From Planctomycetota bacterium (GTDB lineage Bacteria > Planctomycetota > PLA2): DNA of 64,000 bases. The stretch spans positions 124,001 to 188,000 of the forward strand of contig JAJFFF010000051.1 in assembly GCA_021776785.1 (NCBI GenBank), in the 5' to 3' direction. Shown here in pieces: positions 1 to 64,000 of this stretch. Both the position numbers and the translations under genes were made by a program. How positions within the stretch are numbered: position 1 is the first letter of the stretch; the number at the start of each line of letters is the position of its first letter. A model generated the notes under the pieces. It ran no database searches. It worked only from the letters and a program-made list of their open reading frames with translations, and was not told where the DNA came from.

Positions 1-25
1 GGTGGTCTCCAAGTAAACTGAAGCC

Positions 26-454
26 ATGCCTCCGTTTCCGTCGGTCAAGGCCATCCTCATTTGCGACACCGTGATTCACGAGGCGGGCACCAATAAGAAA
101 AGTCTGATTGGGATCTTTGAGGACATCCACGTCACGCACTTTCCGTTTCCGTACCCGCGCGTGGCCGTCTACGTAAATCTGACCGACGCCCACGGCAAGT
201 ACACGCTGGAGCTCCGTCTCATTGCCACCGAGGACGGGGCGCGCATCGGGAGCGCCACAACGCCCGAAGTCGAGATCGACAGCCCGCTGCGCACGTGTGA
301 ATTTGCCCTGCAAGTCGGAAACCTCGTTTTTCCCAAAGCCGGCGTGTACGAGTTTCAGATCTTTGCCAACAGCAACCTGCTCGCCACCAAGTCGTTTCAC
401 GTGAAGAAGATCGATAAGAACCAACAGCCCGACCTGCCTCGCTTCGGCAACTAG
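26..454 (+). CDS. Conserved hypothetical protein, DUF6941-like
   Basis: A 142-residue soluble protein with no signal peptide, membrane segment or known catalytic motif. The opening, ICDTVIHEAGTNKKSLIGIF, followed by a probable beta-rich domain ending in GVYEFQIFANSNLLATKSF, resembles the small DUF6941-type family whose members carry the same 'ICD.. ..KxSLIGIF' start; this is from memory, not a search. The ATG at 26 is preceded by an AAGTAAACTGAAG stretch with only a weak Shine-Dalgarno. It stands alone, followed by tRNA-Ser on the same strand. Function is unknown. Confidence 0.75.
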   Translation: MPPFPSVKAILICDTVIHEAGTNKKSLIGIFEDIHVTHFPFPYPRVAVYVNLTDAHGKYTLELRLIATEDGARIGSATTPEVEIDSPLRTCEFALQVGNLVFPKAGVYEFQIFANSNLLATKSFHVKKIDKNQQPDLPRFGN

Positions 455-483
455 GGCGCTCCGCGGCGTTCCCATTCCAGACG

Positions 484-511
484 TTGGCGCGGGCCCCGGC
501 CCGTGTAGAAT
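484..511 (+). promoter_or_regulatory. Possible sigma-70 promoter of tRNA-Ser
   Basis: A -35-like TTGGCG (484-489) and a -10-like TAGAAT (506-511) are separated by 16 bp, placing a start near 518, about 15 bases before the mature tRNA. The boxes are imperfect, so this is a reading of consensus only. Confidence 0.4.
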
Positions 512-532
512 CGGCGCGCTTGCGAGCACCAT

Positions 533-619
533 GGAGAGGTGTCCGAGTGGTCGAAGGAGCACGATTGGAAGTCGTGTGTGGCGGTAACGTCACCGTGGGT
601 TCGAATCCCACCCTCTCCG
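533..619 (+). tRNA. tRNA-Ser (anticodon GGA)
   Basis: An 87-base class II tRNA. The acceptor stem GGAGAGG (533-539) pairs with CCTCTCC (612-618), followed by discriminator G619. The anticodon stem CACGA/TCGTG (560-564/572-576) encloses loop TTGGAAG with anticodon GGA at 567-569, which reads UCC and UCU. A long variable arm (GTGGCGGTAACGTCAC) is typical of tRNA-Ser. The T arm GTGGG-TTCGAAT-CCCAC is perfect. The 3' CCA is not encoded. A dispersed repeat begins 12 bases downstream. Confidence 0.97.
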
Positions 620-631
620 CGTTTTATTGGT

Positions 632-711
632 TCAACGCCTGACGGCGTTGAGACCTTGACGTTTGGGCGGTTTGGCATGCCTTTGGATGCTCGTTTTCGC
701 CTCTGGCGGCG
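632..711 (+). repeat. TGAC-hairpin intergenic repeat, copy A
   Basis: An 8-bp stem TCAACGCC (632-639) / GGCGTTGA (644-651) closes a TGAC loop. It is followed by TTGACGTT (656-663) and, 45 bases after the hairpin, by TCGCCTCTGGCGGCG (697-711), itself a CGCC-TCT-GGCG stem. The same order and spacing recur at 9072, 11487 and 25931. The stem sequence differs from the other copies but is still fully paired. Confidence 0.75.
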
Positions 712-1062
712 GTGGTGCGTGTGCTTTGTGGGCGTCTTTTCGATGGCGTGCGTTTGACCTTGGGGTTTGGTCGGTTTGGCATGCCTTTGGATGCTCGTTT
801 TCGCCTCCGGCGGCGTTGGTGCGTGTGCTTTGTGGGCGCCTGTTTCGCTGGCGTGCGTTTGACCTTGGGGTTTGGTTGGTTTGGCGTGCCTTTGGGTGCT
901 CGTTCTCGCGTCTGGCGGCGTTGGTGCGTGTGCTTTGAGGGTGTCTCTTCGCTGGCGTGGGTTTGACCTTGAGGATTGGGCATGCCTTTGGGCGCTTGTT
1001 TTCGCCTCTGGCGGCGTTGGTGCGTGTTTTTTTGGGAGTGTCTAGGTTTTGGCGTGCGTGGA
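652..1062 (+). repeat. Tandem array of about four ~105-bp units
   Basis: The downstream body of copy A is repeated in tandem. The block GTTTGACC starts at 752, 857 and 961 (periods 105 and 104), with a first, partly diverged unit from about 652. Each unit carries TTTGGCATGCCTTTGGATGC or a close variant, a CGCCTCTGGCGGCG-type block and GGTGCGTGTGCTTTG. The plus strand is strikingly rich in G and T. Open frames across it on both strands are products of the repeat and are not called as genes. Confidence 0.85.
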
Positions 1063-1356
1063 GATGCTTTTGCGAACCTCTTGGGGGCCCGCCCTCCCCG
1101 CCGGCGGAGTTGGCGCGAGTCGTCACTCGGTTTCCTTGTTCTGGCTGCTTTTGCATGTCCTTGGGCGTTTGGCTTTGGTCTTGGGCGTTGTCTGGCTCGC
1201 TCGGATGGTTCCTTGTTGAGACGCAATGGGAACTAAAACCGGATTCGAGTGGCGCTTGAATGGTGGCTTTCTGTGTTTGCGCGGGCTACCATCAAACGCG
1301 GAGAACGGGGCGCCAGACCACTCATGCAGGTGGCCTGGGCGCACGGGGAGTGAGAC
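1063..1356. other. Intergenic stretch without a recognised gene
   Basis: About 290 bases between the tandem array and the aspartokinase fusion. Base composition remains G/T rich to about 1210 and then returns to normal. I see no convincing promoter, terminator or RNA motif. The last bases carry the ribosome-binding site of the next gene (GGGGAG, 1345-1350). Confidence 0.5.
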
Positions 1357-3138
1357 TTGTCGCTATCAGTATTGAAGTTTGGTGGATCCGTTTTGCGGTC
1401 CGATGGTTGCCTCCCGGTAGCCGTGCAGGAGATCTATGCGGAGCTGCGCACCGGGGCTCGCGTCGTCGCTGTCGTTTCGGCGTTTCGCGGATCGACCGAC
1501 GAGCTCTTAGATCGGGTGAAACCGTGGCGCCCGGACGGCGACGGCGCGACCGTCGCCATGCTGTTGGCCACGGCCGAGCAGCGTGCGGCCATCCTGCTCG
1601 GCCTTGCACTGGAACGATCCGGTATCCAGACCAAGGTCTTGGATCCAAAACACCTCGCTGTGCGCACGACCGGCGCGACCATGGACGCCACGCCGATCTC
1701 GGTCGATGTTGCTAACCTCCGAAAGCAACTTGACAAACACGAGGTCGTGGTGGTTCCGGGTTTTGTCGGCGTGGGGGTCGATGGAGACGTCACACTCCTC
1801 GGACGCGGCGGCTCCGACATGACGGCCATCTTTTTGGCCGCGCAGATGGGTGCCGACTACTGCGGCCTCATCAAGGACGTGCCCGCGCTCTTTGAATCCA
1901 ATCCGCTGACCGTCGCCCGGCCGCGCTGGTATCGGACTCTGACCTGGCAAGACGCTCTCGCCGTGGATGCCGAAGCGTTGCAGGTCAAGGCCACGCAGTT
2001 CGCGTGCAACCACCGTGTCCGATTTGAACTCGGGCGCTTTGGCGAACCGGTGCGCACGATTGTCGGCACCAAAGAGACCGTGTGCGAGTCGCCTCAGCCG
2101 CCGATCTTGCCGATGCGTGTCGGATTCTTGGGACTTGGGACGGTCAACTTTGGCGTGTATCGCGGTCTTGAACCGCACGCGGATCGCTTCCGCCCCGTTC
2201 TTGCTGCCGTGCTCGATCCGAGTAAGCATCTCGGAGATGACCTTCCGCAAGGTTTTGTGACCAGCGATCCCCACGATGTCGTCGCGCAAAAAAATGACAT
2301 CGTCATCGAGGCGATCGGCGGGCGCGTCCCGACGGCGGACTTGGTTCGCAACGCGTTGCGGTCCGGCGCCCATGTCGTGACGGCGAACAAAGAACTGATC
2401 GCTCACGATGGCGTCGAGTTACACGCGTTGGCCGCCGAGTTTGGCGTGTCGTTCCGCTACTCGGCCGCCGTCGGTGGCGGCGTGCCGATGATCGAAACGA
2501 TCGTCCGCGCCGCTGCGTACGGACCGGTTCAGAAAATCGAGGGCGTTCTCAACGGAACGACCAACTTCGTCCTGGACCGATTGATCGACGGGGACACCTT
2601 CGACGACGCCGTCCTCGCCGCGCAGGAGGCCGGGTTTGCGGAGGCCGATCCGACGCTTGACGTCTGCGGGCATGACGCCGCGTTCAAGCTTGTAATCTTG
2701 GCGCGCAAAGGATTCGGCGCGCGCGTTGCCGTGGACGACATCGATTGCCAGGGCATCGTCGGTCTCGACCCGCAGTGGGTCGAAGACGCGCGCGCATCGG
2801 GTCGGCGGATTCGCTTGGTGGCGACCTGCGAACGCACGGCGACCGGCGTGCAGGCCACGGTGCGTCCGGTTGTTTTGCCGGCGGACCACCCGCTGGCGAT
2901 GATCCGCAACGAGGAGAATCGACTCCTGGTGACCGATCACGCGGGACAGACGACGATGTGTTCCGGCAAGGGTGCCGGACGTTGGCCCACGGCGGAAGCG
3001 GTCATCGCCGACGTGTTTGACGTGTACCGCGAGGCGCGCGGTGCTGTCGTGGAGCGGCGGCGTCACCCGCGCGGTCCGCGCGCCGCCGAGAAATTTGATG
3101 CGACGATGCGTCGGCAACCCGCGGGCGGCGCGCGGTGA
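1357..3138 (+). CDS. thrA: Aspartokinase-homoserine dehydrogenase fusion lacking ACT domains
   Basis: Bifunctional enzyme for the first and third steps from aspartate to homoserine (threonine/methionine route), cytosolic. Residues 1-245 are an amino-acid-kinase domain with KFGGSV at 7-12 and LGRGGSDMTA. Residues from about 252 on are homoserine dehydrogenase: the nucleotide-binding GFLGLGTVNFG, VTANKELIA, GVLNGTTNFVLDRL and the catalytic EADPTLDVCGHDAAFK. At 593 residues it is about 230 shorter than E. coli ThrA, because the two ACT-type regulatory repeats between the domains are absent; feedback control may therefore differ (inference). The TTG start at 1357 is chosen for its GGGGAG six bases upstream and because KFGG follows at the usual distance. 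The stop overlaps the next start. Confidence 0.9.
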   Translation: MSLSVLKFGGSVLRSDGCLPVAVQEIYAELRTGARVVAVVSAFRGSTDELLDRVKPWRPDGDGATVAMLLATAEQRAAILLGLALERSGIQTKVLDPKHLAVRTTGATMDATPISVDVANLRKQLDKHEVVVVPGFVGVGVDGDVTLLGRGGSDMTAIFLAAQMGADYCGLIKDVPALFESNPLTVARPRWYRTLTWQDALAVDAEALQVKATQFACNHRVRFELGRFGEPVRTIVGTKETVCESPQPPILPMRVGFLGLGTVNFGVYRGLEPHADRFRPVLAAVLDPSKHLGDDLPQGFVTSDPHDVVAQKNDIVIEAIGGRVPTADLVRNALRSGAHVVTANKELIAHDGVELHALAAEFGVSFRYSAAVGGGVPMIETIVRAAAYGPVQKIEGVLNGTTNFVLDRLIDGDTFDDAVLAAQEAGFAEADPTLDVCGHDAAFKLVILARKGFGARVAVDDIDCQGIVGLDPQWVEDARASGRRIRLVATCERTATGVQATVRPVVLPADHPLAMIRNEENRLLVTDHAGQTTMCSGKGAGRWPTAEAVIADVFDVYREARGAVVERRRHPRGPRAAEKFDATMRRQPAGGAR

Positions 3139-4910
3139 CGATGTTCGCCGGGGCGTTCGCGCGCGGACCTGGCTACGCGGTTCCTGAGAGCCTCCAAAAG
3201 TATTTGCGCGCCGAGTTGTCGCGCCATCCGGAAGAACGGGTCGCGGCCTGGGGCGACAAGCACGCGTTTGTCGTCCACGCCGACGTCGGCGCGTTCGGGG
3301 CGCCTGGTTTCCACACGAGCCCATCGGGTGCGTTCACCGTCGTCGCGGGCGATCCGCTGCTCGGAATTGCAGGGCGGGCGCCGAACCGAACCCGCACCGA
3401 AGATGTCGCCCTGCTGCATGAAGCGCTGAGCGATCGGCAGGAAAGCGCGTACGCGCTGCTGGCTCGTTCTCGAGAAGCGTTTGCGCTTGCCCATATCGAC
3501 CCGGCGCGCGGCACGTTGACCCTGGCGACCGATCGGATCGGATTGCGCCCGATCCACGTGTGGCACGGCCCGCAGTTCACGGTGTTTGCATCCGCACTAC
3601 GGGTGCTCGAGAACTGCGAGTGGATCGAGAAGACGTTCGACTTTCGCGCGTTCTGCGAGATCAGCGCTTTGTCCGTTGCGTACGACGGGCGCACCCCGTA
3701 TCAAGAAGTCCGCACGCTCCGCGCGGCTGAGATTGTGCGTGTGGATGCACAGCGCATCGCGAGCGACCGCTACTGGCGCTGGGATGCCGTCGAAGCATCG
3801 ACGGACTCGATCGAGGCGCTGGCGGAGCAAGCGTATGCTGTCCTGGACGAGGCTATCGCGCTGCGCCGGCGCGGCGACAAGTCGGTCGCGGCACTCCTGA
3901 GCGGCGGCCTCGATTCACGGATCATCGTCGGTCTGCTGCGCGCGCGCCAAGCAAGTGTGCACACGGTCAACTTCGCCTATCGGAACGGGCAAAGCGCGGA
4001 CAACGTGCTTTCCCGTGCGTACGCCGACGTGGCGCAGACCAAGCATCAGATTCTGGCGTTGCCGCCCCAATCCTCGTCCAACATGTCGGACACGTTGGCC
4101 GACCGGTGGTCGGATCTGGCGTGGGTCCAAGATCAAAGCGTCGAACGGCCCCGCCTTGTGTGGCACGGCTTCGACGGCAGTTTCGCCGTTGGCTATGTCC
4201 ACATCTACCCGGAAGTGGTTGAGCTCTTACGCGCGGGCCGTTGCGAGGATGCGTTTTTTTTGTACTTGAAGCGCCGCGGCGCCGCCGTGTGGGTGCGCGG
4301 CTTACGAGCACCCTATGACGCGGTCGCGCGAGACGCCATGCTCGCTACGATGAACGAGGCGTACGCGCAGATTGCGGGTGAGGACCCGGGCCGCCGGTTC
4401 TACATCCTGCACTTGGTGCATGAGTGCCGCGGTTTGTTGCAGTCGCTCTACGAGAACGCGGATTTGCGAAGGATGGAATTCCACATGCCACTCGTCGATC
4501 CGGAGTTGTTGCGCATCGTCTTGAGCGCGCCCGTCGATGAGGTGATGGGGCACAAGTTCTACATGCGTATGCTTGCGCACGCGCCGGCGACGCTCCTCTC
4601 CGTTCCCTGGCAGACGTATCCCGGCCACGAGCCCTGTCCGCTGCCCCGCGGCGATCTCGTGGATCAGTGGGCCCACTCGCCGGCTTGGGAGAGAGTGCAT
4701 CGCACCGTGGCCGCCCAGCGGTTGGCTCGCATCCGGTGCAGCCCGTTCCCCAAGACCATCGTGAAGCGGCGCCGGTTCTGGGAAGCGCGCCTGAGTCATT
4801 TCCTGCGACGCGGCAACTACGACTTTGCGTTTCGCGATGTCGAATTGCTGCAGCAGTACTTGGCGCGGACGGGCGGTCGCATCGACATGAACGGCACGCC
4901 GCCCACCTAA
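3135..4910 (+). CDS. Asparagine synthetase-like protein without the N-terminal cysteine
   Basis: 591 residues with the two-domain plan of glutamine-dependent asparagine synthetases: an N-terminal class II amidotransferase-like half and a C-terminal ATP-pyrophosphatase half carrying the PP-loop SGGLDSR near residue 255. In true glutaminases the initiator Met is removed to expose a Cys nucleophile. Here the start reads MTMFAGAF (GTG at 3135) or MFAGAF (ATG at 3141), with Phe where Cys is expected, so glutamine hydrolysis is probably lost. It could use ammonia, or adenylate a different carboxylate as beta-lactam synthetase relatives do. It overlaps the aspartokinase fusion by four bases (GTGA), so the two are probably co-translated. 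The substrate is unknown. Confidence 0.75.
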   Translation: MTMFAGAFARGPGYAVPESLQKYLRAELSRHPEERVAAWGDKHAFVVHADVGAFGAPGFHTSPSGAFTVVAGDPLLGIAGRAPNRTRTEDVALLHEALSDRQESAYALLARSREAFALAHIDPARGTLTLATDRIGLRPIHVWHGPQFTVFASALRVLENCEWIEKTFDFRAFCEISALSVAYDGRTPYQEVRTLRAAEIVRVDAQRIASDRYWRWDAVEASTDSIEALAEQAYAVLDEAIALRRRGDKSVAALLSGGLDSRIIVGLLRARQASVHTVNFAYRNGQSADNVLSRAYADVAQTKHQILALPPQSSSNMSDTLADRWSDLAWVQDQSVERPRLVWHGFDGSFAVGYVHIYPEVVELLRAGRCEDAFFLYLKRRGAAVWVRGLRAPYDAVARDAMLATMNEAYAQIAGEDPGRRFYILHLVHECRGLLQSLYENADLRRMEFHMPLVDPELLRIVLSAPVDEVMGHKFYMRMLAHAPATLLSVPWQTYPGHEPCPLPRGDLVDQWAHSPAWERVHRTVAAQRLARIRCSPFPKTIVKRRRFWEARLSHFLRRGNYDFAFRDVELLQQYLARTGGRIDMNGTPPT

Positions 4911-4960
4911 GCGCTAAGCGCTCACCGAGCACGCAACCGGCGCGTGATGAGCGGTGCGGC

Positions 4961-6394
4961 TTACGGAAAGATGCCGAGCTTTTCGTACGACGACGCCACC
5001 TTGTTGATGGCGACGGTGTAGGCCGCCGTGCGGAGATCGCGCACCTGGCGCTTGCGCTTGACCGTGTCCCGGATCTCGCGATACGCATCCACCATCGTGC
5101 CCTCCAAGCCGGACCGGACGATGTCGATCTCGTCGGCGCCGCGGCCGAGCGAGCGTCGCTCTTCCGGACTGAAGGTGGCACCCGTCACGCGCTCGACCGC
5201 TGAAATCATCTGCGATTCCTTGTGGCCGCTCAGGCGCTTAGCCATGCGACCAAACCGGATGTGTCCCAAGTTCTTGGTCCACTCGAAGTAGCTGACCGTG
5301 ACGCCGCCGCTGTTGAGGTAGATATCCGGGATCACAAGCACGTTGCGCTTGTTGAGTTTTTCTTCCGCGTCCGGCGTGGTGGGTCCGTTCGCCGCCTCGG
5401 CGACCACTTTGCACTTCAATCGATCAACGTTCGCGAGCGTGATCTGATTTTGGAGCGCCGCCGGCACAAGAACGTCACACTCCAGCTCCAGCACTTTGAT
5501 CGGGTCGTCGCGAACAGTCTGCGCGCCGGGGAAGTCGAGCATCGTGCCCGCCTCGGTGCGGTACGCGTCCAGCGCGTCCAAGTCGATCCCGTCGTGGTTG
5601 ACGAGATAACCGTTCCACTCGCCGATCGCGACGATCTTGGCGCCCTCTTCCTTCGCGAAAATATGAGCCGCGTGCGAGCCCACGTTTCCGTAGCCCTGAA
5701 TGACGATCGACTTGCCTTCCAGCCCCGGCGTCAGTCCGAACTGGCGCACATCGCTGGGATAGGAGAGTGCCTCGCGGACGCCGTACACAACGCCGCGCCC
5801 GGTGGCTTCCGTGCGGCCGACGATGCCGCCCTGCGAAATAGGCTTGCCCGTGACGCACGCGAAGTTGTCGAGGCCACCGTGGTTGAGACCGTCGTAGGTG
5901 TCGGCGATCCAAGCCATCTCGCGCTCGCCCGTCCCCATGTCCGGGGCGGGCACGTTGATGCCGGGACCGATGAAGTTCTTCCAGCAGAGCTCCGCGGTGT
6001 AGCGCCGCGTTACGCGCTGCAACACCTCGGGAGGCGTGGTGTACGGGTTGATTCGGACCGCACCCTTGGATCCGCCAAACGGCACGTTGACGAGCGCGCA
6101 CTTAAACGTCATCAGCGACGAAAGCGCTTTGACTTCGTCGGCATCGACGTGCTCCGAGTACCGGATACCGCCTTTGAGCGGCTTGCGGTGATGACTGTGC
6201 TCGGCACGCCAACCGGTGAAGATCTCGAATCGCTTCCCGACCCGCACCGGAAATTGGAACTCATAGATGTTGTTGCAAAGCTTGATCTGCTGCAGCACAT
6301 GCTCTGGGAACCGCAGCGAAACCGCGGCGCGGTCGAACTGACGGCTGACGATGTTGTAAAGATTGAGGTCTTCCGTTGCTTGGCTACGAGCCAT
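4961..6394 (-). CDS. gdhA: Glu/Leu/Phe/Val dehydrogenase, probably glutamate dehydrogenase
   Basis: Oxidative deamination of glutamate to 2-oxoglutarate, or the reverse, with NAD(P). The N-terminal half carries the substrate-binding lysine motifs KGGIRYS and PFGGSKGAVRINP, and PAPDMGTGEREMAWI with the catalytic Asp. The C-terminal Rossmann half has IQGYGNVGSHAAHIF. I chose the ATG at 6394 (477 residues) over an upstream in-frame codon, since MARSQATEDLNLYN begins the conserved region. It is slightly longer than the 410-450 usual for the family, with extra sequence near the C-terminus (LGHIRFGRMAKRLSGHKE). It converges on the asparagine-synthetase-like gene and diverges from pilT. Confidence 0.9.
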   Translation of the reverse strand: MARSQATEDLNLYNIVSRQFDRAAVSLRFPEHVLQQIKLCNNIYEFQFPVRVGKRFEIFTGWRAEHSHHRKPLKGGIRYSEHVDADEVKALSSLMTFKCALVNVPFGGSKGAVRINPYTTPPEVLQRVTRRYTAELCWKNFIGPGINVPAPDMGTGEREMAWIADTYDGLNHGGLDNFACVTGKPISQGGIVGRTEATGRGVVYGVREALSYPSDVRQFGLTPGLEGKSIVIQGYGNVGSHAAHIFAKEEGAKIVAIGEWNGYLVNHDGIDLDALDAYRTEAGTMLDFPGAQTVRDDPIKVLELECDVLVPAALQNQITLANVDRLKCKVVAEAANGPTTPDAEEKLNKRNVLVIPDIYLNSGGVTVSYFEWTKNLGHIRFGRMAKRLSGHKESQMISAVERVTGATFSPEERRSLGRGADEIDIVRSGLEGTMVDAYREIRDTVKRKRQVRDLRTAAYTVAINKVASSYEKLGIFP

Positions 6395-6624
6395 GGAGGT
6401 CCACCCTTTCCACGAGAGAAGCGCGCGAGATCGGGACTCGGGAATCGGTCCCGGGTCGGCGGCGCGGATCATAGCAGAGGCTCCGCCGGAATTTCGCCGT
6501 ATCGAAACGCCCAATGTCGCTCCCGGCGTCACTTTGCGGCCGCTAAACCTGGCGGAGCGAATGCCGATACTCTCGTTGGACAGGCGGCGTTCGCAACGGT
6601 CGTCCGCACTGCCGTGAGCAAAAC

Positions 6625-7809
6625 ATGGGATTGAAGACGGACCTACCGTGGGTTGAGCTTCGTGCCGCAGCCCGCGAGCTTGAGCAGAAGCGAGACTCCA
6701 ACGCGGCGGAGCAAGAGGCTCCTCCGAGTATCGACGACTACCTGCGCGTGTTGGTGGACCGGGACGCCTCGGACCTTCACCTAAAGGCTGGGAGCCCGCC
6801 AGGAATCCGGATCGACGGCAAACTTACGCCGATCGTCGATGAAAAAATCAACGCCGAGCGCGCGGAGGAACTCGTCCGACAGCTCCTCTCAGAGGAGCAG
6901 TTTGAGCGCTTCGCCGAAGAAGGCGATCTCGATACGTCGTACTTCATTCCCGACGTATCGCGGTTTCGCGTAAACGTGTTCACACAGCGCGGCTCGATGG
7001 GCATGGTGATCCGTCGCATCCCCGAACGCGTGCCGCACCTGAGCGAACTCGGACTGCCTGAAGCGTGCCGCCGTCTCTCGACGCGCCCGCGCGGGCTCGT
7101 GTTGGTCACGGGGCCCACGGGCTCCGGCAAGTCGACCACGCTGGCCGCGATGGTGGACTACTTCAACGAGCGCATGAGTGGGCACATCGTCACGATGGAA
7201 GACCCGATCGAGTTCATCCACCCCGACAAAAAGTGTTGGGTCACCCAGCGCCAGATTGGCACGGACTCGAAGTCATTTAGTGCCGCCCTTCGGCGTGCGC
7301 TCCGTCAGGATCCCGATGTGATCTTGGTCGGGGAGATGCGCGATCTCGAAACGATCTCCTTGGCGGTTACGGCGGCGGAAACCGGCCACCTCGTATTCGG
7401 CACGCTGCACACGACAAGCGCGATTCAGACCGTCAGCCGCATCGTCGATGTTTTTCCGCCGGAGCAGCAGCAGCAGATTCGTACGCAACTCGCCGAAACG
7501 CTGCAGGGCATTGTTTGTCAGTCGCTTCTGCCGCGCGTCGGGGGGAAGGGACGCGTGGTCGCCTGCGAAATTCTCCTACGTACCGATGGTGTCGCCGCAC
7601 TCATGCGCGAAAACAAGACGAGCCAACTTACGAACATGATGCAGACCGGCGCACACCTCGGCATGCAGACTCTGGAAATGTCGCTCAACGCCCTGTTGGA
7701 GGCCGGAGCGATCGACCACGACATCGCCATGAGCAAGGCGAACTCGCCGGGCTTGATTCGTATGCCAAAGCAAGCCGGTGTCCGCCCCGTTACGCGCCGG
7801 CCCCGTTAG
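6625..7809 (+). CDS. pilT: Type IV pilus retraction ATPase, PilT family
   Basis: Hexameric cytoplasmic motor that depolymerises pili. The 394 residues include the N-terminal PAS-like domain (DYLRVLVDRDASDLHLKAG), Walker A GPTGSGKSTT, the Asp box, Walker B PDVILVGEMRD and the His box TGHLVFGTLHT. A 45-residue N-terminal extension precedes the usual PilT start. It is separate from the pil operon at 18.7 kb and is one of two PilT-type genes here. It diverges from gdhA across 230 bases; its stop overlaps that of the opposite-strand gene. Confidence 0.93.
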   Translation: MGLKTDLPWVELRAAARELEQKRDSNAAEQEAPPSIDDYLRVLVDRDASDLHLKAGSPPGIRIDGKLTPIVDEKINAERAEELVRQLLSEEQFERFAEEGDLDTSYFIPDVSRFRVNVFTQRGSMGMVIRRIPERVPHLSELGLPEACRRLSTRPRGLVLVTGPTGSGKSTTLAAMVDYFNERMSGHIVTMEDPIEFIHPDKKCWVTQRQIGTDSKSFSAALRRALRQDPDVILVGEMRDLETISLAVTAAETGHLVFGTLHTTSAIQTVSRIVDVFPPEQQQQIRTQLAETLQGIVCQSLLPRVGGKGRVVACEILLRTDGVAALMRENKTSQLTNMMQTGAHLGMQTLEMSLNALLEAGAIDHDIAMSKANSPGLIRMPKQAGVRPVTRRPR

Positions 7810-8795
7810 CCGTCGTCGTCGGCGACGGACTCAAGCGCCTGCGCCATTTTCGCTTTGAACTCGCGCGCCTTCATCGTGGCGCGCCCCTGGCGCTGGAACT
7901 GAAGTCGATAAACGGTCTTGGTGCCATCCTCGTCTTCGTGCTTCTTTTTTTTGTTGGGCTTGATCTGCGGGCGCCCGTTCGGCCCCATGATGATGACCGC
8001 GCCACCCATCATCGCCTTGCGCGGGTCGTTGTGCACAACCGTGATTTCAATTGCCGCAAGGGCTCCATCCGCTCCCGCGGTGAGCTTGCCTTCCACCCGA
8101 ATGACGCTCGCCGCAAACGGGGTGTTGGCGGTCGTCGGATCGACGACGTCTTTCGGTAGGTTGGCGCTCCATGTGCGGCCCGCGCCTTTCTTGTGAACCG
8201 ACCACTCCTTCACCGTCGAGACGTGCCGGATCAAGCGGTCGAGATCGAGAAGCGGCGCGAGTTCGGCGCTGAGGCGGTTGGTGTCGAACGGCTCGCCCAC
8301 CTGGGTCGTTTGCGCGACGACCTTTTCGCCCGCGACGTACAGGGCGAAGCCGGGGAGATCGGAGACCGAATGCAAGATCACGACACCGTCGGCGCCACGC
8401 CATGCAAACGCGTCGCCGGTGAACGGCGTGCGCGGAGCCCCAGCGCCCGAGCGAAAGATCATGACTCGCCCGATCTGTTGTTGGGCTTCGGCTTTGGATA
8501 CCGACACGCGGGCAAAGACCTCGCCGCGCTCCGAGAGGGTGCGGAGGAGCGCCAAAACGTCGGTCCGCGGGTCGGGCTCCACCGGCTTCGCATCCGCGTC
8601 GGGCTTGGGCGCAGGGTTGGGAACAGGCTTGAGAGCAGTGTCGTCGTGGTCGGGCTTGTTGACGTCTTCTTCGGTCGCGTCGGGCGCATCGGCCGGCGCA
8701 TTCGGATCGTCTTGGGCGACGCTTGGGTTCGTTCCCAGGGCCAGCAATCCCAAGAGAACGAGCAACGAAACCATGGGGGCGATTCGGGTCTGCAT
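7806..8795 (-). CDS. Secreted hypothetical protein
   Basis: A 329-residue protein with a clear signal peptide (MQTRIAPMVSLLVLLGLLAL, cleavage after SVA) and then a Pro/Asp-rich linker of about 70 residues. The remaining domain, rich in strands (EVFARVSVSKAEAQQ, DGVVILHSVSDLPGFALYV), could be a LolA/DUF2092-like fold, but I do not recognise it firmly. The start is the ATG at 8795, with GAGGAG eight bases upstream; the open frame extends further but lacks such a site. The C-terminus is basic, then acidic. Function unknown; periplasmic location inferred. Confidence 0.7.
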   Translation of the reverse strand: MQTRIAPMVSLLVLLGLLALGTNPSVAQDDPNAPADAPDATEEDVNKPDHDDTALKPVPNPAPKPDADAKPVEPDPRTDVLALLRTLSERGEVFARVSVSKAEAQQQIGRVMIFRSGAGAPRTPFTGDAFAWRGADGVVILHSVSDLPGFALYVAGEKVVAQTTQVGEPFDTNRLSAELAPLLDLDRLIRHVSTVKEWSVHKKGAGRTWSANLPKDVVDPTTANTPFAASVIRVEGKLTAGADGALAAIEITVVHNDPRKAMMGGAVIIMGPNGRPQIKPNKKKKHEDEDGTKTVYRLQFQRQGRATMKAREFKAKMAQALESVADDDG

Positions 8796-8893
8796 CGAGT
8801 ATCTCCTCACTCCGTTATACGGGCCACCCGCCGTCTGTGCTCCCGTCGTCAGCGCCCAACCGGGCGGGCCAAGCACATTCTTAACGCGGGCGC

Positions 8894-8899
8894 TATAGT
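8894..8899 (+). promoter_or_regulatory. -10 box of the SRP RNA gene
   Basis: TATAGT lies five bases before the first base of the predicted RNA terminal stem, which suits a -10 element. The -35 position (about 8871) is a poor match. Confidence 0.4.
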
Positions 8900-8903
8900 G
8901 CAG

Positions 8904-9045
8904 GCGCTCAGCGCAGTCGTGTTGATCGTCGCGTCCCATGCAGCGGCGCCTCTCGAACCGGGTCAGGTCGGGAACGAAGCAGCCCTAAGGGACGGTAGTC
9001 GGGTGCCGTGGATTCCGTGGCGGGAGTGGCTGCGTTGAGCGTTTT
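8904..9045 (+). ncRNA. ffs: Signal recognition particle RNA (4.5S type)
   Basis: The conserved Ffh-binding tip is plain: GGTCAGG (8961-8967), a TCG/CGA stem capped by the GGAA tetraloop (8971-8974), then AGCAGCC (8978-8984). In E. coli the same stem is TCC/GGA, so the change is compensated. The ends pair as CGCTCAGCGCAG (8905-8916) with CTGCGTTGAGCG (9030-9041), followed by TTTTCTTAA, which suits the 3' end. At about 140 bases it is somewhat longer than 4.5S RNA and has no room for an Alu domain. It sits upstream of dnaX-ebfC-recR, its usual neighbourhood. Confidence 0.92.
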
Positions 9046-9071
9046 CTTAACGATCTTCGATCTTAAGCAGT

Positions 9072-9161
9072 GTCTTTGGCCCAACATCTGACGATGTTGG
9101 CGCGCTTGACGTTCGGTCGGTTTGGCACCCATTCGTTTGCTCGGTGTCGCCTCTGGCGTTG
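9072..9161 (+). repeat. TGAC-hairpin intergenic repeat, copy B
   Basis: CCAACATC (9081-9088), loop TGAC, GATGTTGG (9093-9100): a perfect 8-bp stem. It is followed by TTGACGTTCGG and, 46 bases on, by TCGCCTCTGGCG (from 9147). It begins about 30 bases after the SRP RNA. Confidence 0.8.
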
Positions 9162-9210
9162 GGGGTGCGCGCGTGGTCGTTTGCTTGGCGGTGGCCGAGG
9201 CGGAGTTTCG

Positions 9211-9312
9211 GGCCCAACATCTGACGATGCGGTGTCTCTGGCCCAACATCTGGCTTGGCTTGACGGTTGGTTGGTTTGGCACCGATTCGTTTGCTTGGTG
9301 GCGCCTTTGGGC
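9211..9312 (+). repeat. Degenerate second copy of the TGAC-hairpin repeat
   Basis: GGCCCAACATCTGACGATG recurs at 9211, with only the inner four base pairs retained. GCCCAACATCTGG starts at 9241. A body with TTGACGG, GGTTTGGCACC and TTCGTTTGCT follows. The remaining 160 bases before dnaX hold no feature I can name. Confidence 0.65.
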
Positions 9313-9477
9313 CTGATGTGCTTGATTTGGGTGGTTGTCGTTGCCCGTGGGGCCGGGTTTGGGCCATCGGTCGCGCGGTTGTTGAGGGTCGCTTGCGACG
9401 ATCAACCCGCCGTAGCCTTGGCGTCGGCGGGGCGAAAGGCGGGTCCTCGTCCGGTGTTCGCGTTACTCTCTTAGGCC

Positions 9478-11172
9478 GTGAGTTACCTCGTCTTTGCTCG
9501 TAAGTATCGGCCGCAGACTTTTGATGAGGTGTTGGGGCAAGAGCATGTCGGAAAGACGCTCCTCAATGCGATTTCCGGCGGGCGGCTTGCGCACGCGTAC
9601 CTGTTTAGCGGACCACGCGGCGTCGGCAAGACCACGATGGCGCGGTTGCTCGCCAAAGCGGTCAACTGTCCCGTTTCGCCCGGCGCGTCGCCGTGCGGGA
9701 CGTGTGACATCTGTTCGAGTATCGCGGCGGGTTCCGATGTCGATGTTCTCGAAATCGATGCGGCGTCCAATCGCAAGGTGGAAGACGTCGAGCCGCTCGT
9801 GGACGCGTCGCGCTACTTGCCGAGCCGGTCCGAGCGCAAGGTGTTCATCGTCGATGAGGCGCACATGCTGTCGAAGCATGCGTGGAACGCACTCCTCAAG
9901 ACGCTGGAGGAGCCGCCTCCGCACGTCTTGTTTATCTTCGCGACCACGGAGCCGCAAAAAGTAATCGAGACCGTTCGATCGCGCTGTCAGCGCTTCGATT
10001 TCCGTCGCATCACGCCCGCCGACATCACGCGCAAGTTGCGCCTCATCGCTGACGCCGAGAAGATGAGCGTGGACGATGCGGTGCTCGAAGAGATCGCGTC
10101 GCGGTCCACCGGCGGACTGCGCGATGCGGAGACGATGCTCGATCAGCTGATGAGCGCCGCCCCGACCGACCGCGCTCTGACCGTGCCCGACTTGGTTGCG
10201 ATCTTGGGCGACACGCCGCGCGATGTGCGGATCGACTTGCTGGAACGGGCGGCCGCGGGCGCGATGACCGAGACGTTGGACGCTGCAGCGGCGATCTTGG
10301 AGGCCGGGGCGGACGCCGGCGAGTTGCTGCGGACCCTGTTTCACGACCTACACGACACCGTCGTGGCCCGCGCGCGCGGCCAGGCCGCGGGTGACGGGAG
10401 TGCGCTCAGCATCGATTGGTGTTTGGCGGCCTCAGAGGTTTTGGGACGCCACCTGGCGCTCGCTGACCGCTCACGCGCGCCGCGCGCCACCTTAGATCTC
10501 GCGCTGCTGGCGATGGCGCGGCTGGGTGATGTGCGTGATCTAGAAGAGTTGGTGGGGCGTTTGGAGGGGCTGGCTGCCGGGCAACCGCAAGACGTGGCCC
10601 CGCGCCGCGGGCCCGCCCAGAGCGCGCCGTCTCCCGAGGTCAGGACACGGGCGCAGTCTGCGGCCGTCTCGAATCCTGGCCCCGCCCGTGGGTCAATCTC
10701 TGGTTCAACTTCTGGGCCAACTTCTGGTTCTGGGCCGGAGCAACCGAGCCCGCGCGCGCCGCAAAAGCCGCGCATCGACTTGCGCGCGCGCCTGAACGAG
10801 GAGCGGCGCCAGCGCGAAGCGCGCGAGCCGAGCGGCGACGAGTCCGAAGGGCCGACCGGCCGGTCGCGACGACCAGAAGTCGAGTCCAAACCGATTCGTG
10901 CACAGAACGAAGAACGCCGCAGGCCTCCATCGGCGCAGGCTCCATCCTCGCCGAGCCAATCGAAGCCGAGCCAATCGAAGCCGAGCCAATCGGCGCTGGC
11001 CGAATCGGGTCCGGCATCGGAGAATACGAGCGGGCGGTCGATAAATCACGCACGGCCGGCCGCGGGTAGCGTCTCCAGCGAGGAGATGGCTCGCCTTCGC
11101 GCGTTACCGAGAGTCCAAGAAGTTCTCGGGGCATTCCAAGGACGCATCGAGCACGTACGACAAGATGGCTAA
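9478..11172 (+). CDS. dnaX: DNA polymerase III subunit tau (gamma/tau)
   Basis: Clamp-loader ATPase of the replicative polymerase. 564 residues, starting at GTG (SYLVFARKYRPQTFDEVLGQ is the family start). It shows Walker A GPRGVGKTT, the zinc-module cysteines (C near residue 61, then CGTCDIC), Walker B VFIVDEAHML, and the sensor region ATTEPQKVIETVRSRCQRF. After about residue 375 comes a low-complexity Pro/Ser/Arg linker with a PSQSK triplet repeat, then a short conserved tail. I see no slippery A-run that would make a separate gamma form. It overlaps ebfC by eight bases. Confidence 0.95.
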   Translation: MSYLVFARKYRPQTFDEVLGQEHVGKTLLNAISGGRLAHAYLFSGPRGVGKTTMARLLAKAVNCPVSPGASPCGTCDICSSIAAGSDVDVLEIDAASNRKVEDVEPLVDASRYLPSRSERKVFIVDEAHMLSKHAWNALLKTLEEPPPHVLFIFATTEPQKVIETVRSRCQRFDFRRITPADITRKLRLIADAEKMSVDDAVLEEIASRSTGGLRDAETMLDQLMSAAPTDRALTVPDLVAILGDTPRDVRIDLLERAAAGAMTETLDAAAAILEAGADAGELLRTLFHDLHDTVVARARGQAAGDGSALSIDWCLAASEVLGRHLALADRSRAPRATLDLALLAMARLGDVRDLEELVGRLEGLAAGQPQDVAPRRGPAQSAPSPEVRTRAQSAAVSNPGPARGSISGSTSGPTSGSGPEQPSPRAPQKPRIDLRARLNEERRQREAREPSGDESEGPTGRSRRPEVESKPIRAQNEERRRPPSAQAPSSPSQSKPSQSKPSQSALAESGPASENTSGRSINHARPAAGSVSSEEMARLRALPRVQEVLGAFQGRIEHVRQDG

Positions 11173-11476
11173 AAACTTTGGCGACATGTCGGGCCTGATG
11201 AAACAGGCTCAAAAGATGCAGGCTGACCTCAAGCGCTTGCAAGACGACCTCAAAGATCGAGTGATCGAGGGCAAGGCGGGGGGCGAGGCCGTCGTCGCTT
11301 ACGCCAACGGTGCCCAAGAGATCTTGCAGATCAAGATCGACCCCAAAGTCGTCGACCCCGATGACGTCGAGGACCTGGAAGATCTCGTCGTCGCTGCGGT
11401 GCGCTCCGCGCTTGAAGCAGCGAAAGCGATGGCGGATGAGGAGACGGGTCGGATCACGGGCGGGTTGAACATCTAG
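11165..11476 (+). CDS. ebfC: Nucleoid-associated protein YbaB/EbfC
   Basis: A 103-residue dimeric DNA-binding protein; length and sequence (GLMKQAQKMQADLKRLQDDL, then the central strand pair and the acidic helix ending ITGGLNI) match the family closely. The start lies inside the end of dnaX, implying coupled translation, and recR follows after a repeat-filled gap, the usual dnaX-ybaB-recR order. Confidence 0.95.
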   Translation: MAKNFGDMSGLMKQAQKMQADLKRLQDDLKDRVIEGKAGGEAVVAYANGAQEILQIKIDPKVVDPDDVEDLEDLVVAAVRSALEAAKAMADEETGRITGGLNI

Positions 11477-11486
11477 CGGTGCGGTG

Positions 11487-11647
11487 TCTTTGGCCCGATA
11501 TCTTTGGCCCAACATCTGACGATGCGGTGTCTTTGGCCCAACATCTGACGATGCAGTGTCTTTGGCCCAACATCTGACGATGTTGGCGCTTGACGTTTGT
11601 TTGGTTTGGTACCGACTCGGTTGGTTTTTTTGTCGCCTCTGGCGGCG
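11487..11647 (+). repeat. TGAC-hairpin intergenic repeat, copy C, with 29-bp tandem units
   Basis: TCTTTGGCCC starts at 11487, 11501, 11530 and 11559; the last three mark exact 29-bp steps of TCTTTGGCCCAACATCTGAC plus GATGC(G/A)GTG. Only the last unit ends in the full stem CCAACATC/GATGTTGG (11567-11586). TTGACGTTTG follows, then a run of seven T, then TCGCCTCTGGCGGCG (11633-11647). It begins 11 bases after the ebfC stop. Confidence 0.85.
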
Positions 11648-11743
11648 ATTTTGACCGTTCGTCGCACGGTTGATTCTTGCTGCTCGCGATCTAGCGTTGG
11701 CGTCTGCGGGGTGTGGGCGGGGGCCTGCTATCTTGTGTCCTCT

Positions 11744-12337
11744 ATGTCGGTTCTTAAGAATCTGATTGAGCGGTTGCAGGATCTTCCTGGGATTGGGCCG
11801 AAGAGCGCCGAGCGCATCGCTTTTTGGATGGCGCGTCGGCCCAAAGAGGACGTGAAGGCGATCGCGGATGCCATCTTGGAAACCGTGGCCACGTTGGAGA
11901 CGTGTACGCTGTGCGGCCACGTCGCGGAATCGGATCCATGCTCTTACTGCGCAGACACGACGCGGGACGCGGCGACGATTTGTGTTGTAGAAACGTCGCG
12001 CGACCTCGAAGCGTTGGAACAAACCGGTGAGTTCCATGGCCGCTATCACGTACTCGGCGGTCACGTCGCCCCCGTCGAGGGCGTGGCGCTCGAAGACCTT
12101 AATCTCTCAACCCTCATGGACCGCGTTGCGTCCGGCGACATCCGCGAAGTGTTGATCGCCACCAACCCCACGTTTGAAGGCGAAGCCACCGCCTCCATGT
12201 TGAAACGTGAGATCGGTGCGCACGACGTGACGATTACGCGCATCGCGCGCGGCATTCCGAGCGGCGGCGAGATTGTGCACATGAACGCCGCGGTGTTGGG
12301 CGAAGCGTTGCGCAGTCGTTCGAATTTCGACGCGTAA
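11744..12337 (+). CDS. recR: Recombination mediator protein RecR
   Basis: Works with RecO/RecF to load RecA at gaps. The 197 residues show the family order: a helix-hairpin-helix (LPGIGPKSAERIAFWM), a four-cysteine zinc finger (CTLCGHVAESDPCSYC), a Toprim domain (ICVVETSRDLEALEQTG, YHVLGGHVAPVEGV) and a C-terminal GEIVHMNAAVL. The ATG at 11744 is used because MSVLKNLIERLQDLPGIG is the standard start; the open frame runs 49 codons further upstream into repeat DNA. Confidence 0.95.
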   Translation: MSVLKNLIERLQDLPGIGPKSAERIAFWMARRPKEDVKAIADAILETVATLETCTLCGHVAESDPCSYCADTTRDAATICVVETSRDLEALEQTGEFHGRYHVLGGHVAPVEGVALEDLNLSTLMDRVASGDIREVLIATNPTFEGEATASMLKREIGAHDVTITRIARGIPSGGEIVHMNAAVLGEALRSRSNFDA

Positions 12338-12418
12338 CACAACGCGTTGCGCACCCCAGGCGGTTAAGCGACAGAATCCAGTGGCGCATCACATTGGGGC
12401 GATTGGCCCGTGTTGTGC

Positions 12419-12446
12419 TTGCCCGGTTGGGGAACCGTCGTATAAT
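12419..12446 (+). promoter_or_regulatory. Sigma-70 type promoter upstream of rpoN
   Basis: TTGCCC (12419-12424) and a perfect TATAAT (12441-12446) are spaced by 16 bp. Transcription would begin near 12453, leaving a leader of about 23 bases before the rpoN ATG at 12476. Confidence 0.65.
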
Positions 12447-12475
12447 CAGCAGGGAAATGGACTTACGGCGTTGGC

Positions 12476-13942
12476 ATGAGACTTGATGTATCACTCGCTC
12501 AAAAGCTGAGCCTTCAGCTCAAGCTCGCTCCGCAGATCATCCAGTCGATCGAGATCTTGCAGCTGCCCGCTCTTAGTTTGCAGGAGCTTGTCGAAACGGC
12601 GCTCGGCGAAAACGAAGCGCTGGAACGCGAAGACGATTCGCTACCCGACAACCAAGAGCTGTCGGCGCACGAGCGCATCAACGCCGAAGAAAACGGTAAG
12701 ACGACCGAGCTCGAAAAAGAGCGCGAGGATCTCGCCGACACGCTGGAGCGCCTCGAACAGCTGGAGGCCGCCGCGGACCGCGATTGGCAAGACTTCGGGC
12801 AACGGCGTACGTTTTCCGACGAGGACCCCAAGTTCGAGGCGATGAACAACACGGCGGCGTCCACGACGTCGCTGCACGAGTCGCTCTACGACCAGTTCAT
12901 TTTGTTCGATCCCGATGACGACCAGCGAACCATCGGACGGCACCTGATCTTCAACCTCAACGAGAGCGGGTATCTGCCGTACGGCATCGAAGAGATCCTC
13001 GAAAGCCCGGAATTGCGGGGGCGGTTCACAATTGAGCAGGTGACGGAAGTCTTGGACATGGTGCAGCGCCTTGAGCCGAAAGGTGTGGGCGCGCGCGATC
13101 TCCAGGAATGCCTGATCCTGCAGCTGGACCACAACGATCCCGACCGTGGGCTCAAAGAGACGTTGATTCGCGAGCACCTGCTTGAGGTCAACAAGAACAA
13201 GCTGCCGAAAGTCGCCCGCGATATGGACCTCACGATCGCCGATATCCAAAAGCTGATCGCGGGCATCGTCAAACTCGACCCGCGCCCCGGCGCCCGAGTG
13301 GGGGGTGACCGCAACGCCTATGTGCAGCCGGACGTCGTCGTCGAGTGGATTGAAGGCAAGTGGGAGATTCTGCTCGAGGATCGATTCTTCCCCCGGATCC
13401 GCGTCAACTCCCAGTACAAGGAGTTGCTCACCAACAGCGACGATCCGAAGGTGAAGGACTATGTGCGCCGCAAACTCGAGAGTGCGAAGTGGTTGGTCGA
13501 TGCGATCCAGCAGCGACAGAGCACGCTCTCCCGCGTTTGCGACGAGATTTTTCGGGTCCAGCGCGAGTACCTCGACTTCGGCGAGTCGCACCTGCGGCCG
13601 CTGAAGATGCAGGAGATCGCGGACCGCGTGGGCATCCACGTCTCGACCGTGAGTCGCGCAATTGCGGACAAGTGGGCGCAGACGCCGCGCGGCATCGTCC
13701 CGTTGAAGTTCTTTTTCACGGGCGGAGCCGAAACCGCAGACGGCGAAACGTTGTCGCGTCGCTCGGTGAAACAAAAAGTGCAAGAGATCATCGAGAGCGA
13801 GGACAAGCGCCGGCCCATGTCCGATGAACAGGTGGCGGAACGCTTGAAAGGCGACGGCCTCGAGATCGCGCGCCGCACGGTGACGAAGTACCGCAAGGCG
13901 CTCAAAATTCCGTCCTCACGCCAACGGCGGCAGTGGGACTAG
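12476..13942 (+). CDS. rpoN: RNA polymerase sigma-54 factor
   Basis: Alternative sigma factor that needs AAA+ enhancer-binding proteins. 488 residues: region I with glutamine-rich LSLQLKLAPQIIQSIEILQL, an acidic region II, the core-binding domain, the helix-turn-helix (MQEIADRVGIHVSTVSRAI) and the RpoN box ARRTVTKYRKALKIPSS. All regions are present and it looks functional. It heads a group with hpf and ptsN, a common arrangement in many Gram-negatives. No sigma-54 activator is encoded in this window. Confidence 0.96.
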   Translation: MRLDVSLAQKLSLQLKLAPQIIQSIEILQLPALSLQELVETALGENEALEREDDSLPDNQELSAHERINAEENGKTTELEKEREDLADTLERLEQLEAAADRDWQDFGQRRTFSDEDPKFEAMNNTAASTTSLHESLYDQFILFDPDDDQRTIGRHLIFNLNESGYLPYGIEEILESPELRGRFTIEQVTEVLDMVQRLEPKGVGARDLQECLILQLDHNDPDRGLKETLIREHLLEVNKNKLPKVARDMDLTIADIQKLIAGIVKLDPRPGARVGGDRNAYVQPDVVVEWIEGKWEILLEDRFFPRIRVNSQYKELLTNSDDPKVKDYVRRKLESAKWLVDAIQQRQSTLSRVCDEIFRVQREYLDFGESHLRPLKMQEIADRVGIHVSTVSRAIADKWAQTPRGIVPLKFFFTGGAETADGETLSRRSVKQKVQEIIESEDKRRPMSDEQVAERLKGDGLEIARRTVTKYRKALKIPSSRQRRQWD

Positions 13943-14098
13943 GGCGGGCCTGCATTCGGCCGGCCGCGTCGCGACGGCCACGCCCGCTCACAGCCGATCG
14001 CGGCTTGTTCAGCGGGAGTGCGAGGATCCTCGGACAAGGACAAGCCCCTACCCGGCGCGCGGAAATCCTGTCATGCTGAAGGCGGAGAACGCAGCAGC

Positions 14099-15013
14099 AT
14101 GATCGAACGTGTCGCCGGCGCGGCCCCGGACACGAAGCCGCAACCGAAAACGCAACGCGAGGGGGATCGTCGCCTCTTTCGCATTACGGTCAGCTATCAC
14201 GGCGGCGCGTATGCCGGTTGGCAAGTCCAGCCGGACGCGGTGACGGTGCAGGGGGTTTTGGAGCGTGCCGTCGAACGCTTGAACGGTCGCCCAACGCGCA
14301 TTCTTGGCGCCGGTCGAACCGACGCGGGTGTTCACGCGCGCGGTCAAGCCGCTCGCGTCGAGATTGCGCGGGATATCACCGAGGAGCGGTTGCCTGCTGC
14401 GCTCAATGCGTTCTTGCCCGACGACATCGTGGTGCTCGCGGCGAAGTCCGTCGACGCGCAATTTCACCCGATTCGCGACGCGTTGTGGAAACACTACCGC
14501 TACACGTTTCGAGTGGCGCCGTATGACGATCCGTTCGATCGTGACCGCGTCTATCGCATCTCCGAATCCTTAAACGTCGCTGCCATGCGCCAGACGGCCG
14601 CCTCCCTGGTCGGCGAGCACGACTTTGCGGCGTTCGAAAAAAAAGGTTCGCCGCGCGATACCACGGTGCGTCATCTGCGTCGCCTTGACGTTGTCCGCGA
14701 CGAGGACTACATTCACTTGCACCTCGTGGCAAATGGCTTCTTGTATGGGATGGCGCGCAATCTTGCCGGCACGATCCTTCGAGTCGGTCGCGGCAATCTT
14801 CCGCCGATCGCCACGTCCGAGGAAGCACCCGAACCGGAACGAAACGAATTGGGAAGAGCAGCGCCCGAAGCGATGATCCCGGCCGACGCCCCTACGCCTC
14901 AGACGGAGGGCACGTCCGGGAGCGGTGCCGCACGGGGCGGCAACGAAATCGCGGGTCCTTGTTTGCCCGCCCGCGGTCTTTGTCTGATGCAGGTCGTATT
15001 TGCGGAGGACTGA
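14099..15013 (+). CDS. truA: tRNA pseudouridine synthase A with C-terminal insertion
   Basis: Forms pseudouridine at positions 38-40 of tRNA anticodon arms. The catalytic Asp is in GAGRTDAGVHA (D75), and YHGGAYAGWQVQP, EKKGSPRDTTVR and NGFLYGMARNLAGTILRVG are family blocks. The ATG at 14099 is preferred, with GGAG upstream; the frame is open from 14018. A run of about 45 residues rich in Pro, Glu, Ala and Gly separates VGRGNLPP from the terminal LPARGLCLMQVVF, where most TruA have a short helix. It probably is a flexible surface loop. The gene sits between rpoN and hpf and ends one base before the hpf ATG. Confidence 0.9.
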   Translation: MIERVAGAAPDTKPQPKTQREGDRRLFRITVSYHGGAYAGWQVQPDAVTVQGVLERAVERLNGRPTRILGAGRTDAGVHARGQAARVEIARDITEERLPAALNAFLPDDIVVLAAKSVDAQFHPIRDALWKHYRYTFRVAPYDDPFDRDRVYRISESLNVAAMRQTAASLVGEHDFAAFEKKGSPRDTTVRHLRRLDVVRDEDYIHLHLVANGFLYGMARNLAGTILRVGRGNLPPIATSEEAPEPERNELGRAAPEAMIPADAPTPQTEGTSGSGAARGGNEIAGPCLPARGLCLMQVVFAED

Positions 15014-15014
15014 A

Positions 15015-15422
15015 ATGAAAGTTCAAATCACTGGTCGCCACGTCACCGTCACTCCGGAGTTGGAGTCACACGTGCACGAGAAGTTCACTAAGTTGGAACG
15101 CTTCTTTCCTGGAATCGCGCATACAAACGTGATTTTGAGCCTGGAAGGGCACGGTACGTCCAAGACGTGCATTGCCGAAGCGACCGTTGTCTTAGGGCAG
15201 GGCGCGCGCCTCCATGGGCGCGGCGAAGCGCCCGACGACATGGGCGCCGCCATCGATGTGGCGGAAGCTCGCCTTCAAAAGCAGGTACGCCGGTTCCACG
15301 CAAAACTTACGGCGCATCGCGATCGCGCGGCCACACAGCCGGTGACGTCTGCCCGCGCGTCCGAAGAAGAAGCGACGTACGAACAGATCGTGCGTCAAAT
15401 GTTGGACGAGGACGGACAATAA
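15015..15422 (+). CDS. hpf: Ribosome hibernation promoting factor
   Basis: Binds 30S subunits and drives inactive ribosome dimers in stationary phase. 135 residues: the conserved N-terminal domain (MKVQITGRHVTVTPELESHV, then KLERFFPGI and the DDMGAAIDVAEARLQKQVRRF helix) plus a tail of about 35 residues. It lacks the full dimerisation domain of long-form HPF. The ATG at 15015 is backed by GGAGG (15003-15007), which lies inside the end of truA, so the two may be translationally coupled. Confidence 0.92.
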   Translation: MKVQITGRHVTVTPELESHVHEKFTKLERFFPGIAHTNVILSLEGHGTSKTCIAEATVVLGQGARLHGRGEAPDDMGAAIDVAEARLQKQVRRFHAKLTAHRDRAATQPVTSARASEEEATYEQIVRQMLDEDGQ

Positions 15423-15436
15423 CCCCTTAAACCTAT

Positions 15437-15907
15437 ATGCCGCTCCGTGAGTACTGCAACCCCGACGCGATCCTTTGTGAACTTGAAGCCAGCGATAAGG
15501 AAGACGCGGTCCGCCAATTGGTAGCCGCCCTTGCCGCCATAAAGGCCTTTCCAAAAACTAGGGCGAATGCCATTTGCGACGAGATTATCGATCGCGAGCG
15601 GCGCGCCACGACCGGAATCGGCGGGGGCATCGGCATTCCGCATGCGCGTTCCGCGAACGTCAAAAAACTTTCGATCGCGATCGGTCGGATCGATGGCGGG
15701 ATTGAATTCGGAGCGGTCGATGGCGAGCGCGTTGGCGTCGTCATGCTGATCGTGTCTCCGGAGAGCAGCCCCGAAGAGCACCTTTCCGTCATGCGGTCAA
15801 TTGTGAGCCTCGTGCGCGATCCGTACCAGTGCAAACGCCTGCATGGTTGCCGGTCGCCCGAGTCGTTCCTCGATCTCATCGCGGAAATCGACGCTCTGGC
15901 GCCGTAG
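15437..15907 (+). CDS. ptsN: PTS EIIA-like nitrogen-regulatory protein
   Basis: 156 residues with the EIIA(Fru/Ntr) fold. The phosphorylated histidine is H69 in GIGGGIGIPHAR, followed by SIAIGRIDGGIEFGAVDG and VMLIVSPESSPEEHLSVM. It accepts phosphate from HPr, and its position after rpoN and hpf is that of PtsN. No sugar EIIB or EIIC gene is nearby, so a regulatory role is more likely than transport. It starts 14 bases after the hpf stop. Confidence 0.92.
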   Translation: MPLREYCNPDAILCELEASDKEDAVRQLVAALAAIKAFPKTRANAICDEIIDRERRATTGIGGGIGIPHARSANVKKLSIAIGRIDGGIEFGAVDGERVGVVMLIVSPESSPEEHLSVMRSIVSLVRDPYQCKRLHGCRSPESFLDLIAEIDALAP

Positions 15908-16067
15908 CTCCCGAGCGGGTCTGGATTCCCCAAGGGATTGGGTCCTTGATCCCGACACGTCCGACCGTCAACGCAGGCAAGGGTTACGAATGCTAAGATC
16001 TGGATGGGTCAGCTGGGATACGTGACACGAGCAGCCGCGCCAACGGAGGGGCGGGCGGAGTGAATAG

Positions 16068-16361
16068 ATGAGCGAAAGTTTGGACTCTGCCGTCGAAACG
16101 GTTGTTGCCGTAACCAACAAGCACGGTCTGCACGCTCGGCCGTCGTCCGTGCTCGCCGAAGCCGCGCTGCGGTTTGAGGACACCACGATCCGTCTCCGTC
16201 GCGGAGAGCTCGAAGTCGACGCAAAGTCGATTATGGAGCTGTTGCTCCTCGAGGCAAGCCACGGCACGTCCCTCACGCTTGTCACCGAAGGCCCCCAGGC
16301 CCAACCCGCGGCCCGCGCCATCACCGAACTGTTCGCAAACGGTTTCGGCATCAACCTTTAA
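16068..16361 (+). CDS. ptsH: Phosphocarrier protein HPr
   Basis: 97 residues. H22 in NKHGLHARPSS corresponds to the phosphorylated His15 of E. coli HPr. S54 in DAKSIMELLLLEA aligns with Ser46, the HPr-kinase site of many bacteria, although no HPr kinase gene is in this window. GGAG lies seven bases before the ATG. It passes phosphate from enzyme I (next gene) to PtsN. Confidence 0.93.
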   Translation: MSESLDSAVETVVAVTNKHGLHARPSSVLAEAALRFEDTTIRLRRGELEVDAKSIMELLLLEASHGTSLTLVTEGPQAQPAARAITELFANGFGINL

Positions 16362-16639
16362 AGGCCGTCGCACCGAGAACGAGCAGCGGTGCTCCAAGTC
16401 GGGTCCCCACGCGGAGCGTCGACCAGAGCTACCCCGCCGCGCTGGATTCAGCCGATCCGGCGAGAAGGGGGCGCGAAGGGCCGCGGGGACGCGGCCGGCC
16501 GGGCCTTTTCCAGCCGGTCCCAAGGGACGCTGCCGTGGGCGGCGTCACCCCGAGCGCACTCGCGTGGCCGCCGGGGCTGCGCCGGACCTCGCCTGGCGCA
16601 CCGGTATCGTGAGCGCTCGTCTATCCTGGGCTCACATCC

Positions 16640-18376
16640 ATGCGGATCGTGAAGGGAATCCCGGTAAGCCCCGGCATCGCCATCGCACCGGCCCACCAGC
16701 GCCGGACCGGGACCGCCATGCCCGCGCAGCGGCTCGTTCCCCACTCGCAGATCGAATCCGAGTTGGAGCGTTTCGCCGAGGCCCTGGAAGCCTCGCGTAT
16801 GGAGTTGAGCGCGATGGCCGACAAGAGCGGGCTCGCGGACGCGGTGGGCTCGATCGCGTCGAGCCACCGTGAGTTCTTGCGCGACCCCACCTTGTTGCGA
16901 CAGGTCCAAGAGGCGATCCGCAACGGCCGGACATCGGCCGAGTACGCGGTGGCCGTTGTGTTTCGGCGTTGGATCGAAAAGTTTCGTGCGTTGGACGACG
17001 AGTTTTTTCGGCAACGCCATCTCGACCTGATTGATTTGGAGCAGCGCGTGTTGCGCCAGTTGATTGCCGACGAGGAGCGCGCGGATGAGGCGAGCACCGA
17101 ACCCGCGATTTTGGTGACCCAGGATCTGACTCCGTCGGAAGCCGCGGCGCTCGACAAGTCGCGGTTCCTCGGTTTCGTGACGGAGTTGGGCGGCGCGACG
17201 AGCCACACCGCGATCATCGCCAAGTCGTTGGGGATTCCGGCCGTATGTGGTCTAGGCCCCCTCGCGGAAGTGATCCCGGACGATGCGACGTTGATTGTCG
17301 ACGGGGCGCGCGGCGTCGTCGTCGTGAACCCGCGGGCCGATGTGTTGGCGCAGTACCGTGAGCGCCAGGGCCGCATTGAACGCCGGTTCCGTATTCTCAA
17401 GCGGCAGGCGGAGCTTCCCGCAGAGACGCCCGACGGCTGGCCGGTCGGCGTAACCGCCAACATCGAGTTTCCCTTCGAAGTTGATCAGGCGCTGCGCAAC
17501 GGGGCGGACGGCATCGGACTCTACCGCACGGAGTTTTTGTACACCGAGGGAGCCGGTGTCCCGAACGAAGAAGCGCACCTGGAGGCGTATTCGCTAGCCC
17601 TGGAACGATTACAGGGTCGGCCGCTCGTCGTCCGCACGTTTGACTTTGGCGCCGACAAGTTTGCAGCGGAGGTCGGCATTCCCGCCGAGCCGAACCCGGC
17701 GTTGGGCAGTCGCTCGTTGCGGTACAGCTTCGCGCGGCCCGAGCTCTTTCGCACGCAGTTGCGGGCTCTGCTCCGCGCCGGCGCGCAGGGGCGCATCTCG
17801 GTCATGTTCCCGATGGTGAGCTCCGTCACGGAGTTGCGCCGTGCACGTCGCATCATGGACGACGTCGCCGAGGAACTGCGCCGCGAACACATTCCCTACG
17901 GCGCCAAAATTCCGGTGGGGGCGATGATCGAAATTCCCAGCGCGGCCGTGGCGTCGGATCTCTTGGCGCGCGAGGCGGACTTTTTTTCGATCGGGACCAA
18001 CGACCTCACGCAGTACTCACTGGCGGTGGATCGCGCCAACGAGCGCGTGGCCGCCCTGTTTCGCCCGTCCAACCCGGCGATTTTGCGCCTACTCCAAACC
18101 GTCCAGACCGAGGGCGCCCGCGCCCAGATTCGGGTCACGGTCTGCGGGGAGATGGCGGCGGAGCAGACCTACACCGTCCTGCTCCTGGGGCTGGGGATTC
18201 GTCACTTCTCCGTCGCGCCGGCCGCCGTGCCGGAAGTGAAGCGCGTTGTGCGCTCGATCACGCGCCGTCGGGCCGTGGAAATTACCGAAGTGGCCCTGAG
18301 CTTGCCCACCCCCGAAGAAGTAGACGCCTACCTGGCGGAGCAGACCGACCAGATTCTGGGCGCCACCTGGACCTAG
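16640..18376 (+). CDS. ptsI: PTS enzyme I (phosphoenolpyruvate-protein phosphotransferase)
   Basis: Takes phosphate from phosphoenolpyruvate and gives it to HPr. 578 residues. The active His is in GGATSHTAIIAKSLGIPAV (H189 by count, as in E. coli). The PEP-binding barrel carries GIGLYRTEFLY, RTFDFGADK, MFPMVSSVTELR, FFSIGTNDLTQY and the catalytic CGEMAAE. It completes a ptsN-ptsH-ptsI set. The 278-base gap from ptsH shows no gene. A 7-bp hairpin (CCGCCAG/CTGGCGG, 18380-18399) follows the stop but has no T-run. Confidence 0.95.
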   Translation: MRIVKGIPVSPGIAIAPAHQRRTGTAMPAQRLVPHSQIESELERFAEALEASRMELSAMADKSGLADAVGSIASSHREFLRDPTLLRQVQEAIRNGRTSAEYAVAVVFRRWIEKFRALDDEFFRQRHLDLIDLEQRVLRQLIADEERADEASTEPAILVTQDLTPSEAAALDKSRFLGFVTELGGATSHTAIIAKSLGIPAVCGLGPLAEVIPDDATLIVDGARGVVVVNPRADVLAQYRERQGRIERRFRILKRQAELPAETPDGWPVGVTANIEFPFEVDQALRNGADGIGLYRTEFLYTEGAGVPNEEAHLEAYSLALERLQGRPLVVRTFDFGADKFAAEVGIPAEPNPALGSRSLRYSFARPELFRTQLRALLRAGAQGRISVMFPMVSSVTELRRARRIMDDVAEELRREHIPYGAKIPVGAMIEIPSAAVASDLLAREADFFSIGTNDLTQYSLAVDRANERVAALFRPSNPAILRLLQTVQTEGARAQIRVTVCGEMAAEQTYTVLLLGLGIRHFSVAPAAVPEVKRVVRSITRRRAVEITEVALSLPTPEEVDAYLAEQTDQILGATWT

Positions 18377-18666
18377 CCCCCGCCAGCGGGACCTGGCGGA
18401 AGGGCGGAGCGGCCGATTCGGGCCACGATGGGGCGCCGGGCGGCGCTCGCGGGGCGTCTCATCTCATTTTGAATCCCTAGCGGGCCTCAGTATGGCGTCG
18501 GGGCGCCCCAACACGCGGGTCTTGTAAGTGCCTATCTGCCAATGGCTTAGGGCGAAATCGAGACTCTGCCGTTTTGCGCGCAAAGTACCGGTCAAGTGCG
18601 ATTGCCCAAAAGTCCGATGTGTTTCCAGCCTCGCGCAGGCGGCGCGGGACCTCGGGATCATGAGAT

Positions 18667-19704
18667 ATGCTCAGACGACGAATTAAGTCCCTGATTGGGC
18701 TCGACATTGGGTCGAAAACGATCAAAGCGGTCGAACTGACCCGCGAAGGCCACGGCTTCGTGATGACCGGTTACGGTCAAACCGAATTCGCTTCGGAGGA
18801 ACAGCGCCCGGACGCCATCCTCGAAGTGCTACGCGAAAACTCGTTTCATACGAAGCGCGTAGTCACCTCGGTGTACGGCAAGTCCGTCATTGTGCGCTAC
18901 CTGTCGATGACGCGGATGCCGGAGGAAGACCTCCGCAACGCGATTCGCTACGAAGCGGACAAGTACATCCCATTCGACGTGGAGGACGTGGTCATGGACA
19001 GCCAAGCGCTGCCCGACGATCAGTTCCATGAAGCGTCGGAGAACGAGATGCGCGTGCTGCTGGTTGCGGTCAAAAAAGCGCTCATCGAAGACCACGTGAG
19101 TTTGCTGCACGGCCTCGGCTTGCAGCCCACGATCATCGACGTGGACTCGTTCGCGGTCGGCAACGCGTTTGAGTTGTCACGCGGTGGGTCGTTTTACGAG
19201 GAAGACAGCGATCGCGCGATTGCGCTCCTCGACATCGGTGCGAACAAGACCAACATCAACATCTTCTGTGGCGGAACGTCGTACTTCACCCGCGAGATTT
19301 ATCTCGCCGGTGACGATTTCACGCACGCGATCGGAAAGCGCCTCGGCTTAGACGTCGACAGCGCGGAGCATCGCAAGCGCGAGCCGGGAGAGCATCCCGA
19401 GGAAGTCATGGAAGCGGTGATGCCTTCGTTCGACGATCTCGCCAACGAGATTCTGTTGTCGTTCGACTACTTCGAGAACCAGTTCGATCGCGAGGTCGAA
19501 GAGGTCTATCTGTCCGGCGGCGGCGCGCGCATGACCGGCATCGACGACGCGCTCGAGCGCACGTTGAGCCGACCCACGCATCGCTGGGATCCCACGGAAG
19601 GGATCGAAGTCCACGAGGGCACCGTTGACAGTGAAATCGTCCAGTACAACGCCGGCCAGCTCGCGGTTGCGATCGGGCTCGCGTCGCGCGTGCAGGAGCT
19701 GTAA
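18667..19704 (+). CDS. pilM: Type IV pilus assembly ATPase-fold protein PilM
   Basis: Actin-like cytoplasmic protein of the pilus alignment complex. 345 residues. It opens with LIGLDIGSKTIKAVEL (phosphate-1 motif), has ALLDIGANKTNINIF (phosphate 2) and VYLSGGGARMTGIDD (adenosine motif), and ends with AVAIGLASR. It is the first gene of pilM-N-O/P-Q and would bind the N-terminus of PilN. The 290 bases upstream hold no gene that I can support. Confidence 0.94.
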   Translation: MLRRRIKSLIGLDIGSKTIKAVELTREGHGFVMTGYGQTEFASEEQRPDAILEVLRENSFHTKRVVTSVYGKSVIVRYLSMTRMPEEDLRNAIRYEADKYIPFDVEDVVMDSQALPDDQFHEASENEMRVLLVAVKKALIEDHVSLLHGLGLQPTIIDVDSFAVGNAFELSRGGSFYEEDSDRAIALLDIGANKTNINIFCGGTSYFTREIYLAGDDFTHAIGKRLGLDVDSAEHRKREPGEHPEEVMEAVMPSFDDLANEILLSFDYFENQFDREVEEVYLSGGGARMTGIDDALERTLSRPTHRWDPTEGIEVHEGTVDSEIVQYNAGQLAVAIGLASRVQEL

Positions 19705-19707
19705 ACG

Positions 19708-20364
19708 ATGATCAACATCAACCTGCTCCCCGTTGAATTCCGCAAGGCGGAATCCACACCCGTCGCTCGCTTCATCGCGATCGTCGTCGGCGCCGTGGTC
19801 GTCACCGCCTCGCTGGTCGGTTACGGGTACGTGCACTACTCCAAGCTCAAGGAAGCGCGCGACGTGCGCATGCAGACCGAAGAGACCTACGCCAACAAGA
19901 AGGCGCAGGCGGACGTCTCCAAGAGCTTGCAGACCGAAATCAACAACTACGAACTGCGGCGCAAGGCGATCCAGTCGATCGCGCAGAACCGCATTTTGAA
20001 TTCGAAGAAGCTCGATGAGTTTCTCGACATCATCTGGGCTCGTGGCGACAAGACGGACTACTACATCTGGCTCAACTCGATGTCAGTCCGTCCGGGTCGA
20101 ACGCCGCGTAAGGGCAAGCCCACGAGCGGTGGAACGCTGACCTTCGGTGGATTCTCCGAAGGCGAGTTCAACCGCATTACGAACCTGAAGCGTGCGATCT
20201 CCGACGAGAAGTCCTTTTTCTCGGACTTCAAACAGATTTCCATGCCGGGTTTCAAAAAGATCACCTGGGACGACGAGCGCGAGCCGTCGTCGGCCGGTCG
20301 ATTCAGTTTCACCCTGCAGCTCAAGCCGCTCGGTTGGAACTTCGTGGGTAAACGGAAGAAGTGA
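19708..20364 (+). CDS. pilN: Type IV pilus assembly protein PilN
   Basis: Bitopic inner-membrane protein linking PilM to PilO. The 218 residues start MININLLPVEFRKAES, the PilM-binding motif, followed by one membrane segment (about residues 22-42, IAIVVGAVVVTASLVGYGYV), a coiled coil with DVSKSLQTEINNYELRRKAI, and a periplasmic domain. Three bases separate it from pilM; GGAG of its ribosome-binding site lies within the pilM end. Confidence 0.93.
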   Translation: MININLLPVEFRKAESTPVARFIAIVVGAVVVTASLVGYGYVHYSKLKEARDVRMQTEETYANKKAQADVSKSLQTEINNYELRRKAIQSIAQNRILNSKKLDEFLDIIWARGDKTDYYIWLNSMSVRPGRTPRKGKPTSGGTLTFGGFSEGEFNRITNLKRAISDEKSFFSDFKQISMPGFKKITWDDEREPSSAGRFSFTLQLKPLGWNFVGKRKK

Positions 20365-20393
20365 GTCGAAGGGGCTAAGGCGGGAGAACTATC

Positions 20394-21839
20394 GTGAACA
20401 GACTCACGGAAAAACAACTTCTCATCGTGACGATTGGAATCACGTTGCTGCTTACGGGCGGCCTCGGATTTCTGATCTGGAGCGACTTGAAGTCCATCGA
20501 AGACGAAGAACTCAAGACCACAAACCTCAAGGGTCAGATCGCTGCTGCGGATGCGGAGATTTTGAAGCGGGAGGAGCGCGAGTATCGCGTCATTGCCAAC
20601 CGCGAAATCTCCGACCGTGAAGTGGCGTTCATGCCCGAGGCGGCCGAGATCGAGAATTTCTGGGACGTGTTGGAGCGTTTCAGTGTCGAGTCGGGCGTGG
20701 AGATCAGCGAGATCGTGCCGAACGCGGCGCGAAGCGGTGGTCGAAAGAAGAAGGGCAAGGTCAGCACCATTCAATCGGTGCCGCAGATCCTGAGCCTTCG
20801 GGCCACGACGGCGGAGTTCTTGGCGTTCATTAACTTGCTCGAAAACTACGAACGCATCATCAACGTGGTGGAGTTCTCGCTCTCCGGCGGGAAGGCACCC
20901 GATCCGGACGGCAAGGTCCGTCACAACATCAAGTTGATGCTTACGACGTTCACCTACAGCAAGAAGATCGCGAGCACGATCGTCTCGATCAACAACTACG
21001 AGAAGAAAAAAGAGCACGCCAAGGTCAAGCAGTGGCTCAGCCGCATCAAGATCCAGGCGAAAGAGACGTACACGTTGCGCACCTCGATCGGTCGTCGCGA
21101 CCCGTTCGTGAGCGTCCGGCGACTGCCCGTCACAACGCAAGGTCCGGAGGTCTCCAACGCGGAGCAGCGCGCACGTCAGGAGCAGATGCTCGAGCAACTC
21201 GTTTCGCTGGTGGAAGCGTTGGCCGACGGCCTCGACTACCAGGAAGAGTTGCAGAAGCGCGGCGACCTGTGGCGTCTGCAAGCTCAGATCAAGGAAAACA
21301 AGGAGATCGTCTCTGACCTCAATTCGCTGCTGTCCAAAGCGCAAAAAGAGATCACGATCCCCGAGCTCGCCGAACGCTTGCGCAAAGAGGTGGTGGATCC
21401 CTTTGAGCGCTTAAAGAAGCGGATGGGCGAGATTATCGACAACAACCCCAAGATGACGCTCGACCAGGTCACGGAGGTGCGCACACGCGTGGCCAACCTG
21501 TTCGATCAGCGCGGTTGGGGCAAGCTCGGCGACGAGGTAGGGGACTTCCTCGATGCTTCCAAGAACGGAAAGCACGTCTCCGACGAAGCACGGGAACTTG
21601 TTATCGAGATCCTCGATTTCCGGCGCAAGGCGAAGGTCATTCAAGGCTTCGACAAGCGCAAGATCGAGATCTCCACGATCATCTATTCGAAGACCGGCAA
21701 CTCGATTGCGGTGATCAACAACAAGACCTACTCCGAGGGCGACGCCCTCGACACCAATGGCCAGATCATCGTCGTCGAGATCGGAGAGGACCATGTCATC
21801 TTCGAGACCGAAGGCGTTGAAATCAAAAAATTACGATAA
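20394..21839 (+). CDS. pilO: Fused PilO-PilP pilus alignment protein
   Basis: 481 residues, about twice PilO. Residues 1-210 are PilO-like: a membrane segment (IVTIGITLLLTGGLGFLIWSD), a coiled coil, then a ferredoxin-like periplasmic domain (NFWDVLERFSVESGVEIS). After TSIGRRDPFVS, a phrase that opens mature PilP/GspC linkers, comes a long helical stretch, and the last 60 residues (STIIYSKTGNSIAVINNKTY, then the GDALDTNGQIIVVEIGEDHV block) match the PilP/GspC HR fold that contacts the secretin. There is no separate pilP in the operon. The start is GTG with GGGAG upstream. Confidence 0.8.
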   Translation: MNRLTEKQLLIVTIGITLLLTGGLGFLIWSDLKSIEDEELKTTNLKGQIAAADAEILKREEREYRVIANREISDREVAFMPEAAEIENFWDVLERFSVESGVEISEIVPNAARSGGRKKKGKVSTIQSVPQILSLRATTAEFLAFINLLENYERIINVVEFSLSGGKAPDPDGKVRHNIKLMLTTFTYSKKIASTIVSINNYEKKKEHAKVKQWLSRIKIQAKETYTLRTSIGRRDPFVSVRRLPVTTQGPEVSNAEQRARQEQMLEQLVSLVEALADGLDYQEELQKRGDLWRLQAQIKENKEIVSDLNSLLSKAQKEITIPELAERLRKEVVDPFERLKKRMGEIIDNNPKMTLDQVTEVRTRVANLFDQRGWGKLGDEVGDFLDASKNGKHVSDEARELVIEILDFRRKAKVIQGFDKRKIEISTIIYSKTGNSIAVINNKTYSEGDALDTNGQIIVVEIGEDHVIFETEGVEIKKLR

Positions 21840-21894
21840 CGGATAACGACTAATTGACGCGGTATGTGCCGCGATCAGGGTAAGGAGAAACTCA

Positions 21895-23775
21895 ATGCTA
21901 CGTTCCATGCTGCGGGGCGGGTTGCCTTGGCTCATCAAGATGACGGCCCTGGCCGTGGTCCTCTGCGGTCCTGTCTGGGCCCAGAGTCAACCGACCGAGG
22001 CCAACATGGCCCAACTCGACATCGGCAACGGTAAGGTCAGCTTCGACATTCGAGGCCGCACCTTTGCCGAGGTTGTCGAGCGAATTCAGGACAAGACGAA
22101 GGTCAACATCATCTTGTCGAAAGAGGCGGCCGCTGCGACGGTCACCATCAAGATCCAGAACATTCACTGGCTCAGCGCCCTCGAAGAGGTTGCCGAGAAA
22201 GCAGAGTGCATTCTGGAGCGTAAGAGCCCGGTGCTCATCAAGGTCGACAAGCCGGAGCGCGTCACGTTTAGCTTCGATAACGAAGACGTGACTCGCATCG
22301 TCTCGACGATCGCAGACTACTCCGGCGCCAACATCGTTGTGTCGCCCGAGGTTAAAGGTTCGCTCACGGTGAACCTGAAGAACATTCCGTGGCGCGATGC
22401 GCTCGAGCAGATCGTGAAAACGCTCGGCTATGCCGTCGTTGAGGAAGATCGCAACATCTTGCGCATCGTCCCTCTCGGTGACTTGGTCAAGCAGCTCGAC
22501 ACGCGCGTACTTCGCTTGAAGTACATCCGTCCGCCGAGCCCGTACCGTGCGTACCTGAACTCCGAATACACCAAGGAAGAGATCCAGTCGTACAGTTCGA
22601 CGAAGCCCGAAAACGACTTCCCGATTCTTGCCGCGCTCAAGACGGCTGTCGAGACCGAAGGCGGCACGATTGAGTACGACCGTTTCACGAACTCGATTAT
22701 CGCCCGCGGCACCAAGCCGGCGCTCGACAACTTGCACAACCTCGTGCAACAAATCGACGTCGAGCCGTCGCAGATCTTCTTCGACGTGAAACTCATCACG
22801 ACGCAGAACTCGGATCTCTTGGATGTTGGTGTCGATCCCGGTGAGGACGGCTGGACGGCCGCGATCTCGCTTGGCTCCACGCCGACGCGTCTGCCTTTCG
22901 GTGTCTTCGACGACCTCGATCGCGCGGCGTTCAACGATCCGATCGACCCGGCCGTGAACACGGCCTCACCGTCGACGTTTGGTACGTTGGATTTCACCGG
23001 TGTTTCCATGGCGCTGCGTCTGTTCAAACAGGATCGCACGAGCCAGATCATCCAGGCGCCCAAGTTGGTCGCGCTGGACAACCAGGAAGCGACGATCTTC
23101 GTTGGTGAAACTGTGCGCTACGCGCAGACGACCGCGTCGTCCAACCAGTCGGGCGGCCTGACGTTCTCCATCGCGGAGGCGCCGAACTCGCCGGTCCAAC
23201 AGGGCTTCCAGCTTCTCGTCATTCCGCACGTGATTCCGGGTTCCGACAAGCTCATGCTGACGGTCATCCCGGAGGCGGAGCAGCTCGTCGGTACATCGAC
23301 GACGCTCGCCGGCTTTGATGAGTTCGCTTCGGGCGAAGGCGCGAACCGCGTCTCGATTTTGCTGCCGCGCGTTTCGGCTTCGACGATTGTGACTCACATG
23401 ATCGTGAAGTCGGGCGAGACGGCGGTCTTGGGTGGCCTGCTCACGCGTACCGAGGTTGACCTCGAGCGCGGGATCCCGGGTCTGCGCAGGATTCCGATCA
23501 TCAAGTGGCTCTTCACCGTCAAGGAGAAGCAGAAGACCGTCAGTAACCTGGTTGTCTTCATGACGCCGCGCATCATTCAGAACTCGGAAGACATCGCCAT
23601 GGCCATGAAGGATGCGATGCGCGGCACGCGCGTCCGTCTCGACAAGGACTATGCTTCGATGTTCCCGAGTGACGTGCTCGAGAACGTCGAGAACACGGCC
23701 GAGGCATCTGCCGACGCCGAAGAGAAGGATGAAAGCGACAACGGAGAGACCGTCGAAGGCGACACGAACAAATAG
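21895..23775 (+). CDS. pilQ: Type IV pilus secretin PilQ
   Basis: Outer-membrane channel for the pilus. 626 residues: signal peptide (about 1-30, ending GPVWAQ); two or more secretin N domains (ISFDIRGRTFAEV-like, VTFSFDNEDVTRIVSTIADY, LTVNLKNIPWRDALEQIV); and the secretin pore domain with ETAVLGGLLTRTEVDLERGI and GLRRIPIIKWLF, the latter corresponding to the family's VPxLGDIPxLGxLF. A long acidic tail ends the protein. AAGGAG lies upstream of the ATG, and a strong terminator follows. Confidence 0.95.
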   Translation: MLRSMLRGGLPWLIKMTALAVVLCGPVWAQSQPTEANMAQLDIGNGKVSFDIRGRTFAEVVERIQDKTKVNIILSKEAAAATVTIKIQNIHWLSALEEVAEKAECILERKSPVLIKVDKPERVTFSFDNEDVTRIVSTIADYSGANIVVSPEVKGSLTVNLKNIPWRDALEQIVKTLGYAVVEEDRNILRIVPLGDLVKQLDTRVLRLKYIRPPSPYRAYLNSEYTKEEIQSYSSTKPENDFPILAALKTAVETEGGTIEYDRFTNSIIARGTKPALDNLHNLVQQIDVEPSQIFFDVKLITTQNSDLLDVGVDPGEDGWTAAISLGSTPTRLPFGVFDDLDRAAFNDPIDPAVNTASPSTFGTLDFTGVSMALRLFKQDRTSQIIQAPKLVALDNQEATIFVGETVRYAQTTASSNQSGGLTFSIAEAPNSPVQQGFQLLVIPHVIPGSDKLMLTVIPEAEQLVGTSTTLAGFDEFASGEGANRVSILLPRVSASTIVTHMIVKSGETAVLGGLLTRTEVDLERGIPGLRRIPIIKWLFTVKEKQKTVSNLVVFMTPRIIQNSEDIAMAMKDAMRGTRVRLDKDYASMFPSDVLENVENTAEASADAEEKDESDNGETVEGDTNK

Positions 23776-23796
23776 TTCGAACTCACTGATGAAACG

Positions 23797-23829
23797 AGAG
23801 GGCGGCTCATGGGAGCCGCCCTCTTTCTA
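23797..23829 (+). terminator. Rho-independent terminator after pilQ
   Basis: A 12-bp perfect stem (23797-23808 with 23813-23824) with loop ATGG, running into CTCTTTCTAT. It closes the pilM-Q operon. Confidence 0.85.
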
Positions 23830-23873
23830 TAGTTGGGGTCGGACCGCGCACGCGACTGCTAGACTCGCTGGCT

Positions 23874-25310
23874 ATGGCGCGTGTTCTCCTGCTCAACTCT
23901 CGGGAATCCGAAGAGACCCGCGCCGCGCTGGTTGAGGACGGACGCGTGTTGGCGTATCGCTGTGACCGCACCGGTGGGCGTCGTCTCAGTGGCAATGTCT
24001 ACAAGGGCCGTATCGTCAACCTGGAGCCGGCGATCGGCGCGTGCTTTGTCGATGTCGGTGTCGGGCGCAACGGGTTCTTGCACAAGAGCGATTGGCCGAC
24101 GGGTCAGTCCGAGCCCTTCGAGGAGTGCTTTGCCGTCGGCTCCGAAGTCGTTGTTCAAGTGACGCGCGAGATCATCGGTTCCAAGGGTCCGGTGCTCAGC
24201 GGCAACATCGGACTTCCGGGCCGTTTCTTGGTGTTGTTGCCGTACTCGCGCGAAGGTGGCGTCAGCCGACGCATCGAGGACGACGACGACCGCCAAAAAC
24301 TCCGCGCGATGGCGCGCACGTTCGAGAACGAAACCGGTCACGGTTTTATCCTGCGCACAGCCGCCGCGGATCGCGATGAAACGGAGTTGCGCCGCGACCT
24401 CGAACAACTCGAACGTCTGTGGCAAGACATTACGACGAAGAGCGCCGATGCCTCCGCGCCTCACGCGCTTTATGCGGACGGCGATCTCGTCGGCCGCGCC
24501 GTACGCGATCTTGTCGATCCCAGCGTGGAGACGATCTGGGTCGATACGCCGGAAGCGTTGGAGTCTGCGCGCGCGAGTGCGAGTCGTATCCAACCCGATC
24601 TCGCGGAACGTTTGCGGTTGCACGAAGACGCCATCCCTTTGTTTCACGCGCACGGCGTCGAGGCGAGTGTCGACCGGCTGCGTTCGCGCCGCGTCGGGTT
24701 GCCGAGCGGTGGGTCGCTGGTTTTTGATCGCACCGAAGCATTGGTCGCGATCGACGTCAACTCCGGGCGCCTGCGCGACAGCGACCGGTTGGAGGAAACC
24801 GCGCTCCGCACGAACCTCGAAGCCGCGACCGAGATCGCGCGACAGGTGCGTCTGCGCGACCTCGGCGGCGTCATCGTCGTGGACTTCATCGACATGCTCG
24901 AGCCGGACAACGTGACGGCGCTCGATCGCGCGTTGCGCGGAGCCCTCGCCGGTGACCAAGCGCGGGTGCGCACGGGCGGGTTGGGCGCATTCGGGCTCTT
25001 CACGATGACGCGGCGCCGGGCGAGTGCGGGAGGCGTGGCGCGGCGCCGGGCGTGCGGCGCCTGCGCCGGGACCGGTGAAGTGGCGCTGCCGGAGGAGGTG
25101 GCGCTGCGCGTTTTTCGGGAGCTCTGCGCCCGAGCCGCGCCGGGGGGCAAGAACCTGCTCGCGCGGGTCGGGCCCGACGTCGCGGCGCTGCTCGAAAGCG
25201 AGTTCGGCACCAGTCTTAGGGCGCTGGAGGCCGACCTCGGCGGCGCCCTGCAGGTGGAGCCGGCCGACGCGATGGTGGCCGGGTCTTGGGAAGTCGTCGA
25301 CGGAGCTTGA
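23874..25310 (+). CDS. rng: Ribonuclease E/G family endoribonuclease
   Basis: Single-strand endonuclease in rRNA maturation and mRNA decay. 478 residues, the RNase G size, with no C-terminal degradosome scaffold. An embedded S1 domain (GNVYKGRIVNLEPAIGACFV, then GVGRNGFLHKSD) follows the first strands. The catalytic DNase I-like part has LVAIDVNSGR and GVIVVDFIDM, with the two magnesium-binding Asp. ACGACAGTG carries the zinc-link cysteines. The order rng-rplU-rpmA-obgE is a common one. Confidence 0.92.
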   Translation: MARVLLLNSRESEETRAALVEDGRVLAYRCDRTGGRRLSGNVYKGRIVNLEPAIGACFVDVGVGRNGFLHKSDWPTGQSEPFEECFAVGSEVVVQVTREIIGSKGPVLSGNIGLPGRFLVLLPYSREGGVSRRIEDDDDRQKLRAMARTFENETGHGFILRTAAADRDETELRRDLEQLERLWQDITTKSADASAPHALYADGDLVGRAVRDLVDPSVETIWVDTPEALESARASASRIQPDLAERLRLHEDAIPLFHAHGVEASVDRLRSRRVGLPSGGSLVFDRTEALVAIDVNSGRLRDSDRLEETALRTNLEAATEIARQVRLRDLGGVIVVDFIDMLEPDNVTALDRALRGALAGDQARVRTGGLGAFGLFTMTRRRASAGGVARRRACGACAGTGEVALPEEVALRVFRELCARAAPGGKNLLARVGPDVAALLESEFGTSLRALEADLGGALQVEPADAMVAGSWEVVDGA

Positions 25311-25334
25311 CCGCAGCCGCGACCCGATTAACCT
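25307..25334 (+). promoter_or_regulatory. Possible promoter of rplU-rpmA
   Basis: TTGACC (25307-25312) and TAACCT (25329-25334) are 16 bp apart, just past the rng stop and before the rplU ATG at 25349. The -10 box is weak; read-through from rng is also possible. Confidence 0.3.
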
Positions 25335-25348
25335 ACGGGGCTTCTCCC

Positions 25349-25663
25349 ATGTACGCGATTATAGAAGACAACGGGCGCCAATTCACCGTAAGGAAAGGCG
25401 ACCTGATCGAGCTCGACCTCAAAGAGGCGACCGAAAACGAGTCATTGACCTTTGACCGTGTGCTCATGGTGCGCGGTGCGGACGCGGACGTTCAGATTGG
25501 CACCCCGACGGTCTCCGGCGCGAAAGTGACCGGCACCGTATTGGGTGAGATCAAGAGCGCCAAGATTACGGTCCGTAAATTCAAGCGGCGGAAGAACTAC
25601 CGTCGTAAGCAAGGTCACCGCCAGCGCTATACGCGCGTGCGGATCGAATCGATTGAGGCCTAG
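25349..25663 (+). CDS. rplU: 50S ribosomal protein L21
   Basis: 104 residues starting [20 protein letters not shown] and ending [20 protein letters not shown], both diagnostic of L21, which binds 23S rRNA near L20. The ATG at 25349 fixes the normal length; the frame is open further upstream inside rng. It lies five bases before rpmA. Confidence 0.97.
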
Positions 25664-25668
25664 CAGCA

Positions 25669-25914
25669 ATGGCACATAAAAAGGGTCAAGGCGCCACCAA
25701 GAACAACCGCGACTCCAACGCGCAGCGACGCGGCGTGAAGGCGTACGGCGGCGAGCTTGTTAAAGCGGGTTCGATCATCATCCGCCAGTGCGGCACGAAG
25801 TTTCGTCCGGGCAAGCACGTTGGAATGGGCAGCGACTACACGTTGTTCGCGCTCATTCCCGGTCGCGTGCGGTTTCACAAGAACCGCCGCATCGAAGTCG
25901 TTCCTGAAGCTTAG
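25669..25914 (+). CDS. rpmA: 50S ribosomal protein L27
   Basis: 81 residues beginning [20 protein letters not shown], with no cleavable N-terminal extension of the Firmicute type. The basic N-terminus reaches the peptidyl-transferase centre. The rest ([33 protein letters not shown]) is typical. The dispersed repeat copy D follows within 20 bases. Confidence 0.97.
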
Positions 25915-25930
25915 GCTTCAGGAATGGTTT

Positions 25931-26015
25931 ATGGCCCAACATCTGACGATGTTGGAGCTTTGACGTTCGAGCTTTCGGTGTCAGGAATCGACGCTATTGG
26001 TCGCCTCTGGCGGCG
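25931..26015 (+). repeat. TGAC-hairpin intergenic repeat, copy D
   Basis: CCAACATC (25936-25943), TGAC, GATGTTGG (25948-25955), then TTGACGTTCG and, 45 bases after the hairpin, TCGCCTCTGGCGGCG (26001-26015). The bases between these blocks are not like the other copies, so the three conserved parts stand out. Confidence 0.8.
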
Positions 26016-26134
26016 TAGGCTGTGTCGGTCGGTGTCGCGAGACGTTTTCGCTGGGAAGGTCCACGGCATGGGGTGCGTCCGGATGCTGTGGTTCTTCTTT
26101 GCGCTGACAGACGCGCGCGGGAACCCAACTCGAA

Positions 26135-27109
26135 ATGTTTAAAGACGAACACGTCATCTGCGTACGCAGCGGCAAAGGCGGCGACGGCATCGTTGCCTTT
26201 CGGCGTGAGAAGTACGTGCCGAGGGGCGGCCCTTCCGGCGGAAACGGCGGGAGCGGCGGGTCGGTGTACCTGCGTACCAGCAACCAGCTCACGACGTTTT
26301 CCGATATGCCGGACCAGGTGCACTTCCGCGCGGAAAATGGTTCGCCGGGCGGAAGCGCGAACAAGACGGGAGCGCAGGGCGACGACATCGTGATCGAAGT
26401 TCCCGTGGGCACGATCGTGCGCCTTCGCGAAGCGGGCACGCTCGTGCGCGACCTGGCCAACGATGGCGATCAGGTGTTGGTGGTGCGCGGAGGCGCGGGC
26501 GGCAAGGGCAACAACCACTTCAAGACGAGCACGAACCAAGCGCCCCGCAAGGCGTCGAAAGGCGAAGACGGAATCGAGATCTGGTTGTCGTTTGAGCTCA
26601 AATTGCTCGCGGATGCCGGACTCGTTGGGCTGCCGAACGCCGGCAAATCGACCCTGCTCAGCCGGCTCTCCAAGGCGCGCCCGAAAATCGCCGATTACCC
26701 GTTTACCACGCTGGCGCCGTTCCTCGGGATCGTCGCGGGCTCCGGATACCGGTCCTTTGTTTTGGCCGATTTACCGGGCCTGATCGAGGGCGCAAGCGAG
26801 GGGCACGGGCTGGGGCATCAGTTCCTGCGCCATGTCGAGCGGACGCGGGTCCTAGTCCACGTGGTGGACCTTTTCGCCGAGGACCCGGTAGGGGACTACC
26901 TGAGGATCCGAGCGGAATTGGAGGCGTACGGGGCGGGGTTGAAAGACCGTCCCGAAGTGATCGCCGCCAACAAGACAGATCTTGGGGATGCCGATGAGCG
27001 CCTTAAGGATCTGGCGGCCAAAGTCGATACGGAAATTGTCCCGATCTCGGGCGTTTCTGGGCAAGGTCTGCCTCGCCTCGTGGAGGCGATTTTTTCGCGC
27101 CTCTCCTAA
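26135..27109 (+). CDS. obgE: GTPase Obg
   Basis: Essential GTPase that binds the 50S subunit. 324 residues: the glycine-rich Obg fold (MFKDEHVICVRSGKGGDGIV through GGAGGKGNNHF), then the G domain with GLPNAGKST (G1), DYPFTTLAPFLG (G2), DLPGLIEGA (G3), NKTDL (G4). It ends soon after G5, so the extra C-terminal domain of E. coli ObgE is missing; short Obg proteins of this kind are common. It lies downstream of rplU and rpmA as usual, after the repeat. Confidence 0.95.
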   Translation: MFKDEHVICVRSGKGGDGIVAFRREKYVPRGGPSGGNGGSGGSVYLRTSNQLTTFSDMPDQVHFRAENGSPGGSANKTGAQGDDIVIEVPVGTIVRLREAGTLVRDLANDGDQVLVVRGGAGGKGNNHFKTSTNQAPRKASKGEDGIEIWLSFELKLLADAGLVGLPNAGKSTLLSRLSKARPKIADYPFTTLAPFLGIVAGSGYRSFVLADLPGLIEGASEGHGLGHQFLRHVERTRVLVHVVDLFAEDPVGDYLRIRAELEAYGAGLKDRPEVIAANKTDLGDADERLKDLAAKVDTEIVPISGVSGQGLPRLVEAIFSRLS

Positions 27110-27138
27110 ACGTCTGACCCATGGGGCGGAGGACGTTG

Positions 27139-28242
27139 ATGGACACACGCGAGCTCTTCCGAATTCTCGTCAAAGAGAAGGGGTCTGACCTCATCATCAA
27201 AGCGAACGGCTGCCCCGCGATGCGTGTGCAGGGCAAGATCAAGTTCGTCTCCGAGAGCCGTGTTCCCGATGCGTTCGCGCAGTCGATGGCTCGTGAGGTG
27301 ATTCCGGAGCAGCTGTTGCCGGGGTTTGAACAGACCGGCGAAGTGGACTGCTCGTACGTGATCCCCGAAGTCGGTCGCTTTCGCGCGAACGTGTTTCGTC
27401 AGCAGGGCCGCCTTTGCTTGGTGTTTCGTCATATCCGCGACGAGATTCCGTCGATGCGCGATCTGCATCTCCCCGAAGAGCAGCTCAAGCAGCTCGCCGC
27501 GTTGCAGCGTGGCTTGGTGCTGGTAACCGGCACCACGGGCGCGGGTAAGAGCACGACGCTCGCGTCGATGGTGAACTACATGAATCACCACTTCGCGCGG
27601 CACATCATCACGATCGAAGATCCGATCGAGTACGTGTTCATCGACCGCAAATCGATGATCAACCAGCGCGAGGTCGGCTTCGACACGCACAACTACTCAA
27701 CGGCGTTGCGCCACGTCGTCCGTCAAACGCCCGACGTCATTTTGCTAGGTGAAATGCGCGATCAGGAAACCGTGGAAGCGGCGTTGGCCGCGGCCGAAAC
27801 CGGCCACCTCGTTCTCTCGACGCTGCACACCGTGAACGCGGTGCAAACCGTCGAGCGTATTCTCGGGTTCTTCCCGCCGCATCAACACGACGAGATTCGC
27901 ATGGCGCTGAGCCTGAGTCTCGAGGGCATCGTGAGCCAGCGCTTGTTGCCGCGCAAAAACGACCAGTCCCGCATTCCGGCGATGGAGATTTTGCTGGCGA
28001 CCCCGACCGTGCGGGACCTCCTCGCGGAGGGGCGCACGCGCGAACTGCACAAGGCGATCTATGACGGGGCGCACTACTACGGCACGCAAACGTTCCATCA
28101 GGCGATTGTGAAGCTGTATCGCGATGGGATGATCACCTACGACGAGGCGATGGGTGCGGCGGACAACCCGGACGAGTTGAAGCTTGAGCTGCGCGGCGTG
28201 ACCAAGGGGTCGGCGGCGGACAACTTCGACTTCGACTTTTAG
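27139..28242 (+). CDS. pilU: Second PilT/PilU-type pilus ATPase
   Basis: 367 residues from the ATG at 27139, which has GGAGG upstream (the frame also opens at 27121). It has N-terminal LFRILVKEKGSDLIIKANG, Walker A GTTGAGKSTT, Walker B PDVILLGEMRD and the His box TGHLVLSTLHT. It differs from the 6.6-kb paralogue by a shorter N-terminus and an acidic tail ending DFDFDF, both seen in PilU-like accessory motors. The gene symbol is tentative. It follows obgE by 29 bases. Confidence 0.85.
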   Translation: MDTRELFRILVKEKGSDLIIKANGCPAMRVQGKIKFVSESRVPDAFAQSMAREVIPEQLLPGFEQTGEVDCSYVIPEVGRFRANVFRQQGRLCLVFRHIRDEIPSMRDLHLPEEQLKQLAALQRGLVLVTGTTGAGKSTTLASMVNYMNHHFARHIITIEDPIEYVFIDRKSMINQREVGFDTHNYSTALRHVVRQTPDVILLGEMRDQETVEAALAAAETGHLVLSTLHTVNAVQTVERILGFFPPHQHDEIRMALSLSLEGIVSQRLLPRKNDQSRIPAMEILLATPTVRDLLAEGRTRELHKAIYDGAHYYGTQTFHQAIVKLYRDGMITYDEAMGAADNPDELKLELRGVTKGSAADNFDFDF

Positions 28243-28403
28243 GGCGTCCGCCTTCGCTCAGGTTTTAGCGGGGCGATGGTTGCCGAGGCGGCCATCGATC
28301 ACCGTTGGATTTCGGCCCGCGATGCCCCGAATCGACCCACATCCTCAGATTCTGCGAACGGACGCCCGCGGGGGAACGTCTAAGGGGAATAGTAGGCGTC
28401 CTC

Positions 28404-28440
28404 CCCACGGGTTTTTCCGTGGGCCCCTGGCCGGGGCCGG
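28404..28440 (+). other. Two consecutive hairpins in the leader of the PDZ gene
   Basis: CCCACGG (28404-28410) pairs with CCGTGGG (28417-28423) around GTTTTT; then GGCCCC pairs with GGGGCC around TGGCC. Neither is followed by a T-run, so a terminator is unlikely. They end about 20 bases before the next ATG. The rest of the 220-base gap shows nothing. Confidence 0.4.
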
Positions 28441-28461
28441 TAGGATGACGACGGAGCTGAT

Positions 28462-29601
28462 ATGTCGATCGGATTTCTTAAACGCGCCCTCCTGTTCTTC
28501 AACCTGCTCGCGATCGTCGTGATCGCGGCGGCCGCGTGGGGCTTTGTGAGCCACCGCAAGACGATGCAGGAGGCGTGGGAGCAACCCGAGTACCAGCCTC
28601 CGGTCCGCGCGATTAAGGCCGGCGATGTCCGCACGGACGCGATCGGGATGCCGCTTGGCCGGTTTCCGCAACCCAAAGCCAAGACCGGGCCGGTGGTGAC
28701 CGAAGCGCCGAAGGAAGACATTCAAACGGCGCTGGCCAAGCTCGGTGTGATCACGTCGGCGGTGGTGGCTTACCCGCCGTTTAAGGGCACGTTTCCTTCG
28801 ATCATCTTTAAGTTCAAGGACGGTCGCGGAACCAAAACGATCACGCTCGGCGAGGGGCTGGAAACGCGCCCGCACCCGGTGCACGGCGATATCGATCCGC
28901 AGCCGAGTCGCTATAAGTTCGTCGACTGCCTGTGGGACGAGAAAACGCAATCCACGTTCTTCGTCTTCGACATGAAGTGTGACGGGAAAGACCTCCAGAA
29001 AACTCGCTGGACCGGCGAGTTGGATCGCACGAACCGGATCATGGGGCAGGGCGAAGGCAGCAAGGCGCAGGCGATGGTGAAGGGCCCGAAGGGGCGCTTT
29101 TTGTTCATCAGCGCCGACGCCGAGAAGAACGCCAATGCGCCGGCGAAAGACCCCGACAAGACAGAAGTCATCAAAGCTCCGGATCGTCCGGTCGTGCCGC
29201 CCAGCGACGTTCCGCCCACGATCTACGAGGAGCGCGATGGGACATGGACGCCCACCGATGACGGGCGCCGCTATCTCAAGGACAATTACGAGAAAGTGCT
29301 CAAAGAGGCCCGTACGGAGACGTACAAGGACGCCTCGGGCCGCGCCGCGGGCGTGCGCATCGTGAGCATTCGTTCGGGTTCGGTGGCCAACCAGTTCGGG
29401 ATTCGGCCCGACGACGTCATCGTCTCGATTAACGGTAAGTCGGTTTCGAAACGCTCCGCTGCGATCAAGATCGTCAAGGACGAGGTCAATGCCGGGCGTA
29501 ACCAGATTCGTGTGCAGCTCTTGCGCAACGGTCGCTCCATCGAGAAGCAATTCGATGCGCGCGATCCCGACGTGCGCCGCGCCGCCCGCAAATTGAAGTA
29601 A
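28462..29601 (+). CDS. Membrane-anchored PDZ protein, GspC-like
   Basis: 379 residues. An N-terminal membrane anchor (about 8-30, LLFFNLLAIVVIAAAAWGFV) precedes a proline-rich linker, a strand-rich middle part (KGTFPSIIFKFKDGRGTKTI), and a C-terminal PDZ domain (GVRIVSIRSGSVANQFGIRP, then DDVIVSINGKSV). This anchor-linker-HR-PDZ plan resembles GspC of type II secretion, and it follows a pilus ATPase, so a role in pilus or secretin function is plausible. I do not see enough to name it. GGAG precedes the ATG. Confidence 0.6.
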   Translation: MSIGFLKRALLFFNLLAIVVIAAAAWGFVSHRKTMQEAWEQPEYQPPVRAIKAGDVRTDAIGMPLGRFPQPKAKTGPVVTEAPKEDIQTALAKLGVITSAVVAYPPFKGTFPSIIFKFKDGRGTKTITLGEGLETRPHPVHGDIDPQPSRYKFVDCLWDEKTQSTFFVFDMKCDGKDLQKTRWTGELDRTNRIMGQGEGSKAQAMVKGPKGRFLFISADAEKNANAPAKDPDKTEVIKAPDRPVVPPSDVPPTIYEERDGTWTPTDDGRRYLKDNYEKVLKEARTETYKDASGRAAGVRIVSIRSGSVANQFGIRPDDVIVSINGKSVSKRSAAIKIVKDEVNAGRNQIRVQLLRNGRSIEKQFDARDPDVRRAARKLK

Positions 29602-29605
29602 AGCC

Positions 29606-30322
29606 ATTCTCGCCGTAGACATCGGCAACGGATCGATCAAGTTCGCCCGATTCCGGGACGGCGCTTTGGTCGGCCATGGCCGCCTTCCACTGGACGCGAG
29701 CGCACACCAGTTTCCGCAAGCGGAACCGTGGGTGGTTGTATCGGTCAACGATCCGGTGCTTGCGCGCTTGCGCCAAGAACATCCTGCGATGCTCGTGATC
29801 GGTGAGCACGTGCCGACTGCGATCGCTGTGCACTACGACCCGCCGGAAGCGTGTGGCGCCGATCGCGTTCTCGGCGCCATCGGGGCGCTGCTTCGCTTCC
29901 CCGATCTGGATGACGTGTTGTTGTTCGACGCGGGTACGTGTCTCACCGCGACGTTGGCGACGCGAGCCGAGGGCGTCTTGGGCGGGGCCATTTTGCCCGG
30001 ACCCGATCTGATGGCGCGCGCCCTTGCCGATCACACCGCCGCGCTGCCGCTGGTGGAGCCTTCCGCTCCGCAGGAGAGCGTGGGGCGGTCCACGGCCGAA
30101 TCCATCCGGGTCGGCATCGACGCCGCCACGGTCGGGGCGGTGGCCGAACTCGAGCGCCGTTTTCGGGAAGAACTGGGCCGGGCACCCCACGTGATCGCCA
30201 CCGGAACCGGGGCGCCGGCCCTCCTGCGCGCCTGCCCGTCGATCCATGACCACCTCCCGCTGGCTCAGCTTTGGGGCGTGGCCGCGTGCTATCGCCGCTC
30301 GATGGACCGCCCGCCGGCGTGA
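29606..30322 (+). CDS. coaX: Type III pantothenate kinase, apparent ATT start
   Basis: First step of coenzyme A synthesis, ATP plus pantothenate. The family signatures are all present: the N-terminal phosphate loop AVDIGNGSIKF, the GxDR motif CGADRVLGAIGA, and DAGTCLTATL, with GAILPGPDLMARAL. The only ATG, GTG or TTG in frame that keeps a long protein is TTG at 29666, which would delete the phosphate loop. Upstream, the frame is closed by TGA at 29594-29596, and the first plausible initiator is ATT at 29606, giving (M)LAVDIGN as in normal CoaX, four bases after the preceding stop. A sequencing or assembly error is the alternative. Confidence 0.75.
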   Translation: MLAVDIGNGSIKFARFRDGALVGHGRLPLDASAHQFPQAEPWVVVSVNDPVLARLRQEHPAMLVIGEHVPTAIAVHYDPPEACGADRVLGAIGALLRFPDLDDVLLFDAGTCLTATLATRAEGVLGGAILPGPDLMARALADHTAALPLVEPSAPQESVGRSTAESIRVGIDAATVGAVAELERRFREELGRAPHVIATGTGAPALLRACPSIHDHLPLAQLWGVAACYRRSMDRPPA

Positions 30323-30763
30323 GGCTGCCGGTCTGACGCCGGCTCCAAAACCGTCCGCGATCCGCTGGCGGCGGTCGTGCGCCCCCGCTCCGGTGGCGCT
30401 GTATCAAAACCGCACGGGATCGGGCGTGAGGACTCGAGCTATCCCCATAAGTCCTTTTGACTAAAGAAGTTAAGCGTCGGTTGGGTGGGCGCTACCTTTT
30501 CGTAACTTAAGGTACGAAGTTTGCTTAATGGGAGTCAGCATGTGGTCTCCTTTGGACTTCATCGATCTCGAAGGCCGGAATCCCGCCGGTCAGGCCGAGA
30601 GACGGTCTGCGGACTTTGCGCAGATTGCAGTTCGGCTGTTTACAGGCGGGGAGCGGTTTATTAACTTTCGCGTTCCGCTGGGCATTCCCAGGATCAAGGC
30701 ACCGTTGCGACGGGTGAGCGGTCCTTTCTGGGTGCGTGCATCGGCATGAAAAGGAGTGGTGGC
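30323..30763. other. 440-base intergenic region
   Basis: Between coaX and the first lipoprotein. The part around 30450-30530 is richer in A and T than its surroundings and contains TACCTT...AAGGTA (about 30493-30514), a small inverted repeat. A frame is open from 30528 to 30749 (see next entry). I see no known riboswitch pattern. Confidence 0.4.
30540..30749 (+). CDS. Doubtful 69-residue small protein
   Basis: An open frame with an ATG at 30540 that has GGGAG six bases upstream; a second ATG at 30528 has none. The product (MWSPLDFIDLEGRNPAGQAE...) has no membrane segment or known motif, and it overlaps the start region of the next gene only slightly. It may be a chance frame. Confidence 0.25.
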   Translation: MWSPLDFIDLEGRNPAGQAERRSADFAQIAVRLFTGGERFINFRVPLGIPRIKAPLRRVSGPFWVRASA

Positions 30764-32932
30764 ATGAAGGCACTTTTGTCCTTCGGTATGACGAGCCTCA
30801 AACGATGGACCGGCTTTGCCGTGATCGTGGCGTCGACGGCGTTGAGTTCCGGTTGCGGAAGCGGCGGCGGTGGTGGTTCAGAAGCGCGATTCGATCCGAT
30901 CGAAATTGCGTTGGTCCGCGTAGAGCCGGGTAACGGTGAAAGCTCCGTGCCGCGCAACCGCGTCATCCGCATGATTTTCAACACCGACGTGTTGCCGGAA
31001 TCGGTAACCGACCAATCGGTGATTATTCGTACCGGCGGTACGTTCCAGACCCGTCCGGTCGGAACGTTCCTCATCTCCGCCAACGTCATCGAGTTTGATC
31101 CGACCGTCACGCAGGCGGGTGGTTCAAACGCGATCGGTTTCGAAGCGGGCGCCCAGGTTCTCATCGAGATCCCGTTGCTCGTTCCGAACGACAACCGCCC
31201 GTTGACGAACTTCATCCAAAACATCGAGGGCAACGCGATCGCGTTGACTTTGACGGGTGGTTCCACAACGTCGGCGTTTGAGACAAACGTGTTCACGACC
31301 GGCTCCGGCTGGGACGATCCGATTCCCGGCCCTCCGGGCGTACTCGGCCTCGAGTTCACCCCCGGCCCGAACGGGGTCGGCCAGGTGCCGTCAAGCGCGG
31401 CGGTCACGATCGTGTTCTCCGAGCCGATCAACCCCGGCTCCGTGATCTTGGGCGAGAACATCTTCCTCACCAACAACACACCGACGTCGCCGCTCTTCCG
31501 TCAGGATGTACCGAGCGTGACGTTTTTCGATGGTTCGCTTACCCGCGCGACGTTTCTTCCGGTGTTCGGCTTCGGACAAGGGCCGTTCAACGTGCTCGTG
31601 AACTTCATTGATCCCTTGGATCCGACCAAGTTCACGCCGAACGCATTGCCCCGCGACCTCGCGGGCAACCCGGTCCAGAACTTCACGTTCTTCCAGACTT
31701 TCGACACGCAGTTCGATCCGAACACCGTGAACACAGGGCTGGTTATTGAGGACTACGACACCAACGGTCGACGTGATCCCTCCGGCACCGATGCGGTGTG
31801 GAGCGATGACGCGACCTTCCCGTTCTCGCTTGTCGCCCAACCGATCTCAACGCGTCTCGCTACAGCGGGCGTGCAAGCGATCGTGTTCCAGGGTGGCGCG
31901 AACTCGGACCTAAACAACCCCAACACCGCACCCGTCGGTTCGCCGCCTGCTGGCGTCCCGGACCCGCGCGTGGGTGAAGAGGACTACTGCCCGAACGCGA
32001 ACCCGCTGCTCGGCCCGGACGTGCCGATCGGCCCGCCGAACCCGCCGACGTCAGACGGTCGTCGTCAGCTCAACCTGTACCGTCAGGGTGAGATCGGCGG
32101 AAACGGCACCATCATTTGTTCCGGCTGGGGCCCCGAAAGTGACGCGACGTTTGCGACCACGTATCCGAACGTGTCGGTGCGCATCGGTCACAAGCAGCCG
32201 GGTACCAGTTTTGCGAACGGCTTGATGTCGGATCAGTTCGACGTCAACGGCTTTGTGACCGTGGTCAATTCCACGACTTACAGCGTTCCGCAGTCGGCCG
32301 AAATTAACGGCGGCCTGCTCAACGACGGTTTCGAGGAATGGCCGGACTTCGATACGTTCTTCGACTACGACGGCATGAGCGATCTCATCATCGATGTCGA
32401 GGCGGAAGAGGGCGGCACGTTCCAGACGAACCGAACGTTCCTCGGCGTGTCTCAGCTTTCTGGTGGTCCCACCTGTAGCTGCAACACGATCTTTATGGGT
32501 TCGTGCAACCAGAACACTGCGATGGGCCTGCGTCGCGCGGACGGCATCTTCGGAAGCGACAGCCTTGTGCCGGCGCCTTCGGCCGCTGTCTCGAACCCGT
32601 CCCCGGCCGTCACGATCATGCAGTTCGAACTTGCCAAGATCCGTTCGGACGCACTTTCGCGTTACTACGACACGGGCGTGACCGAGCCGGACTACCTCTC
32701 GCCGATCATTGCCCCGATCGTCCAGGACGGTGGCGCTGCGGTCGAGTTCATGTGGGCTGGCTCAGCGGACGGAATCGTCGATGACGTTCCGTTCACGTCC
32801 GATATCAATGCGCTCGACGGTTTCCGGTTCATCCGGTACTCCGTGATCTTGCGCTCTAACTTCTTCACCGGCGCACGAGCGGTTGTTTTCCGCCTCGAGG
32901 TGCCTTTCACGTTCACGGATGAAGACAACTAG
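30764..32932 (+). CDS. Large lipoprotein with Ig-like (Big_5 type) domains
   Basis: 722 residues with a lipobox: a hydrophobic signal ending ASTALSSGC, acylated Cys31, then a short poly-Gly spacer. The start is the ATG at 30764, with AAGGAG eight bases upstream. Two Ig-like modules of the bacterial Big_5/SbsA type are suggested by VEPGNGESSVPRNRVIRMIF and VPSSAAVTIVFSEPINPGSV, each with a 'xxFxxPI/V' strand. Several cysteines in the second half (EDYCPNANP, GPTCSCNTIFMGSC) may form disulfides. It is coupled to a second lipoprotein 29 bases downstream. Likely outer-membrane or surface; function unknown. Confidence 0.75.
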   Translation: MKALLSFGMTSLKRWTGFAVIVASTALSSGCGSGGGGGSEARFDPIEIALVRVEPGNGESSVPRNRVIRMIFNTDVLPESVTDQSVIIRTGGTFQTRPVGTFLISANVIEFDPTVTQAGGSNAIGFEAGAQVLIEIPLLVPNDNRPLTNFIQNIEGNAIALTLTGGSTTSAFETNVFTTGSGWDDPIPGPPGVLGLEFTPGPNGVGQVPSSAAVTIVFSEPINPGSVILGENIFLTNNTPTSPLFRQDVPSVTFFDGSLTRATFLPVFGFGQGPFNVLVNFIDPLDPTKFTPNALPRDLAGNPVQNFTFFQTFDTQFDPNTVNTGLVIEDYDTNGRRDPSGTDAVWSDDATFPFSLVAQPISTRLATAGVQAIVFQGGANSDLNNPNTAPVGSPPAGVPDPRVGEEDYCPNANPLLGPDVPIGPPNPPTSDGRRQLNLYRQGEIGGNGTIICSGWGPESDATFATTYPNVSVRIGHKQPGTSFANGLMSDQFDVNGFVTVVNSTTYSVPQSAEINGGLLNDGFEEWPDFDTFFDYDGMSDLIIDVEAEEGGTFQTNRTFLGVSQLSGGPTCSCNTIFMGSCNQNTAMGLRRADGIFGSDSLVPAPSAAVSNPSPAVTIMQFELAKIRSDALSRYYDTGVTEPDYLSPIIAPIVQDGGAAVEFMWAGSADGIVDDVPFTSDINALDGFRFIRYSVILRSNFFTGARAVVFRLEVPFTFTDEDN

Positions 32933-32961
32933 TGGCTCGCGGTATTGACTGGAGTGAGTGG

Positions 32962-35900
32962 ATGAAGAGATTGACACTGCTACCGCGCGTTGCGGTGCTC
33001 GCGGTCTTGACCGGCCTGGCCTCATGCGGAGGTGGAGGACCCGGTCTACCGCCCCTTAGCGTGGTGCTGTTTAACTTTGCTCCTGGGTTCGCCGGCGTTC
33101 CGCTGAACGCGCCTTTGGAGCTGACGATGAGTGCCCCGGTCGACGCCGCTTCGGTGACGGCTGACTCGGTTCGCATCTTTACGACGACAACGACGACGGC
33201 GGAGCCCGACCCGGGCGCCCCGGCCATCGGCAAATATCAGGTGTCGGGCAACCGCATCGTGTTTCAGCCCCGTCTGCCGCAGAACGCGGACTTGAGTGAC
33301 GCGGGCCTGCGGATCGGGTTCACGTACGCAGTACAGGTTCCGGCGTCACCCGACGTCATCGAGCCGGTGCGAACCGTCGAGCGTGATCCGAACGTCGTTA
33401 GTTACAGCGAATTTTTCACGACGGTGAACCACACGATCTTGCCGGCCCCCGGCGATATCACGGCGGTCCCGAACCTCAACTCGTTGAACCGTTTCTTCAT
33501 CGATCTCTTCGATGAAACAAACAGCTTCGGCGCCGACCCCTGCCCGCGCGATCTTTTGCCGGCGCAGGACCGCGACTCGCCCCAGGTCATCGATACCGAT
33601 CCCGACGAGGGCGAAGGCGGTTTCGGAACGATCACGGGTATCGTGGAAGGTCTCGGCACGGCGTTTGTCCGTCTCGACCCGATCACGGTGGAATTCTCCG
33701 AGCCGATCGGGCCGTGGCGCATCCGTCCCGAGAACATTGTGATTCGCAACACCAACTTGGGTGGTGAAGCGTTCGACCTGTTCTTCTTCTTTACGCAAAA
33801 CTGCGAGCACTCCCGCTTGCAGATCACCGTGTTCGACGCGGACAGTGCGTTCGACCAGGCCTCTGTGCCGCAGGGTCGCTACGTACTTTCGCTGTCGGAG
33901 TTCACAGACCTTGCGGGCAACCCGCTCGTGAACTCGGGCACCTGCATCGCGGACGGCACGTTCCAGCTTTCATTCTCGACCGTTTCCTCGCCGTCTCTGC
34001 CGACCGACATCAACTTGTCGTTTGGCGACGAGAACCAAGACGGCGTCGTTGACTACGGCGGCTTGTCCACCGGCGCCAACAACTCGGCGATCTTGCCGGA
34101 GCACGATCAGCCCTTCCTCGGCGGCTTCGCTGTCGATCATGTGGCCAACCCGTCGCCCAGCACCTCGCCGAAGTCGAGCGCGAACTGGGGTAACACGGCG
34201 TTTTGGACCGGTTGCGAAGTTCGCTACGACAACGGTTTCGACCCCGATAACCCGGGCGACCAAATCGGTTCGGGGTTGCGTCTGCGCGGCGGCACGAACA
34301 CCGGAGCGACGCCGATCATGGCGCCGATCGCGGGCCGTGGTGACGGTCGTTCGGACCCCGCCGGTTCCCTGGACGGTACGGTCGCATCGGCCGAGCCGGG
34401 CAAAGTCGACTTCATCCTGCAGGGCGCAGGCGTGGCCTCGTTCAACACGGGCGACGCGACGACGGGCCCGATTGTCTACCACTTCAACCGGTTCGATCTG
34501 TTAACCGACACGACAACCGGCGAACGTCCGATTCTTACCTACTTGAAGGTAGGGGCCGGCGAGAGTATCTGGCCGATGCTCATCTTCGTCGAGGACGAAG
34601 CGGTCATCACCGGCACGATTGATGTCAGTGGTCGTCCGGGCGAACTTGGTTTCAACGGACTAAACGGAGGTCCTCCGGGCGTTCGGAACCCGGGAGGCCT
34701 GGGCGGGCTGTCCGGTCCGGGTGGTGGTGACGGCGGCGCGGGCGGTTCCGCGACGCTGGGAGCCGATCCGGAGCTGATCAACGGCCAGACCGGAAGTGTT
34801 CCGTTCAACGTGTTGGGCCCGCTCGACGGACTCAGCGAAGCCATGGCAACGATCGCCAACATGGTCACGGGCGGCGGTGGTCACTACGACCCGACGCAGC
34901 CCGAAGAGAACGACCCGACGGTTGGTCTATTCTTCCCCGCCTACCAAGGCGGCGGTGGTGGTGGCCAAGGTTCGGAAGGCACGGAGGGTTCAGACTTCAA
35001 CAACCCGCCCTCGGGCGGCGGCTCCGACCAGGGCGCTTCGGGCAGCCGCATCGGATCTGACGCTGGCTTTGCCGAGGATGGCATTCTCGCGACCGGCGGC
35101 GCCGGCGGCGGCGGTGGCGCGGCGGATGATGATGCTCCGCAGATTAACGACCCGGACGCAATTGCCAATGCGGAGGACGACGGCGGTGGCGGTGGCGGCG
35201 GCGGTGCAGGATTTTTCGGAATGACCTGCGGCGGCGACATCATCTTCGGCATCCTCGATTTCGGTGCGGATCCGGAAGACCCGGCCGATGACACGATCGT
35301 CTTTGCGGAAATCCGCGCGGTCGGTGGCCGCGGCGGCTCGACCTACGACATGGTCTTCGGCACTCCGCCGCAGCCCGGTGCTGGTCCCGACCCCGACATC
35401 ACACAGGGTGTCGGTAGCGGTGAAGCCGGTGGCGGCGGCGGCGGTGGTGGAATTTGTTTCATCTCCGGTGGGGAAGTCACGGTCAACTCGCTGTCAATGT
35501 TTGCCTTTGGCAAGCGCGGCGGTAACTCGGAAGACCTTGAAGGACGCGGACCTGGGTTCCAAGGTGGCAACGGCGGTGGTGGTGAGATCGTCATGCTCGA
35601 CTCGACCGGCATTGCGGCCGCTATTGAACTTTCCGGACCGTCCGTAGAGATCGTTCCGAACGTTTTCCGCGACTTAGATGATGACGGCATCAATGATCTG
35701 ACGGCTGCTGAAATCATGGATCGCTCGGAGATGAGCGGCACGATTACCGTGAGCACCGGCATCTACGGTGATGCGGATCGCGAACCGTTGTTTGGCACCA
35801 CGCGCATCGTTACGGAATTCTTCGACACGATGTCGGACTCGGTTTCGTACGACGCGATTCGTGTGCTTTCCAACGCACCGCGTTTCCCGTACTCGGTGGC

Positions 35901-36339
35901 GGATCCGGCGATGCGCACGATGCGTGTCTTCTTGGACGTGACCCAGGTGGGCGCGGGCGGTTTGCCCGACCTGTCGACGGAAGATCCGGCGACGGGGTCG
36001 CTCATCGGACCTGAGGGTGCGACGTTTGAAGCGGGCTTGCACTTTGACCAGGACACAGGTCTCACGACCGGTGTTGCAGAGTTCGATTCCCGTTCGCTGA
36101 TTCCGGCCAACTCGGCGTTGCTCGGTAAGCGTTTCGCGCGTGTTCGCATTCTGTTTGATCTCACGTTGGTTGGTGATCCCGCGGCGTTGCTCGGTAGCTT
36201 TGCTCCGGGCGGCACGGGCGACGTACCGATCGCGGATGATCCCGGAACCGCGGAGATCGAGAACTCACAAGGCAACGTCGACGCGGCGCCGGATGGCGTA
36301 CCCGCGATCGCGGCGGTCCTCGTGCGGTTCACTCCGTAG
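32962..36339 (+). CDS. Very large glycine-rich surface lipoprotein
   Basis: 1125 residues from the ATG at 32962, with GGAG upstream. Lipobox LTGLASC (Cys22). Residues 30-130 are an Ig-like module (PGFAGVPLNAPLELTMSAPV); a second lies near 220-330 (ITVEFSEPIGPWRI). Residues about 570-875 are dominated by glycine runs (for example GGPPGVRNPGGLGGLSGPGG and blocks of eight Gly), interrupted by acidic segments. A beta-rich C-terminal part follows. Such Gly-rich stretches are known in cell-surface proteins but the family is not recognised. A strong terminator follows. Confidence 0.75.
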   Translation: MKRLTLLPRVAVLAVLTGLASCGGGGPGLPPLSVVLFNFAPGFAGVPLNAPLELTMSAPVDAASVTADSVRIFTTTTTTAEPDPGAPAIGKYQVSGNRIVFQPRLPQNADLSDAGLRIGFTYAVQVPASPDVIEPVRTVERDPNVVSYSEFFTTVNHTILPAPGDITAVPNLNSLNRFFIDLFDETNSFGADPCPRDLLPAQDRDSPQVIDTDPDEGEGGFGTITGIVEGLGTAFVRLDPITVEFSEPIGPWRIRPENIVIRNTNLGGEAFDLFFFFTQNCEHSRLQITVFDADSAFDQASVPQGRYVLSLSEFTDLAGNPLVNSGTCIADGTFQLSFSTVSSPSLPTDINLSFGDENQDGVVDYGGLSTGANNSAILPEHDQPFLGGFAVDHVANPSPSTSPKSSANWGNTAFWTGCEVRYDNGFDPDNPGDQIGSGLRLRGGTNTGATPIMAPIAGRGDGRSDPAGSLDGTVASAEPGKVDFILQGAGVASFNTGDATTGPIVYHFNRFDLLTDTTTGERPILTYLKVGAGESIWPMLIFVEDEAVITGTIDVSGRPGELGFNGLNGGPPGVRNPGGLGGLSGPGGGDGGAGGSATLGADPELINGQTGSVPFNVLGPLDGLSEAMATIANMVTGGGGHYDPTQPEENDPTVGLFFPAYQGGGGGGQGSEGTEGSDFNNPPSGGGSDQGASGSRIGSDAGFAEDGILATGGAGGGGGAADDDAPQINDPDAIANAEDDGGGGGGGGAGFFGMTCGGDIIFGILDFGADPEDPADDTIVFAEIRAVGGRGGSTYDMVFGTPPQPGAGPDPDITQGVGSGEAGGGGGGGGICFISGGEVTVNSLSMFAFGKRGGNSEDLEGRGPGFQGGNGGGGEIVMLDSTGIAAAIELSGPSVEIVPNVFRDLDDDGINDLTAAEIMDRSEMSGTITVSTGIYGDADREPLFGTTRIVTEFFDTMSDSVSYDAIRVLSNAPRFPYSVADPAMRTMRVFLDVTQVGAGGLPDLSTEDPATGSLIGPEGATFEAGLHFDQDTGLTTGVAEFDSRSLIPANSALLGKRFARVRILFDLTLVGDPAALLGSFAPGGTGDVPIADDPGTAEIENSQGNVDAAPDGVPAIAAVLVRFTP

Positions 36340-36403
36340 TCGGGTCGGACGCGTGATGGGTCGGCGTGAGCCGATTGATACGCAAGAGAAAATGTAAGAG
36401 CAA

Positions 36404-36437
36404 GGGGCCGCTGGTGATCGCCGGCGGCCTCTTTTTT
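36404..36437 (+). terminator. Rho-independent terminator after the lipoprotein pair
   Basis: GGCCGCTGG (36406-36414) pairs with CCGGCGGCC (36421-36429, one G-U pair) around TGATCG and is followed by TCTTTTTT. It separates the lipoproteins from the radical SAM cluster, whose first ATG is nine bases further on. Confidence 0.88.
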
Positions 36438-36445
36438 CGCCCATT

Positions 36446-37441
36446 ATGAATTTGCCCCCCAAGCTTGGCCTCCACAGAAATCCGGGCGCTTTGTTCGCTC
36501 CGTTTATCGCGCGGGTCTACTTGCGTCGCCCGGAGTTGGCCGCGCTGCTCGCGGTTAAGTACGGCACGTGGCGGGCGGCGATGCGCGCGGCGTTCAACGA
36601 GGTGCTGTTTCGCACGCGTCGGACGCGCGGGTACCGCCTGGTCTCGGTGAACTTCGAAGTCACGAACGCGTGTAACCTTTCGTGCACGATCTGTCCCGTG
36701 AACCATGGGATGCGCCGTAAAAAGGCTGTGGCAAGCCTGGAGATGTTTCAGCGGTTCTTGGAGCAAAACCCCTCGCTCGAATTCGTCATGCTGTTTCAGT
36801 GGGGTGAACCGCTCTTGGTCCGAGAATTGCCAGCCATGATTCGCGCCGCGGCCGATCGCGGGATCAAGACGATGATTACGACCAACGGAACGCTGCTCGA
36901 CGAGACTTGGTGCCAGGACCTGCTCGACGCAGGCCTGACGCGCCTCACGCTTTCCGTTGATGGCGACGAGACGTCCCACCGCGCGATCCGCGGCATCGGC
37001 CTGTCTGAGCTCCGAACCAACCTGCAGCGGCTGCGCCGGATGCGGGACGAACAAGGGTCCAGCATGGGGATCGATGTCTCCATGGTCGTGAACGCGCAGA
37101 CCGGTGCGCATTGGGGCGAAGTCCGTTCGTCGTGGCGCGACATCGCGGATCGCATCCAAGCGATTCCGCAGTTCATGGAAAAGGAGCGCCGCAACCCGTG
37201 TCGGGAGCCCAACCGCGGCAGCATGGTCGTCCTCGCCGACGGCAGCGTGACGGTTTGCTGTGCCGACCCGGAGGGCGACGCGGTCGTCGGCCACGTGGAC
37301 GATGGGCCGCTGCAAGAGCTCCTAAACGGCAAGAAGATGCAGGCGTTTCGTCGGGCGCACTTCACGCGCAAATTCCCGGAGATCTGCCGCGATTGCGGCG
37401 AGTTCGACAACAAGGTCGTGGGACCTCGGTTCGAGCGATGA
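36446..37441 (+). CDS. Radical SAM/SPASM-type protein 1
   Basis: 331 residues. The 4Fe-4S cluster motif CNLSCTIC (C76, C80, C83) lies in a radical SAM barrel, with QWGEPLL and TTNGTLL as the SAM-binding and adjacent strands. The C-terminus carries further cysteines (VTVCCADPEG, CRDCGEF), as in SPASM or twitch domains that hold auxiliary clusters. A basic N-terminal stretch of 65 residues precedes the barrel. It is the first gene of a five-gene set joined by ATGA/GTGA overlaps. The substrate is not known; family members modify peptides, lipids or sugars. Confidence 0.85.
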   Translation: MNLPPKLGLHRNPGALFAPFIARVYLRRPELAALLAVKYGTWRAAMRAAFNEVLFRTRRTRGYRLVSVNFEVTNACNLSCTICPVNHGMRRKKAVASLEMFQRFLEQNPSLEFVMLFQWGEPLLVRELPAMIRAAADRGIKTMITTNGTLLDETWCQDLLDAGLTRLTLSVDGDETSHRAIRGIGLSELRTNLQRLRRMRDEQGSSMGIDVSMVVNAQTGAHWGEVRSSWRDIADRIQAIPQFMEKERRNPCREPNRGSMVVLADGSVTVCCADPEGDAVVGHVDDGPLQELLNGKKMQAFRRAHFTRKFPEICRDCGEFDNKVVGPRFER

Positions 37442-38469
37442 GACGGCTCTACGCGGACATGCTATGGCGCCGTTTGCGCGCGGGCGATTGGCGCTTTCCG
37501 TTTCGTGCGGCGCGCGGCGCCTGGGCAGCGTGGCGGCGCGAAGAGCGGCCGCTGCTTGGCACGCTCATCGTGACGTATCGCTGCGATCTCGTGTGCTCGA
37601 TGTGCGATCTTCCGCGCCGCGGCAATCGCAAGGCGGAGCTCTCGACGCAGGAGTTTTTCGGCGTGCTCGACGGCATGCAAGACCTGGGTGTCTTGGGCGT
37701 CGGGATCACGGGCGGGGAGCCGCTCCTGCGTCCCGATCTCTTAGATATCATCCGCCACGGAACACGCCGCGGCCTGCTCATGCATGTCAACACCAACGGG
37801 ACGCTCATCACGACCGAGATGGCGCACGCCTTTGCCGAGGCGGGAGTCGCCTCGATCAATCTGTCGCTCGACGGACCGACGGCCGAGATCCACGACAAGC
37901 GGCGCGGGCGCGTCGGTTCGTTTGACAACGTGATGCGTGCAGCGGCGCGCCTGATTTCCGTGCCGAAGCGACCGTACCGCGTTGCCATCACATGCGCCCT
38001 GGGGGCCGACAATGCACAAGACGCCGAAGCGGTGCTGGATCGGGCCCGCGACCTCGGGGTGGATCGGGTCGGGTTCATTCCGGTTCACGATTTCCCGGCC
38101 AATCGCGTCACGCCGCTGGATGCGAACGCGGCGCGCATCGTCCGTGATCTCGTCGCGCGCCGCATGACCGATCCGCTGCTCGACAACTCGAAGCAATACT
38201 TGGAGCTGTTCGGGCGCGCCTACCAGGGCAAACCCAACCCGCTGCCGTGTTCGGCCCCGCGCCACAGCGTCGTCGTAGATTGTTTCGGCGCCGTTTTTCC
38301 GTGCGTGCCGCTCAACGCAGCCCGCGACGAAGTGGGGCGCGGCGACGTGCGCGAAGTGTGGCGTTCAAAAACCTATCGCGACGCGCGGGCCGCCCTCAAG
38401 CAGTGCCGCGCGTGCTACTGGAACTGTCACACGGAGATGAACATCGCGCTCAAGAAGGTCGGCGTATGA
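37438..38469 (+). CDS. Radical SAM/SPASM-type protein 2
   Basis: 343 residues starting at the ATG that overlaps the previous stop (ATGA). Cluster motif CDLVCSMC (C49, C53, C56), then GITGGEPLLRPDL and NTNGTLITTEM, the conserved GGEP and following strand. The C-terminal part has C..P-type auxiliary cysteines: LPCSAPRH, DCFGAVFPC and QCRACYWNC. Sequence is distinct from protein 1, so it is not a recent duplicate. SPASM proteins of this plan include PqqE/MftC-like peptide maturases and heme d1-type enzymes; which applies here is unknown. Confidence 0.87.
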   Translation: MRRLYADMLWRRLRAGDWRFPFRAARGAWAAWRREERPLLGTLIVTYRCDLVCSMCDLPRRGNRKAELSTQEFFGVLDGMQDLGVLGVGITGGEPLLRPDLLDIIRHGTRRGLLMHVNTNGTLITTEMAHAFAEAGVASINLSLDGPTAEIHDKRRGRVGSFDNVMRAAARLISVPKRPYRVAITCALGADNAQDAEAVLDRARDLGVDRVGFIPVHDFPANRVTPLDANAARIVRDLVARRMTDPLLDNSKQYLELFGRAYQGKPNPLPCSAPRHSVVVDCFGAVFPCVPLNAARDEVGRGDVREVWRSKTYRDARAALKQCRACYWNCHTEMNIALKKVGV

Positions 38470-39659
38470 GCGTGCTCCCGGCCAAGATCCTCGACCGCGT
38501 CGCGGCGGGCGCGATTTTGCGCGCGGCGGGACCGATGCGGGCGTTGCGCGAGGCTTGGTCGGGCTACGAGAAGATCGACGCCGTGCGCGAGATCGTGTGC
38601 GTGAAATTTTGGGGCATCGGCAACGCGGCTCTCATGCTGCCCGCGCTCCATGCGCTGCGGCGGCGTTATCCGCGTGCGCGGCTCAGTGTCGTCACACTGG
38701 CGACCAACGCGCCGATCTTTCACGGTGTTGCCGATCGCGTGTTGACCGTTCGCAGCCGCCCGCTTCGCGCGTGCGTGACCGATCTGACGTCGGTGTTGGC
38801 CCGCTTGCGGCGCACGAACATCGACCTCGCGATCGACTTTGAGCAGTTCGTAAAGACATCGCAGCTGCTTTTGTTTGTGGCGCGTGCACGGCAGATCTTC
38901 GCATTCGATACGCCGGGCCAGAAGCGCGCCGGGTTGGCGCATGTTCGCGTTCCCTACGCGAACGATCGTCACACGGGCGACAGTTTTTTTGATCTCGTGC
39001 GGGCGGCCGGCGTCACCGACCCGCGCTACGAAGCCGGTGGGCTCACGCCCGAGCGGTCGGCGGCCGCCCGCCTCGCGTGGCGGCTCCCGAGCGCGGATAA
39101 CGAGAACTTGGTCGTGCTGCATCCCGGATCGGGTGACAACTTCCCGGGGCGTCGTTGGCCCGCACAGTACTTCGGCGAGGTAGCGCGCCGCCTGCGCACG
39201 GCGGGCTACACGGTCGTCGTCACCGGATCGCACCCCGAGCGCGCGCTCGCGGCCAAGGTGATGGCTGCCGCCGGGCCCGGTGTGCGCAACTTCGCGGGCC
39301 GGCTGACGCTGTCTGAGCTCGTGGCGTTGTTAGCGCGTTCCGCGCTCTTGATCTCAAACGACACCGGCCCGGTGCACTTGGCGTCCGCTCTGCACGTCCC
39401 GGTCGTGGCGATGTTTGGCCCGAACACGCCCGAGCTGTACGGGCCACGATCGCCGGGCAGCGTAGCGTTTTACGAACCGCCGCCCTGTGCGCCGTGTATT
39501 ACGAACTACAACTACAAGACGAGCCGCTGTCGTAATCCGGTGTGTATGCAACGCATCGATGTGGAACGCGTGACCGCCGCGGCGATGAATGCGCTGGAGA
39601 CGAGGCGCTCCGATCGCGCTTGTTTGTCGGTGGATCCGTGCGGAGAGCGGTTGGCGTGA
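38466..39659 (+). CDS. GT9 glycosyltransferase (heptosyltransferase-like)
   Basis: 397 residues, start ATG at 38466 overlapping the stop of the radical SAM gene. It has the two Rossmann halves of GT-B enzymes: KFWGIGNAALMLPALHALRR at the N-terminus, and HPGSGDNFPGRRWPAQYF and ISNDTGPVHLASAL, the ADP-sugar-binding region of the ADP-heptose:LPS heptosyltransferase family. It lengthens the usual 330-350 with an N-terminal stretch and a Cys-bearing tail (CAPCITNYNYKTSRC). The donor sugar and acceptor are not known. Cytoplasmic, facing the membrane. Confidence 0.85.
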   Translation: MSVLPAKILDRVAAGAILRAAGPMRALREAWSGYEKIDAVREIVCVKFWGIGNAALMLPALHALRRRYPRARLSVVTLATNAPIFHGVADRVLTVRSRPLRACVTDLTSVLARLRRTNIDLAIDFEQFVKTSQLLLFVARARQIFAFDTPGQKRAGLAHVRVPYANDRHTGDSFFDLVRAAGVTDPRYEAGGLTPERSAAARLAWRLPSADNENLVVLHPGSGDNFPGRRWPAQYFGEVARRLRTAGYTVVVTGSHPERALAAKVMAAAGPGVRNFAGRLTLSELVALLARSALLISNDTGPVHLASALHVPVVAMFGPNTPELYGPRSPGSVAFYEPPPCAPCITNYNYKTSRCRNPVCMQRIDVERVTAAAMNALETRRSDRACLSVDPCGERLA

Positions 39660-41770
39660 CGCGCGGCGTTGCGATCTTGCTCGTGGGGACCTTGACGTTG
39701 GTCGCGCATCTGCGCGCCCGCGACAACCCGTTCGTCTTCTTTGACGACCCGCGTTTTGTAACACTCAATCCGCACATCGAGTCCACCGACGATCCGGCGC
39801 GCTTTTTCACCGACCTTTCGACGGTGGCGGCCCCTGGGTCTACGACCCAAGACATTTACCGCCCTCTGCGGACGCTGTCGTACGCGTGGATTTTCGACGC
39901 CGGCGGCCTCGACCCGAAGCTGTTTCACAGCGTGTCCGTGTTTCTCCATGCGCTCGTCGCGGCGTTGCTCGCGTTGCTGTTGCTGCGCGCAGGCATCGCA
40001 CCATGGGGAGCGGCGGTCGGCGCCTTAGCGTTTGGCATTCATCCACGAACCGTGGAGGTGACGGCGTGGGTCTGCTCGCTCGGCGACATCTTGTGCGGGC
40101 TCTTCATGGTGTTGTCGATGCTTTGCTACGCGTCGTCGCGGCGCGTCCCGGGCGCCATCGGGGCCGTGCTGTGTTTCGTCGTCGCGCTCTTTTCCAAGGA
40201 GCACGCGTTGGTCCTTCCCGGCCTATGGGTCGCGTGGGACTTGTGGGTTCGCAAGGAGCGGCCGACGACGCCCGCTATCGCCTGGCGTGCGGTGGCGCCT
40301 GGCTTGGTTGTGATCGTCGCGTTCTTGTGGTGGCGTGATCACGTCGGGACAGAGTTCCAGCAACTGTCCGAACCTCTCCGCGGCACCGCGCTCAGCCGCA
40401 TCAAGACCATGCTGTCGGGCATGGGGTGGTACGGCGCCACGACACTGTGGCCGCACCCGCCGACGTTTCAAGCGCGCGTCTCGCCCGACGCTTCTTGGGT
40501 GAGTCTGTCCGTTTTGTCAGGCATCGCCGTTACCGCCGGGCTATTCGCCTGGTGGCGGTGGGGGGAACGCCGCGAGCGTGCCGGCGTCGCGTGGTTTTTG
40601 CTCGCGCTCATTCCGGTCAGCAATGTCATCGCTCCGCTGAAAGTGCCGACTGCCGATCGCTTCTTGTACTTCTCGCTTATGGGGCTCGCGCTCGCGTTCG
40701 GAGCGCTCGTCGCGCGCCGCGGCTGGCGCGCATCGAGTGTGGGCGTGCTCGCCGTGCTTTCGCTCCTCACGGTGCATCGCATCGACGATTGGAGCTCGGA
40801 CACTTCGTTGATCGCGGCCGGCAAACGGGTGCATCCGCGTTCGATCATGTTGCTCTGGGCCGAGGCCGCGGAGAAAGCCCAGCGCTCGCAAAAGTTGTTC
40901 GTGGCGGGCGACGGTGTCCGCGCGATGGAAATCGGCGCGGAAGCCGAAACGCTCTACGCGAATTTTTTCCGAAATGCGGAGCTCCCCGACGAACTCAAAG
41001 CGCGGATCGAAGTGGCGGACTTGCAGTATGAGACCGGCAAGTGGCTCCAGATTTATGACCCGCAGGAGCGGTGGCGCATCGCGATCAGCCGTGCGATGGA
41101 AAACTACAATTTCGCGCGGCAGATGCAGCAAAACAAAGTCGGACGCGTCGTCGAGGCCCAAGAAATCTGGGTTGCCCATCGCGTCGTCGAGCTCGCGGTG
41201 ATGTTGGCCGAACCGCGCAACAAAAACTTCGGCCAAACGGTCGCCGCCGGAATGAGCGCGCTCTCGTTTCTCAACGACAAGGGGTTCGACACCAACTTGA
41301 GTTTTGCCAAACTTCGGTTTGCCGAGGCGTCGCACCCTTCGATTCGCGTCGGCAAGCCCGAGCGTGCGCGGGAGATTTTCAACAACGTCGAACAGCGGCT
41401 GCGCAAGGAGGAGGCGCGCGGCCAGTCCGTCCAGTTCATGTTGGCACAGACTTACTACTTCCGCTCGATCCTGAAGGACCAGCCCTACGACCGGAAAGGC
41501 CTGGACCAGGCGATCAAACTTTACGACCAGGCGGCGGTGGAGAATCGAACCTGGCGCCGCAGTCACCTCAACAAGGGGCGCACGCTGCGCACGATTGGGC
41601 AGTTGTTCGACGACCTCGCATCAGCCCAGGGTGCGGTCCGGTTTTTGGAATACATGCTGAACACCGACGCGAAGAAACACCCGCGTCTGTATCCCAAGAG
41701 CTTGATCGAGGACATCAAGGGCGAGCTGCAGTTAGCGCAGGCGCAGGTGGGGCGGCTCACGCCGCAATGA
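39656..41770 (+). CDS. TMTC-like polytopic membrane protein with TPR domain
   Basis: 704 residues from the GTG at 39656, which overlaps the preceding stop (GTGA). About ten membrane segments fill residues 1-370, opening with FFDDPRFVTLNPHI and then YRPLRTLSYAWIF and FHSVSVFLHALVAALLALLL, a pattern of the bacterial TMTC/GT-C relatives whose first loop carries an acidic pair (DD). The following 330 residues are helical and TPR-like (KLFVAGDGVRAMEIGAEAET, LDQAIKLYDQAAVENRTWRR). These proteins are proposed or known protein O-mannosyl transferases in eukaryotes; the bacterial substrates are uncertain. Confidence 0.75.
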   Translation: MTRGVAILLVGTLTLVAHLRARDNPFVFFDDPRFVTLNPHIESTDDPARFFTDLSTVAAPGSTTQDIYRPLRTLSYAWIFDAGGLDPKLFHSVSVFLHALVAALLALLLLRAGIAPWGAAVGALAFGIHPRTVEVTAWVCSLGDILCGLFMVLSMLCYASSRRVPGAIGAVLCFVVALFSKEHALVLPGLWVAWDLWVRKERPTTPAIAWRAVAPGLVVIVAFLWWRDHVGTEFQQLSEPLRGTALSRIKTMLSGMGWYGATTLWPHPPTFQARVSPDASWVSLSVLSGIAVTAGLFAWWRWGERRERAGVAWFLLALIPVSNVIAPLKVPTADRFLYFSLMGLALAFGALVARRGWRASSVGVLAVLSLLTVHRIDDWSSDTSLIAAGKRVHPRSIMLLWAEAAEKAQRSQKLFVAGDGVRAMEIGAEAETLYANFFRNAELPDELKARIEVADLQYETGKWLQIYDPQERWRIAISRAMENYNFARQMQQNKVGRVVEAQEIWVAHRVVELAVMLAEPRNKNFGQTVAAGMSALSFLNDKGFDTNLSFAKLRFAEASHPSIRVGKPERAREIFNNVEQRLRKEEARGQSVQFMLAQTYYFRSILKDQPYDRKGLDQAIKLYDQAAVENRTWRRSHLNKGRTLRTIGQLFDDLASAQGAVRFLEYMLNTDAKKHPRLYPKSLIEDIKGELQLAQAQVGRLTPQ

Positions 41771-42864
41771 ACGTGGGACGCCTGGCCTCACTCTTCGGTT
41801 CCATTCGCCGCGGGACAGCGCGCGACAGTTTGCCGTACAAGCTGACGCTGATTCTCACGCGCCGTTGCCCGACGAAGTGCTCGTTTTGCTCCATCTGGAA
41901 GACTCCATCGCCGGATGAGATGACGCCCGAGGAGTGGGATCGCGTATTTTCGTCGGCCCCGAACACGAACTGGGCGAACCTCAGTGGCGGCGAGCTCTTT
42001 CAGCGCCCCGACATCGGGGCGATTGTCGATGCGCTCGTGAAGCGGATGCTGAATCTGTACGTCGTGGACTTCCCGACGACCGGGTACTTCCCAGAACGCG
42101 TCGTCGAGACGTGCGAGCGATTGGTCGCCGGCGGCGTGCGCAAAGTGCTGGTGACGGTGAGCCTCGACGGTCCGCCCGCGTTGCATGACGAGCTGCGCGG
42201 GCGCGCGGGCGCTTTCGAACAGGCATGCAAAGCCATGAACGTGATTCGGGACGCGCGTTTGCCGCGCGTGCGCGCCTTTTTTGGAAGCACCGTCTTTCCG
42301 GAAAACCATGGGTCGATGGACGAGATGATTGTGGAAGCGCGGAGCCGCATCGCCGGGCTCACGGCGCGCGACTTTCATTTCAACATCGGTATGGAGAGCG
42401 GACACTACTACCAAAACATCGGTGCCGAGCGCACGCCACCCGAAGCGTCTCTCGCTACGCTGGAGCGCTACCGGCGCAAGGGCGTGGACCCGGTTTCGAT
42501 GCTCGAACGCGCCTACCAGCGGCGCGTTCCCGAGTACTTAAGGACCGGACGATCGCCGGTGCCGTGCGCCGCCTTGCGCGCGTCCGTCTTCGTCGACCCG
42601 CAGGGCATTGTGTATCCGTGCTCGATCTATAGCCGGCCGCTCGGTGGGCTGCGTGAGTTTGACTACGACTTGGGCGCCCTTCTGCGGCGCGACGAAGTGC
42701 GCGTAGCACGCCGCGCCGTCGTCGATGATCTGTGCCCCGGTTGTTGGAGCCCGTGCGAGGCGTACCAAAGCCTATTCCAAAAATTCGCCGGGAGTGCGCG
42801 GCGTGAAGTTCTCGTCCCGGCTCAAGCGAACGGGAAAAAGAACGGCAACGCGACCGTCGCGTAA
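41767..42864 (+). CDS. Radical SAM/SPASM-type protein 3
   Basis: 365 residues from the ATG at 41767, overlapping the previous stop. Cluster motif CPTKCSFC (C34, C38, C41); NLSGGELFQRPDI is the GGE motif. C-terminal cysteines in VPCAALRAS, VYPCSIYS and DLCPGCWSPCEAY mark a SPASM-like auxiliary domain. It is the third, separate radical SAM gene of the cluster. Its last 43 bases overlap the end of the convergent transporter gene. Confidence 0.85.
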   Translation: MNVGRLASLFGSIRRGTARDSLPYKLTLILTRRCPTKCSFCSIWKTPSPDEMTPEEWDRVFSSAPNTNWANLSGGELFQRPDIGAIVDALVKRMLNLYVVDFPTTGYFPERVVETCERLVAGGVRKVLVTVSLDGPPALHDELRGRAGAFEQACKAMNVIRDARLPRVRAFFGSTVFPENHGSMDEMIVEARSRIAGLTARDFHFNIGMESGHYYQNIGAERTPPEASLATLERYRRKGVDPVSMLERAYQRRVPEYLRTGRSPVPCAALRASVFVDPQGIVYPCSIYSRPLGGLREFDYDLGALLRRDEVRVARRAVVDDLCPGCWSPCEAYQSLFQKFAGSARREVLVPAQANGKKNGNATVA

Positions 42865-44573
42865 GCGGCGAGCAGCAACTGCAACGGCAAGCCGACGCGC
42901 ACGTAGTCACCAAACGTGTATCCGCCCGGACCGAGAATGAACGCGTTCGTCTGGTAGCCGATAGGCGTGGCGAACGACGCCGACGCAGCAAACGCGACCG
43001 CGAACACGAACGGCTCCGGTCTCAAGGATAGTTCGCCGGATGTGGCGATCGCGATGGGAACCATCAACGCGGCGGCGCCCGAGTTGGATACAAACTCGGT
43101 CAGAATGGACGTGAGCAGATAGACGCCGCCGAGTACCGCGTAGGGGCCCAGGTCGCGCGTGATGCCGATGACGGCGCGCGCCACGTGCCCGTCGAGCTTG
43201 GTGATGTGTAGCGCCGAGCCCAAGGTGATGGCGCCTGCCAACAATCCCAAAATGTTCCAGTCGATCTCGCGTGTGGCGCGGTCCAACGAGAGGCATCTTG
43301 TGGCGAGGCAAAGACCGGCGGCCGCAACCGCGAGGAGCGGAAGACTGAACGACGTGAGCGCCGCGCATAGGACAAACGTGGCGAGGATCCCGATCGCCAC
43401 CGGCGCGCGGCGTCGCAGCGCGACGTGTTCATCCACGCCGACCAAAAGGATCAATCCTTGGCGCGTGCGCAACCGAGCGACGTCTTCCGGCCGTCCCTGC
43501 ACTAAGATGACGTCACCCGTTTCGAGCGGCAGGTTGAGATAGCCCTGTCGCAGGTGAGCGCCGCGCCGTTGGAGCGCGAGCGCGATGACCCCGGCGGTTC
43601 GGTTCAGCGCGATCTGACCAAGTGTGCGCCCTAACAACACGGAACCAGGTGTGACGACTGCTTCGGCGAACGTCGTTCCGGTGGGCGCGGAGTCGTAGTA
43701 ACGCGCCTCCAGGCCTAGGTCGCGTCGCAGCGCCACGATCACTTCGGGCGGGCCGCGCAGATCGATCACATCGTCCGGCTGCAGGATCTCGTCCTCGCAC
43801 TGTTGAATCGCTTCTTCGCCGCGCAGGAGGCGGAGGACGCGGATTTTTTTGCCTGCGCGCGCCGCGAGACTCGACACCGGAATGCCGACGGCGGGGCCTT
43901 GTTTCGGCACGCGCAACTCGCTGACAAACTCAAACGTCTTGCCTTTCGTGATCGACGACACGGTCGCGCGTGCGGGCAAGAGGTGGGGCGCGACAAACCA
44001 AAGGTACGTAAGGCCCACGCCGCAAAACGTGAGACCCATCGGCAAGAAGTCCAAGAAGTGAATCGTGAACGACTGGCTCGCCAGCTCCTTGACGAGCACG
44101 TTCGTTGACGTGCCGATCAGCGTCATCGTGCCGCCTAAGATCGATGCGTAGCTCAAAGGGATTAGGAGCTTGCTCGGTGCGATGTCGAGGCGCGCCGCGG
44201 CGGCCAAGAGAATCGGGAGCATCAAGACAACGACCGACGTGTTGTTGAGCAGCGACGAGGCCAGCGCGGTGGCGACGGTCGTCACGAAGAGAACGCGTGG
44301 TTTGGAGTCCTTGCTCCAACGCACAAGCTGTTGTTCGAGTGCGCCGACGACGCCCGTCCGAATCAGACTCGCGGAAACGACATAAAGCGAGCCCACGAGG
44401 ACGACCGCCGGGCTCGCGAACGCAGCCAGCGCGGCGCGCCCCTCCAGCACGCCCGAGAGGCCGAGCACGGCAATGATCCCGATGCCCGTCACGCCTAATG
44501 GCAGCGCGTTGGTTGTGAACAGGGCGAGCGCGGCAACCAGCGTCCCCGTTACGATCATCTGGTCGGTACTCAT
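42822..44573 (-). CDS. SLC13/DASS-family transporter with TrkA-C domains
   Basis: 583 residues, about 12 membrane segments. The two halves contain SLLNNTSVVVLMLPILLAAA and LTEFVSNSGAAALMVPIAIA, with the SNT/SNS signatures of sodium-coupled dicarboxylate or sulfate carriers. Between them, cytoplasmic residues about 200-380 form two RCK-C (TrkA-C) domains (DVIDLRGPPEVIVALRRDLG, DVILVQGRPEDV), which may bind a ligand. The substrate is not clear (sulfate, a carboxylate or other anion). It is second in an operon after the carbamoyltransferase, with an ATGA overlap, and converges on the radical SAM cluster. Confidence 0.85.
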   Translation of the reverse strand: MSTDQMIVTGTLVAALALFTTNALPLGVTGIGIIAVLGLSGVLEGRAALAAFASPAVVLVGSLYVVSASLIRTGVVGALEQQLVRWSKDSKPRVLFVTTVATALASSLLNNTSVVVLMLPILLAAAARLDIAPSKLLIPLSYASILGGTMTLIGTSTNVLVKELASQSFTIHFLDFLPMGLTFCGVGLTYLWFVAPHLLPARATVSSITKGKTFEFVSELRVPKQGPAVGIPVSSLAARAGKKIRVLRLLRGEEAIQQCEDEILQPDDVIDLRGPPEVIVALRRDLGLEARYYDSAPTGTTFAEAVVTPGSVLLGRTLGQIALNRTAGVIALALQRRGAHLRQGYLNLPLETGDVILVQGRPEDVARLRTRQGLILLVGVDEHVALRRRAPVAIGILATFVLCAALTSFSLPLLAVAAAGLCLATRCLSLDRATREIDWNILGLLAGAITLGSALHITKLDGHVARAVIGITRDLGPYAVLGGVYLLTSILTEFVSNSGAAALMVPIAIATSGELSLRPEPFVFAVAFAASASFATPIGYQTNAFILGPGGYTFGDYVRVGLPLQLLLAAYATVALPFFFPFA

Positions 44574-46291
44574 GCGTTACCGCCCATCGTAGTGCGTCGG
44601 CCGGTCTTCTCCACAATGCGATTTCCGATGACCAGCGCGTCTAAGGCGGAACGGTCGAGAACCGCGAGTGCGTCTTGGGCTGTCCGCGCGATCGGTTGTC
44701 CACGCACGTTGAGCGACGTGTTCAACAGGATCGGGACCCCCGTCCGTGCGTGAAAGCCCTCCAGAACCGCGCGCAGGGGGCCGTCGGCGACGGTCTGAAC
44801 GCGCGCGGTGCCATCGACGTGGACCACGGCCGGTGCCCGCTGCCGTGTTTGCTCACGGGCGGCAGCCGCAAACAGCATGTGCGGCGACGGCGCATCGATT
44901 TCGAACCATGCCGCGGCCTCCTCGTCCAATACGGCCGGCGCGAGGGGCCGAAAACCTTCCCGGAACTTCACTGCGGCATTGATGTGGTCGCGGGTGGTCG
45001 CTTGACGCGGGTCACCGAGAATCGAGCGGCCGCCGAGCGCACGCGGGCCAAACTCCATCCGGCCCTGGACCCATCCGATCACCTTGCCGTTCGCGAGCGC
45101 GGTGGCGGCCCAGTCCGCCGGATCGTCCACGTCTGTCACGACGACGTCAGGGTAAGTAGACAGGGCCCTGTCGCACTCGGTCGCGTCCACGGCGTCGCCC
45201 CAGAACACGTCGGTCAACGCCACGCGCGGAGCCCCGGCGACCAGAGCCCCTGCGCCGACGGCGGCGCCCGCGTCGCCCGCGGCCGGAAACGCAAACACCG
45301 TGTTGTAGCCCGCCTCGCACCGTAACCGGCCGTTGAGCGCGCAGTTTAGGAACAAACCGCCCGCGAGTCCTAGGTGCGTGCTGCCGGTGGCCGCACGCAA
45401 ACGCCGCGCGACGGCGAGAACCACGTCCTCGATCACGCGCTGCAGCGCAAACGCGAGGTCCTCATGGGCCGGCGCGAGAGGCGATTCGGGCGCCCGCGGG
45501 GGGCCAAACAGCGCTTCGAACGCGGGGCCTGCCATCCGCATCTTGCCGAGCGGATACGCGAAACGATCCAGCGCGACGCGGTACAGATCTTCGGGATGGG
45601 CTTGGACGAGCGGCTTGAACGCGGCGACGAGGTCGTCGCGCCCAAACGCCGCGAGCCCCGTCGTCTTGCCCTCCCCGCTGTCGGGCCGAAACCCGAGATG
45701 CTGGGTCACGGCCGCATAGACTTTGCCCAGACTGTGCGGATAGGACTGCCGCGCCAGGCACGACAGTTCGCCCCGGCGGGCATGCCATGTGGCTGTCGCC
45801 GTCCACTCGCCCATGCCGTCGGCGGTGAGGATCGCGGCGTCGTCGGCGGGGCCAAACAGCCACGCCTGGGCCGCGTGCGCGCGATGGTGGGCGACGTGCG
45901 TGATCGGCGCGTGGATGTCGAGGGCCGCGAGGTCCCGGCTCAGGCCGCGGACCGTGCGCAGGTACTGCAGGCGGGGCGGCAGGCCGGCTGGGCGCTCGCG
46001 CAGAAACGGGAGCGAGCGCGGGAACCGCCGCAAGACATAGGCGAACTTGCGACCGCGTCCCATGCCGCGCTTCCAGCAGAACGCAACCTGATCGATGTCT
46101 CGCGGTTCCAAGCCGGCGAAGCGCAAAGCCGCAGCGATCGCGCCACGTGGAAACGCGGGCGAATGCTTGGTCGCATCGAAGCGTTCTTCCTCGGCAGCGA
46201 ACACCAGTCGCCCGTCCAAAAAAAGCGCCGCTCCGGCGTCATGACTGTAAGCGTTGAGTCCTAGGACTACCCGGTTCTTGGCCGTCTTCAC
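44570..46291 (-). CDS. Carbamoyltransferase (NodU/CmcH/TobZ family)
   Basis: 573 residues. Uses carbamoyl phosphate and ATP to O-carbamoylate sugars or other hydroxyls. The N-terminal Kae1-like half has GLNAYSHDAGAALFLDGRLV, HVAHHRAHAAQAWLF (metal-binding histidines), TADGMGEWTATA, and the GEGKTTGLAAFG block. The C-terminal half has GRMEFGPRALGGRSILGDPR, a family hallmark. It is divergent from the kinase at 46360 with 68 bases between. Its neighbour on the far side of the transporter is a sugar-related cluster, which fits a role in carbamoylating a glycan (inference). Confidence 0.9.
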   Translation of the reverse strand: MKTAKNRVVLGLNAYSHDAGAALFLDGRLVFAAEEERFDATKHSPAFPRGAIAAALRFAGLEPRDIDQVAFCWKRGMGRGRKFAYVLRRFPRSLPFLRERPAGLPPRLQYLRTVRGLSRDLAALDIHAPITHVAHHRAHAAQAWLFGPADDAAILTADGMGEWTATATWHARRGELSCLARQSYPHSLGKVYAAVTQHLGFRPDSGEGKTTGLAAFGRDDLVAAFKPLVQAHPEDLYRVALDRFAYPLGKMRMAGPAFEALFGPPRAPESPLAPAHEDLAFALQRVIEDVVLAVARRLRAATGSTHLGLAGGLFLNCALNGRLRCEAGYNTVFAFPAAGDAGAAVGAGALVAGAPRVALTDVFWGDAVDATECDRALSTYPDVVVTDVDDPADWAATALANGKVIGWVQGRMEFGPRALGGRSILGDPRQATTRDHINAAVKFREGFRPLAPAVLDEEAAAWFEIDAPSPHMLFAAAAREQTRQRAPAVVHVDGTARVQTVADGPLRAVLEGFHARTGVPILLNTSLNVRGQPIARTAQDALAVLDRSALDALVIGNRIVEKTGRRTTMGGNA

Positions 46292-46359
46292 GTGCGGCAG
46301 TATCCTCGTCGCAAATCCCTCGTTCCGCCAAGCATACTTCCCTTTCGGTCGGAGACCGA

Positions 46360-49300
46360 TTGCTCGACCGCTTCCGCGTGGACCAAGAGTTCACGGGGGG
46401 GATGGGGCTGTTGTGGGCGGTCACGGATGCCCATACCGGACGGCGCTACGCGATCAAGACGATCAAGCCGGAACTGTCCGACCAACAAGAAGTCCTGGAT
46501 GGGTTTTTGGACCAAGCCCGGACGTGGATTGCGCTCGACCGCCACCCCCATCTTGTGCAGGCGTTTTGGTTGATCGAGGAGACCGCCGACGGGCCCTTTT
46601 TGGTCTTGGAATTCGTCGACGGGTGCAACCTGGCAGAGCTGCTGGAGGCCGAAGGACCGCTGCCCGTCGCACGCGCCCTCGACCTTGCCATGCAGTGCGC
46701 CGCCGGCCTCTCTTACGCCCATACGAAACAACTAAACGAAGGTGTGGGGGTCGTGCACCGCGACATCAAGCCGAGCAACCTGCTGGTTGGCGCCGACGAT
46801 CAGTTGAAGGTGTCGGATTTCGGGTTGGCGCGCATCCTGCGCAGCGCGAGCGAGCCTACGCACGTGGCGGGCACGCCGGCGTATTTGGCGCCCGAGCAAG
46901 TGCGACCCGGATCCGTGATTGACGGCCGGACCGATATCTATGCGTTTGGCTTGGTGCTTTACGAGATGCTCGTCGGAACCAATCCTCTCGAAGCGGACAC
47001 GCTGCCGGAGCAGATTGAACGCGTGCTCCACGAGACGCCACCGCCTTTGGTGGGTGTGTCGCCGGGGATTTCGGCGCTGGTCGCGCGGTGCACCGCGAAG
47101 GATCCCGGGCAGCGCCCGCGGTCGTTCACCGAGGTGCTGGCGCATCTGGGGCGCGCGGCGCGCGAGCTCGATCACGCATGGCATGTGGACCCACACGACG
47201 TCGGCGAGCCGTCGGAGCCGGTGGGAATCGCCGTGGGCGAACCCGTTTTGCGCCCGCGTCGCCCGGTTGCCGGCGAACCGTTCTCGGTCTCGCTTGAGAT
47301 TCAAGGCGACATGGGGCCGGGCCCGGTGGATGTGGATTGGGACTTGTCACTCCCGCCCGGCATTCGACTTTTGACGCCGCCGGAGGGGCGCCGGATTCGC
47401 GTCGAAGCTGGTGGTCTCGTGCGGCTACACGCGCCATTGGATGCGATTACCGACAGCGAAGGCGACTATGCGTTTCCGGTGAGCCACGTGTCGGTGCGCG
47501 GGCCGAGTCACGCGAGTCGCTATCCGGTCGTTGCGTTTCAGGCGCCGGTCGCCATGTCGTTTGTGTTGCCGTGGGTTGCCCCGTCGGCGTTGCGTGCGCA
47601 ACTCGTGCAAACGATGAAAACGCCCGGAGGCGCGCTGCTCGCATTCGGAACCGTCGGTGCCGGCAAGTCCCGACTCCTCATCGAGTGCGCGACGATGGCG
47701 GCCGAGTTGGATCGGCGCGTCGTGCGGAGCCGCGCGGACGCGACGGGCATGCGCCCGATGCGCGTCTTAAATGACCTCGCGCGCGAGTTGCTGGAGATCA
47801 GCGCGGGACCCGCGCACGGTGTTCGCGCCGCGGTGAATGACGTGCTGGGCCAAGACCCGTCGACCGCGCGTTACTTCGCCGGCGTTTTGTTAGGCGGCAG
47901 CGCGATTGAAGCCGAGTCGCCGTTGGCCCACCGTTGGTACGCCTTGCTCGAGGCGGCGGCCAAGCGCCAACCCATCGTCGTGCTTCTCGATGATCTGCCG
48001 CACGCTGACGAAGTGGCGCTCCGGGTCTTGTATGAGCTCGCGGCTCGCGTTCGCCGCGAAAACTTGCCGGTCTCGTTCATCGCCACCGCGCGCGACACGC
48101 ACGACAACGCGGCGGCGCAGTATCGCTACGAGTTGCTGCGGGAGTGGACGACGTACGAATCCATTGACCTTCGCCCGCTCGGGCTAAATGCGATCGCGAA
48201 GCTCTTGGAGTCTGTCTTTCCCGGGAGCAACTTCGACGAGGAGGCGCCGTGGATTTTACGGACGATCGCGTCGGCGACGAAGGGCAACCCGCTGTACGTC
48301 GTCGAGATCTTGCGCACGCTTCGCCGCGATCCCACGGCCATAGCGTTGGAAGATGGCGCTTGGCGCGTTTCCGCGACTCTAACGCCCGAGAGCCTGCGTG
48401 CGAGTGTTCCTTCGGAGTTGGCGGCCGTTGTGGCGCGGCGGCTCACCGCGCTATCGCGGGACGCCCGGATCGTGCTGCGCTTCGCCGGAGTTTTGGGTGA
48501 AGAGTTTGACGTGCCGGTCCTAAAGACCGCCGTCGGCGACGAAGCACTCGTCGATCGAGCGCTCGCGGACTTGGAAGACGCGATGTTGGTGCGACCGACG
48601 GACGAGGCTGTCGATCGCTATCGTTTTCCGAGCGGGACGATCCCGACGGTCGTTCGGCGCGCCATTCCGACCACGGATCGCAAGCGTATCTATCGACGTT
48701 GCGCGCGTGCGTTCCTGCAGCACTACACAGGAGAATCGCGCGTTCGACGCGGACTGGCGATCGCGCACATGTTGCGCGCGAGTGGCGCGGAAGAAGAATC
48801 GCTTCCGTTCACGCTGCTGGGATGCCATCGCCTCCTGAGCTTGCAGCTCAACGACCGCGCGCGGCGACTCCTTTCGAACGCGCGTCCTATCTTGGATGTT
48901 GCCACCATCAAGGACACGACGCGCGCGCGCTACTGGTACTTGTACGGCCTGGCGTGCGAAGCCACCGGCGCGTACGACGAGGGGCTCTTCGCGCTGAATC
49001 GGTTCCTTGAAATGACGGTCGAACTCGAAAACGATCGCCGGAGCCTCCCGCGCGCCCATCTGCGGCTCGGGCGCATCCACCAGGCGCGCGGGGAATACCT
49101 TGAAGCACAGTTTGCGTTCAGCGTGGCGCGCGAACTCTACGAAGTGATCGGGGATTATCGCCGGCTTGCGTTCGTCATGGCTTCGATCGCGGAGTTGGCG
49201 CTCGATCGGGGGGACCCGGTCGCGGCATCGCGCCATCTCGAAGTCGCGAAGCGCCTCGCCGAAGACACGGGCAACGAAGGCGCGGCCGTCACAACGCTCA

Positions 49301-50385
49301 ACCTCGACGGGCGATCCGCGCTGCTCCTGGGCGAAACGTTGGCGGCGCATGAAACTTTCCTCGAGGCAGAAAAACGTGCGCGCGCACTCGGCGACCGACA
49401 GCAGCGCGCACGCGCCCTGGTCGGGTTGGCTCGTTCGTCGTTGGAACTCGGGTACATGCGTAAGGCACGCATGCACATCGAAGAGGCCATCGACCTGTTC
49501 GCGCTGATGGGGAGTAAGCCGGAGCTCGCGGGTGCGCTCCTGCACAAAGGCGATATCGAACGCGGCTCGGGCCGAGCGGATCGGGCGTTAGCGAACTACC
49601 GCCGGGCACAGCGGGCGTTCATGGCGGTCGGGCGTCCTGACGGGATCGCCACGGCACATCGTCGCATTGGGTGTTTGATGCATCTGCGCGGCGACATCAC
49701 GCGTGCGATTCGCGAACTCGCGCTCGCCGCCGAGCAGTTTGGCGAGTTGCATCTTCCCGATCGATACCCCACGCTGCGCGAGCTCGGCACAGCGCTTCTG
49801 GACAACGGCAGCGAACGCGCCGCGCGGGTGGCGTTGGCGCGCGCGAACCGGAAGGACCGCAACTGCGTCGGGCGTGTGCTCACCCGGGTGTCGCGGGCCC
49901 GGTTTTATCTGGACGCCGGCGAGCTGGATCGCGCGCAAGCGTGGGTGCAGCGCGCGGTCCGAAATTCTGTCCGGACGACGGGGCACGTGGCGCGGATCTG
50001 GGCAAACCTGGTCGCGGCCGACGTCGCGGTCGCGGACCGCCGGCTGCACGACGCCCGCCGGTCCGCCGATACCGCGGCGGCGTTCGCGCGCGAGCAGGGC
50101 GATCCCTTGGCCGCCGCCCACGCCGAGCAAGTCTTGCTCGAACTCGCGGCCCGGGCGGGGCGCTTCGAGGAGGCGTCGGAGCGAGCGCACCGCGCCGCCC
50201 GTGCCTACACAGGACGGCATGACGTCGGCGACGCGCCGGCGCGTCTGCTCTGGGCCATGGCGCGCAGCTGGGAGCACTCCCGGCCGACTCGCGCGGCCGG
50301 TCTCCGCCGCGCCGCCGAGCGCTGCTTTGCGCGTTTGGAGCGGCGGGGCCACCGTATTCCCCCTCGATTTTTTTCTGGCCCCTGA
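46360..50385 (+). CDS. Ser/Thr protein kinase fused to AAA ATPase and TPR repeats
   Basis: 1341 residues. Residues 1-270 are a protein kinase: GGMG loop, K33 (AIKTIK), HRDIKPSN (133-140), DFG (153-155), GTPAYLAPEQ. Residues 285-400 look Ig-like. From 430, GTVGAGKS (430-437) starts an AAA/STAND ATPase with Walker B VVLLDDLPHADE. From about 790 to the end are TPR-like helices. This resembles STAND regulators of the PknK type, although no DNA-binding domain is evident. The TTG start at 46360 has GGAG five bases upstream; it is divergent from the carbamoyltransferase. The RsbW/RsbU pair follows, suggesting shared signalling. Confidence 0.85.
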   Translation: MLDRFRVDQEFTGGMGLLWAVTDAHTGRRYAIKTIKPELSDQQEVLDGFLDQARTWIALDRHPHLVQAFWLIEETADGPFLVLEFVDGCNLAELLEAEGPLPVARALDLAMQCAAGLSYAHTKQLNEGVGVVHRDIKPSNLLVGADDQLKVSDFGLARILRSASEPTHVAGTPAYLAPEQVRPGSVIDGRTDIYAFGLVLYEMLVGTNPLEADTLPEQIERVLHETPPPLVGVSPGISALVARCTAKDPGQRPRSFTEVLAHLGRAARELDHAWHVDPHDVGEPSEPVGIAVGEPVLRPRRPVAGEPFSVSLEIQGDMGPGPVDVDWDLSLPPGIRLLTPPEGRRIRVEAGGLVRLHAPLDAITDSEGDYAFPVSHVSVRGPSHASRYPVVAFQAPVAMSFVLPWVAPSALRAQLVQTMKTPGGALLAFGTVGAGKSRLLIECATMAAELDRRVVRSRADATGMRPMRVLNDLARELLEISAGPAHGVRAAVNDVLGQDPSTARYFAGVLLGGSAIEAESPLAHRWYALLEAAAKRQPIVVLLDDLPHADEVALRVLYELAARVRRENLPVSFIATARDTHDNAAAQYRYELLREWTTYESIDLRPLGLNAIAKLLESVFPGSNFDEEAPWILRTIASATKGNPLYVVEILRTLRRDPTAIALEDGAWRVSATLTPESLRASVPSELAAVVARRLTALSRDARIVLRFAGVLGEEFDVPVLKTAVGDEALVDRALADLEDAMLVRPTDEAVDRYRFPSGTIPTVVRRAIPTTDRKRIYRRCARAFLQHYTGESRVRRGLAIAHMLRASGAEEESLPFTLLGCHRLLSLQLNDRARRLLSNARPILDVATIKDTTRARYWYLYGLACEATGAYDEGLFALNRFLEMTVELENDRRSLPRAHLRLGRIHQARGEYLEAQFAFSVARELYEVIGDYRRLAFVMASIAELALDRGDPVAASRHLEVAKRLAEDTGNEGAAVTTLNLDGRSALLLGETLAAHETFLEAEKRARALGDRQQRARALVGLARSSLELGYMRKARMHIEEAIDLFALMGSKPELAGALLHKGDIERGSGRADRALANYRRAQRAFMAVGRPDGIATAHRRIGCLMHLRGDITRAIRELALAAEQFGELHLPDRYPTLRELGTALLDNGSERAARVALARANRKDRNCVGRVLTRVSRARFYLDAGELDRAQAWVQRAVRNSVRTTGHVARIWANLVAADVAVADRRLHDARRSADTAAAFAREQGDPLAAAHAEQVLLELAARAGRFEEASERAHRAARAYTGRHDVGDAPARLLWAMARSWEHSRPTRAAGLRRAAERCFARLERRGHRIPPRFFSGP

Positions 50386-50470
50386 CCGGCCTTCGGACGC
50401 CCCTTGGGAGGCCGTTCGCGGCGGGGTTGCCCAGGGGACGTCCGCGCGCTACGATCCCACCACCGCACCC

Positions 50471-50929
50471 ATGTCGAATCCCCCTGTCGTGAAGGGTGGA
50501 AGAGAGGCGATCCACCTTTCTTTCGCTGCCAATATGCGCTTCGTTCGCCCCGTGCGGCACTTTATCAAGGCGCTATGCGAGCTTGCTCAGTACGGCAGGG
50601 ATGAATTGGAAACCATTTCATTGGTGATCACCGAGTTGCTCAACAACTCGATCGAGCATGGCTGCAACAAGCCGGAGGACGAGATCGACGTGCGTTTGAT
50701 CGTCACCGATTCACGATTTCGGTTTGCCGTTACCGACCCCGGCCGCGGCGGCAAGGATTTTGCCGATCAGGCGCTGGACCGCGCGAAGCTCACTCCGAAC
50801 CTGGAAGATCCGCGCGGGCGCGGGTTGTTCTTGATCCGAACCTATATGGACGAATTTGCGGTGCAATACGACCCCAACGTCGGGACAACGTTTGTCGTTG
50901 CCAAGTCTCTGCAAGCGAGGGAATCGTGA
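50471..50929 (+). CDS. RsbW-like anti-sigma regulatory ATPase
   Basis: 152 residues with a GHKL ATPase fold. ISLVITELLNNSIEHGC is the N box with the Mg-binding Asn, VTDPGRGG the G1 box, and DPRGRGLFLIRTYMD the G2 region. It is a HATPase_c_2 protein of the RsbW/SpoIIAB type, a Ser kinase or anti-sigma factor that is released when its antagonist (STAS) is unphosphorylated. Its stop overlaps the next start (GTGA). No anti-sigma antagonist gene is near. The ribosome-binding site is weak. Confidence 0.85.
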   Translation: MSNPPVVKGGREAIHLSFAANMRFVRPVRHFIKALCELAQYGRDELETISLVITELLNNSIEHGCNKPEDEIDVRLIVTDSRFRFAVTDPGRGGKDFADQALDRAKLTPNLEDPRGRGLFLIRTYMDEFAVQYDPNVGTTFVVAKSLQARES

Positions 50930-52221
50930 CCGACTGGGCTGCCGCGCAGACGGGGTTTCTCACCGGGGACAAGACGAAGGATGCGCGCAATGTCGCCATC
51001 CTTCTCGATACCATTGCCGAGGTCAGCGCGAACCGAAACCTCGGCTCGCTTCTGAAGTCGATCGTCGATAAGGCGCTTGCCATCTCGAATGCCGATCGCG
51101 GCCTGCTGCTTTTGCACGACACGGAAAAAAACGTGCTGCGGGTGGAAGTCGCGCGCGACAAGAATGGCAACGCGCTTCCGTCGAGCGCCAAGTACTCCCA
51201 GTCGATTCCGGCCAAGGTGTTTAAGTCGGGAACGGCGGAGACGCTCATGGATGCGGCGGGCGGAGGCGATATCGCACTCGGCCAATCCATTCTGGACCTG
51301 CGCCTCGTGAGTGTGATGTGCGCGCCGCTCAAGACGTCCAACGAGATATTCGGCGTGCTCTACGTCGACAGTCGCGCATCGGCGAAGGGGTTTACGAAGG
51401 CGGACCTCGAGTTGTTTACGACGCTCGGGTCGCAGTGCGGCCTCGCCGTTCATAACGCGAAGCTGGTTGAATCGTATTTGGAGCAACAGCGCTTGCGCCA
51501 CAGCTTGCACGTCGCGAAAGATATTCAACAAGGCATGCTGCCGCGCCGCTCGATTGAGCGGCCCCACGTCGAGATTGCCGGATTCAACCGACCTTGCGAA
51601 GAGACAGGCGGCGACTACTTTGACTATATCCCGATGGGTGACCGCCGTCTCGGCGTCGTGATCGGGGATGTCTCCGGACATGGAATCGGCGCGGCCTTGT
51701 TTATGACGACGGCGCGTGCGCTGCTACGGGCGTTCACGTACACGCGCGACAATCCCGCAGACGTTTTGCGCGACGTCAACATGTTCCTGGAGCGCGACAT
51801 GCCGTCGAGCGCGTTCATGACGCTGTTTTTTGGCGAAGTGAACACGTCGACCGGCTCCGTTCGGTACGCATCGGCCGGCCACAACCCAGTCATCTTGTTT
51901 CGTAAGGCCACGGGCAAGTTCGAGATGTTGGAACGAACGGGCCCGGGGCTGGGCATCATCGAGGGCGCCGAGTACGGAATCGGCGAGACGCCGCCTCTCG
52001 GCGTGGGCGACATCTTGTTGCTCTACACCGATGGACTGCCCGAAGCGATGAACGGGAACAAGGAATTGTTTGGCGAGGAGCGCCTGAAGACGCTGCTGGC
52101 GGGCTTGCAGGAGCGTTCGCCGCAAGAAATCGTGAAGCAACTGATACGTGCGATCACCGCATGGACGCGTTCGGACGTATTTGAGGATGACGTCACCTTG
52201 GTTGTTGTGAAGGGGACGTAG
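50926..52221 (+). CDS. GAF-domain PP2C phosphatase, RsbU/SpoIIE type
   Basis: 431 residues. An N-terminal GAF domain (about 25-180; NRNLGSLLKSIVDKALAISN, GVLYVDSRA) is followed by a linker helix (LRHSLHVAKDIQQGMLPRR) and a SpoIIE/PP2C phosphatase with ETGGDYFDY, VIGDVSGHGIGAALFM, YASAGHNPVILF and LLLYTDGLPEAMN, including the metal-binding Asps. It would dephosphorylate an RsbV-like STAS protein to free a sigma factor. It is coupled to the RsbW-like gene, giving a partner-switch module. Confidence 0.9.
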   Translation: MTDWAAAQTGFLTGDKTKDARNVAILLDTIAEVSANRNLGSLLKSIVDKALAISNADRGLLLLHDTEKNVLRVEVARDKNGNALPSSAKYSQSIPAKVFKSGTAETLMDAAGGGDIALGQSILDLRLVSVMCAPLKTSNEIFGVLYVDSRASAKGFTKADLELFTTLGSQCGLAVHNAKLVESYLEQQRLRHSLHVAKDIQQGMLPRRSIERPHVEIAGFNRPCEETGGDYFDYIPMGDRRLGVVIGDVSGHGIGAALFMTTARALLRAFTYTRDNPADVLRDVNMFLERDMPSSAFMTLFFGEVNTSTGSVRYASAGHNPVILFRKATGKFEMLERTGPGLGIIEGAEYGIGETPPLGVGDILLLYTDGLPEAMNGNKELFGEERLKTLLAGLQERSPQEIVKQLIRAITAWTRSDVFEDDVTLVVVKGT

Positions 52222-52292
52222 CTCGGCTTGGTGCGGGTTCGCCTGCGCCGGAGCTCGGAGCGGGACGAGTTGGTTGGGCGGGAGTGTAGCCG

Positions 52293-53657
52293 GTGCGTAC
52301 GTTTCTTATTTTGGCGGTGATCGGTGTTGCCATCGGGGCCGCGCTTCTGTGGCCGAAGCGGGGCGAATCCAAGCCTGCGCTCGAAGTGTCCATTCCGTCT
52401 CTCACCTGGGAGAAGCTGGAACTGCGGATGCTCGACTCGCCGCAGCGGCGCGCGTGGACCTATCAAGTTCGGCTCCATTCGCGCGCGGATCGCGAGCTCC
52501 ACCTCGAGGCGAAGCTGGATCAGCCGACGGCCAACGTCAAGCTGCGCGTGGACGGCGACAAGTCGCTGCTCCCCGGCGCGCACGGCCAGATGCGCCTTGT
52601 CTTTGTCGTACCTCCGCGATTCGGCAAGTTCGAGAATGGGGTGACGATCACGTCACCGCAACTGCCCGACTGGAAGAAGCGCTACAACATTGTCGGCGAG
52701 GTCGTCGATCGCCCCCTCGAAGGTTCGTACATGTTCGCGAACCCCAGTTCGGTCTCGCTCGGCGAAGTCGAAGCGGGTTCGCGCACACCGATCTTGGTGG
52801 CGCTGGAGAGCCGCGGCGACGAGCCCGTCTCCATTACCGAGTTCGAAGTCTCCAATCCCGAGCGCGTGCGTGTGCGCGGCTTTCGCTCCGGCGCCGTGAT
52901 TGTCGCGGGCGGCGATTTGCAGGTGGACGGCATCTTCCTCGCACCGCCGCAACCTGGCCCGTTTCGCGAGCGCATTCGCGTTAAGTCGGACGCGATCAAT
53001 GTGCCGCGTGGCCTGGACGTGTTGATCACGGGCTCCGTCGTTACCGACTATACGCCGCGGCCCTTGCGCATCGATCGGCGTACGGCGTACGCGCATCGGG
53101 AACCGGAGTTCAAGGTTTCAATCATCGGGCGCAAGGGAACCAAGCCGTTCACGGTTCGTCAGATCGCGGGGCACGCCGCGCACTTCACGGTTGCATCCAA
53201 GGGCACCACCGAGCCTGCGTCGAAACAAGACGTCGTTCTCAAACTTCGCCGCGACGCTCCGCTGGCCATCGAGAAGCCGCACGAACTACGGATTCGATTG
53301 ACGCTCTCGGTGGACGTGGAGGTCGTTTGGCCTGTGAGCACGCGCGTGCTCCCCGCGATCCGGCCTCAGCCCGCGCGCCTTAACTTCGGTCGGCTCGCGC
53401 CCGGCACACCCAAGGTTTTGATCGTGCGCCTTCTCGCGAGCGACGGGCGTCAGTTCCAGGCGAAGTGTCCGCCGACCGAGCGCGGCAAGTTCATCGCCCA
53501 GGTCCAGGGCGGCGTGGGCATGCAGCAGACGATCAGGGTCAACGTAAAGCCCGGCCTCCCGCTCGGCGTCCACAACGATCAAGTGATCGTCGAAACCGGC
53601 GACAAGGACGTCCCGATCATAAGAATCCCCATAAGCATCGAAATCAGAAACCAATAA
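52293..53657 (+). CDS. Single-pass membrane protein with Ig-like repeats
   Basis: 454 residues, GTG start. An N-terminal membrane segment (TFLILAVIGVAIGAALLW) is followed by about four strand-rich modules that look Ig-like, for example SSVSLGEVEAGSRTPILVAL and PARLNFGRLAPGTPKVLIVR. These 'xxFGxxxxGxxxxxxVxLxN' phrases resemble DUF1573/ASH-type domains. Most of the protein would be periplasmic. It is the fourth gene of the kinase/RsbW/RsbU group, with 71 bases before it. Its role is unknown. Confidence 0.65.
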   Translation: MRTFLILAVIGVAIGAALLWPKRGESKPALEVSIPSLTWEKLELRMLDSPQRRAWTYQVRLHSRADRELHLEAKLDQPTANVKLRVDGDKSLLPGAHGQMRLVFVVPPRFGKFENGVTITSPQLPDWKKRYNIVGEVVDRPLEGSYMFANPSSVSLGEVEAGSRTPILVALESRGDEPVSITEFEVSNPERVRVRGFRSGAVIVAGGDLQVDGIFLAPPQPGPFRERIRVKSDAINVPRGLDVLITGSVVTDYTPRPLRIDRRTAYAHREPEFKVSIIGRKGTKPFTVRQIAGHAAHFTVASKGTTEPASKQDVVLKLRRDAPLAIEKPHELRIRLTLSVDVEVVWPVSTRVLPAIRPQPARLNFGRLAPGTPKVLIVRLLASDGRQFQAKCPPTERGKFIAQVQGGVGMQQTIRVNVKPGLPLGVHNDQVIVETGDKDVPIIRIPISIEIRNQ

Positions 53658-53682
53658 AGCCAAACCCACCCACAAATCGATA

Positions 53683-53959
53683 CCCAAGGCGGTACCGGGT
53701 TGGATTTTTATCGGTGTAAGTGCTTGATGTGAAATGGGTTACGTCGTCATGGTGCGGCATTGGTGACGCGCTGAGGCGATTCTGGATGACAGGAGGCTGT
53801 CTGCAGAACGCCGAGAATCGGCGATTTACGGCGCTCTAGAGGCAACAGTGTTGGATGACTGTTGCAAAAAGTGCGTCACCAATGCCGCACCTCACGCGCA
53901 TAAAGCGTTGTTCAGGAATCAGTTACAGCAAAAAAAATCCAACCCGGTACCGCATTGGG
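53683..53959. repeat. Nested inverted-repeat element enclosing three hairpins
   Basis: An outer 27-bp inverted repeat (53683-53709 and 53933-53959, 26 of 27 bases complementary) encloses an inner perfect 18-bp inverted repeat (53752-53769 and 53873-53890). Inside the inner pair lie three perfect hairpins: GACAG/CTGTC (53788-53801), GCCGA/TCGGC (53810-53822) and GCAACAGT/ACTGTTGC (53842-53865). The rest of the gap between the two convergent stops (53657, 54002) has a T-run near 53989. I found no open frame with a convincing start. It may be a structured RNA, a convergent-terminator region, or a transposon relic. Confidence 0.75.
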
Positions 53960-54001
53960 TGCCGGATTGGGTGATTGGGGGCGGTTGTTTTTTGGCTTTG
54001 C

Positions 54002-56749
54002 CTAGTCTTTGCTTTTGGCGCAGCGGAAGCCGACGTCGGCGTGGGGGAGGTCGGCGGGGCGGCGGCCCTCGGCGGCGACCATCGCGCGGTAGCGCGGGAG
54101 ATCGAACGACCCGCCTTTGATGACGGCCATGGAGCCGGTAGTCCCGACGGTCCATTCGGCGACGTTGCCACCGAGGTCGAAGACCCCGTACGGGGAGCGG
54201 TCCCGTGGATGCGAGCCGACGCGGCCCACCGTTCCCGTTTGGCAGTTGCACGCGGCACGGTCCAAAGAGTTACCGAACGGGAAGTCGCGCCGGTACTTGC
54301 CGCGAGCGGCGCGCTCCCACTCGTCTTTGGTGGGGAGTCGTTTGCCGGCCCAACGTGCGTAGTGTCGCGCCGCGTCCAACGAGATGCCGGTGACCGGATG
54401 CCGTGCACTACCCGCGGCGAACCTCCACGACCCGTCTTTGGCCTGATCCCAAAGGACGGCCGTGCGCTGGCTCCGGGCGTCGATGACACGCTGGGGGACG
54501 CGCGTCCTTTGCATGGGGGCGTCGAGCGTCGCCAGAAACTCCGCGTACTCCTCGTTCGTGACTTCATGCTGATCGATGAAGAAATCATCGAGGGCGGAAA
54601 CGCGCTCTTCTTCAAAGAAGCGAAGGTCGCCAAATGATATCTCTTCGCCGCCCGGGACAAAGCACATCCCTTCCGGCACCTGTTCGGGATCAACGGGCAC
54701 ATCGACCGCAAAGAGGGGGTCGGAATTGAGGTCGATTTGGAACGGGCAAAACACAGCGCGCCCGGAGCGGTGCTGAATCCAAACGACGTAGGTTCCCGAG
54801 CCCAAGGAAAAGTCAGGAACCGCCAACGGCGTTTTTCCCCAGTCGATGGGCGCATCCCAGTCCAACTCAAGCGACCCCCGCGCGCGCGCCGGAACACAGT
54901 AGACGTGGGCGTAAAGCGGAAGATTGCGCAGCCGCACGATGCGTTGGCCGCGCAAGAATCCGGCATACTGCTTCGCCTGAGCCGCTAAACGGCGCCCCGG
55001 GTAGTCGAGGGGCAGCGCCTCAAGCGCAGGGATAACGCTGCCGGAAAGAATGGCCGCGAGGTCGTCCGCCTGCGACGACATGGAGAGCGCGCGCCCGCTC
55101 CGGCGAAGTTTCTGAATCTCCGCGCTGAGCTCTTCCGCCTCGGCAACCCGGCGTTTCAGCGGGACAAAGCGGCGCGAGACCTCCAACAGCGCACGACCCT
55201 CGGCGTGGCCAGGCTCCAGCACGAGAACGGTACGAAGCTTGTCCTCCTGAACGCGCGGATCCGCCGTCGCGCGCGCCTGCGCGACGAGCTCACGGATGCG
55301 CTTGTTGCGGCGACTTGTGGTTGTGTAGTGCCAAACGGCGAGCGAAACGAAAGCCAAGGCCAGCGCCGCCGCCGACGCGATGAGAAGCGTCTGGTGTCGG
55401 CGTGCAAACAAGCGCGCCCGATAGAACGCACCGCGCGTCGAACCAAGGGCGACCGCGTAGGCGCGCACCGGCTTGCCGTCAAGCCACCGCTCCAGGTCCA
55501 AGCGGAAATCGTGCGCCGTCGGATAGCGCTCTTTCACGTCCGGCTTCATTGCGCGGTGCACGATCGCGGCCAACGCAGGATCGACGCGATCCTCGATCGG
55601 GAGATAGTTACCCTCTTGCGCATCGCGGATCATCTCGCGCATCGTGCGATGCGACCCGCTGCGCAACTCCTCGAGCTTCGCCTCGTAAAACGCCGCTTCG
55701 TCCTCGTCACCCGCGGCGCGGGAGGAGGCCGCAATCGTCTGCAGGTTGTCCACCCGCTTCGTCAGGCTGACGCGGCCCATGTCAATGGACGGTGCGATCG
55801 GCGCGTCGCCGTTCAGCAGGAAGTACAGCAAGCAACCGAGCGCCCAAACGTCTCCTTGCTCCGAGACGCCGCCGCGCGCCTGCTCGGGCGGCATGAGCCG
55901 GATGGTGCCCATTGCCATGCGCGCCTGCTCTTCTTTCTTGTCCGCGCCCGCGCGCAAGACGATGCGCGAACCCGCGCGTTTGAAGAGATGGCAGATGCCG
56001 AAGTCGATCACATAGACGTGAAGCGTCTTGGCGTCGAGCAGGACGTTGCCGGGTTTCAGATCGCGATGGATCACGCCGTTGTCGTTCGCGAACGCGATCG
56101 CACGCGTGACCGGCAACACCACACCGCGCAGCAGCCCGCGCAACGAGGCGAGGTGCCGCAACGAAGGGTGATAGCGCAAACGGTTCGCACGCCACAGCCC
56201 GACAAGGCTGTCGAGTGACATCGGTTTGTGCAGAAGTTCCATCGTGTAGTACGGATGGCCTTCCCACGCGCCGTGGTCAAAAATCGGCATGAGGTGGGGG
56301 TGCTTGAGATTGCCCTGCACTTCGACTTCACGTTGAAAGCGAAGTCCGTAGTTTTGATCGTCGGGGCTGCGGTGCAACACCTTCAGCGCGACGTGGCGAT
56401 TGGCTCCCCAGTCAAAGGCGCGATAGATCGTCGATGAACCGCCCGAGGCAATGGCCTCTTCGATCTCATACTTGCGATCAAGGCGCATGCCCGGACGCAA
56501 CACCTCGCGCCCGTCTTGGTTGGCGGCGTCGAGCGACTGCTCGACCTCGGTCTGAAGCCGCCCGTTCTCCCAGCGCACGGTGAACGTGGTCTTGCAGGAG
56601 TGGCACGTGGCCCGAAATCGAAGCCCCGGACGGCGCTGCAACTCCGCGACAGGCACGGCGTATTTCTGTGCGCACTCAGGACAAAACGCCCGCCCGGGCG
56701 CCTCACGACTCGCTTCGACCACGCCAGATGCTAACGCAGCTCGGCGCAT
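54002..56749 (-). CDS. Ser/Thr protein kinase with SUMF1-type C-terminal domain
   Basis: 915 residues. An N-terminal zinc ribbon (C23, C26, C49, C52) precedes the kinase domain: ASGGSSTIYRA loop, K123 in ALKVLH, HRDLKPGN (228-235), DFG (249-251), MPPEQ. A single membrane segment (about residues 465-485, LLIASAAALALAFVSLAVWH) separates it from a helical stretch and a formylglycine-generating-enzyme-like domain (EGMCFVPGGEEISFGD, DEVTNEEYAEFL-type DQHEVTNEEY, GKRLPTKDEWERAARGKYRR, DLGGNVAEW and the closing DVGFRCA). In Planctomycetes and Myxobacteria this kinase-membrane-SUMF1 plan is common; the periplasmic domain is usually a ligand sensor rather than an active enzyme. Two catalytic cysteines of FGE are not evident. 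Confidence 0.88.
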   Translation of the reverse strand: MRRAALASGVVEASREAPGRAFCPECAQKYAVPVAELQRRPGLRFRATCHSCKTTFTVRWENGRLQTEVEQSLDAANQDGREVLRPGMRLDRKYEIEEAIASGGSSTIYRAFDWGANRHVALKVLHRSPDDQNYGLRFQREVEVQGNLKHPHLMPIFDHGAWEGHPYYTMELLHKPMSLDSLVGLWRANRLRYHPSLRHLASLRGLLRGVVLPVTRAIAFANDNGVIHRDLKPGNVLLDAKTLHVYVIDFGICHLFKRAGSRIVLRAGADKKEEQARMAMGTIRLMPPEQARGGVSEQGDVWALGCLLYFLLNGDAPIAPSIDMGRVSLTKRVDNLQTIAASSRAAGDEDEAAFYEAKLEELRSGSHRTMREMIRDAQEGNYLPIEDRVDPALAAIVHRAMKPDVKERYPTAHDFRLDLERWLDGKPVRAYAVALGSTRGAFYRARLFARRHQTLLIASAAALALAFVSLAVWHYTTTSRRNKRIRELVAQARATADPRVQEDKLRTVLVLEPGHAEGRALLEVSRRFVPLKRRVAEAEELSAEIQKLRRSGRALSMSSQADDLAAILSGSVIPALEALPLDYPGRRLAAQAKQYAGFLRGQRIVRLRNLPLYAHVYCVPARARGSLELDWDAPIDWGKTPLAVPDFSLGSGTYVVWIQHRSGRAVFCPFQIDLNSDPLFAVDVPVDPEQVPEGMCFVPGGEEISFGDLRFFEEERVSALDDFFIDQHEVTNEEYAEFLATLDAPMQRTRVPQRVIDARSQRTAVLWDQAKDGSWRFAAGSARHPVTGISLDAARHYARWAGKRLPTKDEWERAARGKYRRDFPFGNSLDRAACNCQTGTVGRVGSHPRDRSPYGVFDLGGNVAEWTVGTTGSMAVIKGGSFDLPRYRAMVAAEGRRPADLPHADVGFRCAKSKD

Positions 56750-56835
56750 CGGCGTAGGGGCGCCTTCTAAATCTTTACAGGTAAGGGGGTTATGAGGCTA
56801 AGTTCGAAGGCGCAACCGGTCGATAAGAAAGCACT

Positions 56836-57699
56836 ATGTTCTGTCGAATTCTCCCGCTCGGTCTGCTCGCACTCTTCGCCGCGGCGGAGCCCGCGCCCAA
56901 GCCCGTCGAAATGGTGGCCAAGCTTGAGACCGGCCAGCGCTATACCGGCTCCAACACGGTGTCTTACGCCATCAAAACCACGGTGCGCCACGGGCAAAAA
57001 ACGTCGGAGACGTCGGAGTCCGTCAAACGCACGGAGCGGTTTGTGGATCGGGTGTTGCGCGCCGGCAACAACGGCGTCATTGAGATCGAGCGCAGCTACC
57101 TCAAGTTGTTCTCGACCGTGCAGACGTCGGCGTCGGAACGGAAAACGGTGCAAAAGAGCCCGCTGAAGGGCCGCGTCGTCAAGATCAAGGAACAGCGTCG
57201 CCGTCGCGAGCTCAAGCTGGAAGGCCGCGGTTCGATCGACCCGTTCGTGCGCCGCACCGCGGGCATCGAAATCGACTGGCGCGACGTTTTGCCGGACGAG
57301 CCGGTTCGCCCCGGCGATGAGTGGACCGCCGACGTGAGCTCGCTGACGCGCCGTTTCGCGGCGTACCTCAACTGCGGAACGCGCGGCAAGATGCGCGTGC
57401 GCTACGAGGAAAACAAGACGGTCGGCGGCCATCGCATGGCGAAGCTATACATCGACTGGACGATCGAAGGGATGCGCGACCGACACCTCTACACGAAGGT
57501 CGTGGTGGCCGGTGACGTGATGTTTGACCTCGACTGGCAACGGATCGTCGACGTTGATCTGACCGGTTCCATCATCGTACGCGGCGCCGTGATTGGCGAA
57601 GATGGATCGAAGATCATCAAGGGCGAGGGCCCGGTGACGATGCGGATGTCGTTGCGGTCGGCCGACGTGGATGCTTCGGCCAAGCCCAACGACGACTAG
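56836..57699 (+). CDS. Secreted hypothetical protein
   Basis: 287 residues with a signal peptide (MFCRILPLGLLALFAAAEPA). The mature part is strand-rich and basic, with TGQRYTGSNTVSYAIKTTV, RVDRVLRAGNN-like DRVLRAGNNGVIEIER, and a late DLDWQRIVDVDLTGSIIVRG. It may belong to a family of periplasmic beta-barrel-like lipid-interacting or DUF proteins, but I do not recognise it. It is divergent from the kinase-SUMF1 gene; a MITE-like repeat starts five bases after its stop. Confidence 0.65.
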   Translation: MFCRILPLGLLALFAAAEPAPKPVEMVAKLETGQRYTGSNTVSYAIKTTVRHGQKTSETSESVKRTERFVDRVLRAGNNGVIEIERSYLKLFSTVQTSASERKTVQKSPLKGRVVKIKEQRRRRELKLEGRGSIDPFVRRTAGIEIDWRDVLPDEPVRPGDEWTADVSSLTRRFAAYLNCGTRGKMRVRYEENKTVGGHRMAKLYIDWTIEGMRDRHLYTKVVVAGDVMFDLDWQRIVDVDLTGSIIVRGAVIGEDGSKIIKGEGPVTMRMSLRSADVDASAKPNDD

Positions 57700-57703
57700 C
57701 ACC

Positions 57704-57852
57704 CCATTGAAAAAGTCACATGGGCTACGCGCGGGCCTCGAAGCCCATCTCTGCGTCGCGAATCCTCGCTGTAGCGTTGCTACAGCTGCGGTCCGCTCCT
57801 TGATCTCGACTCCGATCTCTCGCTCTCGCTATTCCAAGCACTTTTTCAACGG
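57704..57852. mobile_element. MITE-like element, copy 1
   Basis: A 149-bp unit bounded by CCATTGAAAAAGT (57704-57716) and ACTTTTTCAACGG (57840-57852), which are inverted repeats with one mismatch. It contains a perfect 8-bp hairpin GCTGTAGC/GCTACAGC (57768-57786) and ATGGGCT/AGCCCAT pairing. No transposase is encoded. Confidence 0.7.
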
Positions 57853-57865
57853 CCTGCCCAGCAGC

Positions 57866-58014
57866 CCATTGAAAAAGTCACATGGGCTGCGAGCGGATCT
57901 CGAAGCCCATCTCTGCGTCGCGAATCCTCGCTGTAGCGTTGCTACAGCTGCGGTCCGCTCCTTGATCTCGACTCCGATCTCTCGCTCTCGCTTTTCCAAG
58001 CACTTCTTCAACGG
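57866..58014. mobile_element. MITE-like element, copy 2 (direct repeat of copy 1)
   Basis: A 149-bp unit in the same orientation as copy 1, starting 162 bases later and differing at about six positions. The ends (57861-57878 and 58002-58019) are 18-base inverted repeats with three mismatches. Both copies are followed by CCTGC. The 170 bases after it, up to the histidine kinase GTG, show nothing else. Confidence 0.7.
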
Positions 58015-58184
58015 CCTGCTAGGCCGGCAGTCGGCCAGTCGATTCACCACCTGATCTTCGCGCGCCCGCCGGGCCGATCTCCGGGAGACAGAGGCGAAGT
58101 GTCTCCCTAGGCCGTGCCGACTCGGGTCCGACGTCGGGACAACTTCGTTGCAGGGAGAGCCCGGCGCGCTTCTAGAATCTAGGG

Positions 58185-59825
58185 GTGCGCCGGGCTCCTT
58201 TCGTCCTTGTTCTCTGCGGCGCGATCGGCCTCGCGGTCGTGGCGTTTGCAGCTCTTAGTCACTTGGACGCCGCGCGGCGTTCGGTGGAGCGCCGTGTCCG
58301 CTCGGAGACGACCCAGGCCCTGCGCGAGGAAGGCTACCGCTTGGCGCGGGATCTGCTCGCCGCGCTCGCGACCGCGCCGGTCGCCCGCTTTGACAAGGAT
58401 GGCGCCCTGGTTCGCCCCGCGCCGCCCGCGCACGCGCAGCGGTTCGAGTCGCCCACGGGCTCGATCACCGTTTTGTATCTGGAGCGCGATCCCGAGCGCG
58501 CACTCCGCCACGCCGTCAACAGCGCCGAACGCGCGCTTGCCAAACTCCACCTCGCGCGGCGCGATCGATCGGCGCGCCATCTCCAAGACGCGCTGGCGGA
58601 GAAGTCTCTGCGGGGAACCGAGCTCGCCCTCCAGGCGCGCCTGGAAGGCTTTCGGTGGGAGGACAACGCGCCGGATGAAGCGTGGCAAGACGACGTGTCG
58701 GCTCTGCTCGGCGGCCCGCAGGATCGTTTCGCGCGCGCGCTGTTGCGACACGCCAACGTCGCCCCGGGTACACCTCGCCACGAGCGCGAGCGCTTGGTGC
58801 GGATGCGCCCACGCGAAGGATTGTTCGTCGAGAGCCGCGTTCTCATGCGCGGCATCAAGCGGGACGCGGGATGGGAAGTGCGCTCGCTGCCCCTGCCCGA
58901 GCGGTTGCAAGAAGAGGGGGTGATGCGGGCAGCGTTGCCTGATCCGCTGGAGTTCCTCGAACTGCGCGGCACCCTCGACCGCGCGCTGCTGAGGCGAATG
59001 CTGCGCGACGAGAACCGGTCGGTCGTTTTGATGTATGCGGGCGCCGCGGTGTTTTTACTGATCGGCATCGGCTACGCGCTTCTCGCCCTCCGACGCGCGA
59101 ACAGGCTCGCGGTCGCCAAGCAGGACTTTTTGGCCAACGTCACCCACGAACTAAAAACGCCGCTCGCCAACGTAAGACTCTACGCCGAGTCGTTGCAGCA
59201 GGGGCGCGTCGCCGCAAGCGATCAAAAGGAGTTCCTCGCCACGATTTTGGAGGAGACCGGTCGGCTCGACGGCTTGGTCGAGGGCCTCCTCCACGTGGCG
59301 CGTGGCCCGAGCCTGCACTTCGCTCCGCTCGATTGCCAAGCGTTGCTGGTGGAGACGGCATCGCGTTGGGAACCGCGCCTGGCGCGCGCTGGCTTTACCC
59401 TGGCTCTCGACGCGCCTGCACTCCCTACGGTGCGCGGCGACAAAGAGGCCTTGCAGCGCGCGCTCTCCAACTTGCTCGACAACTCTCGCAAGTATGCACG
59501 TGACAACCCGCGCATCGAGTTGACCGGCGCGGCTTCGAACGGATCCGTGCGTTTGACCGTGCGGGATCACGGCCCGGGGATCCCTGTGGCGCATCGCGAG
59601 GAAGTGCTGCGCCCGTTTGCGCGTTTGGAAAGCGCGGATCGCAAAGAAACCGAAGGGGTGGGCCTCGGATTGAGTCTGGTCGTGGCGTGCATGGAAGCGC
59701 ACGGCGGGCGCGTCGAATGGGGAGGAGGCGGAGGTGCCGCGGTCACCCTCGTTCTGCCCGTCGACGAAGGAACGAATGCGGAGAGGAAGGTGGGGGATGA
59801 GTCGGATTCTGCTCGTGGAGGATGA
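58185..59825 (+). CDS. Membrane sensor histidine kinase
   Basis: 546 residues from GTG at 58185. Membrane segment 1 (about 6-24, FVLVLCGAIGLAVVAFAAL) and segment 2 (about 282-304, VVLMYAGAAVFLLIGIGYAL) flank a periplasmic sensor region of 250 residues without a recognised fold. The HisKA box has H321 in ANVTHELKTPLANV; the ATPase has the N box DNSRKYARD, G1 DHGPGIP, the F box and G2 GVGLGLSLV. It overlaps the response regulator by 29 bases, a normal pair arrangement. Confidence 0.9.
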   Translation: MRRAPFVLVLCGAIGLAVVAFAALSHLDAARRSVERRVRSETTQALREEGYRLARDLLAALATAPVARFDKDGALVRPAPPAHAQRFESPTGSITVLYLERDPERALRHAVNSAERALAKLHLARRDRSARHLQDALAEKSLRGTELALQARLEGFRWEDNAPDEAWQDDVSALLGGPQDRFARALLRHANVAPGTPRHERERLVRMRPREGLFVESRVLMRGIKRDAGWEVRSLPLPERLQEEGVMRAALPDPLEFLELRGTLDRALLRRMLRDENRSVVLMYAGAAVFLLIGIGYALLALRRANRLAVAKQDFLANVTHELKTPLANVRLYAESLQQGRVAASDQKEFLATILEETGRLDGLVEGLLHVARGPSLHFAPLDCQALLVETASRWEPRLARAGFTLALDAPALPTVRGDKEALQRALSNLLDNSRKYARDNPRIELTGAASNGSVRLTVRDHGPGIPVAHREEVLRPFARLESADRKETEGVGLGLSLVVACMEAHGGRVEWGGGGGAAVTLVLPVDEGTNAERKVGDESDSARGG

Positions 59826-60489
59826 TCCGGGGATGGCGCGCGGCCTCGGCTACAACTTGAAGGCCGACGGGTATGACGTCGTGCACGCGGCGGACGGCGC
59901 CGACGGTCTAAAACAGGCGCGCGCCGGCGCGTTTGATCTCATCTTGCTCGATGTGATGCTGCCCCAGCTCAGCGGGTTTGACGTGTTACGCCAGCTTCGT
60001 GCCGACGGGAACGAGTCGCCGGTGATTTTGCTCACGGCGCGCGGCGAGGAACTCGACAAGATTGCCGGACTGAAGTTGGGCGCGGACGACTACGTGACGA
60101 AGCCGTTTAGCTTGGGCGAGCTACTCGCGCGCATCGGCGCTCGCTTGCGACGCAGCCAGCCGGGGATCGCGGTGGACTTCCCGGCGTTGCGTGTCGAGCG
60201 CGGCACGGCGCACGCGCGCTTGACGCCGACCGAAGCCGACATCTTGCACTATTTGTGGGAGCGCGAAGGTCAAGCCGTGACGCGCGGCGCGATCTTGCGC
60301 GACCTCTGGGGTGTCGCGGAAGCATCAGAAACGCGCACGCTTGACAATCACGTGGCCCGTCTTCGCAAAAAACTCGAAGACGATGCGACGCGGCCGGTGG
60401 TCTTACAGACGGTGTCCGGCGTGGGTTATCGCCTCGCGCCTGGGACGTTAGCGGTACAGGATCGGGACGGAAACGCGCCCGATTCGTGA
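59797..60489 (+). CDS. OmpR-family response regulator
   Basis: 230 residues from the ATG at 59797 (AAGGTGGGGG just upstream). Receiver: acidic ED at residues 8-10, D52 in LLDVMLPQLSGFDVL, and K102 in VTKPF. The C-terminal winged helix has LTPTEADILHYLWEREGQAV and ends SETRTLDNHVARLRKKLEDD and TVSGVGYRL, the OmpR pattern. It is activated by the overlapping histidine kinase; targets are unknown. Confidence 0.92.
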   Translation: MSRILLVEDDPGMARGLGYNLKADGYDVVHAADGADGLKQARAGAFDLILLDVMLPQLSGFDVLRQLRADGNESPVILLTARGEELDKIAGLKLGADDYVTKPFSLGELLARIGARLRRSQPGIAVDFPALRVERGTAHARLTPTEADILHYLWEREGQAVTRGAILRDLWGVAEASETRTLDNHVARLRKKLEDDATRPVVLQTVSGVGYRLAPGTLAVQDRDGNAPDS

Positions 60490-60504
60490 GTCACTAGAGG
60501 TGTC

Positions 60505-62949
60505 ATGAAAACTTTGTCTCTTGTCCTCCTCCTGACGTTGGCCGCGCGTGCGCAAGATGCGCAAAACGCCGCCGACATTTTCTACAAGGCGTACTGGTTG
60601 GAACAATCCGGCCACGATGCCAAACAAGCCGAAGCGATGTACGAGACGCTGCTGCGCGATCACGGGAACGCGCCCGAAGCGCCGCGCGCGATTGTCGGAC
60701 TGATTCGCCTACGGGTGAAGCGTGGCGACGATGTGGCGAAACTCGTCGCCCAGCTTGAGACGTATTCGGACGCGAAGCAGGAGCGCGCCCAGGCGCGACG
60801 CATTCTGACCGCACCCAAGCATGGGTTTGACCCACACCGACGTCCCGACGACTCGCCGCTGGACCAGGCGCTCAAAGACATCTACTTCCGCATCATGAAT
60901 GTGAACACCGATAGTCCCATCAACGCGCAGCAGCGAACGTTGATCATCGATCTCGGTGTCCGCGCGCACGCGATGCTGGAAGCGGCGATGCGCTCAACCA
61001 ACCCGACGGCGGTGCACACGGCGGCGTCGCTGGCGCTGCGCGGCGGCGCGGAGTCCAAGGAATTCTTGCGAAAATGCGTAGCCGACGACTCGATCGTTTT
61101 TCGCTCCGCCATCTTCGATGCCATGGTGAAGCAGGCGAACGGTTTCCATGGGCCGATGCTCGCCGAACTCGTGCGCGTGTGGGATTCGGCGCCGCTCCGC
61201 GTCAAGCTGGCGATGTTGAAATTAGCAAACCGCGCCACGGCATTCGGACAGTTCGATTTCTCGTACGACATCTTGCAAAAAGCGATGTCGAGCAACGATC
61301 CCAAAGTGCAGGCGCTGCTCTGGATGGACCCGATCCGCCTATCCGGACCTGTTCCGGACGCACTCGCGGCACTCATCGTCGAGCGGATCGAGAAAGATGG
61401 CTTCGAGCTGTACTCCGCGAACGGGCTGATCCCGTTGATCCGCGACGACGCTCTGGCGCCACGGATTCAGGCTCTTTTGGAGAAGGCTCGCTTGCTGCCA
61501 CACCACAACGGAGAGTACGACGACGCGACGGTTCGTGTCCTCGTTCGCTCGGGACTCAATCGATTCCTTGCCGGCGACGACTCGGTCGTGGGCGCCCTGC
61601 GTTCCTACAAAAGCAACCGGGTCGCACAACTTGAGATTGTCGCCGCCTGTTTGAAACATCACCGCGGTGACTTGATGCAGCGGATTGGCGGCGGAAGCGC
61701 GCGATGGAAAGTCGGTGAGCTGCGCGGGCGGGCGATTCAGGCCATGTATTCCACAAACAAGAAGGAAGCGGAAGCAGCAACAGCCGTGATCACGCGGATC
61801 CGTGTGACGCCGAGCGAGTGGCCGAAGATTCGAGAGCTCGCACTCCGGCATAAACACATCCACGCCTACCTCATTCAGGCGGGAGGGATGAACGGTCCGA
61901 GCGAACTCATTCCGATCGTGCCGCTGGCGGATACCGAAGAGAAGGTTCGCGGGCTGCTTGCTTACGCCTCTCACTACAGCGACAACTTTCCGCTCGACGA
62001 TCGGCGCAAGCTCGTCGCCCAGGTTCTGGAGCGCGCCACGCCCGCAAGTGGCGACCTGCTCTTCGCCCTAGCGAGCAAGCGTGACTACGTGGACTTAGTG
62101 GTGCAGCGCATGCTTCGCGCCACCGGCAAAGAGTGGAACTGGATAAGCGGCAAGTACAGCGCCATAAAGATCGTGACCCAGGCGTGGAGAACCAAGGACC
62201 TGGTTGGTCCCTTGTTCTATGCCCACGCCGACGATCCGCGTGCCATCATCGGTGAGCTCGCGATCGACCATGCGCGGCGCATCCAGACGCCCGAGGCTTC
62301 GGCCGCTCTCGCTCTTGCGCTCAAGAGTCCGCACAGCAAAGTCGTTCGCGCGGCGTTGAAGGCCCTGAAGGCGCGCAGCGCCAGTGAGATGCGACCGATT
62401 TTCGAACTGCTGCGGTCGGAACCATTTGCAAAGGATGCGTACGACGCGATCGAGGACGGCGGCCACCTCTCGCACACCGGTGCGATCGAGGCTCAGCTGC
62501 CGCACGTGACCGACAGGTTGGCTCGGAAGGCTTGGTCTTGTCTCGAGTCGTTAGACCCCAAACGCGCCGCGACACTCGCGTTCGAGGGCGTGAAGGTCGG
62601 TCGCAGCAGGGCGTACCGGCTGGCGGCACTGGACGTGTTGGCTCGTTCGAACGACCCGCGCCGCATGGACATCTTTCGGCGCGTGTTGAGCGAGGACCAA
62701 GACAAGATGCTCGCAGGCGGTGAAGTGATCGTCCTGCGCGCCATCGGCGACCAATACCTCCACGAGTTGGGGCCGCAGATCCTTCAGTACCTAAGGCATC
62801 CCGATCCGCGCGTCAGCAACACGGCGCACGGCGCCATCAAGCGCATCCAGTTCTATGTGGAAGCCAAAAAGATCCTCGAAAGCGCCGCGGACCGAGAAAG
62901 GGTTCGCGAGATCGAAGAGCGCGTCGAGAAGGAAGCCGGGGACAAGTAG
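60505..62949 (+). CDS. Secreted TPR/HEAT-repeat protein
   Basis: 814 residues with a signal peptide (MKTLSLVLLLTLAARA). The first ~100 residues look TPR-like (AADIFYKAYWLEQSGHDAKQ). The rest is a series of about 18 paired helices that match HEAT-like repeats in style (for example PEASAALALALKSPHSKVVR, RPIFELLRSEPFAKDAYDAI). No catalytic motif. HEAT proteins of this type are frequent in planctomycetes as periplasmic or secreted scaffolds. It starts 15 bases after the response regulator and may be co-transcribed. Confidence 0.75.
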   Translation: MKTLSLVLLLTLAARAQDAQNAADIFYKAYWLEQSGHDAKQAEAMYETLLRDHGNAPEAPRAIVGLIRLRVKRGDDVAKLVAQLETYSDAKQERAQARRILTAPKHGFDPHRRPDDSPLDQALKDIYFRIMNVNTDSPINAQQRTLIIDLGVRAHAMLEAAMRSTNPTAVHTAASLALRGGAESKEFLRKCVADDSIVFRSAIFDAMVKQANGFHGPMLAELVRVWDSAPLRVKLAMLKLANRATAFGQFDFSYDILQKAMSSNDPKVQALLWMDPIRLSGPVPDALAALIVERIEKDGFELYSANGLIPLIRDDALAPRIQALLEKARLLPHHNGEYDDATVRVLVRSGLNRFLAGDDSVVGALRSYKSNRVAQLEIVAACLKHHRGDLMQRIGGGSARWKVGELRGRAIQAMYSTNKKEAEAATAVITRIRVTPSEWPKIRELALRHKHIHAYLIQAGGMNGPSELIPIVPLADTEEKVRGLLAYASHYSDNFPLDDRRKLVAQVLERATPASGDLLFALASKRDYVDLVVQRMLRATGKEWNWISGKYSAIKIVTQAWRTKDLVGPLFYAHADDPRAIIGELAIDHARRIQTPEASAALALALKSPHSKVVRAALKALKARSASEMRPIFELLRSEPFAKDAYDAIEDGGHLSHTGAIEAQLPHVTDRLARKAWSCLESLDPKRAATLAFEGVKVGRSRAYRLAALDVLARSNDPRRMDIFRRVLSEDQDKMLAGGEVIVLRAIGDQYLHELGPQILQYLRHPDPRVSNTAHGAIKRIQFYVEAKKILESAADRERVREIEERVEKEAGDK

Positions 62950-62959
62950 ATCCACGCCG

Positions 62960-62989
62960 AGGCCCTCTTCCGGTAGTGGAGGAGGGCCT
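62960..62989. terminator. Hairpin between convergent genes
   Basis: A 12-bp stem (62960-62971 with 62978-62989, one G-U pair) and a six-base loop lie between the stops of two convergent genes (62949 and 62994). Neither side has a good T-run, so it may be a bidirectional terminator or an mRNA end-protecting hairpin. Confidence 0.5.
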
Positions 62990-62993
62990 TGGG

Positions 62994-64000
62994 CTATCGC
63001 TTCGGTGTGGCGGTCGGCGTAACCGTGAGCTTTTGCTTTTTGCCCGCACGTAAGACTTCGAGCTGCGCCGGTTGGTTCGGCGTGCAATCCGAAAGCGCTT
63101 CGGCGAGGAGGCAAGAACTTTCACACCGCTTGCCGTTGATCGACAAGATGATGTCGTTCACGCGCACGCCCGCTTTGTCGGCCGGTCGGTCGCGCTGCAG
63201 CATGGTGATCACGGCCGCGCCCTTGGGGAGGCGCGGGAAGTGGGCTTTGATCTCGGCGGGAACCGCAGTCGCTTTGAGGCCGAAGAACGCGCGGCGCACC
63301 TGGCCCTGTTTGCGTAACTCGTCGACGACGCGCGCGACGCGATGAGTCGGCTGCATGTACACGCCGCGCAGCACATAGAGGTTGCCGCCTTTGACGTGCA
63401 TCTTCGGCGGAAGCGCTCCGACAACGAGTCCCGCGAGTTTGCCGTCGGCAGCGACGCACGCTGTACCGGCGCGGGGTGCGGCCTGGTTAATCGTCACCGC
63501 CACCGACAACGGATTGGCGTGGAAGTGGCCCGTGTACAGGTTGTAGAGATTGACGGGTTCGCGCACGCGCTGCAACTCGGTCGCGATGCTCAGCCCCTGC
63601 AACTTGCGCTGCGCGTGATGGCCGACCAGCGTAATCGCGGTCTTGATGGCCAGAGGCTCGTTGCGCAGCACCAAGAAGTGCTTCAACGCGATCGGAACTT
63701 TGATCAACGCGAGGTTCGTGTGGGGGTCGGTGCCCAACACGGTGGCCAGCGATTGCGTGCCGTCGTGAAACGTGACCTCGACGCGCAGGTTCGCGTTCGG
63801 GTGCAACGCCGGCAGGACGATCTCGCCGTCGCGGGAAATCGCGACGCCGGTCAGCAGCAAGCGGTAGGGCTGGTTGATCTTGACGTTGCGGAGCTGCGCG
63901 ATCGGCGCGCCGATTTTCATCATCTTCAGCGCTTGCAGCCGCGCGACGTCATCGACCTCGACATGCACGACCGCCTTTTGAAGGTCCGGCAAGGTCTGGG
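62994..64000 (-). CDS. HtrA-like protein with PDZ domain, catalytic triad apparently lost (partial)
   Basis: At least 332 residues; the frame continues past the window edge. The N-terminal part follows a trypsin-like S1C fold: GVAISRDGEIVLPALHPNAN, LGTDPHTNLALIKVP, and APRAGTACVAADGKLAGLVV. In HtrA the matching places read (T)NNHVV, TDLAVIK, and GNSGGP; here the Asp is Asn, the Ser region is AGTACV, and the His is displaced. A C-terminal PDZ domain (AFFGLKATAV, VITMLQRDRPADKAGVRVND, IILSINGKRCES) is intact. It probably is a non-proteolytic PDZ protein, though the loop alignment is by eye. Confidence 0.7.
   Translation of the reverse strand, partial: QTLPDLQKAVVHVEVDDVARLQALKMMKIGAPIAQLRNVKINQPYRLLLTGVAISRDGEIVLPALHPNANLRVEVTFHDGTQSLATVLGTDPHTNLALIKVPIALKHFLVLRNEPLAIKTAITLVGHHAQRKLQGLSIATELQRVREPVNLYNLYTGHFHANPLSVAVTINQAAPRAGTACVAADGKLAGLVVGALPPKMHVKGGNLYVLRGVYMQPTHRVARVVDELRKQGQVRRAFFGLKATAVPAEIKAHFPRLPKGAAVITMLQRDRPADKAGVRVNDIILSINGKRCESSCLLAEALSDCTPNQPAQLEVLRAGKKQKLTVTPTATPKR

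Follow-up and report, generated by a model that had tools for sequence, protein, structure and literature searches.

A conserved Planctomycetota cassette of radical SAM enzymes and glycosyltransferases proposed to build an unusual envelope glycan

Genes encoding three radical SAM enzymes, a GT9-type glycosyltransferase and a TMTC-like membrane glycosyltransferase form a conserved cassette in Planctomycetota, and the evidence leans towards a role of this cassette in building an unusual envelope glycan or glycoconjugate whose sugar is radically tailored. The cassette was analyzed in a stretch of 64,000 nucleotides (the window) from a Planctomycetota MAG of 5.0 Mb in 57 contigs.

Operon architecture

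The five genes lie on the forward strand in the order rs1 (36446..37441, 331 aa), rs2 (37438..38469, 343 aa), gt9 (38466..39659), tmtc (39656..41770, 704 aa) and rs3 (41767..42864, 365 aa), and form an operon in which each of the four junctions is a 4-nt overlap. The junction sequence is ATGA throughout, except at gt9/tmtc, where it is GTGA; tmtc has a GTG start codon. Facing the operon on the reverse strand, genes for a carbamoyltransferase of the NodU/TobZ family (44570..46291) and an SLC13/CitMHS transporter with TrkA_C (42822..44573) are likewise coupled by a 4-nt overlap, and the transporter gene overlaps rs3 tail to tail by 43 nt. Recomputing the coordinates and junctions reproduced the five 4-base-overlapping genes and the ATGA-type coupling of the facing pair, both of which had been described in the original prediction. 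A precursor peptide gene in the operon was ruled out, as there is no room between the overlapping genes.

Pfam searches matched Radical_SAM (PF04055) in rs1, rs2 and rs3, with the SPASM model additionally in rs1 and rs2, and Glyco_transf_9, CitMHS plus TrkA_C, and Carbam_trans_N plus _C in the products of gt9, the transporter gene and the carbamoyltransferase gene, respectively. None of the NCBIfam matches listed for the seven proteins reached its cut-off, and the rs3 entry of a further NCBIfam search contained no family above cut-off. A promoter scan found no sigma-70-like site, which says little because the genome is very GC-rich. Every protein family concerned was already known, while literature searches on the gene set returned nothing relevant; the original prediction had likewise not recognized the set as a described pathway.

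Conservation of the cassette in Planctomycetota

Clusters of three or more of the five genes were found in 13 Planctomycetota families, some of which were pieced together from two contigs, and in several gene orders. In f1, the family of the window, and in f2, the neighboring family of the same taxonomic order, the arrangement is lipoA-lipoB-rs1-rs2-gt9-tmtc-rs3 with a facing carbamoyltransferase gene, where contigs allow. Families f28 and f57 have rs1-rs2-gt9-tmtc-rs3 with lipoA upstream, as does f66, except that rs1 was not detected there. The order is rs1-gt9-rs3-rs2-tmtc in f17, f20 and f64 and the same minus rs2 in f41 (rs1-gt9-rs3-tmtc); rs2 is absent from some relatives and is, for example, missing between rs1 and gt9 in one genome (G003). 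Orders that include a carbamoyltransferase gene (carb) are rs1-carb-gt9-tmtc in f48, rs2-carb-gt9-tmtc-rs3 in f68, carb-gt9-tmtc in f35, and rs1-carb-gt9 plus gt9-tmtc on a second contig in f5.

Among 197 sampled genomes, most of which lack the cassette, rs1 was present in 37, gt9 in 43 and rs3 in 37, and the pairs rs1-gt9, rs1-rs3 and gt9-rs3 occurred together in 33, 32 and 34 genomes, respectively (hypergeometric p between about 1e-24 and 1e-26, with kinship left uncorrected). The two genes of the rs1-gt9 pair were adjacent in 26 of the 33 genomes carrying both; in the remaining seven they were on separate contigs, several of them cut at contig ends. rs1 was nearly always found as one strict copy per genome. 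The best named relatives in the rs1 profile search were Planctomycetota MAGs, and the relatives of the window among the genomes compared belong to this phylum as well. This profile recovered relatives, whereas a single-protein scan of genome contigs with rs3 gave no match, and a search for the GT9 in plasmids gave matches only below 60% identity.

The recurrence of at least three clustered core genes in 13 families and the co-occurrence of rs1, gt9 and rs3 indicate that the genes are not scattered in relatives, as they could be if the local order were accidental, and the gene neighborhood is not due to chance. The operon structure and its recurrence across families support the view that rs1-rs2-gt9-tmtc-rs3 is one functional unit.

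Radical SAM enzymes

All three radical SAM proteins have the CX3CX2C motif of the superfamily in their radical SAM core, and this motif is invariant in every aligned row. In rs1 the cluster motif is C76-x3-C80-x2-C83 and there are five conserved C-terminal cysteines (C252, C271, C272, C314 and C317); rs3 has C34/C38/C41 and likewise five (C267, C285, C323, C326 and C330), and rs2 has five or six, namely the invariant C271, C289, C323, C326 and C330, with C282 in 10 of 11 sequences. SPASM peptide maturases are characterized by two auxiliary clusters with about seven to eight cysteines and by a precursor encoded nearby, a pattern that was not found here.

The predicted model of rs1 (pLDDT 91.8) best matched the structures of BtrN (9e-14), BlsE (3e-13), SkfB (6e-13) and DesII (7e-13), three of which are sugar or cyclitol enzymes. 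BtrN, the 2-deoxy-scyllo-inosamine dehydrogenase, is a Twitch enzyme with one four-cysteine auxiliary cluster that oxidizes an aminocyclitol (PMC9012708). The modeled fold of rs1 resembles that of BtrN and other Twitch enzymes, and four of its cysteines coincide with the C-terminal cysteines of BtrN in the alignment, which together suggest a Twitch-like C-terminal domain. Sequence identity between rs1 and BtrN is only about 16%. rs1 further differs in a helical extension at its N terminus and in its genomic setting, next to the genes of two more radical enzymes and a pair of glycosyltransferases. Of the three radical enzymes, it is the one most like BtrN; the nearest solved relative of rs2 is BlsE, with SkfB and PqqE also matched, and that of rs3 is SkfB, a peptide enzyme. 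In rs2 and rs3, a Twitch-like assignment is suggested by the cysteine pattern only. Taken together, the relationships of rs1 to BtrN, rs2 to BlsE and rs3 to SkfB favor a predicted action of the radical enzymes on a sugar.

An Asp-to-Asn clade of GT9 proteins

The product of gt9 is a member of the GT9 family with a heptosyltransferase fold, as it matched PF01075 at 104 bits, 3tov at 4e-32, WaaF at 3e-25 and WaaC at 9e-16. It has the D-T/S-G/A-P-x-H motif in common with WaaC, WaaF and TibC, and its four invariant C-terminal cysteines are comparable to the iron finger of TibC, a GT9-type enzyme that heptosylates autotransporter proteins (PMC4358343). Unlike these enzymes, however, it has Asn53 in place of the catalytic-base Asp: solved GT9s have Asp at the site where cassette GT9s read WGxGN, and every cassette GT9 that is readable at this site has Asn. 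Cassette GT9s form one clade of 29 rows, set apart by a branch supported at 99/98, and the WGxGN clade was found only in cassettes. Three GT9 paralogues in the window's genome retain Asp, and related non-cassette GT9s have mostly Ser, with one Ala and one Asp.

The corresponding residue of WaaC, D13, was reported in all heptosyltransferases reviewed, and the D13A replacement caused a 4688-fold loss of activity (PMC5713226). Since the cassette GT9 is without the usual Asp base of the LPS heptosyltransferases WaaC and WaaF, its acceptor or its catalytic chemistry should differ from that of WaaC. Its NCBIfam scores are below the cut-offs. GT9 enzymes may also accept other donors. Alternatively, loss of the base could have rendered the GT9 inactive.

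TMTC-like membrane glycosyltransferase

No Pfam model matched the TMTC-like protein, not even at E ≤ 1, and the protein's name is based on motifs and fold. It contains D30 D31, Y68 R69 P70, D144, K181 E182, R335 and Y338, of which D30 D31, R69 P70, D144, K181 E182 and R335 show little or no variation. In a manual reading against PMC7801869, these residues correspond to motifs M1, M2, M3, M4 and M7 of human TMTC, that is, to the DD, YRP, RxD-position Asp, KE and RxxY motifs of the TMTC/GT105 O-mannosyltransferases, so that five of the seven TMTC motifs are present, with DW and PxxP not established. The predicted model (pLDDT 78) best matched Pmt4, AftD, OST and Pmt1-Pmt2, although the GT-C fold match was weak (best E 5e-4, TM about 0.3). 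Like TMTC/GT105 enzymes, the modeled protein has a helical C-terminal part following the membrane part; it differs from them in being bacterial and in having no Pfam match. The invariant D30 D31, which would lie in the first loop of a GT-C fold, is as expected of a TMTC-like GT-C enzyme. Between GT9 and this protein, the cassette would be equipped to transfer sugars on both sides of the membrane.

Carbamoyltransferase and SLC13 transporter

Both domains of the NodU/TobZ family, PF02543 and PF16861, were found in the carbamoyltransferase, together with HHRAH at residue 135, which fits the HHxxH metal motif, and DGMGE at residue 158. In f5, f35, f48 and f68 its gene is part of the operon and has the same orientation, so that the link to the cassette does not depend on f1 and f2. 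In contrast, the profile search located the SLC13 gene near the cassette only in f1; the transporter was therefore rejected as a general component and is probably accessory. The original interpretation accordingly stands with regard to a single unit without a precursor peptide, sugar transfer at two faces and the inclusion of the carbamoyltransferase, but not for SLC13 as a general part. It did not include the GT9 Asp-to-Asn clade, the putative BtrN-like type of radical enzyme with a single auxiliary cluster or the linked exported Ig-like proteins.

Exported Ig-like proteins encoded near the cassette

Upstream of rs1 on the same strand are lipoA (30746..32932), encoding a lipoprotein with a Big_5 Ig-like domain, and the adjoining lipoB (32932..36339), encoding a Gly-rich lipoprotein with a Big_5 match. 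A hairpin with a 14-bp stem and a T run (36402..36437, +), resembling an intrinsic terminator (z -5.2), lies between lipoB and rs1, and hairpins were seen by eye at the corresponding place in four other loci (L061, L065, L046 and L047). lipoA and lipoB were therefore rejected as members of the operon, and their unit and the cassette need not be co-transcribed.

Exported Ig-like proteins adjoin most complete cassettes and are enriched near the cassette, and their type differs between families. In f1, f2, f28, f57 and f66, lipoA precedes the cassette, in most cases accompanied by lipoB or by a weak match to it, and DUF1573 proteins are encoded downstream of tmtc in f17, f20, f41 and f64. In genome G077 the sole DUF1573 match is at the cassette, as are two of the three in G031 and three of the four in G182. 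In humans, Ig-like domains are modified by TMTC1-4 and TMEM260 (PMC11292533); this analogy suggests that the Ig-like lipoproteins, with LipoA and LipoB as candidates in the window, and the DUF1573 proteins may be acceptors. We tentatively propose, as a possibility on the doubtful side, a bacterial counterpart of TMTC-type O-glycosylation, in which the TMTC-like enzyme would put a sugar on Big_5 or DUF1573 Ig-like envelope proteins. The glycan would be made by the GT9 lacking the usual Asp base and tailored by as many as three radical SAM enzymes, joined in certain families by the carbamoyltransferase.

Proposed function and alternative explanations

For the envelope glycan favored here, we infer the substrates, step order, product and acceptor as follows. 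GT9 would transfer a sugar, perhaps heptose or a related one, to a lipid- or protein-linked acceptor in the cytoplasm; the three radical SAM enzymes would abstract a hydrogen atom from the glycan or a sugar precursor, with subsequent oxidation or epimerization; and the carbamoyltransferase, where present, would carbamoylate a hydroxyl. On the outer side of the membrane, a sugar carried on polyprenyl phosphate would be passed by the TMTC-like GT-C enzyme to an exported acceptor, for which the neighboring gene products, Ig-like lipoproteins or DUF1573 proteins, are plausible candidates. In favor of this reading are the operon, the recurrence and co-occurrence of its genes, the fold and cysteines of rs1, the Asn clade of GT9, the GT-C matches of the TMTC-like model, the carbamoyltransferase gene within the operon in four families, the Ig-like neighbors, and the envelope context, with LpxC in 38 of 40 relatives and an RfaE/HldE-like kinase in the window's genome.

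Points against this reading are the kinship of rs3 to a peptide enzyme and of rs2 to both sugar and peptide enzymes, the possibly inactive GT9, the possible use of other donors by GT9 enzymes, the weak GT-C fold match, an RfaE/HldE kinase match below its cut-off, the variation of Ig-like neighbors between families, and the terminator-like hairpin of lipoA/lipoB.

The radical enzymes could instead modify a peptide or protein, in RiPP-like or envelope protein maturation, with GT9 and the TMTC-like enzyme glycosylating the same protein. The matches of rs3 and rs2 to SkfB and of rs2 to PqqE, the precedent of TibC (PMC4358343) and the exported proteins encoded next to the cassette are consistent with this explanation. 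It is nevertheless unlikely, because the operon has no space for a precursor gene, only about 20-45 residues precede the radical SAM core of rs2 and rs3, too few for an N-terminal peptide-recognition domain, the C-terminal cysteines (five, or in rs2 five or six) are fewer than two fully cysteine-bound SPASM clusters need, and the nearest relatives of rs1 are BtrN and BlsE.

Somewhat less probable still is decoration of the LPS core only, with heptose from GT9, WapO-like carbamoylation, radical tailoring and action of the TMTC-like enzyme on exported LPS, the Ig-like proteins being bystanders. LpxC is present in 38 of 40 relatives, the window's genome has an RfaE/HldE-kinase-like match (344 bits, just under the curated cut-off of 345), and the carbamoyltransferase gene adjoins gt9 in f5, f35, f48 and f68. 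In the excerpts of PMC8005017, a carbamoyl group on the core heptose of Pseudomonas LPS is assigned to WapO, likewise a carbamoyltransferase encoded with envelope sugar transferases; unlike in the cassette, those excerpts name no radical SAM or TMTC-like enzyme at the WapO locus. However, another GT9 of the window's genome, which retains Asp, is encoded near RfaE/HldE-like genes on contig C1, so that synthesis of the basic core need not depend on the cassette enzyme; furthermore, most of the 197 sampled genomes are without the cassette, and the TMTC family is known for protein substrates.

It is improbable that the genes form a biosynthetic cluster whose product is a secreted natural product, a saccharide resembling aminoglycosides or nucleosides. 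BtrN, BlsE and DesII are enzymes of antibiotic pathways, and NodU/TobZ-type carbamoyltransferases also act in antibiotic-type saccharide pathways, but about one strict rs1 copy per genome in many families differs from the patchy occurrence of antibiotic clusters, no gene for resistance or for dedicated export was found to recur, and the core includes a membrane GT-C enzyme. An accidental neighborhood of unrelated genes, to which the facing strand and SLC13, not common to most relatives, might point, is hardly credible given the 13-family recurrence, the several gene orders and the co-occurrence.

In conclusion, the cassette-specific Asp-to-Asn change poses a sharp mechanistic question on GT9 catalysis, and the pairing of the TMTC-like enzyme with exported Ig-like proteins would, if true, make bacterial TMTC-type glycosylation testable. 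Most known radical SAM enzymes with sugar substrates belong to antibiotic pathways; a conserved envelope cassette that employs as many as three such enzymes would, if true, represent new chemistry on cell-surface glycans.

Region upstream of rs1

A strong terminator-like hairpin was found at window positions 36402-36437, between the lipoprotein gene lipoB and rs1, the first radical SAM gene of the five-gene cassette, and because it ends approximately 10 nt or less from the rs1 start codon, little space is left for an rs1 promoter. Expression of rs1 might involve read-through, attenuation or a leaderless start. The equivalent position in the related loci L061, L065, L046 and L047 was also occupied by hairpins, as judged by eye.

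Neighboring genes and relatives of cassette components

Beyond the carbamoyltransferase gene facing the cassette, the region 46360-52221 encodes a Ser/Thr kinase that also has AAA and TPR parts, followed by what may be an anti-sigma-type ATPase and by a phosphatase of SpoIIE-like type; in f2, a phosphatase resembling this one follows the carbamoyltransferase. Here f2 denotes the window's neighboring family within its order.

No cassette was present around the rs1-like genes at L072, L078, L080 and L081 (hosts: Woesearchaeota, Coatesbacteria, one further bacterium and a Planctomycetota MAG), each of which lies within a few kb of a B12-binding radical SAM gene.

In sister GT9 proteins from the non-cassette loci L193, L194, L195, L197, L199, L200, L202 and L125, the catalytic-base position is occupied by Ser, giving WGxGS or a motif resembling it, and several radical SAM genes are located in the vicinity of L125 (Oligoflexia).

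In genome G036, an rs3 relative (L058) shares a single contig with glycosyltransferase-like genes and a carbamoyltransferase, together with a possible B12-type radical SAM gene.
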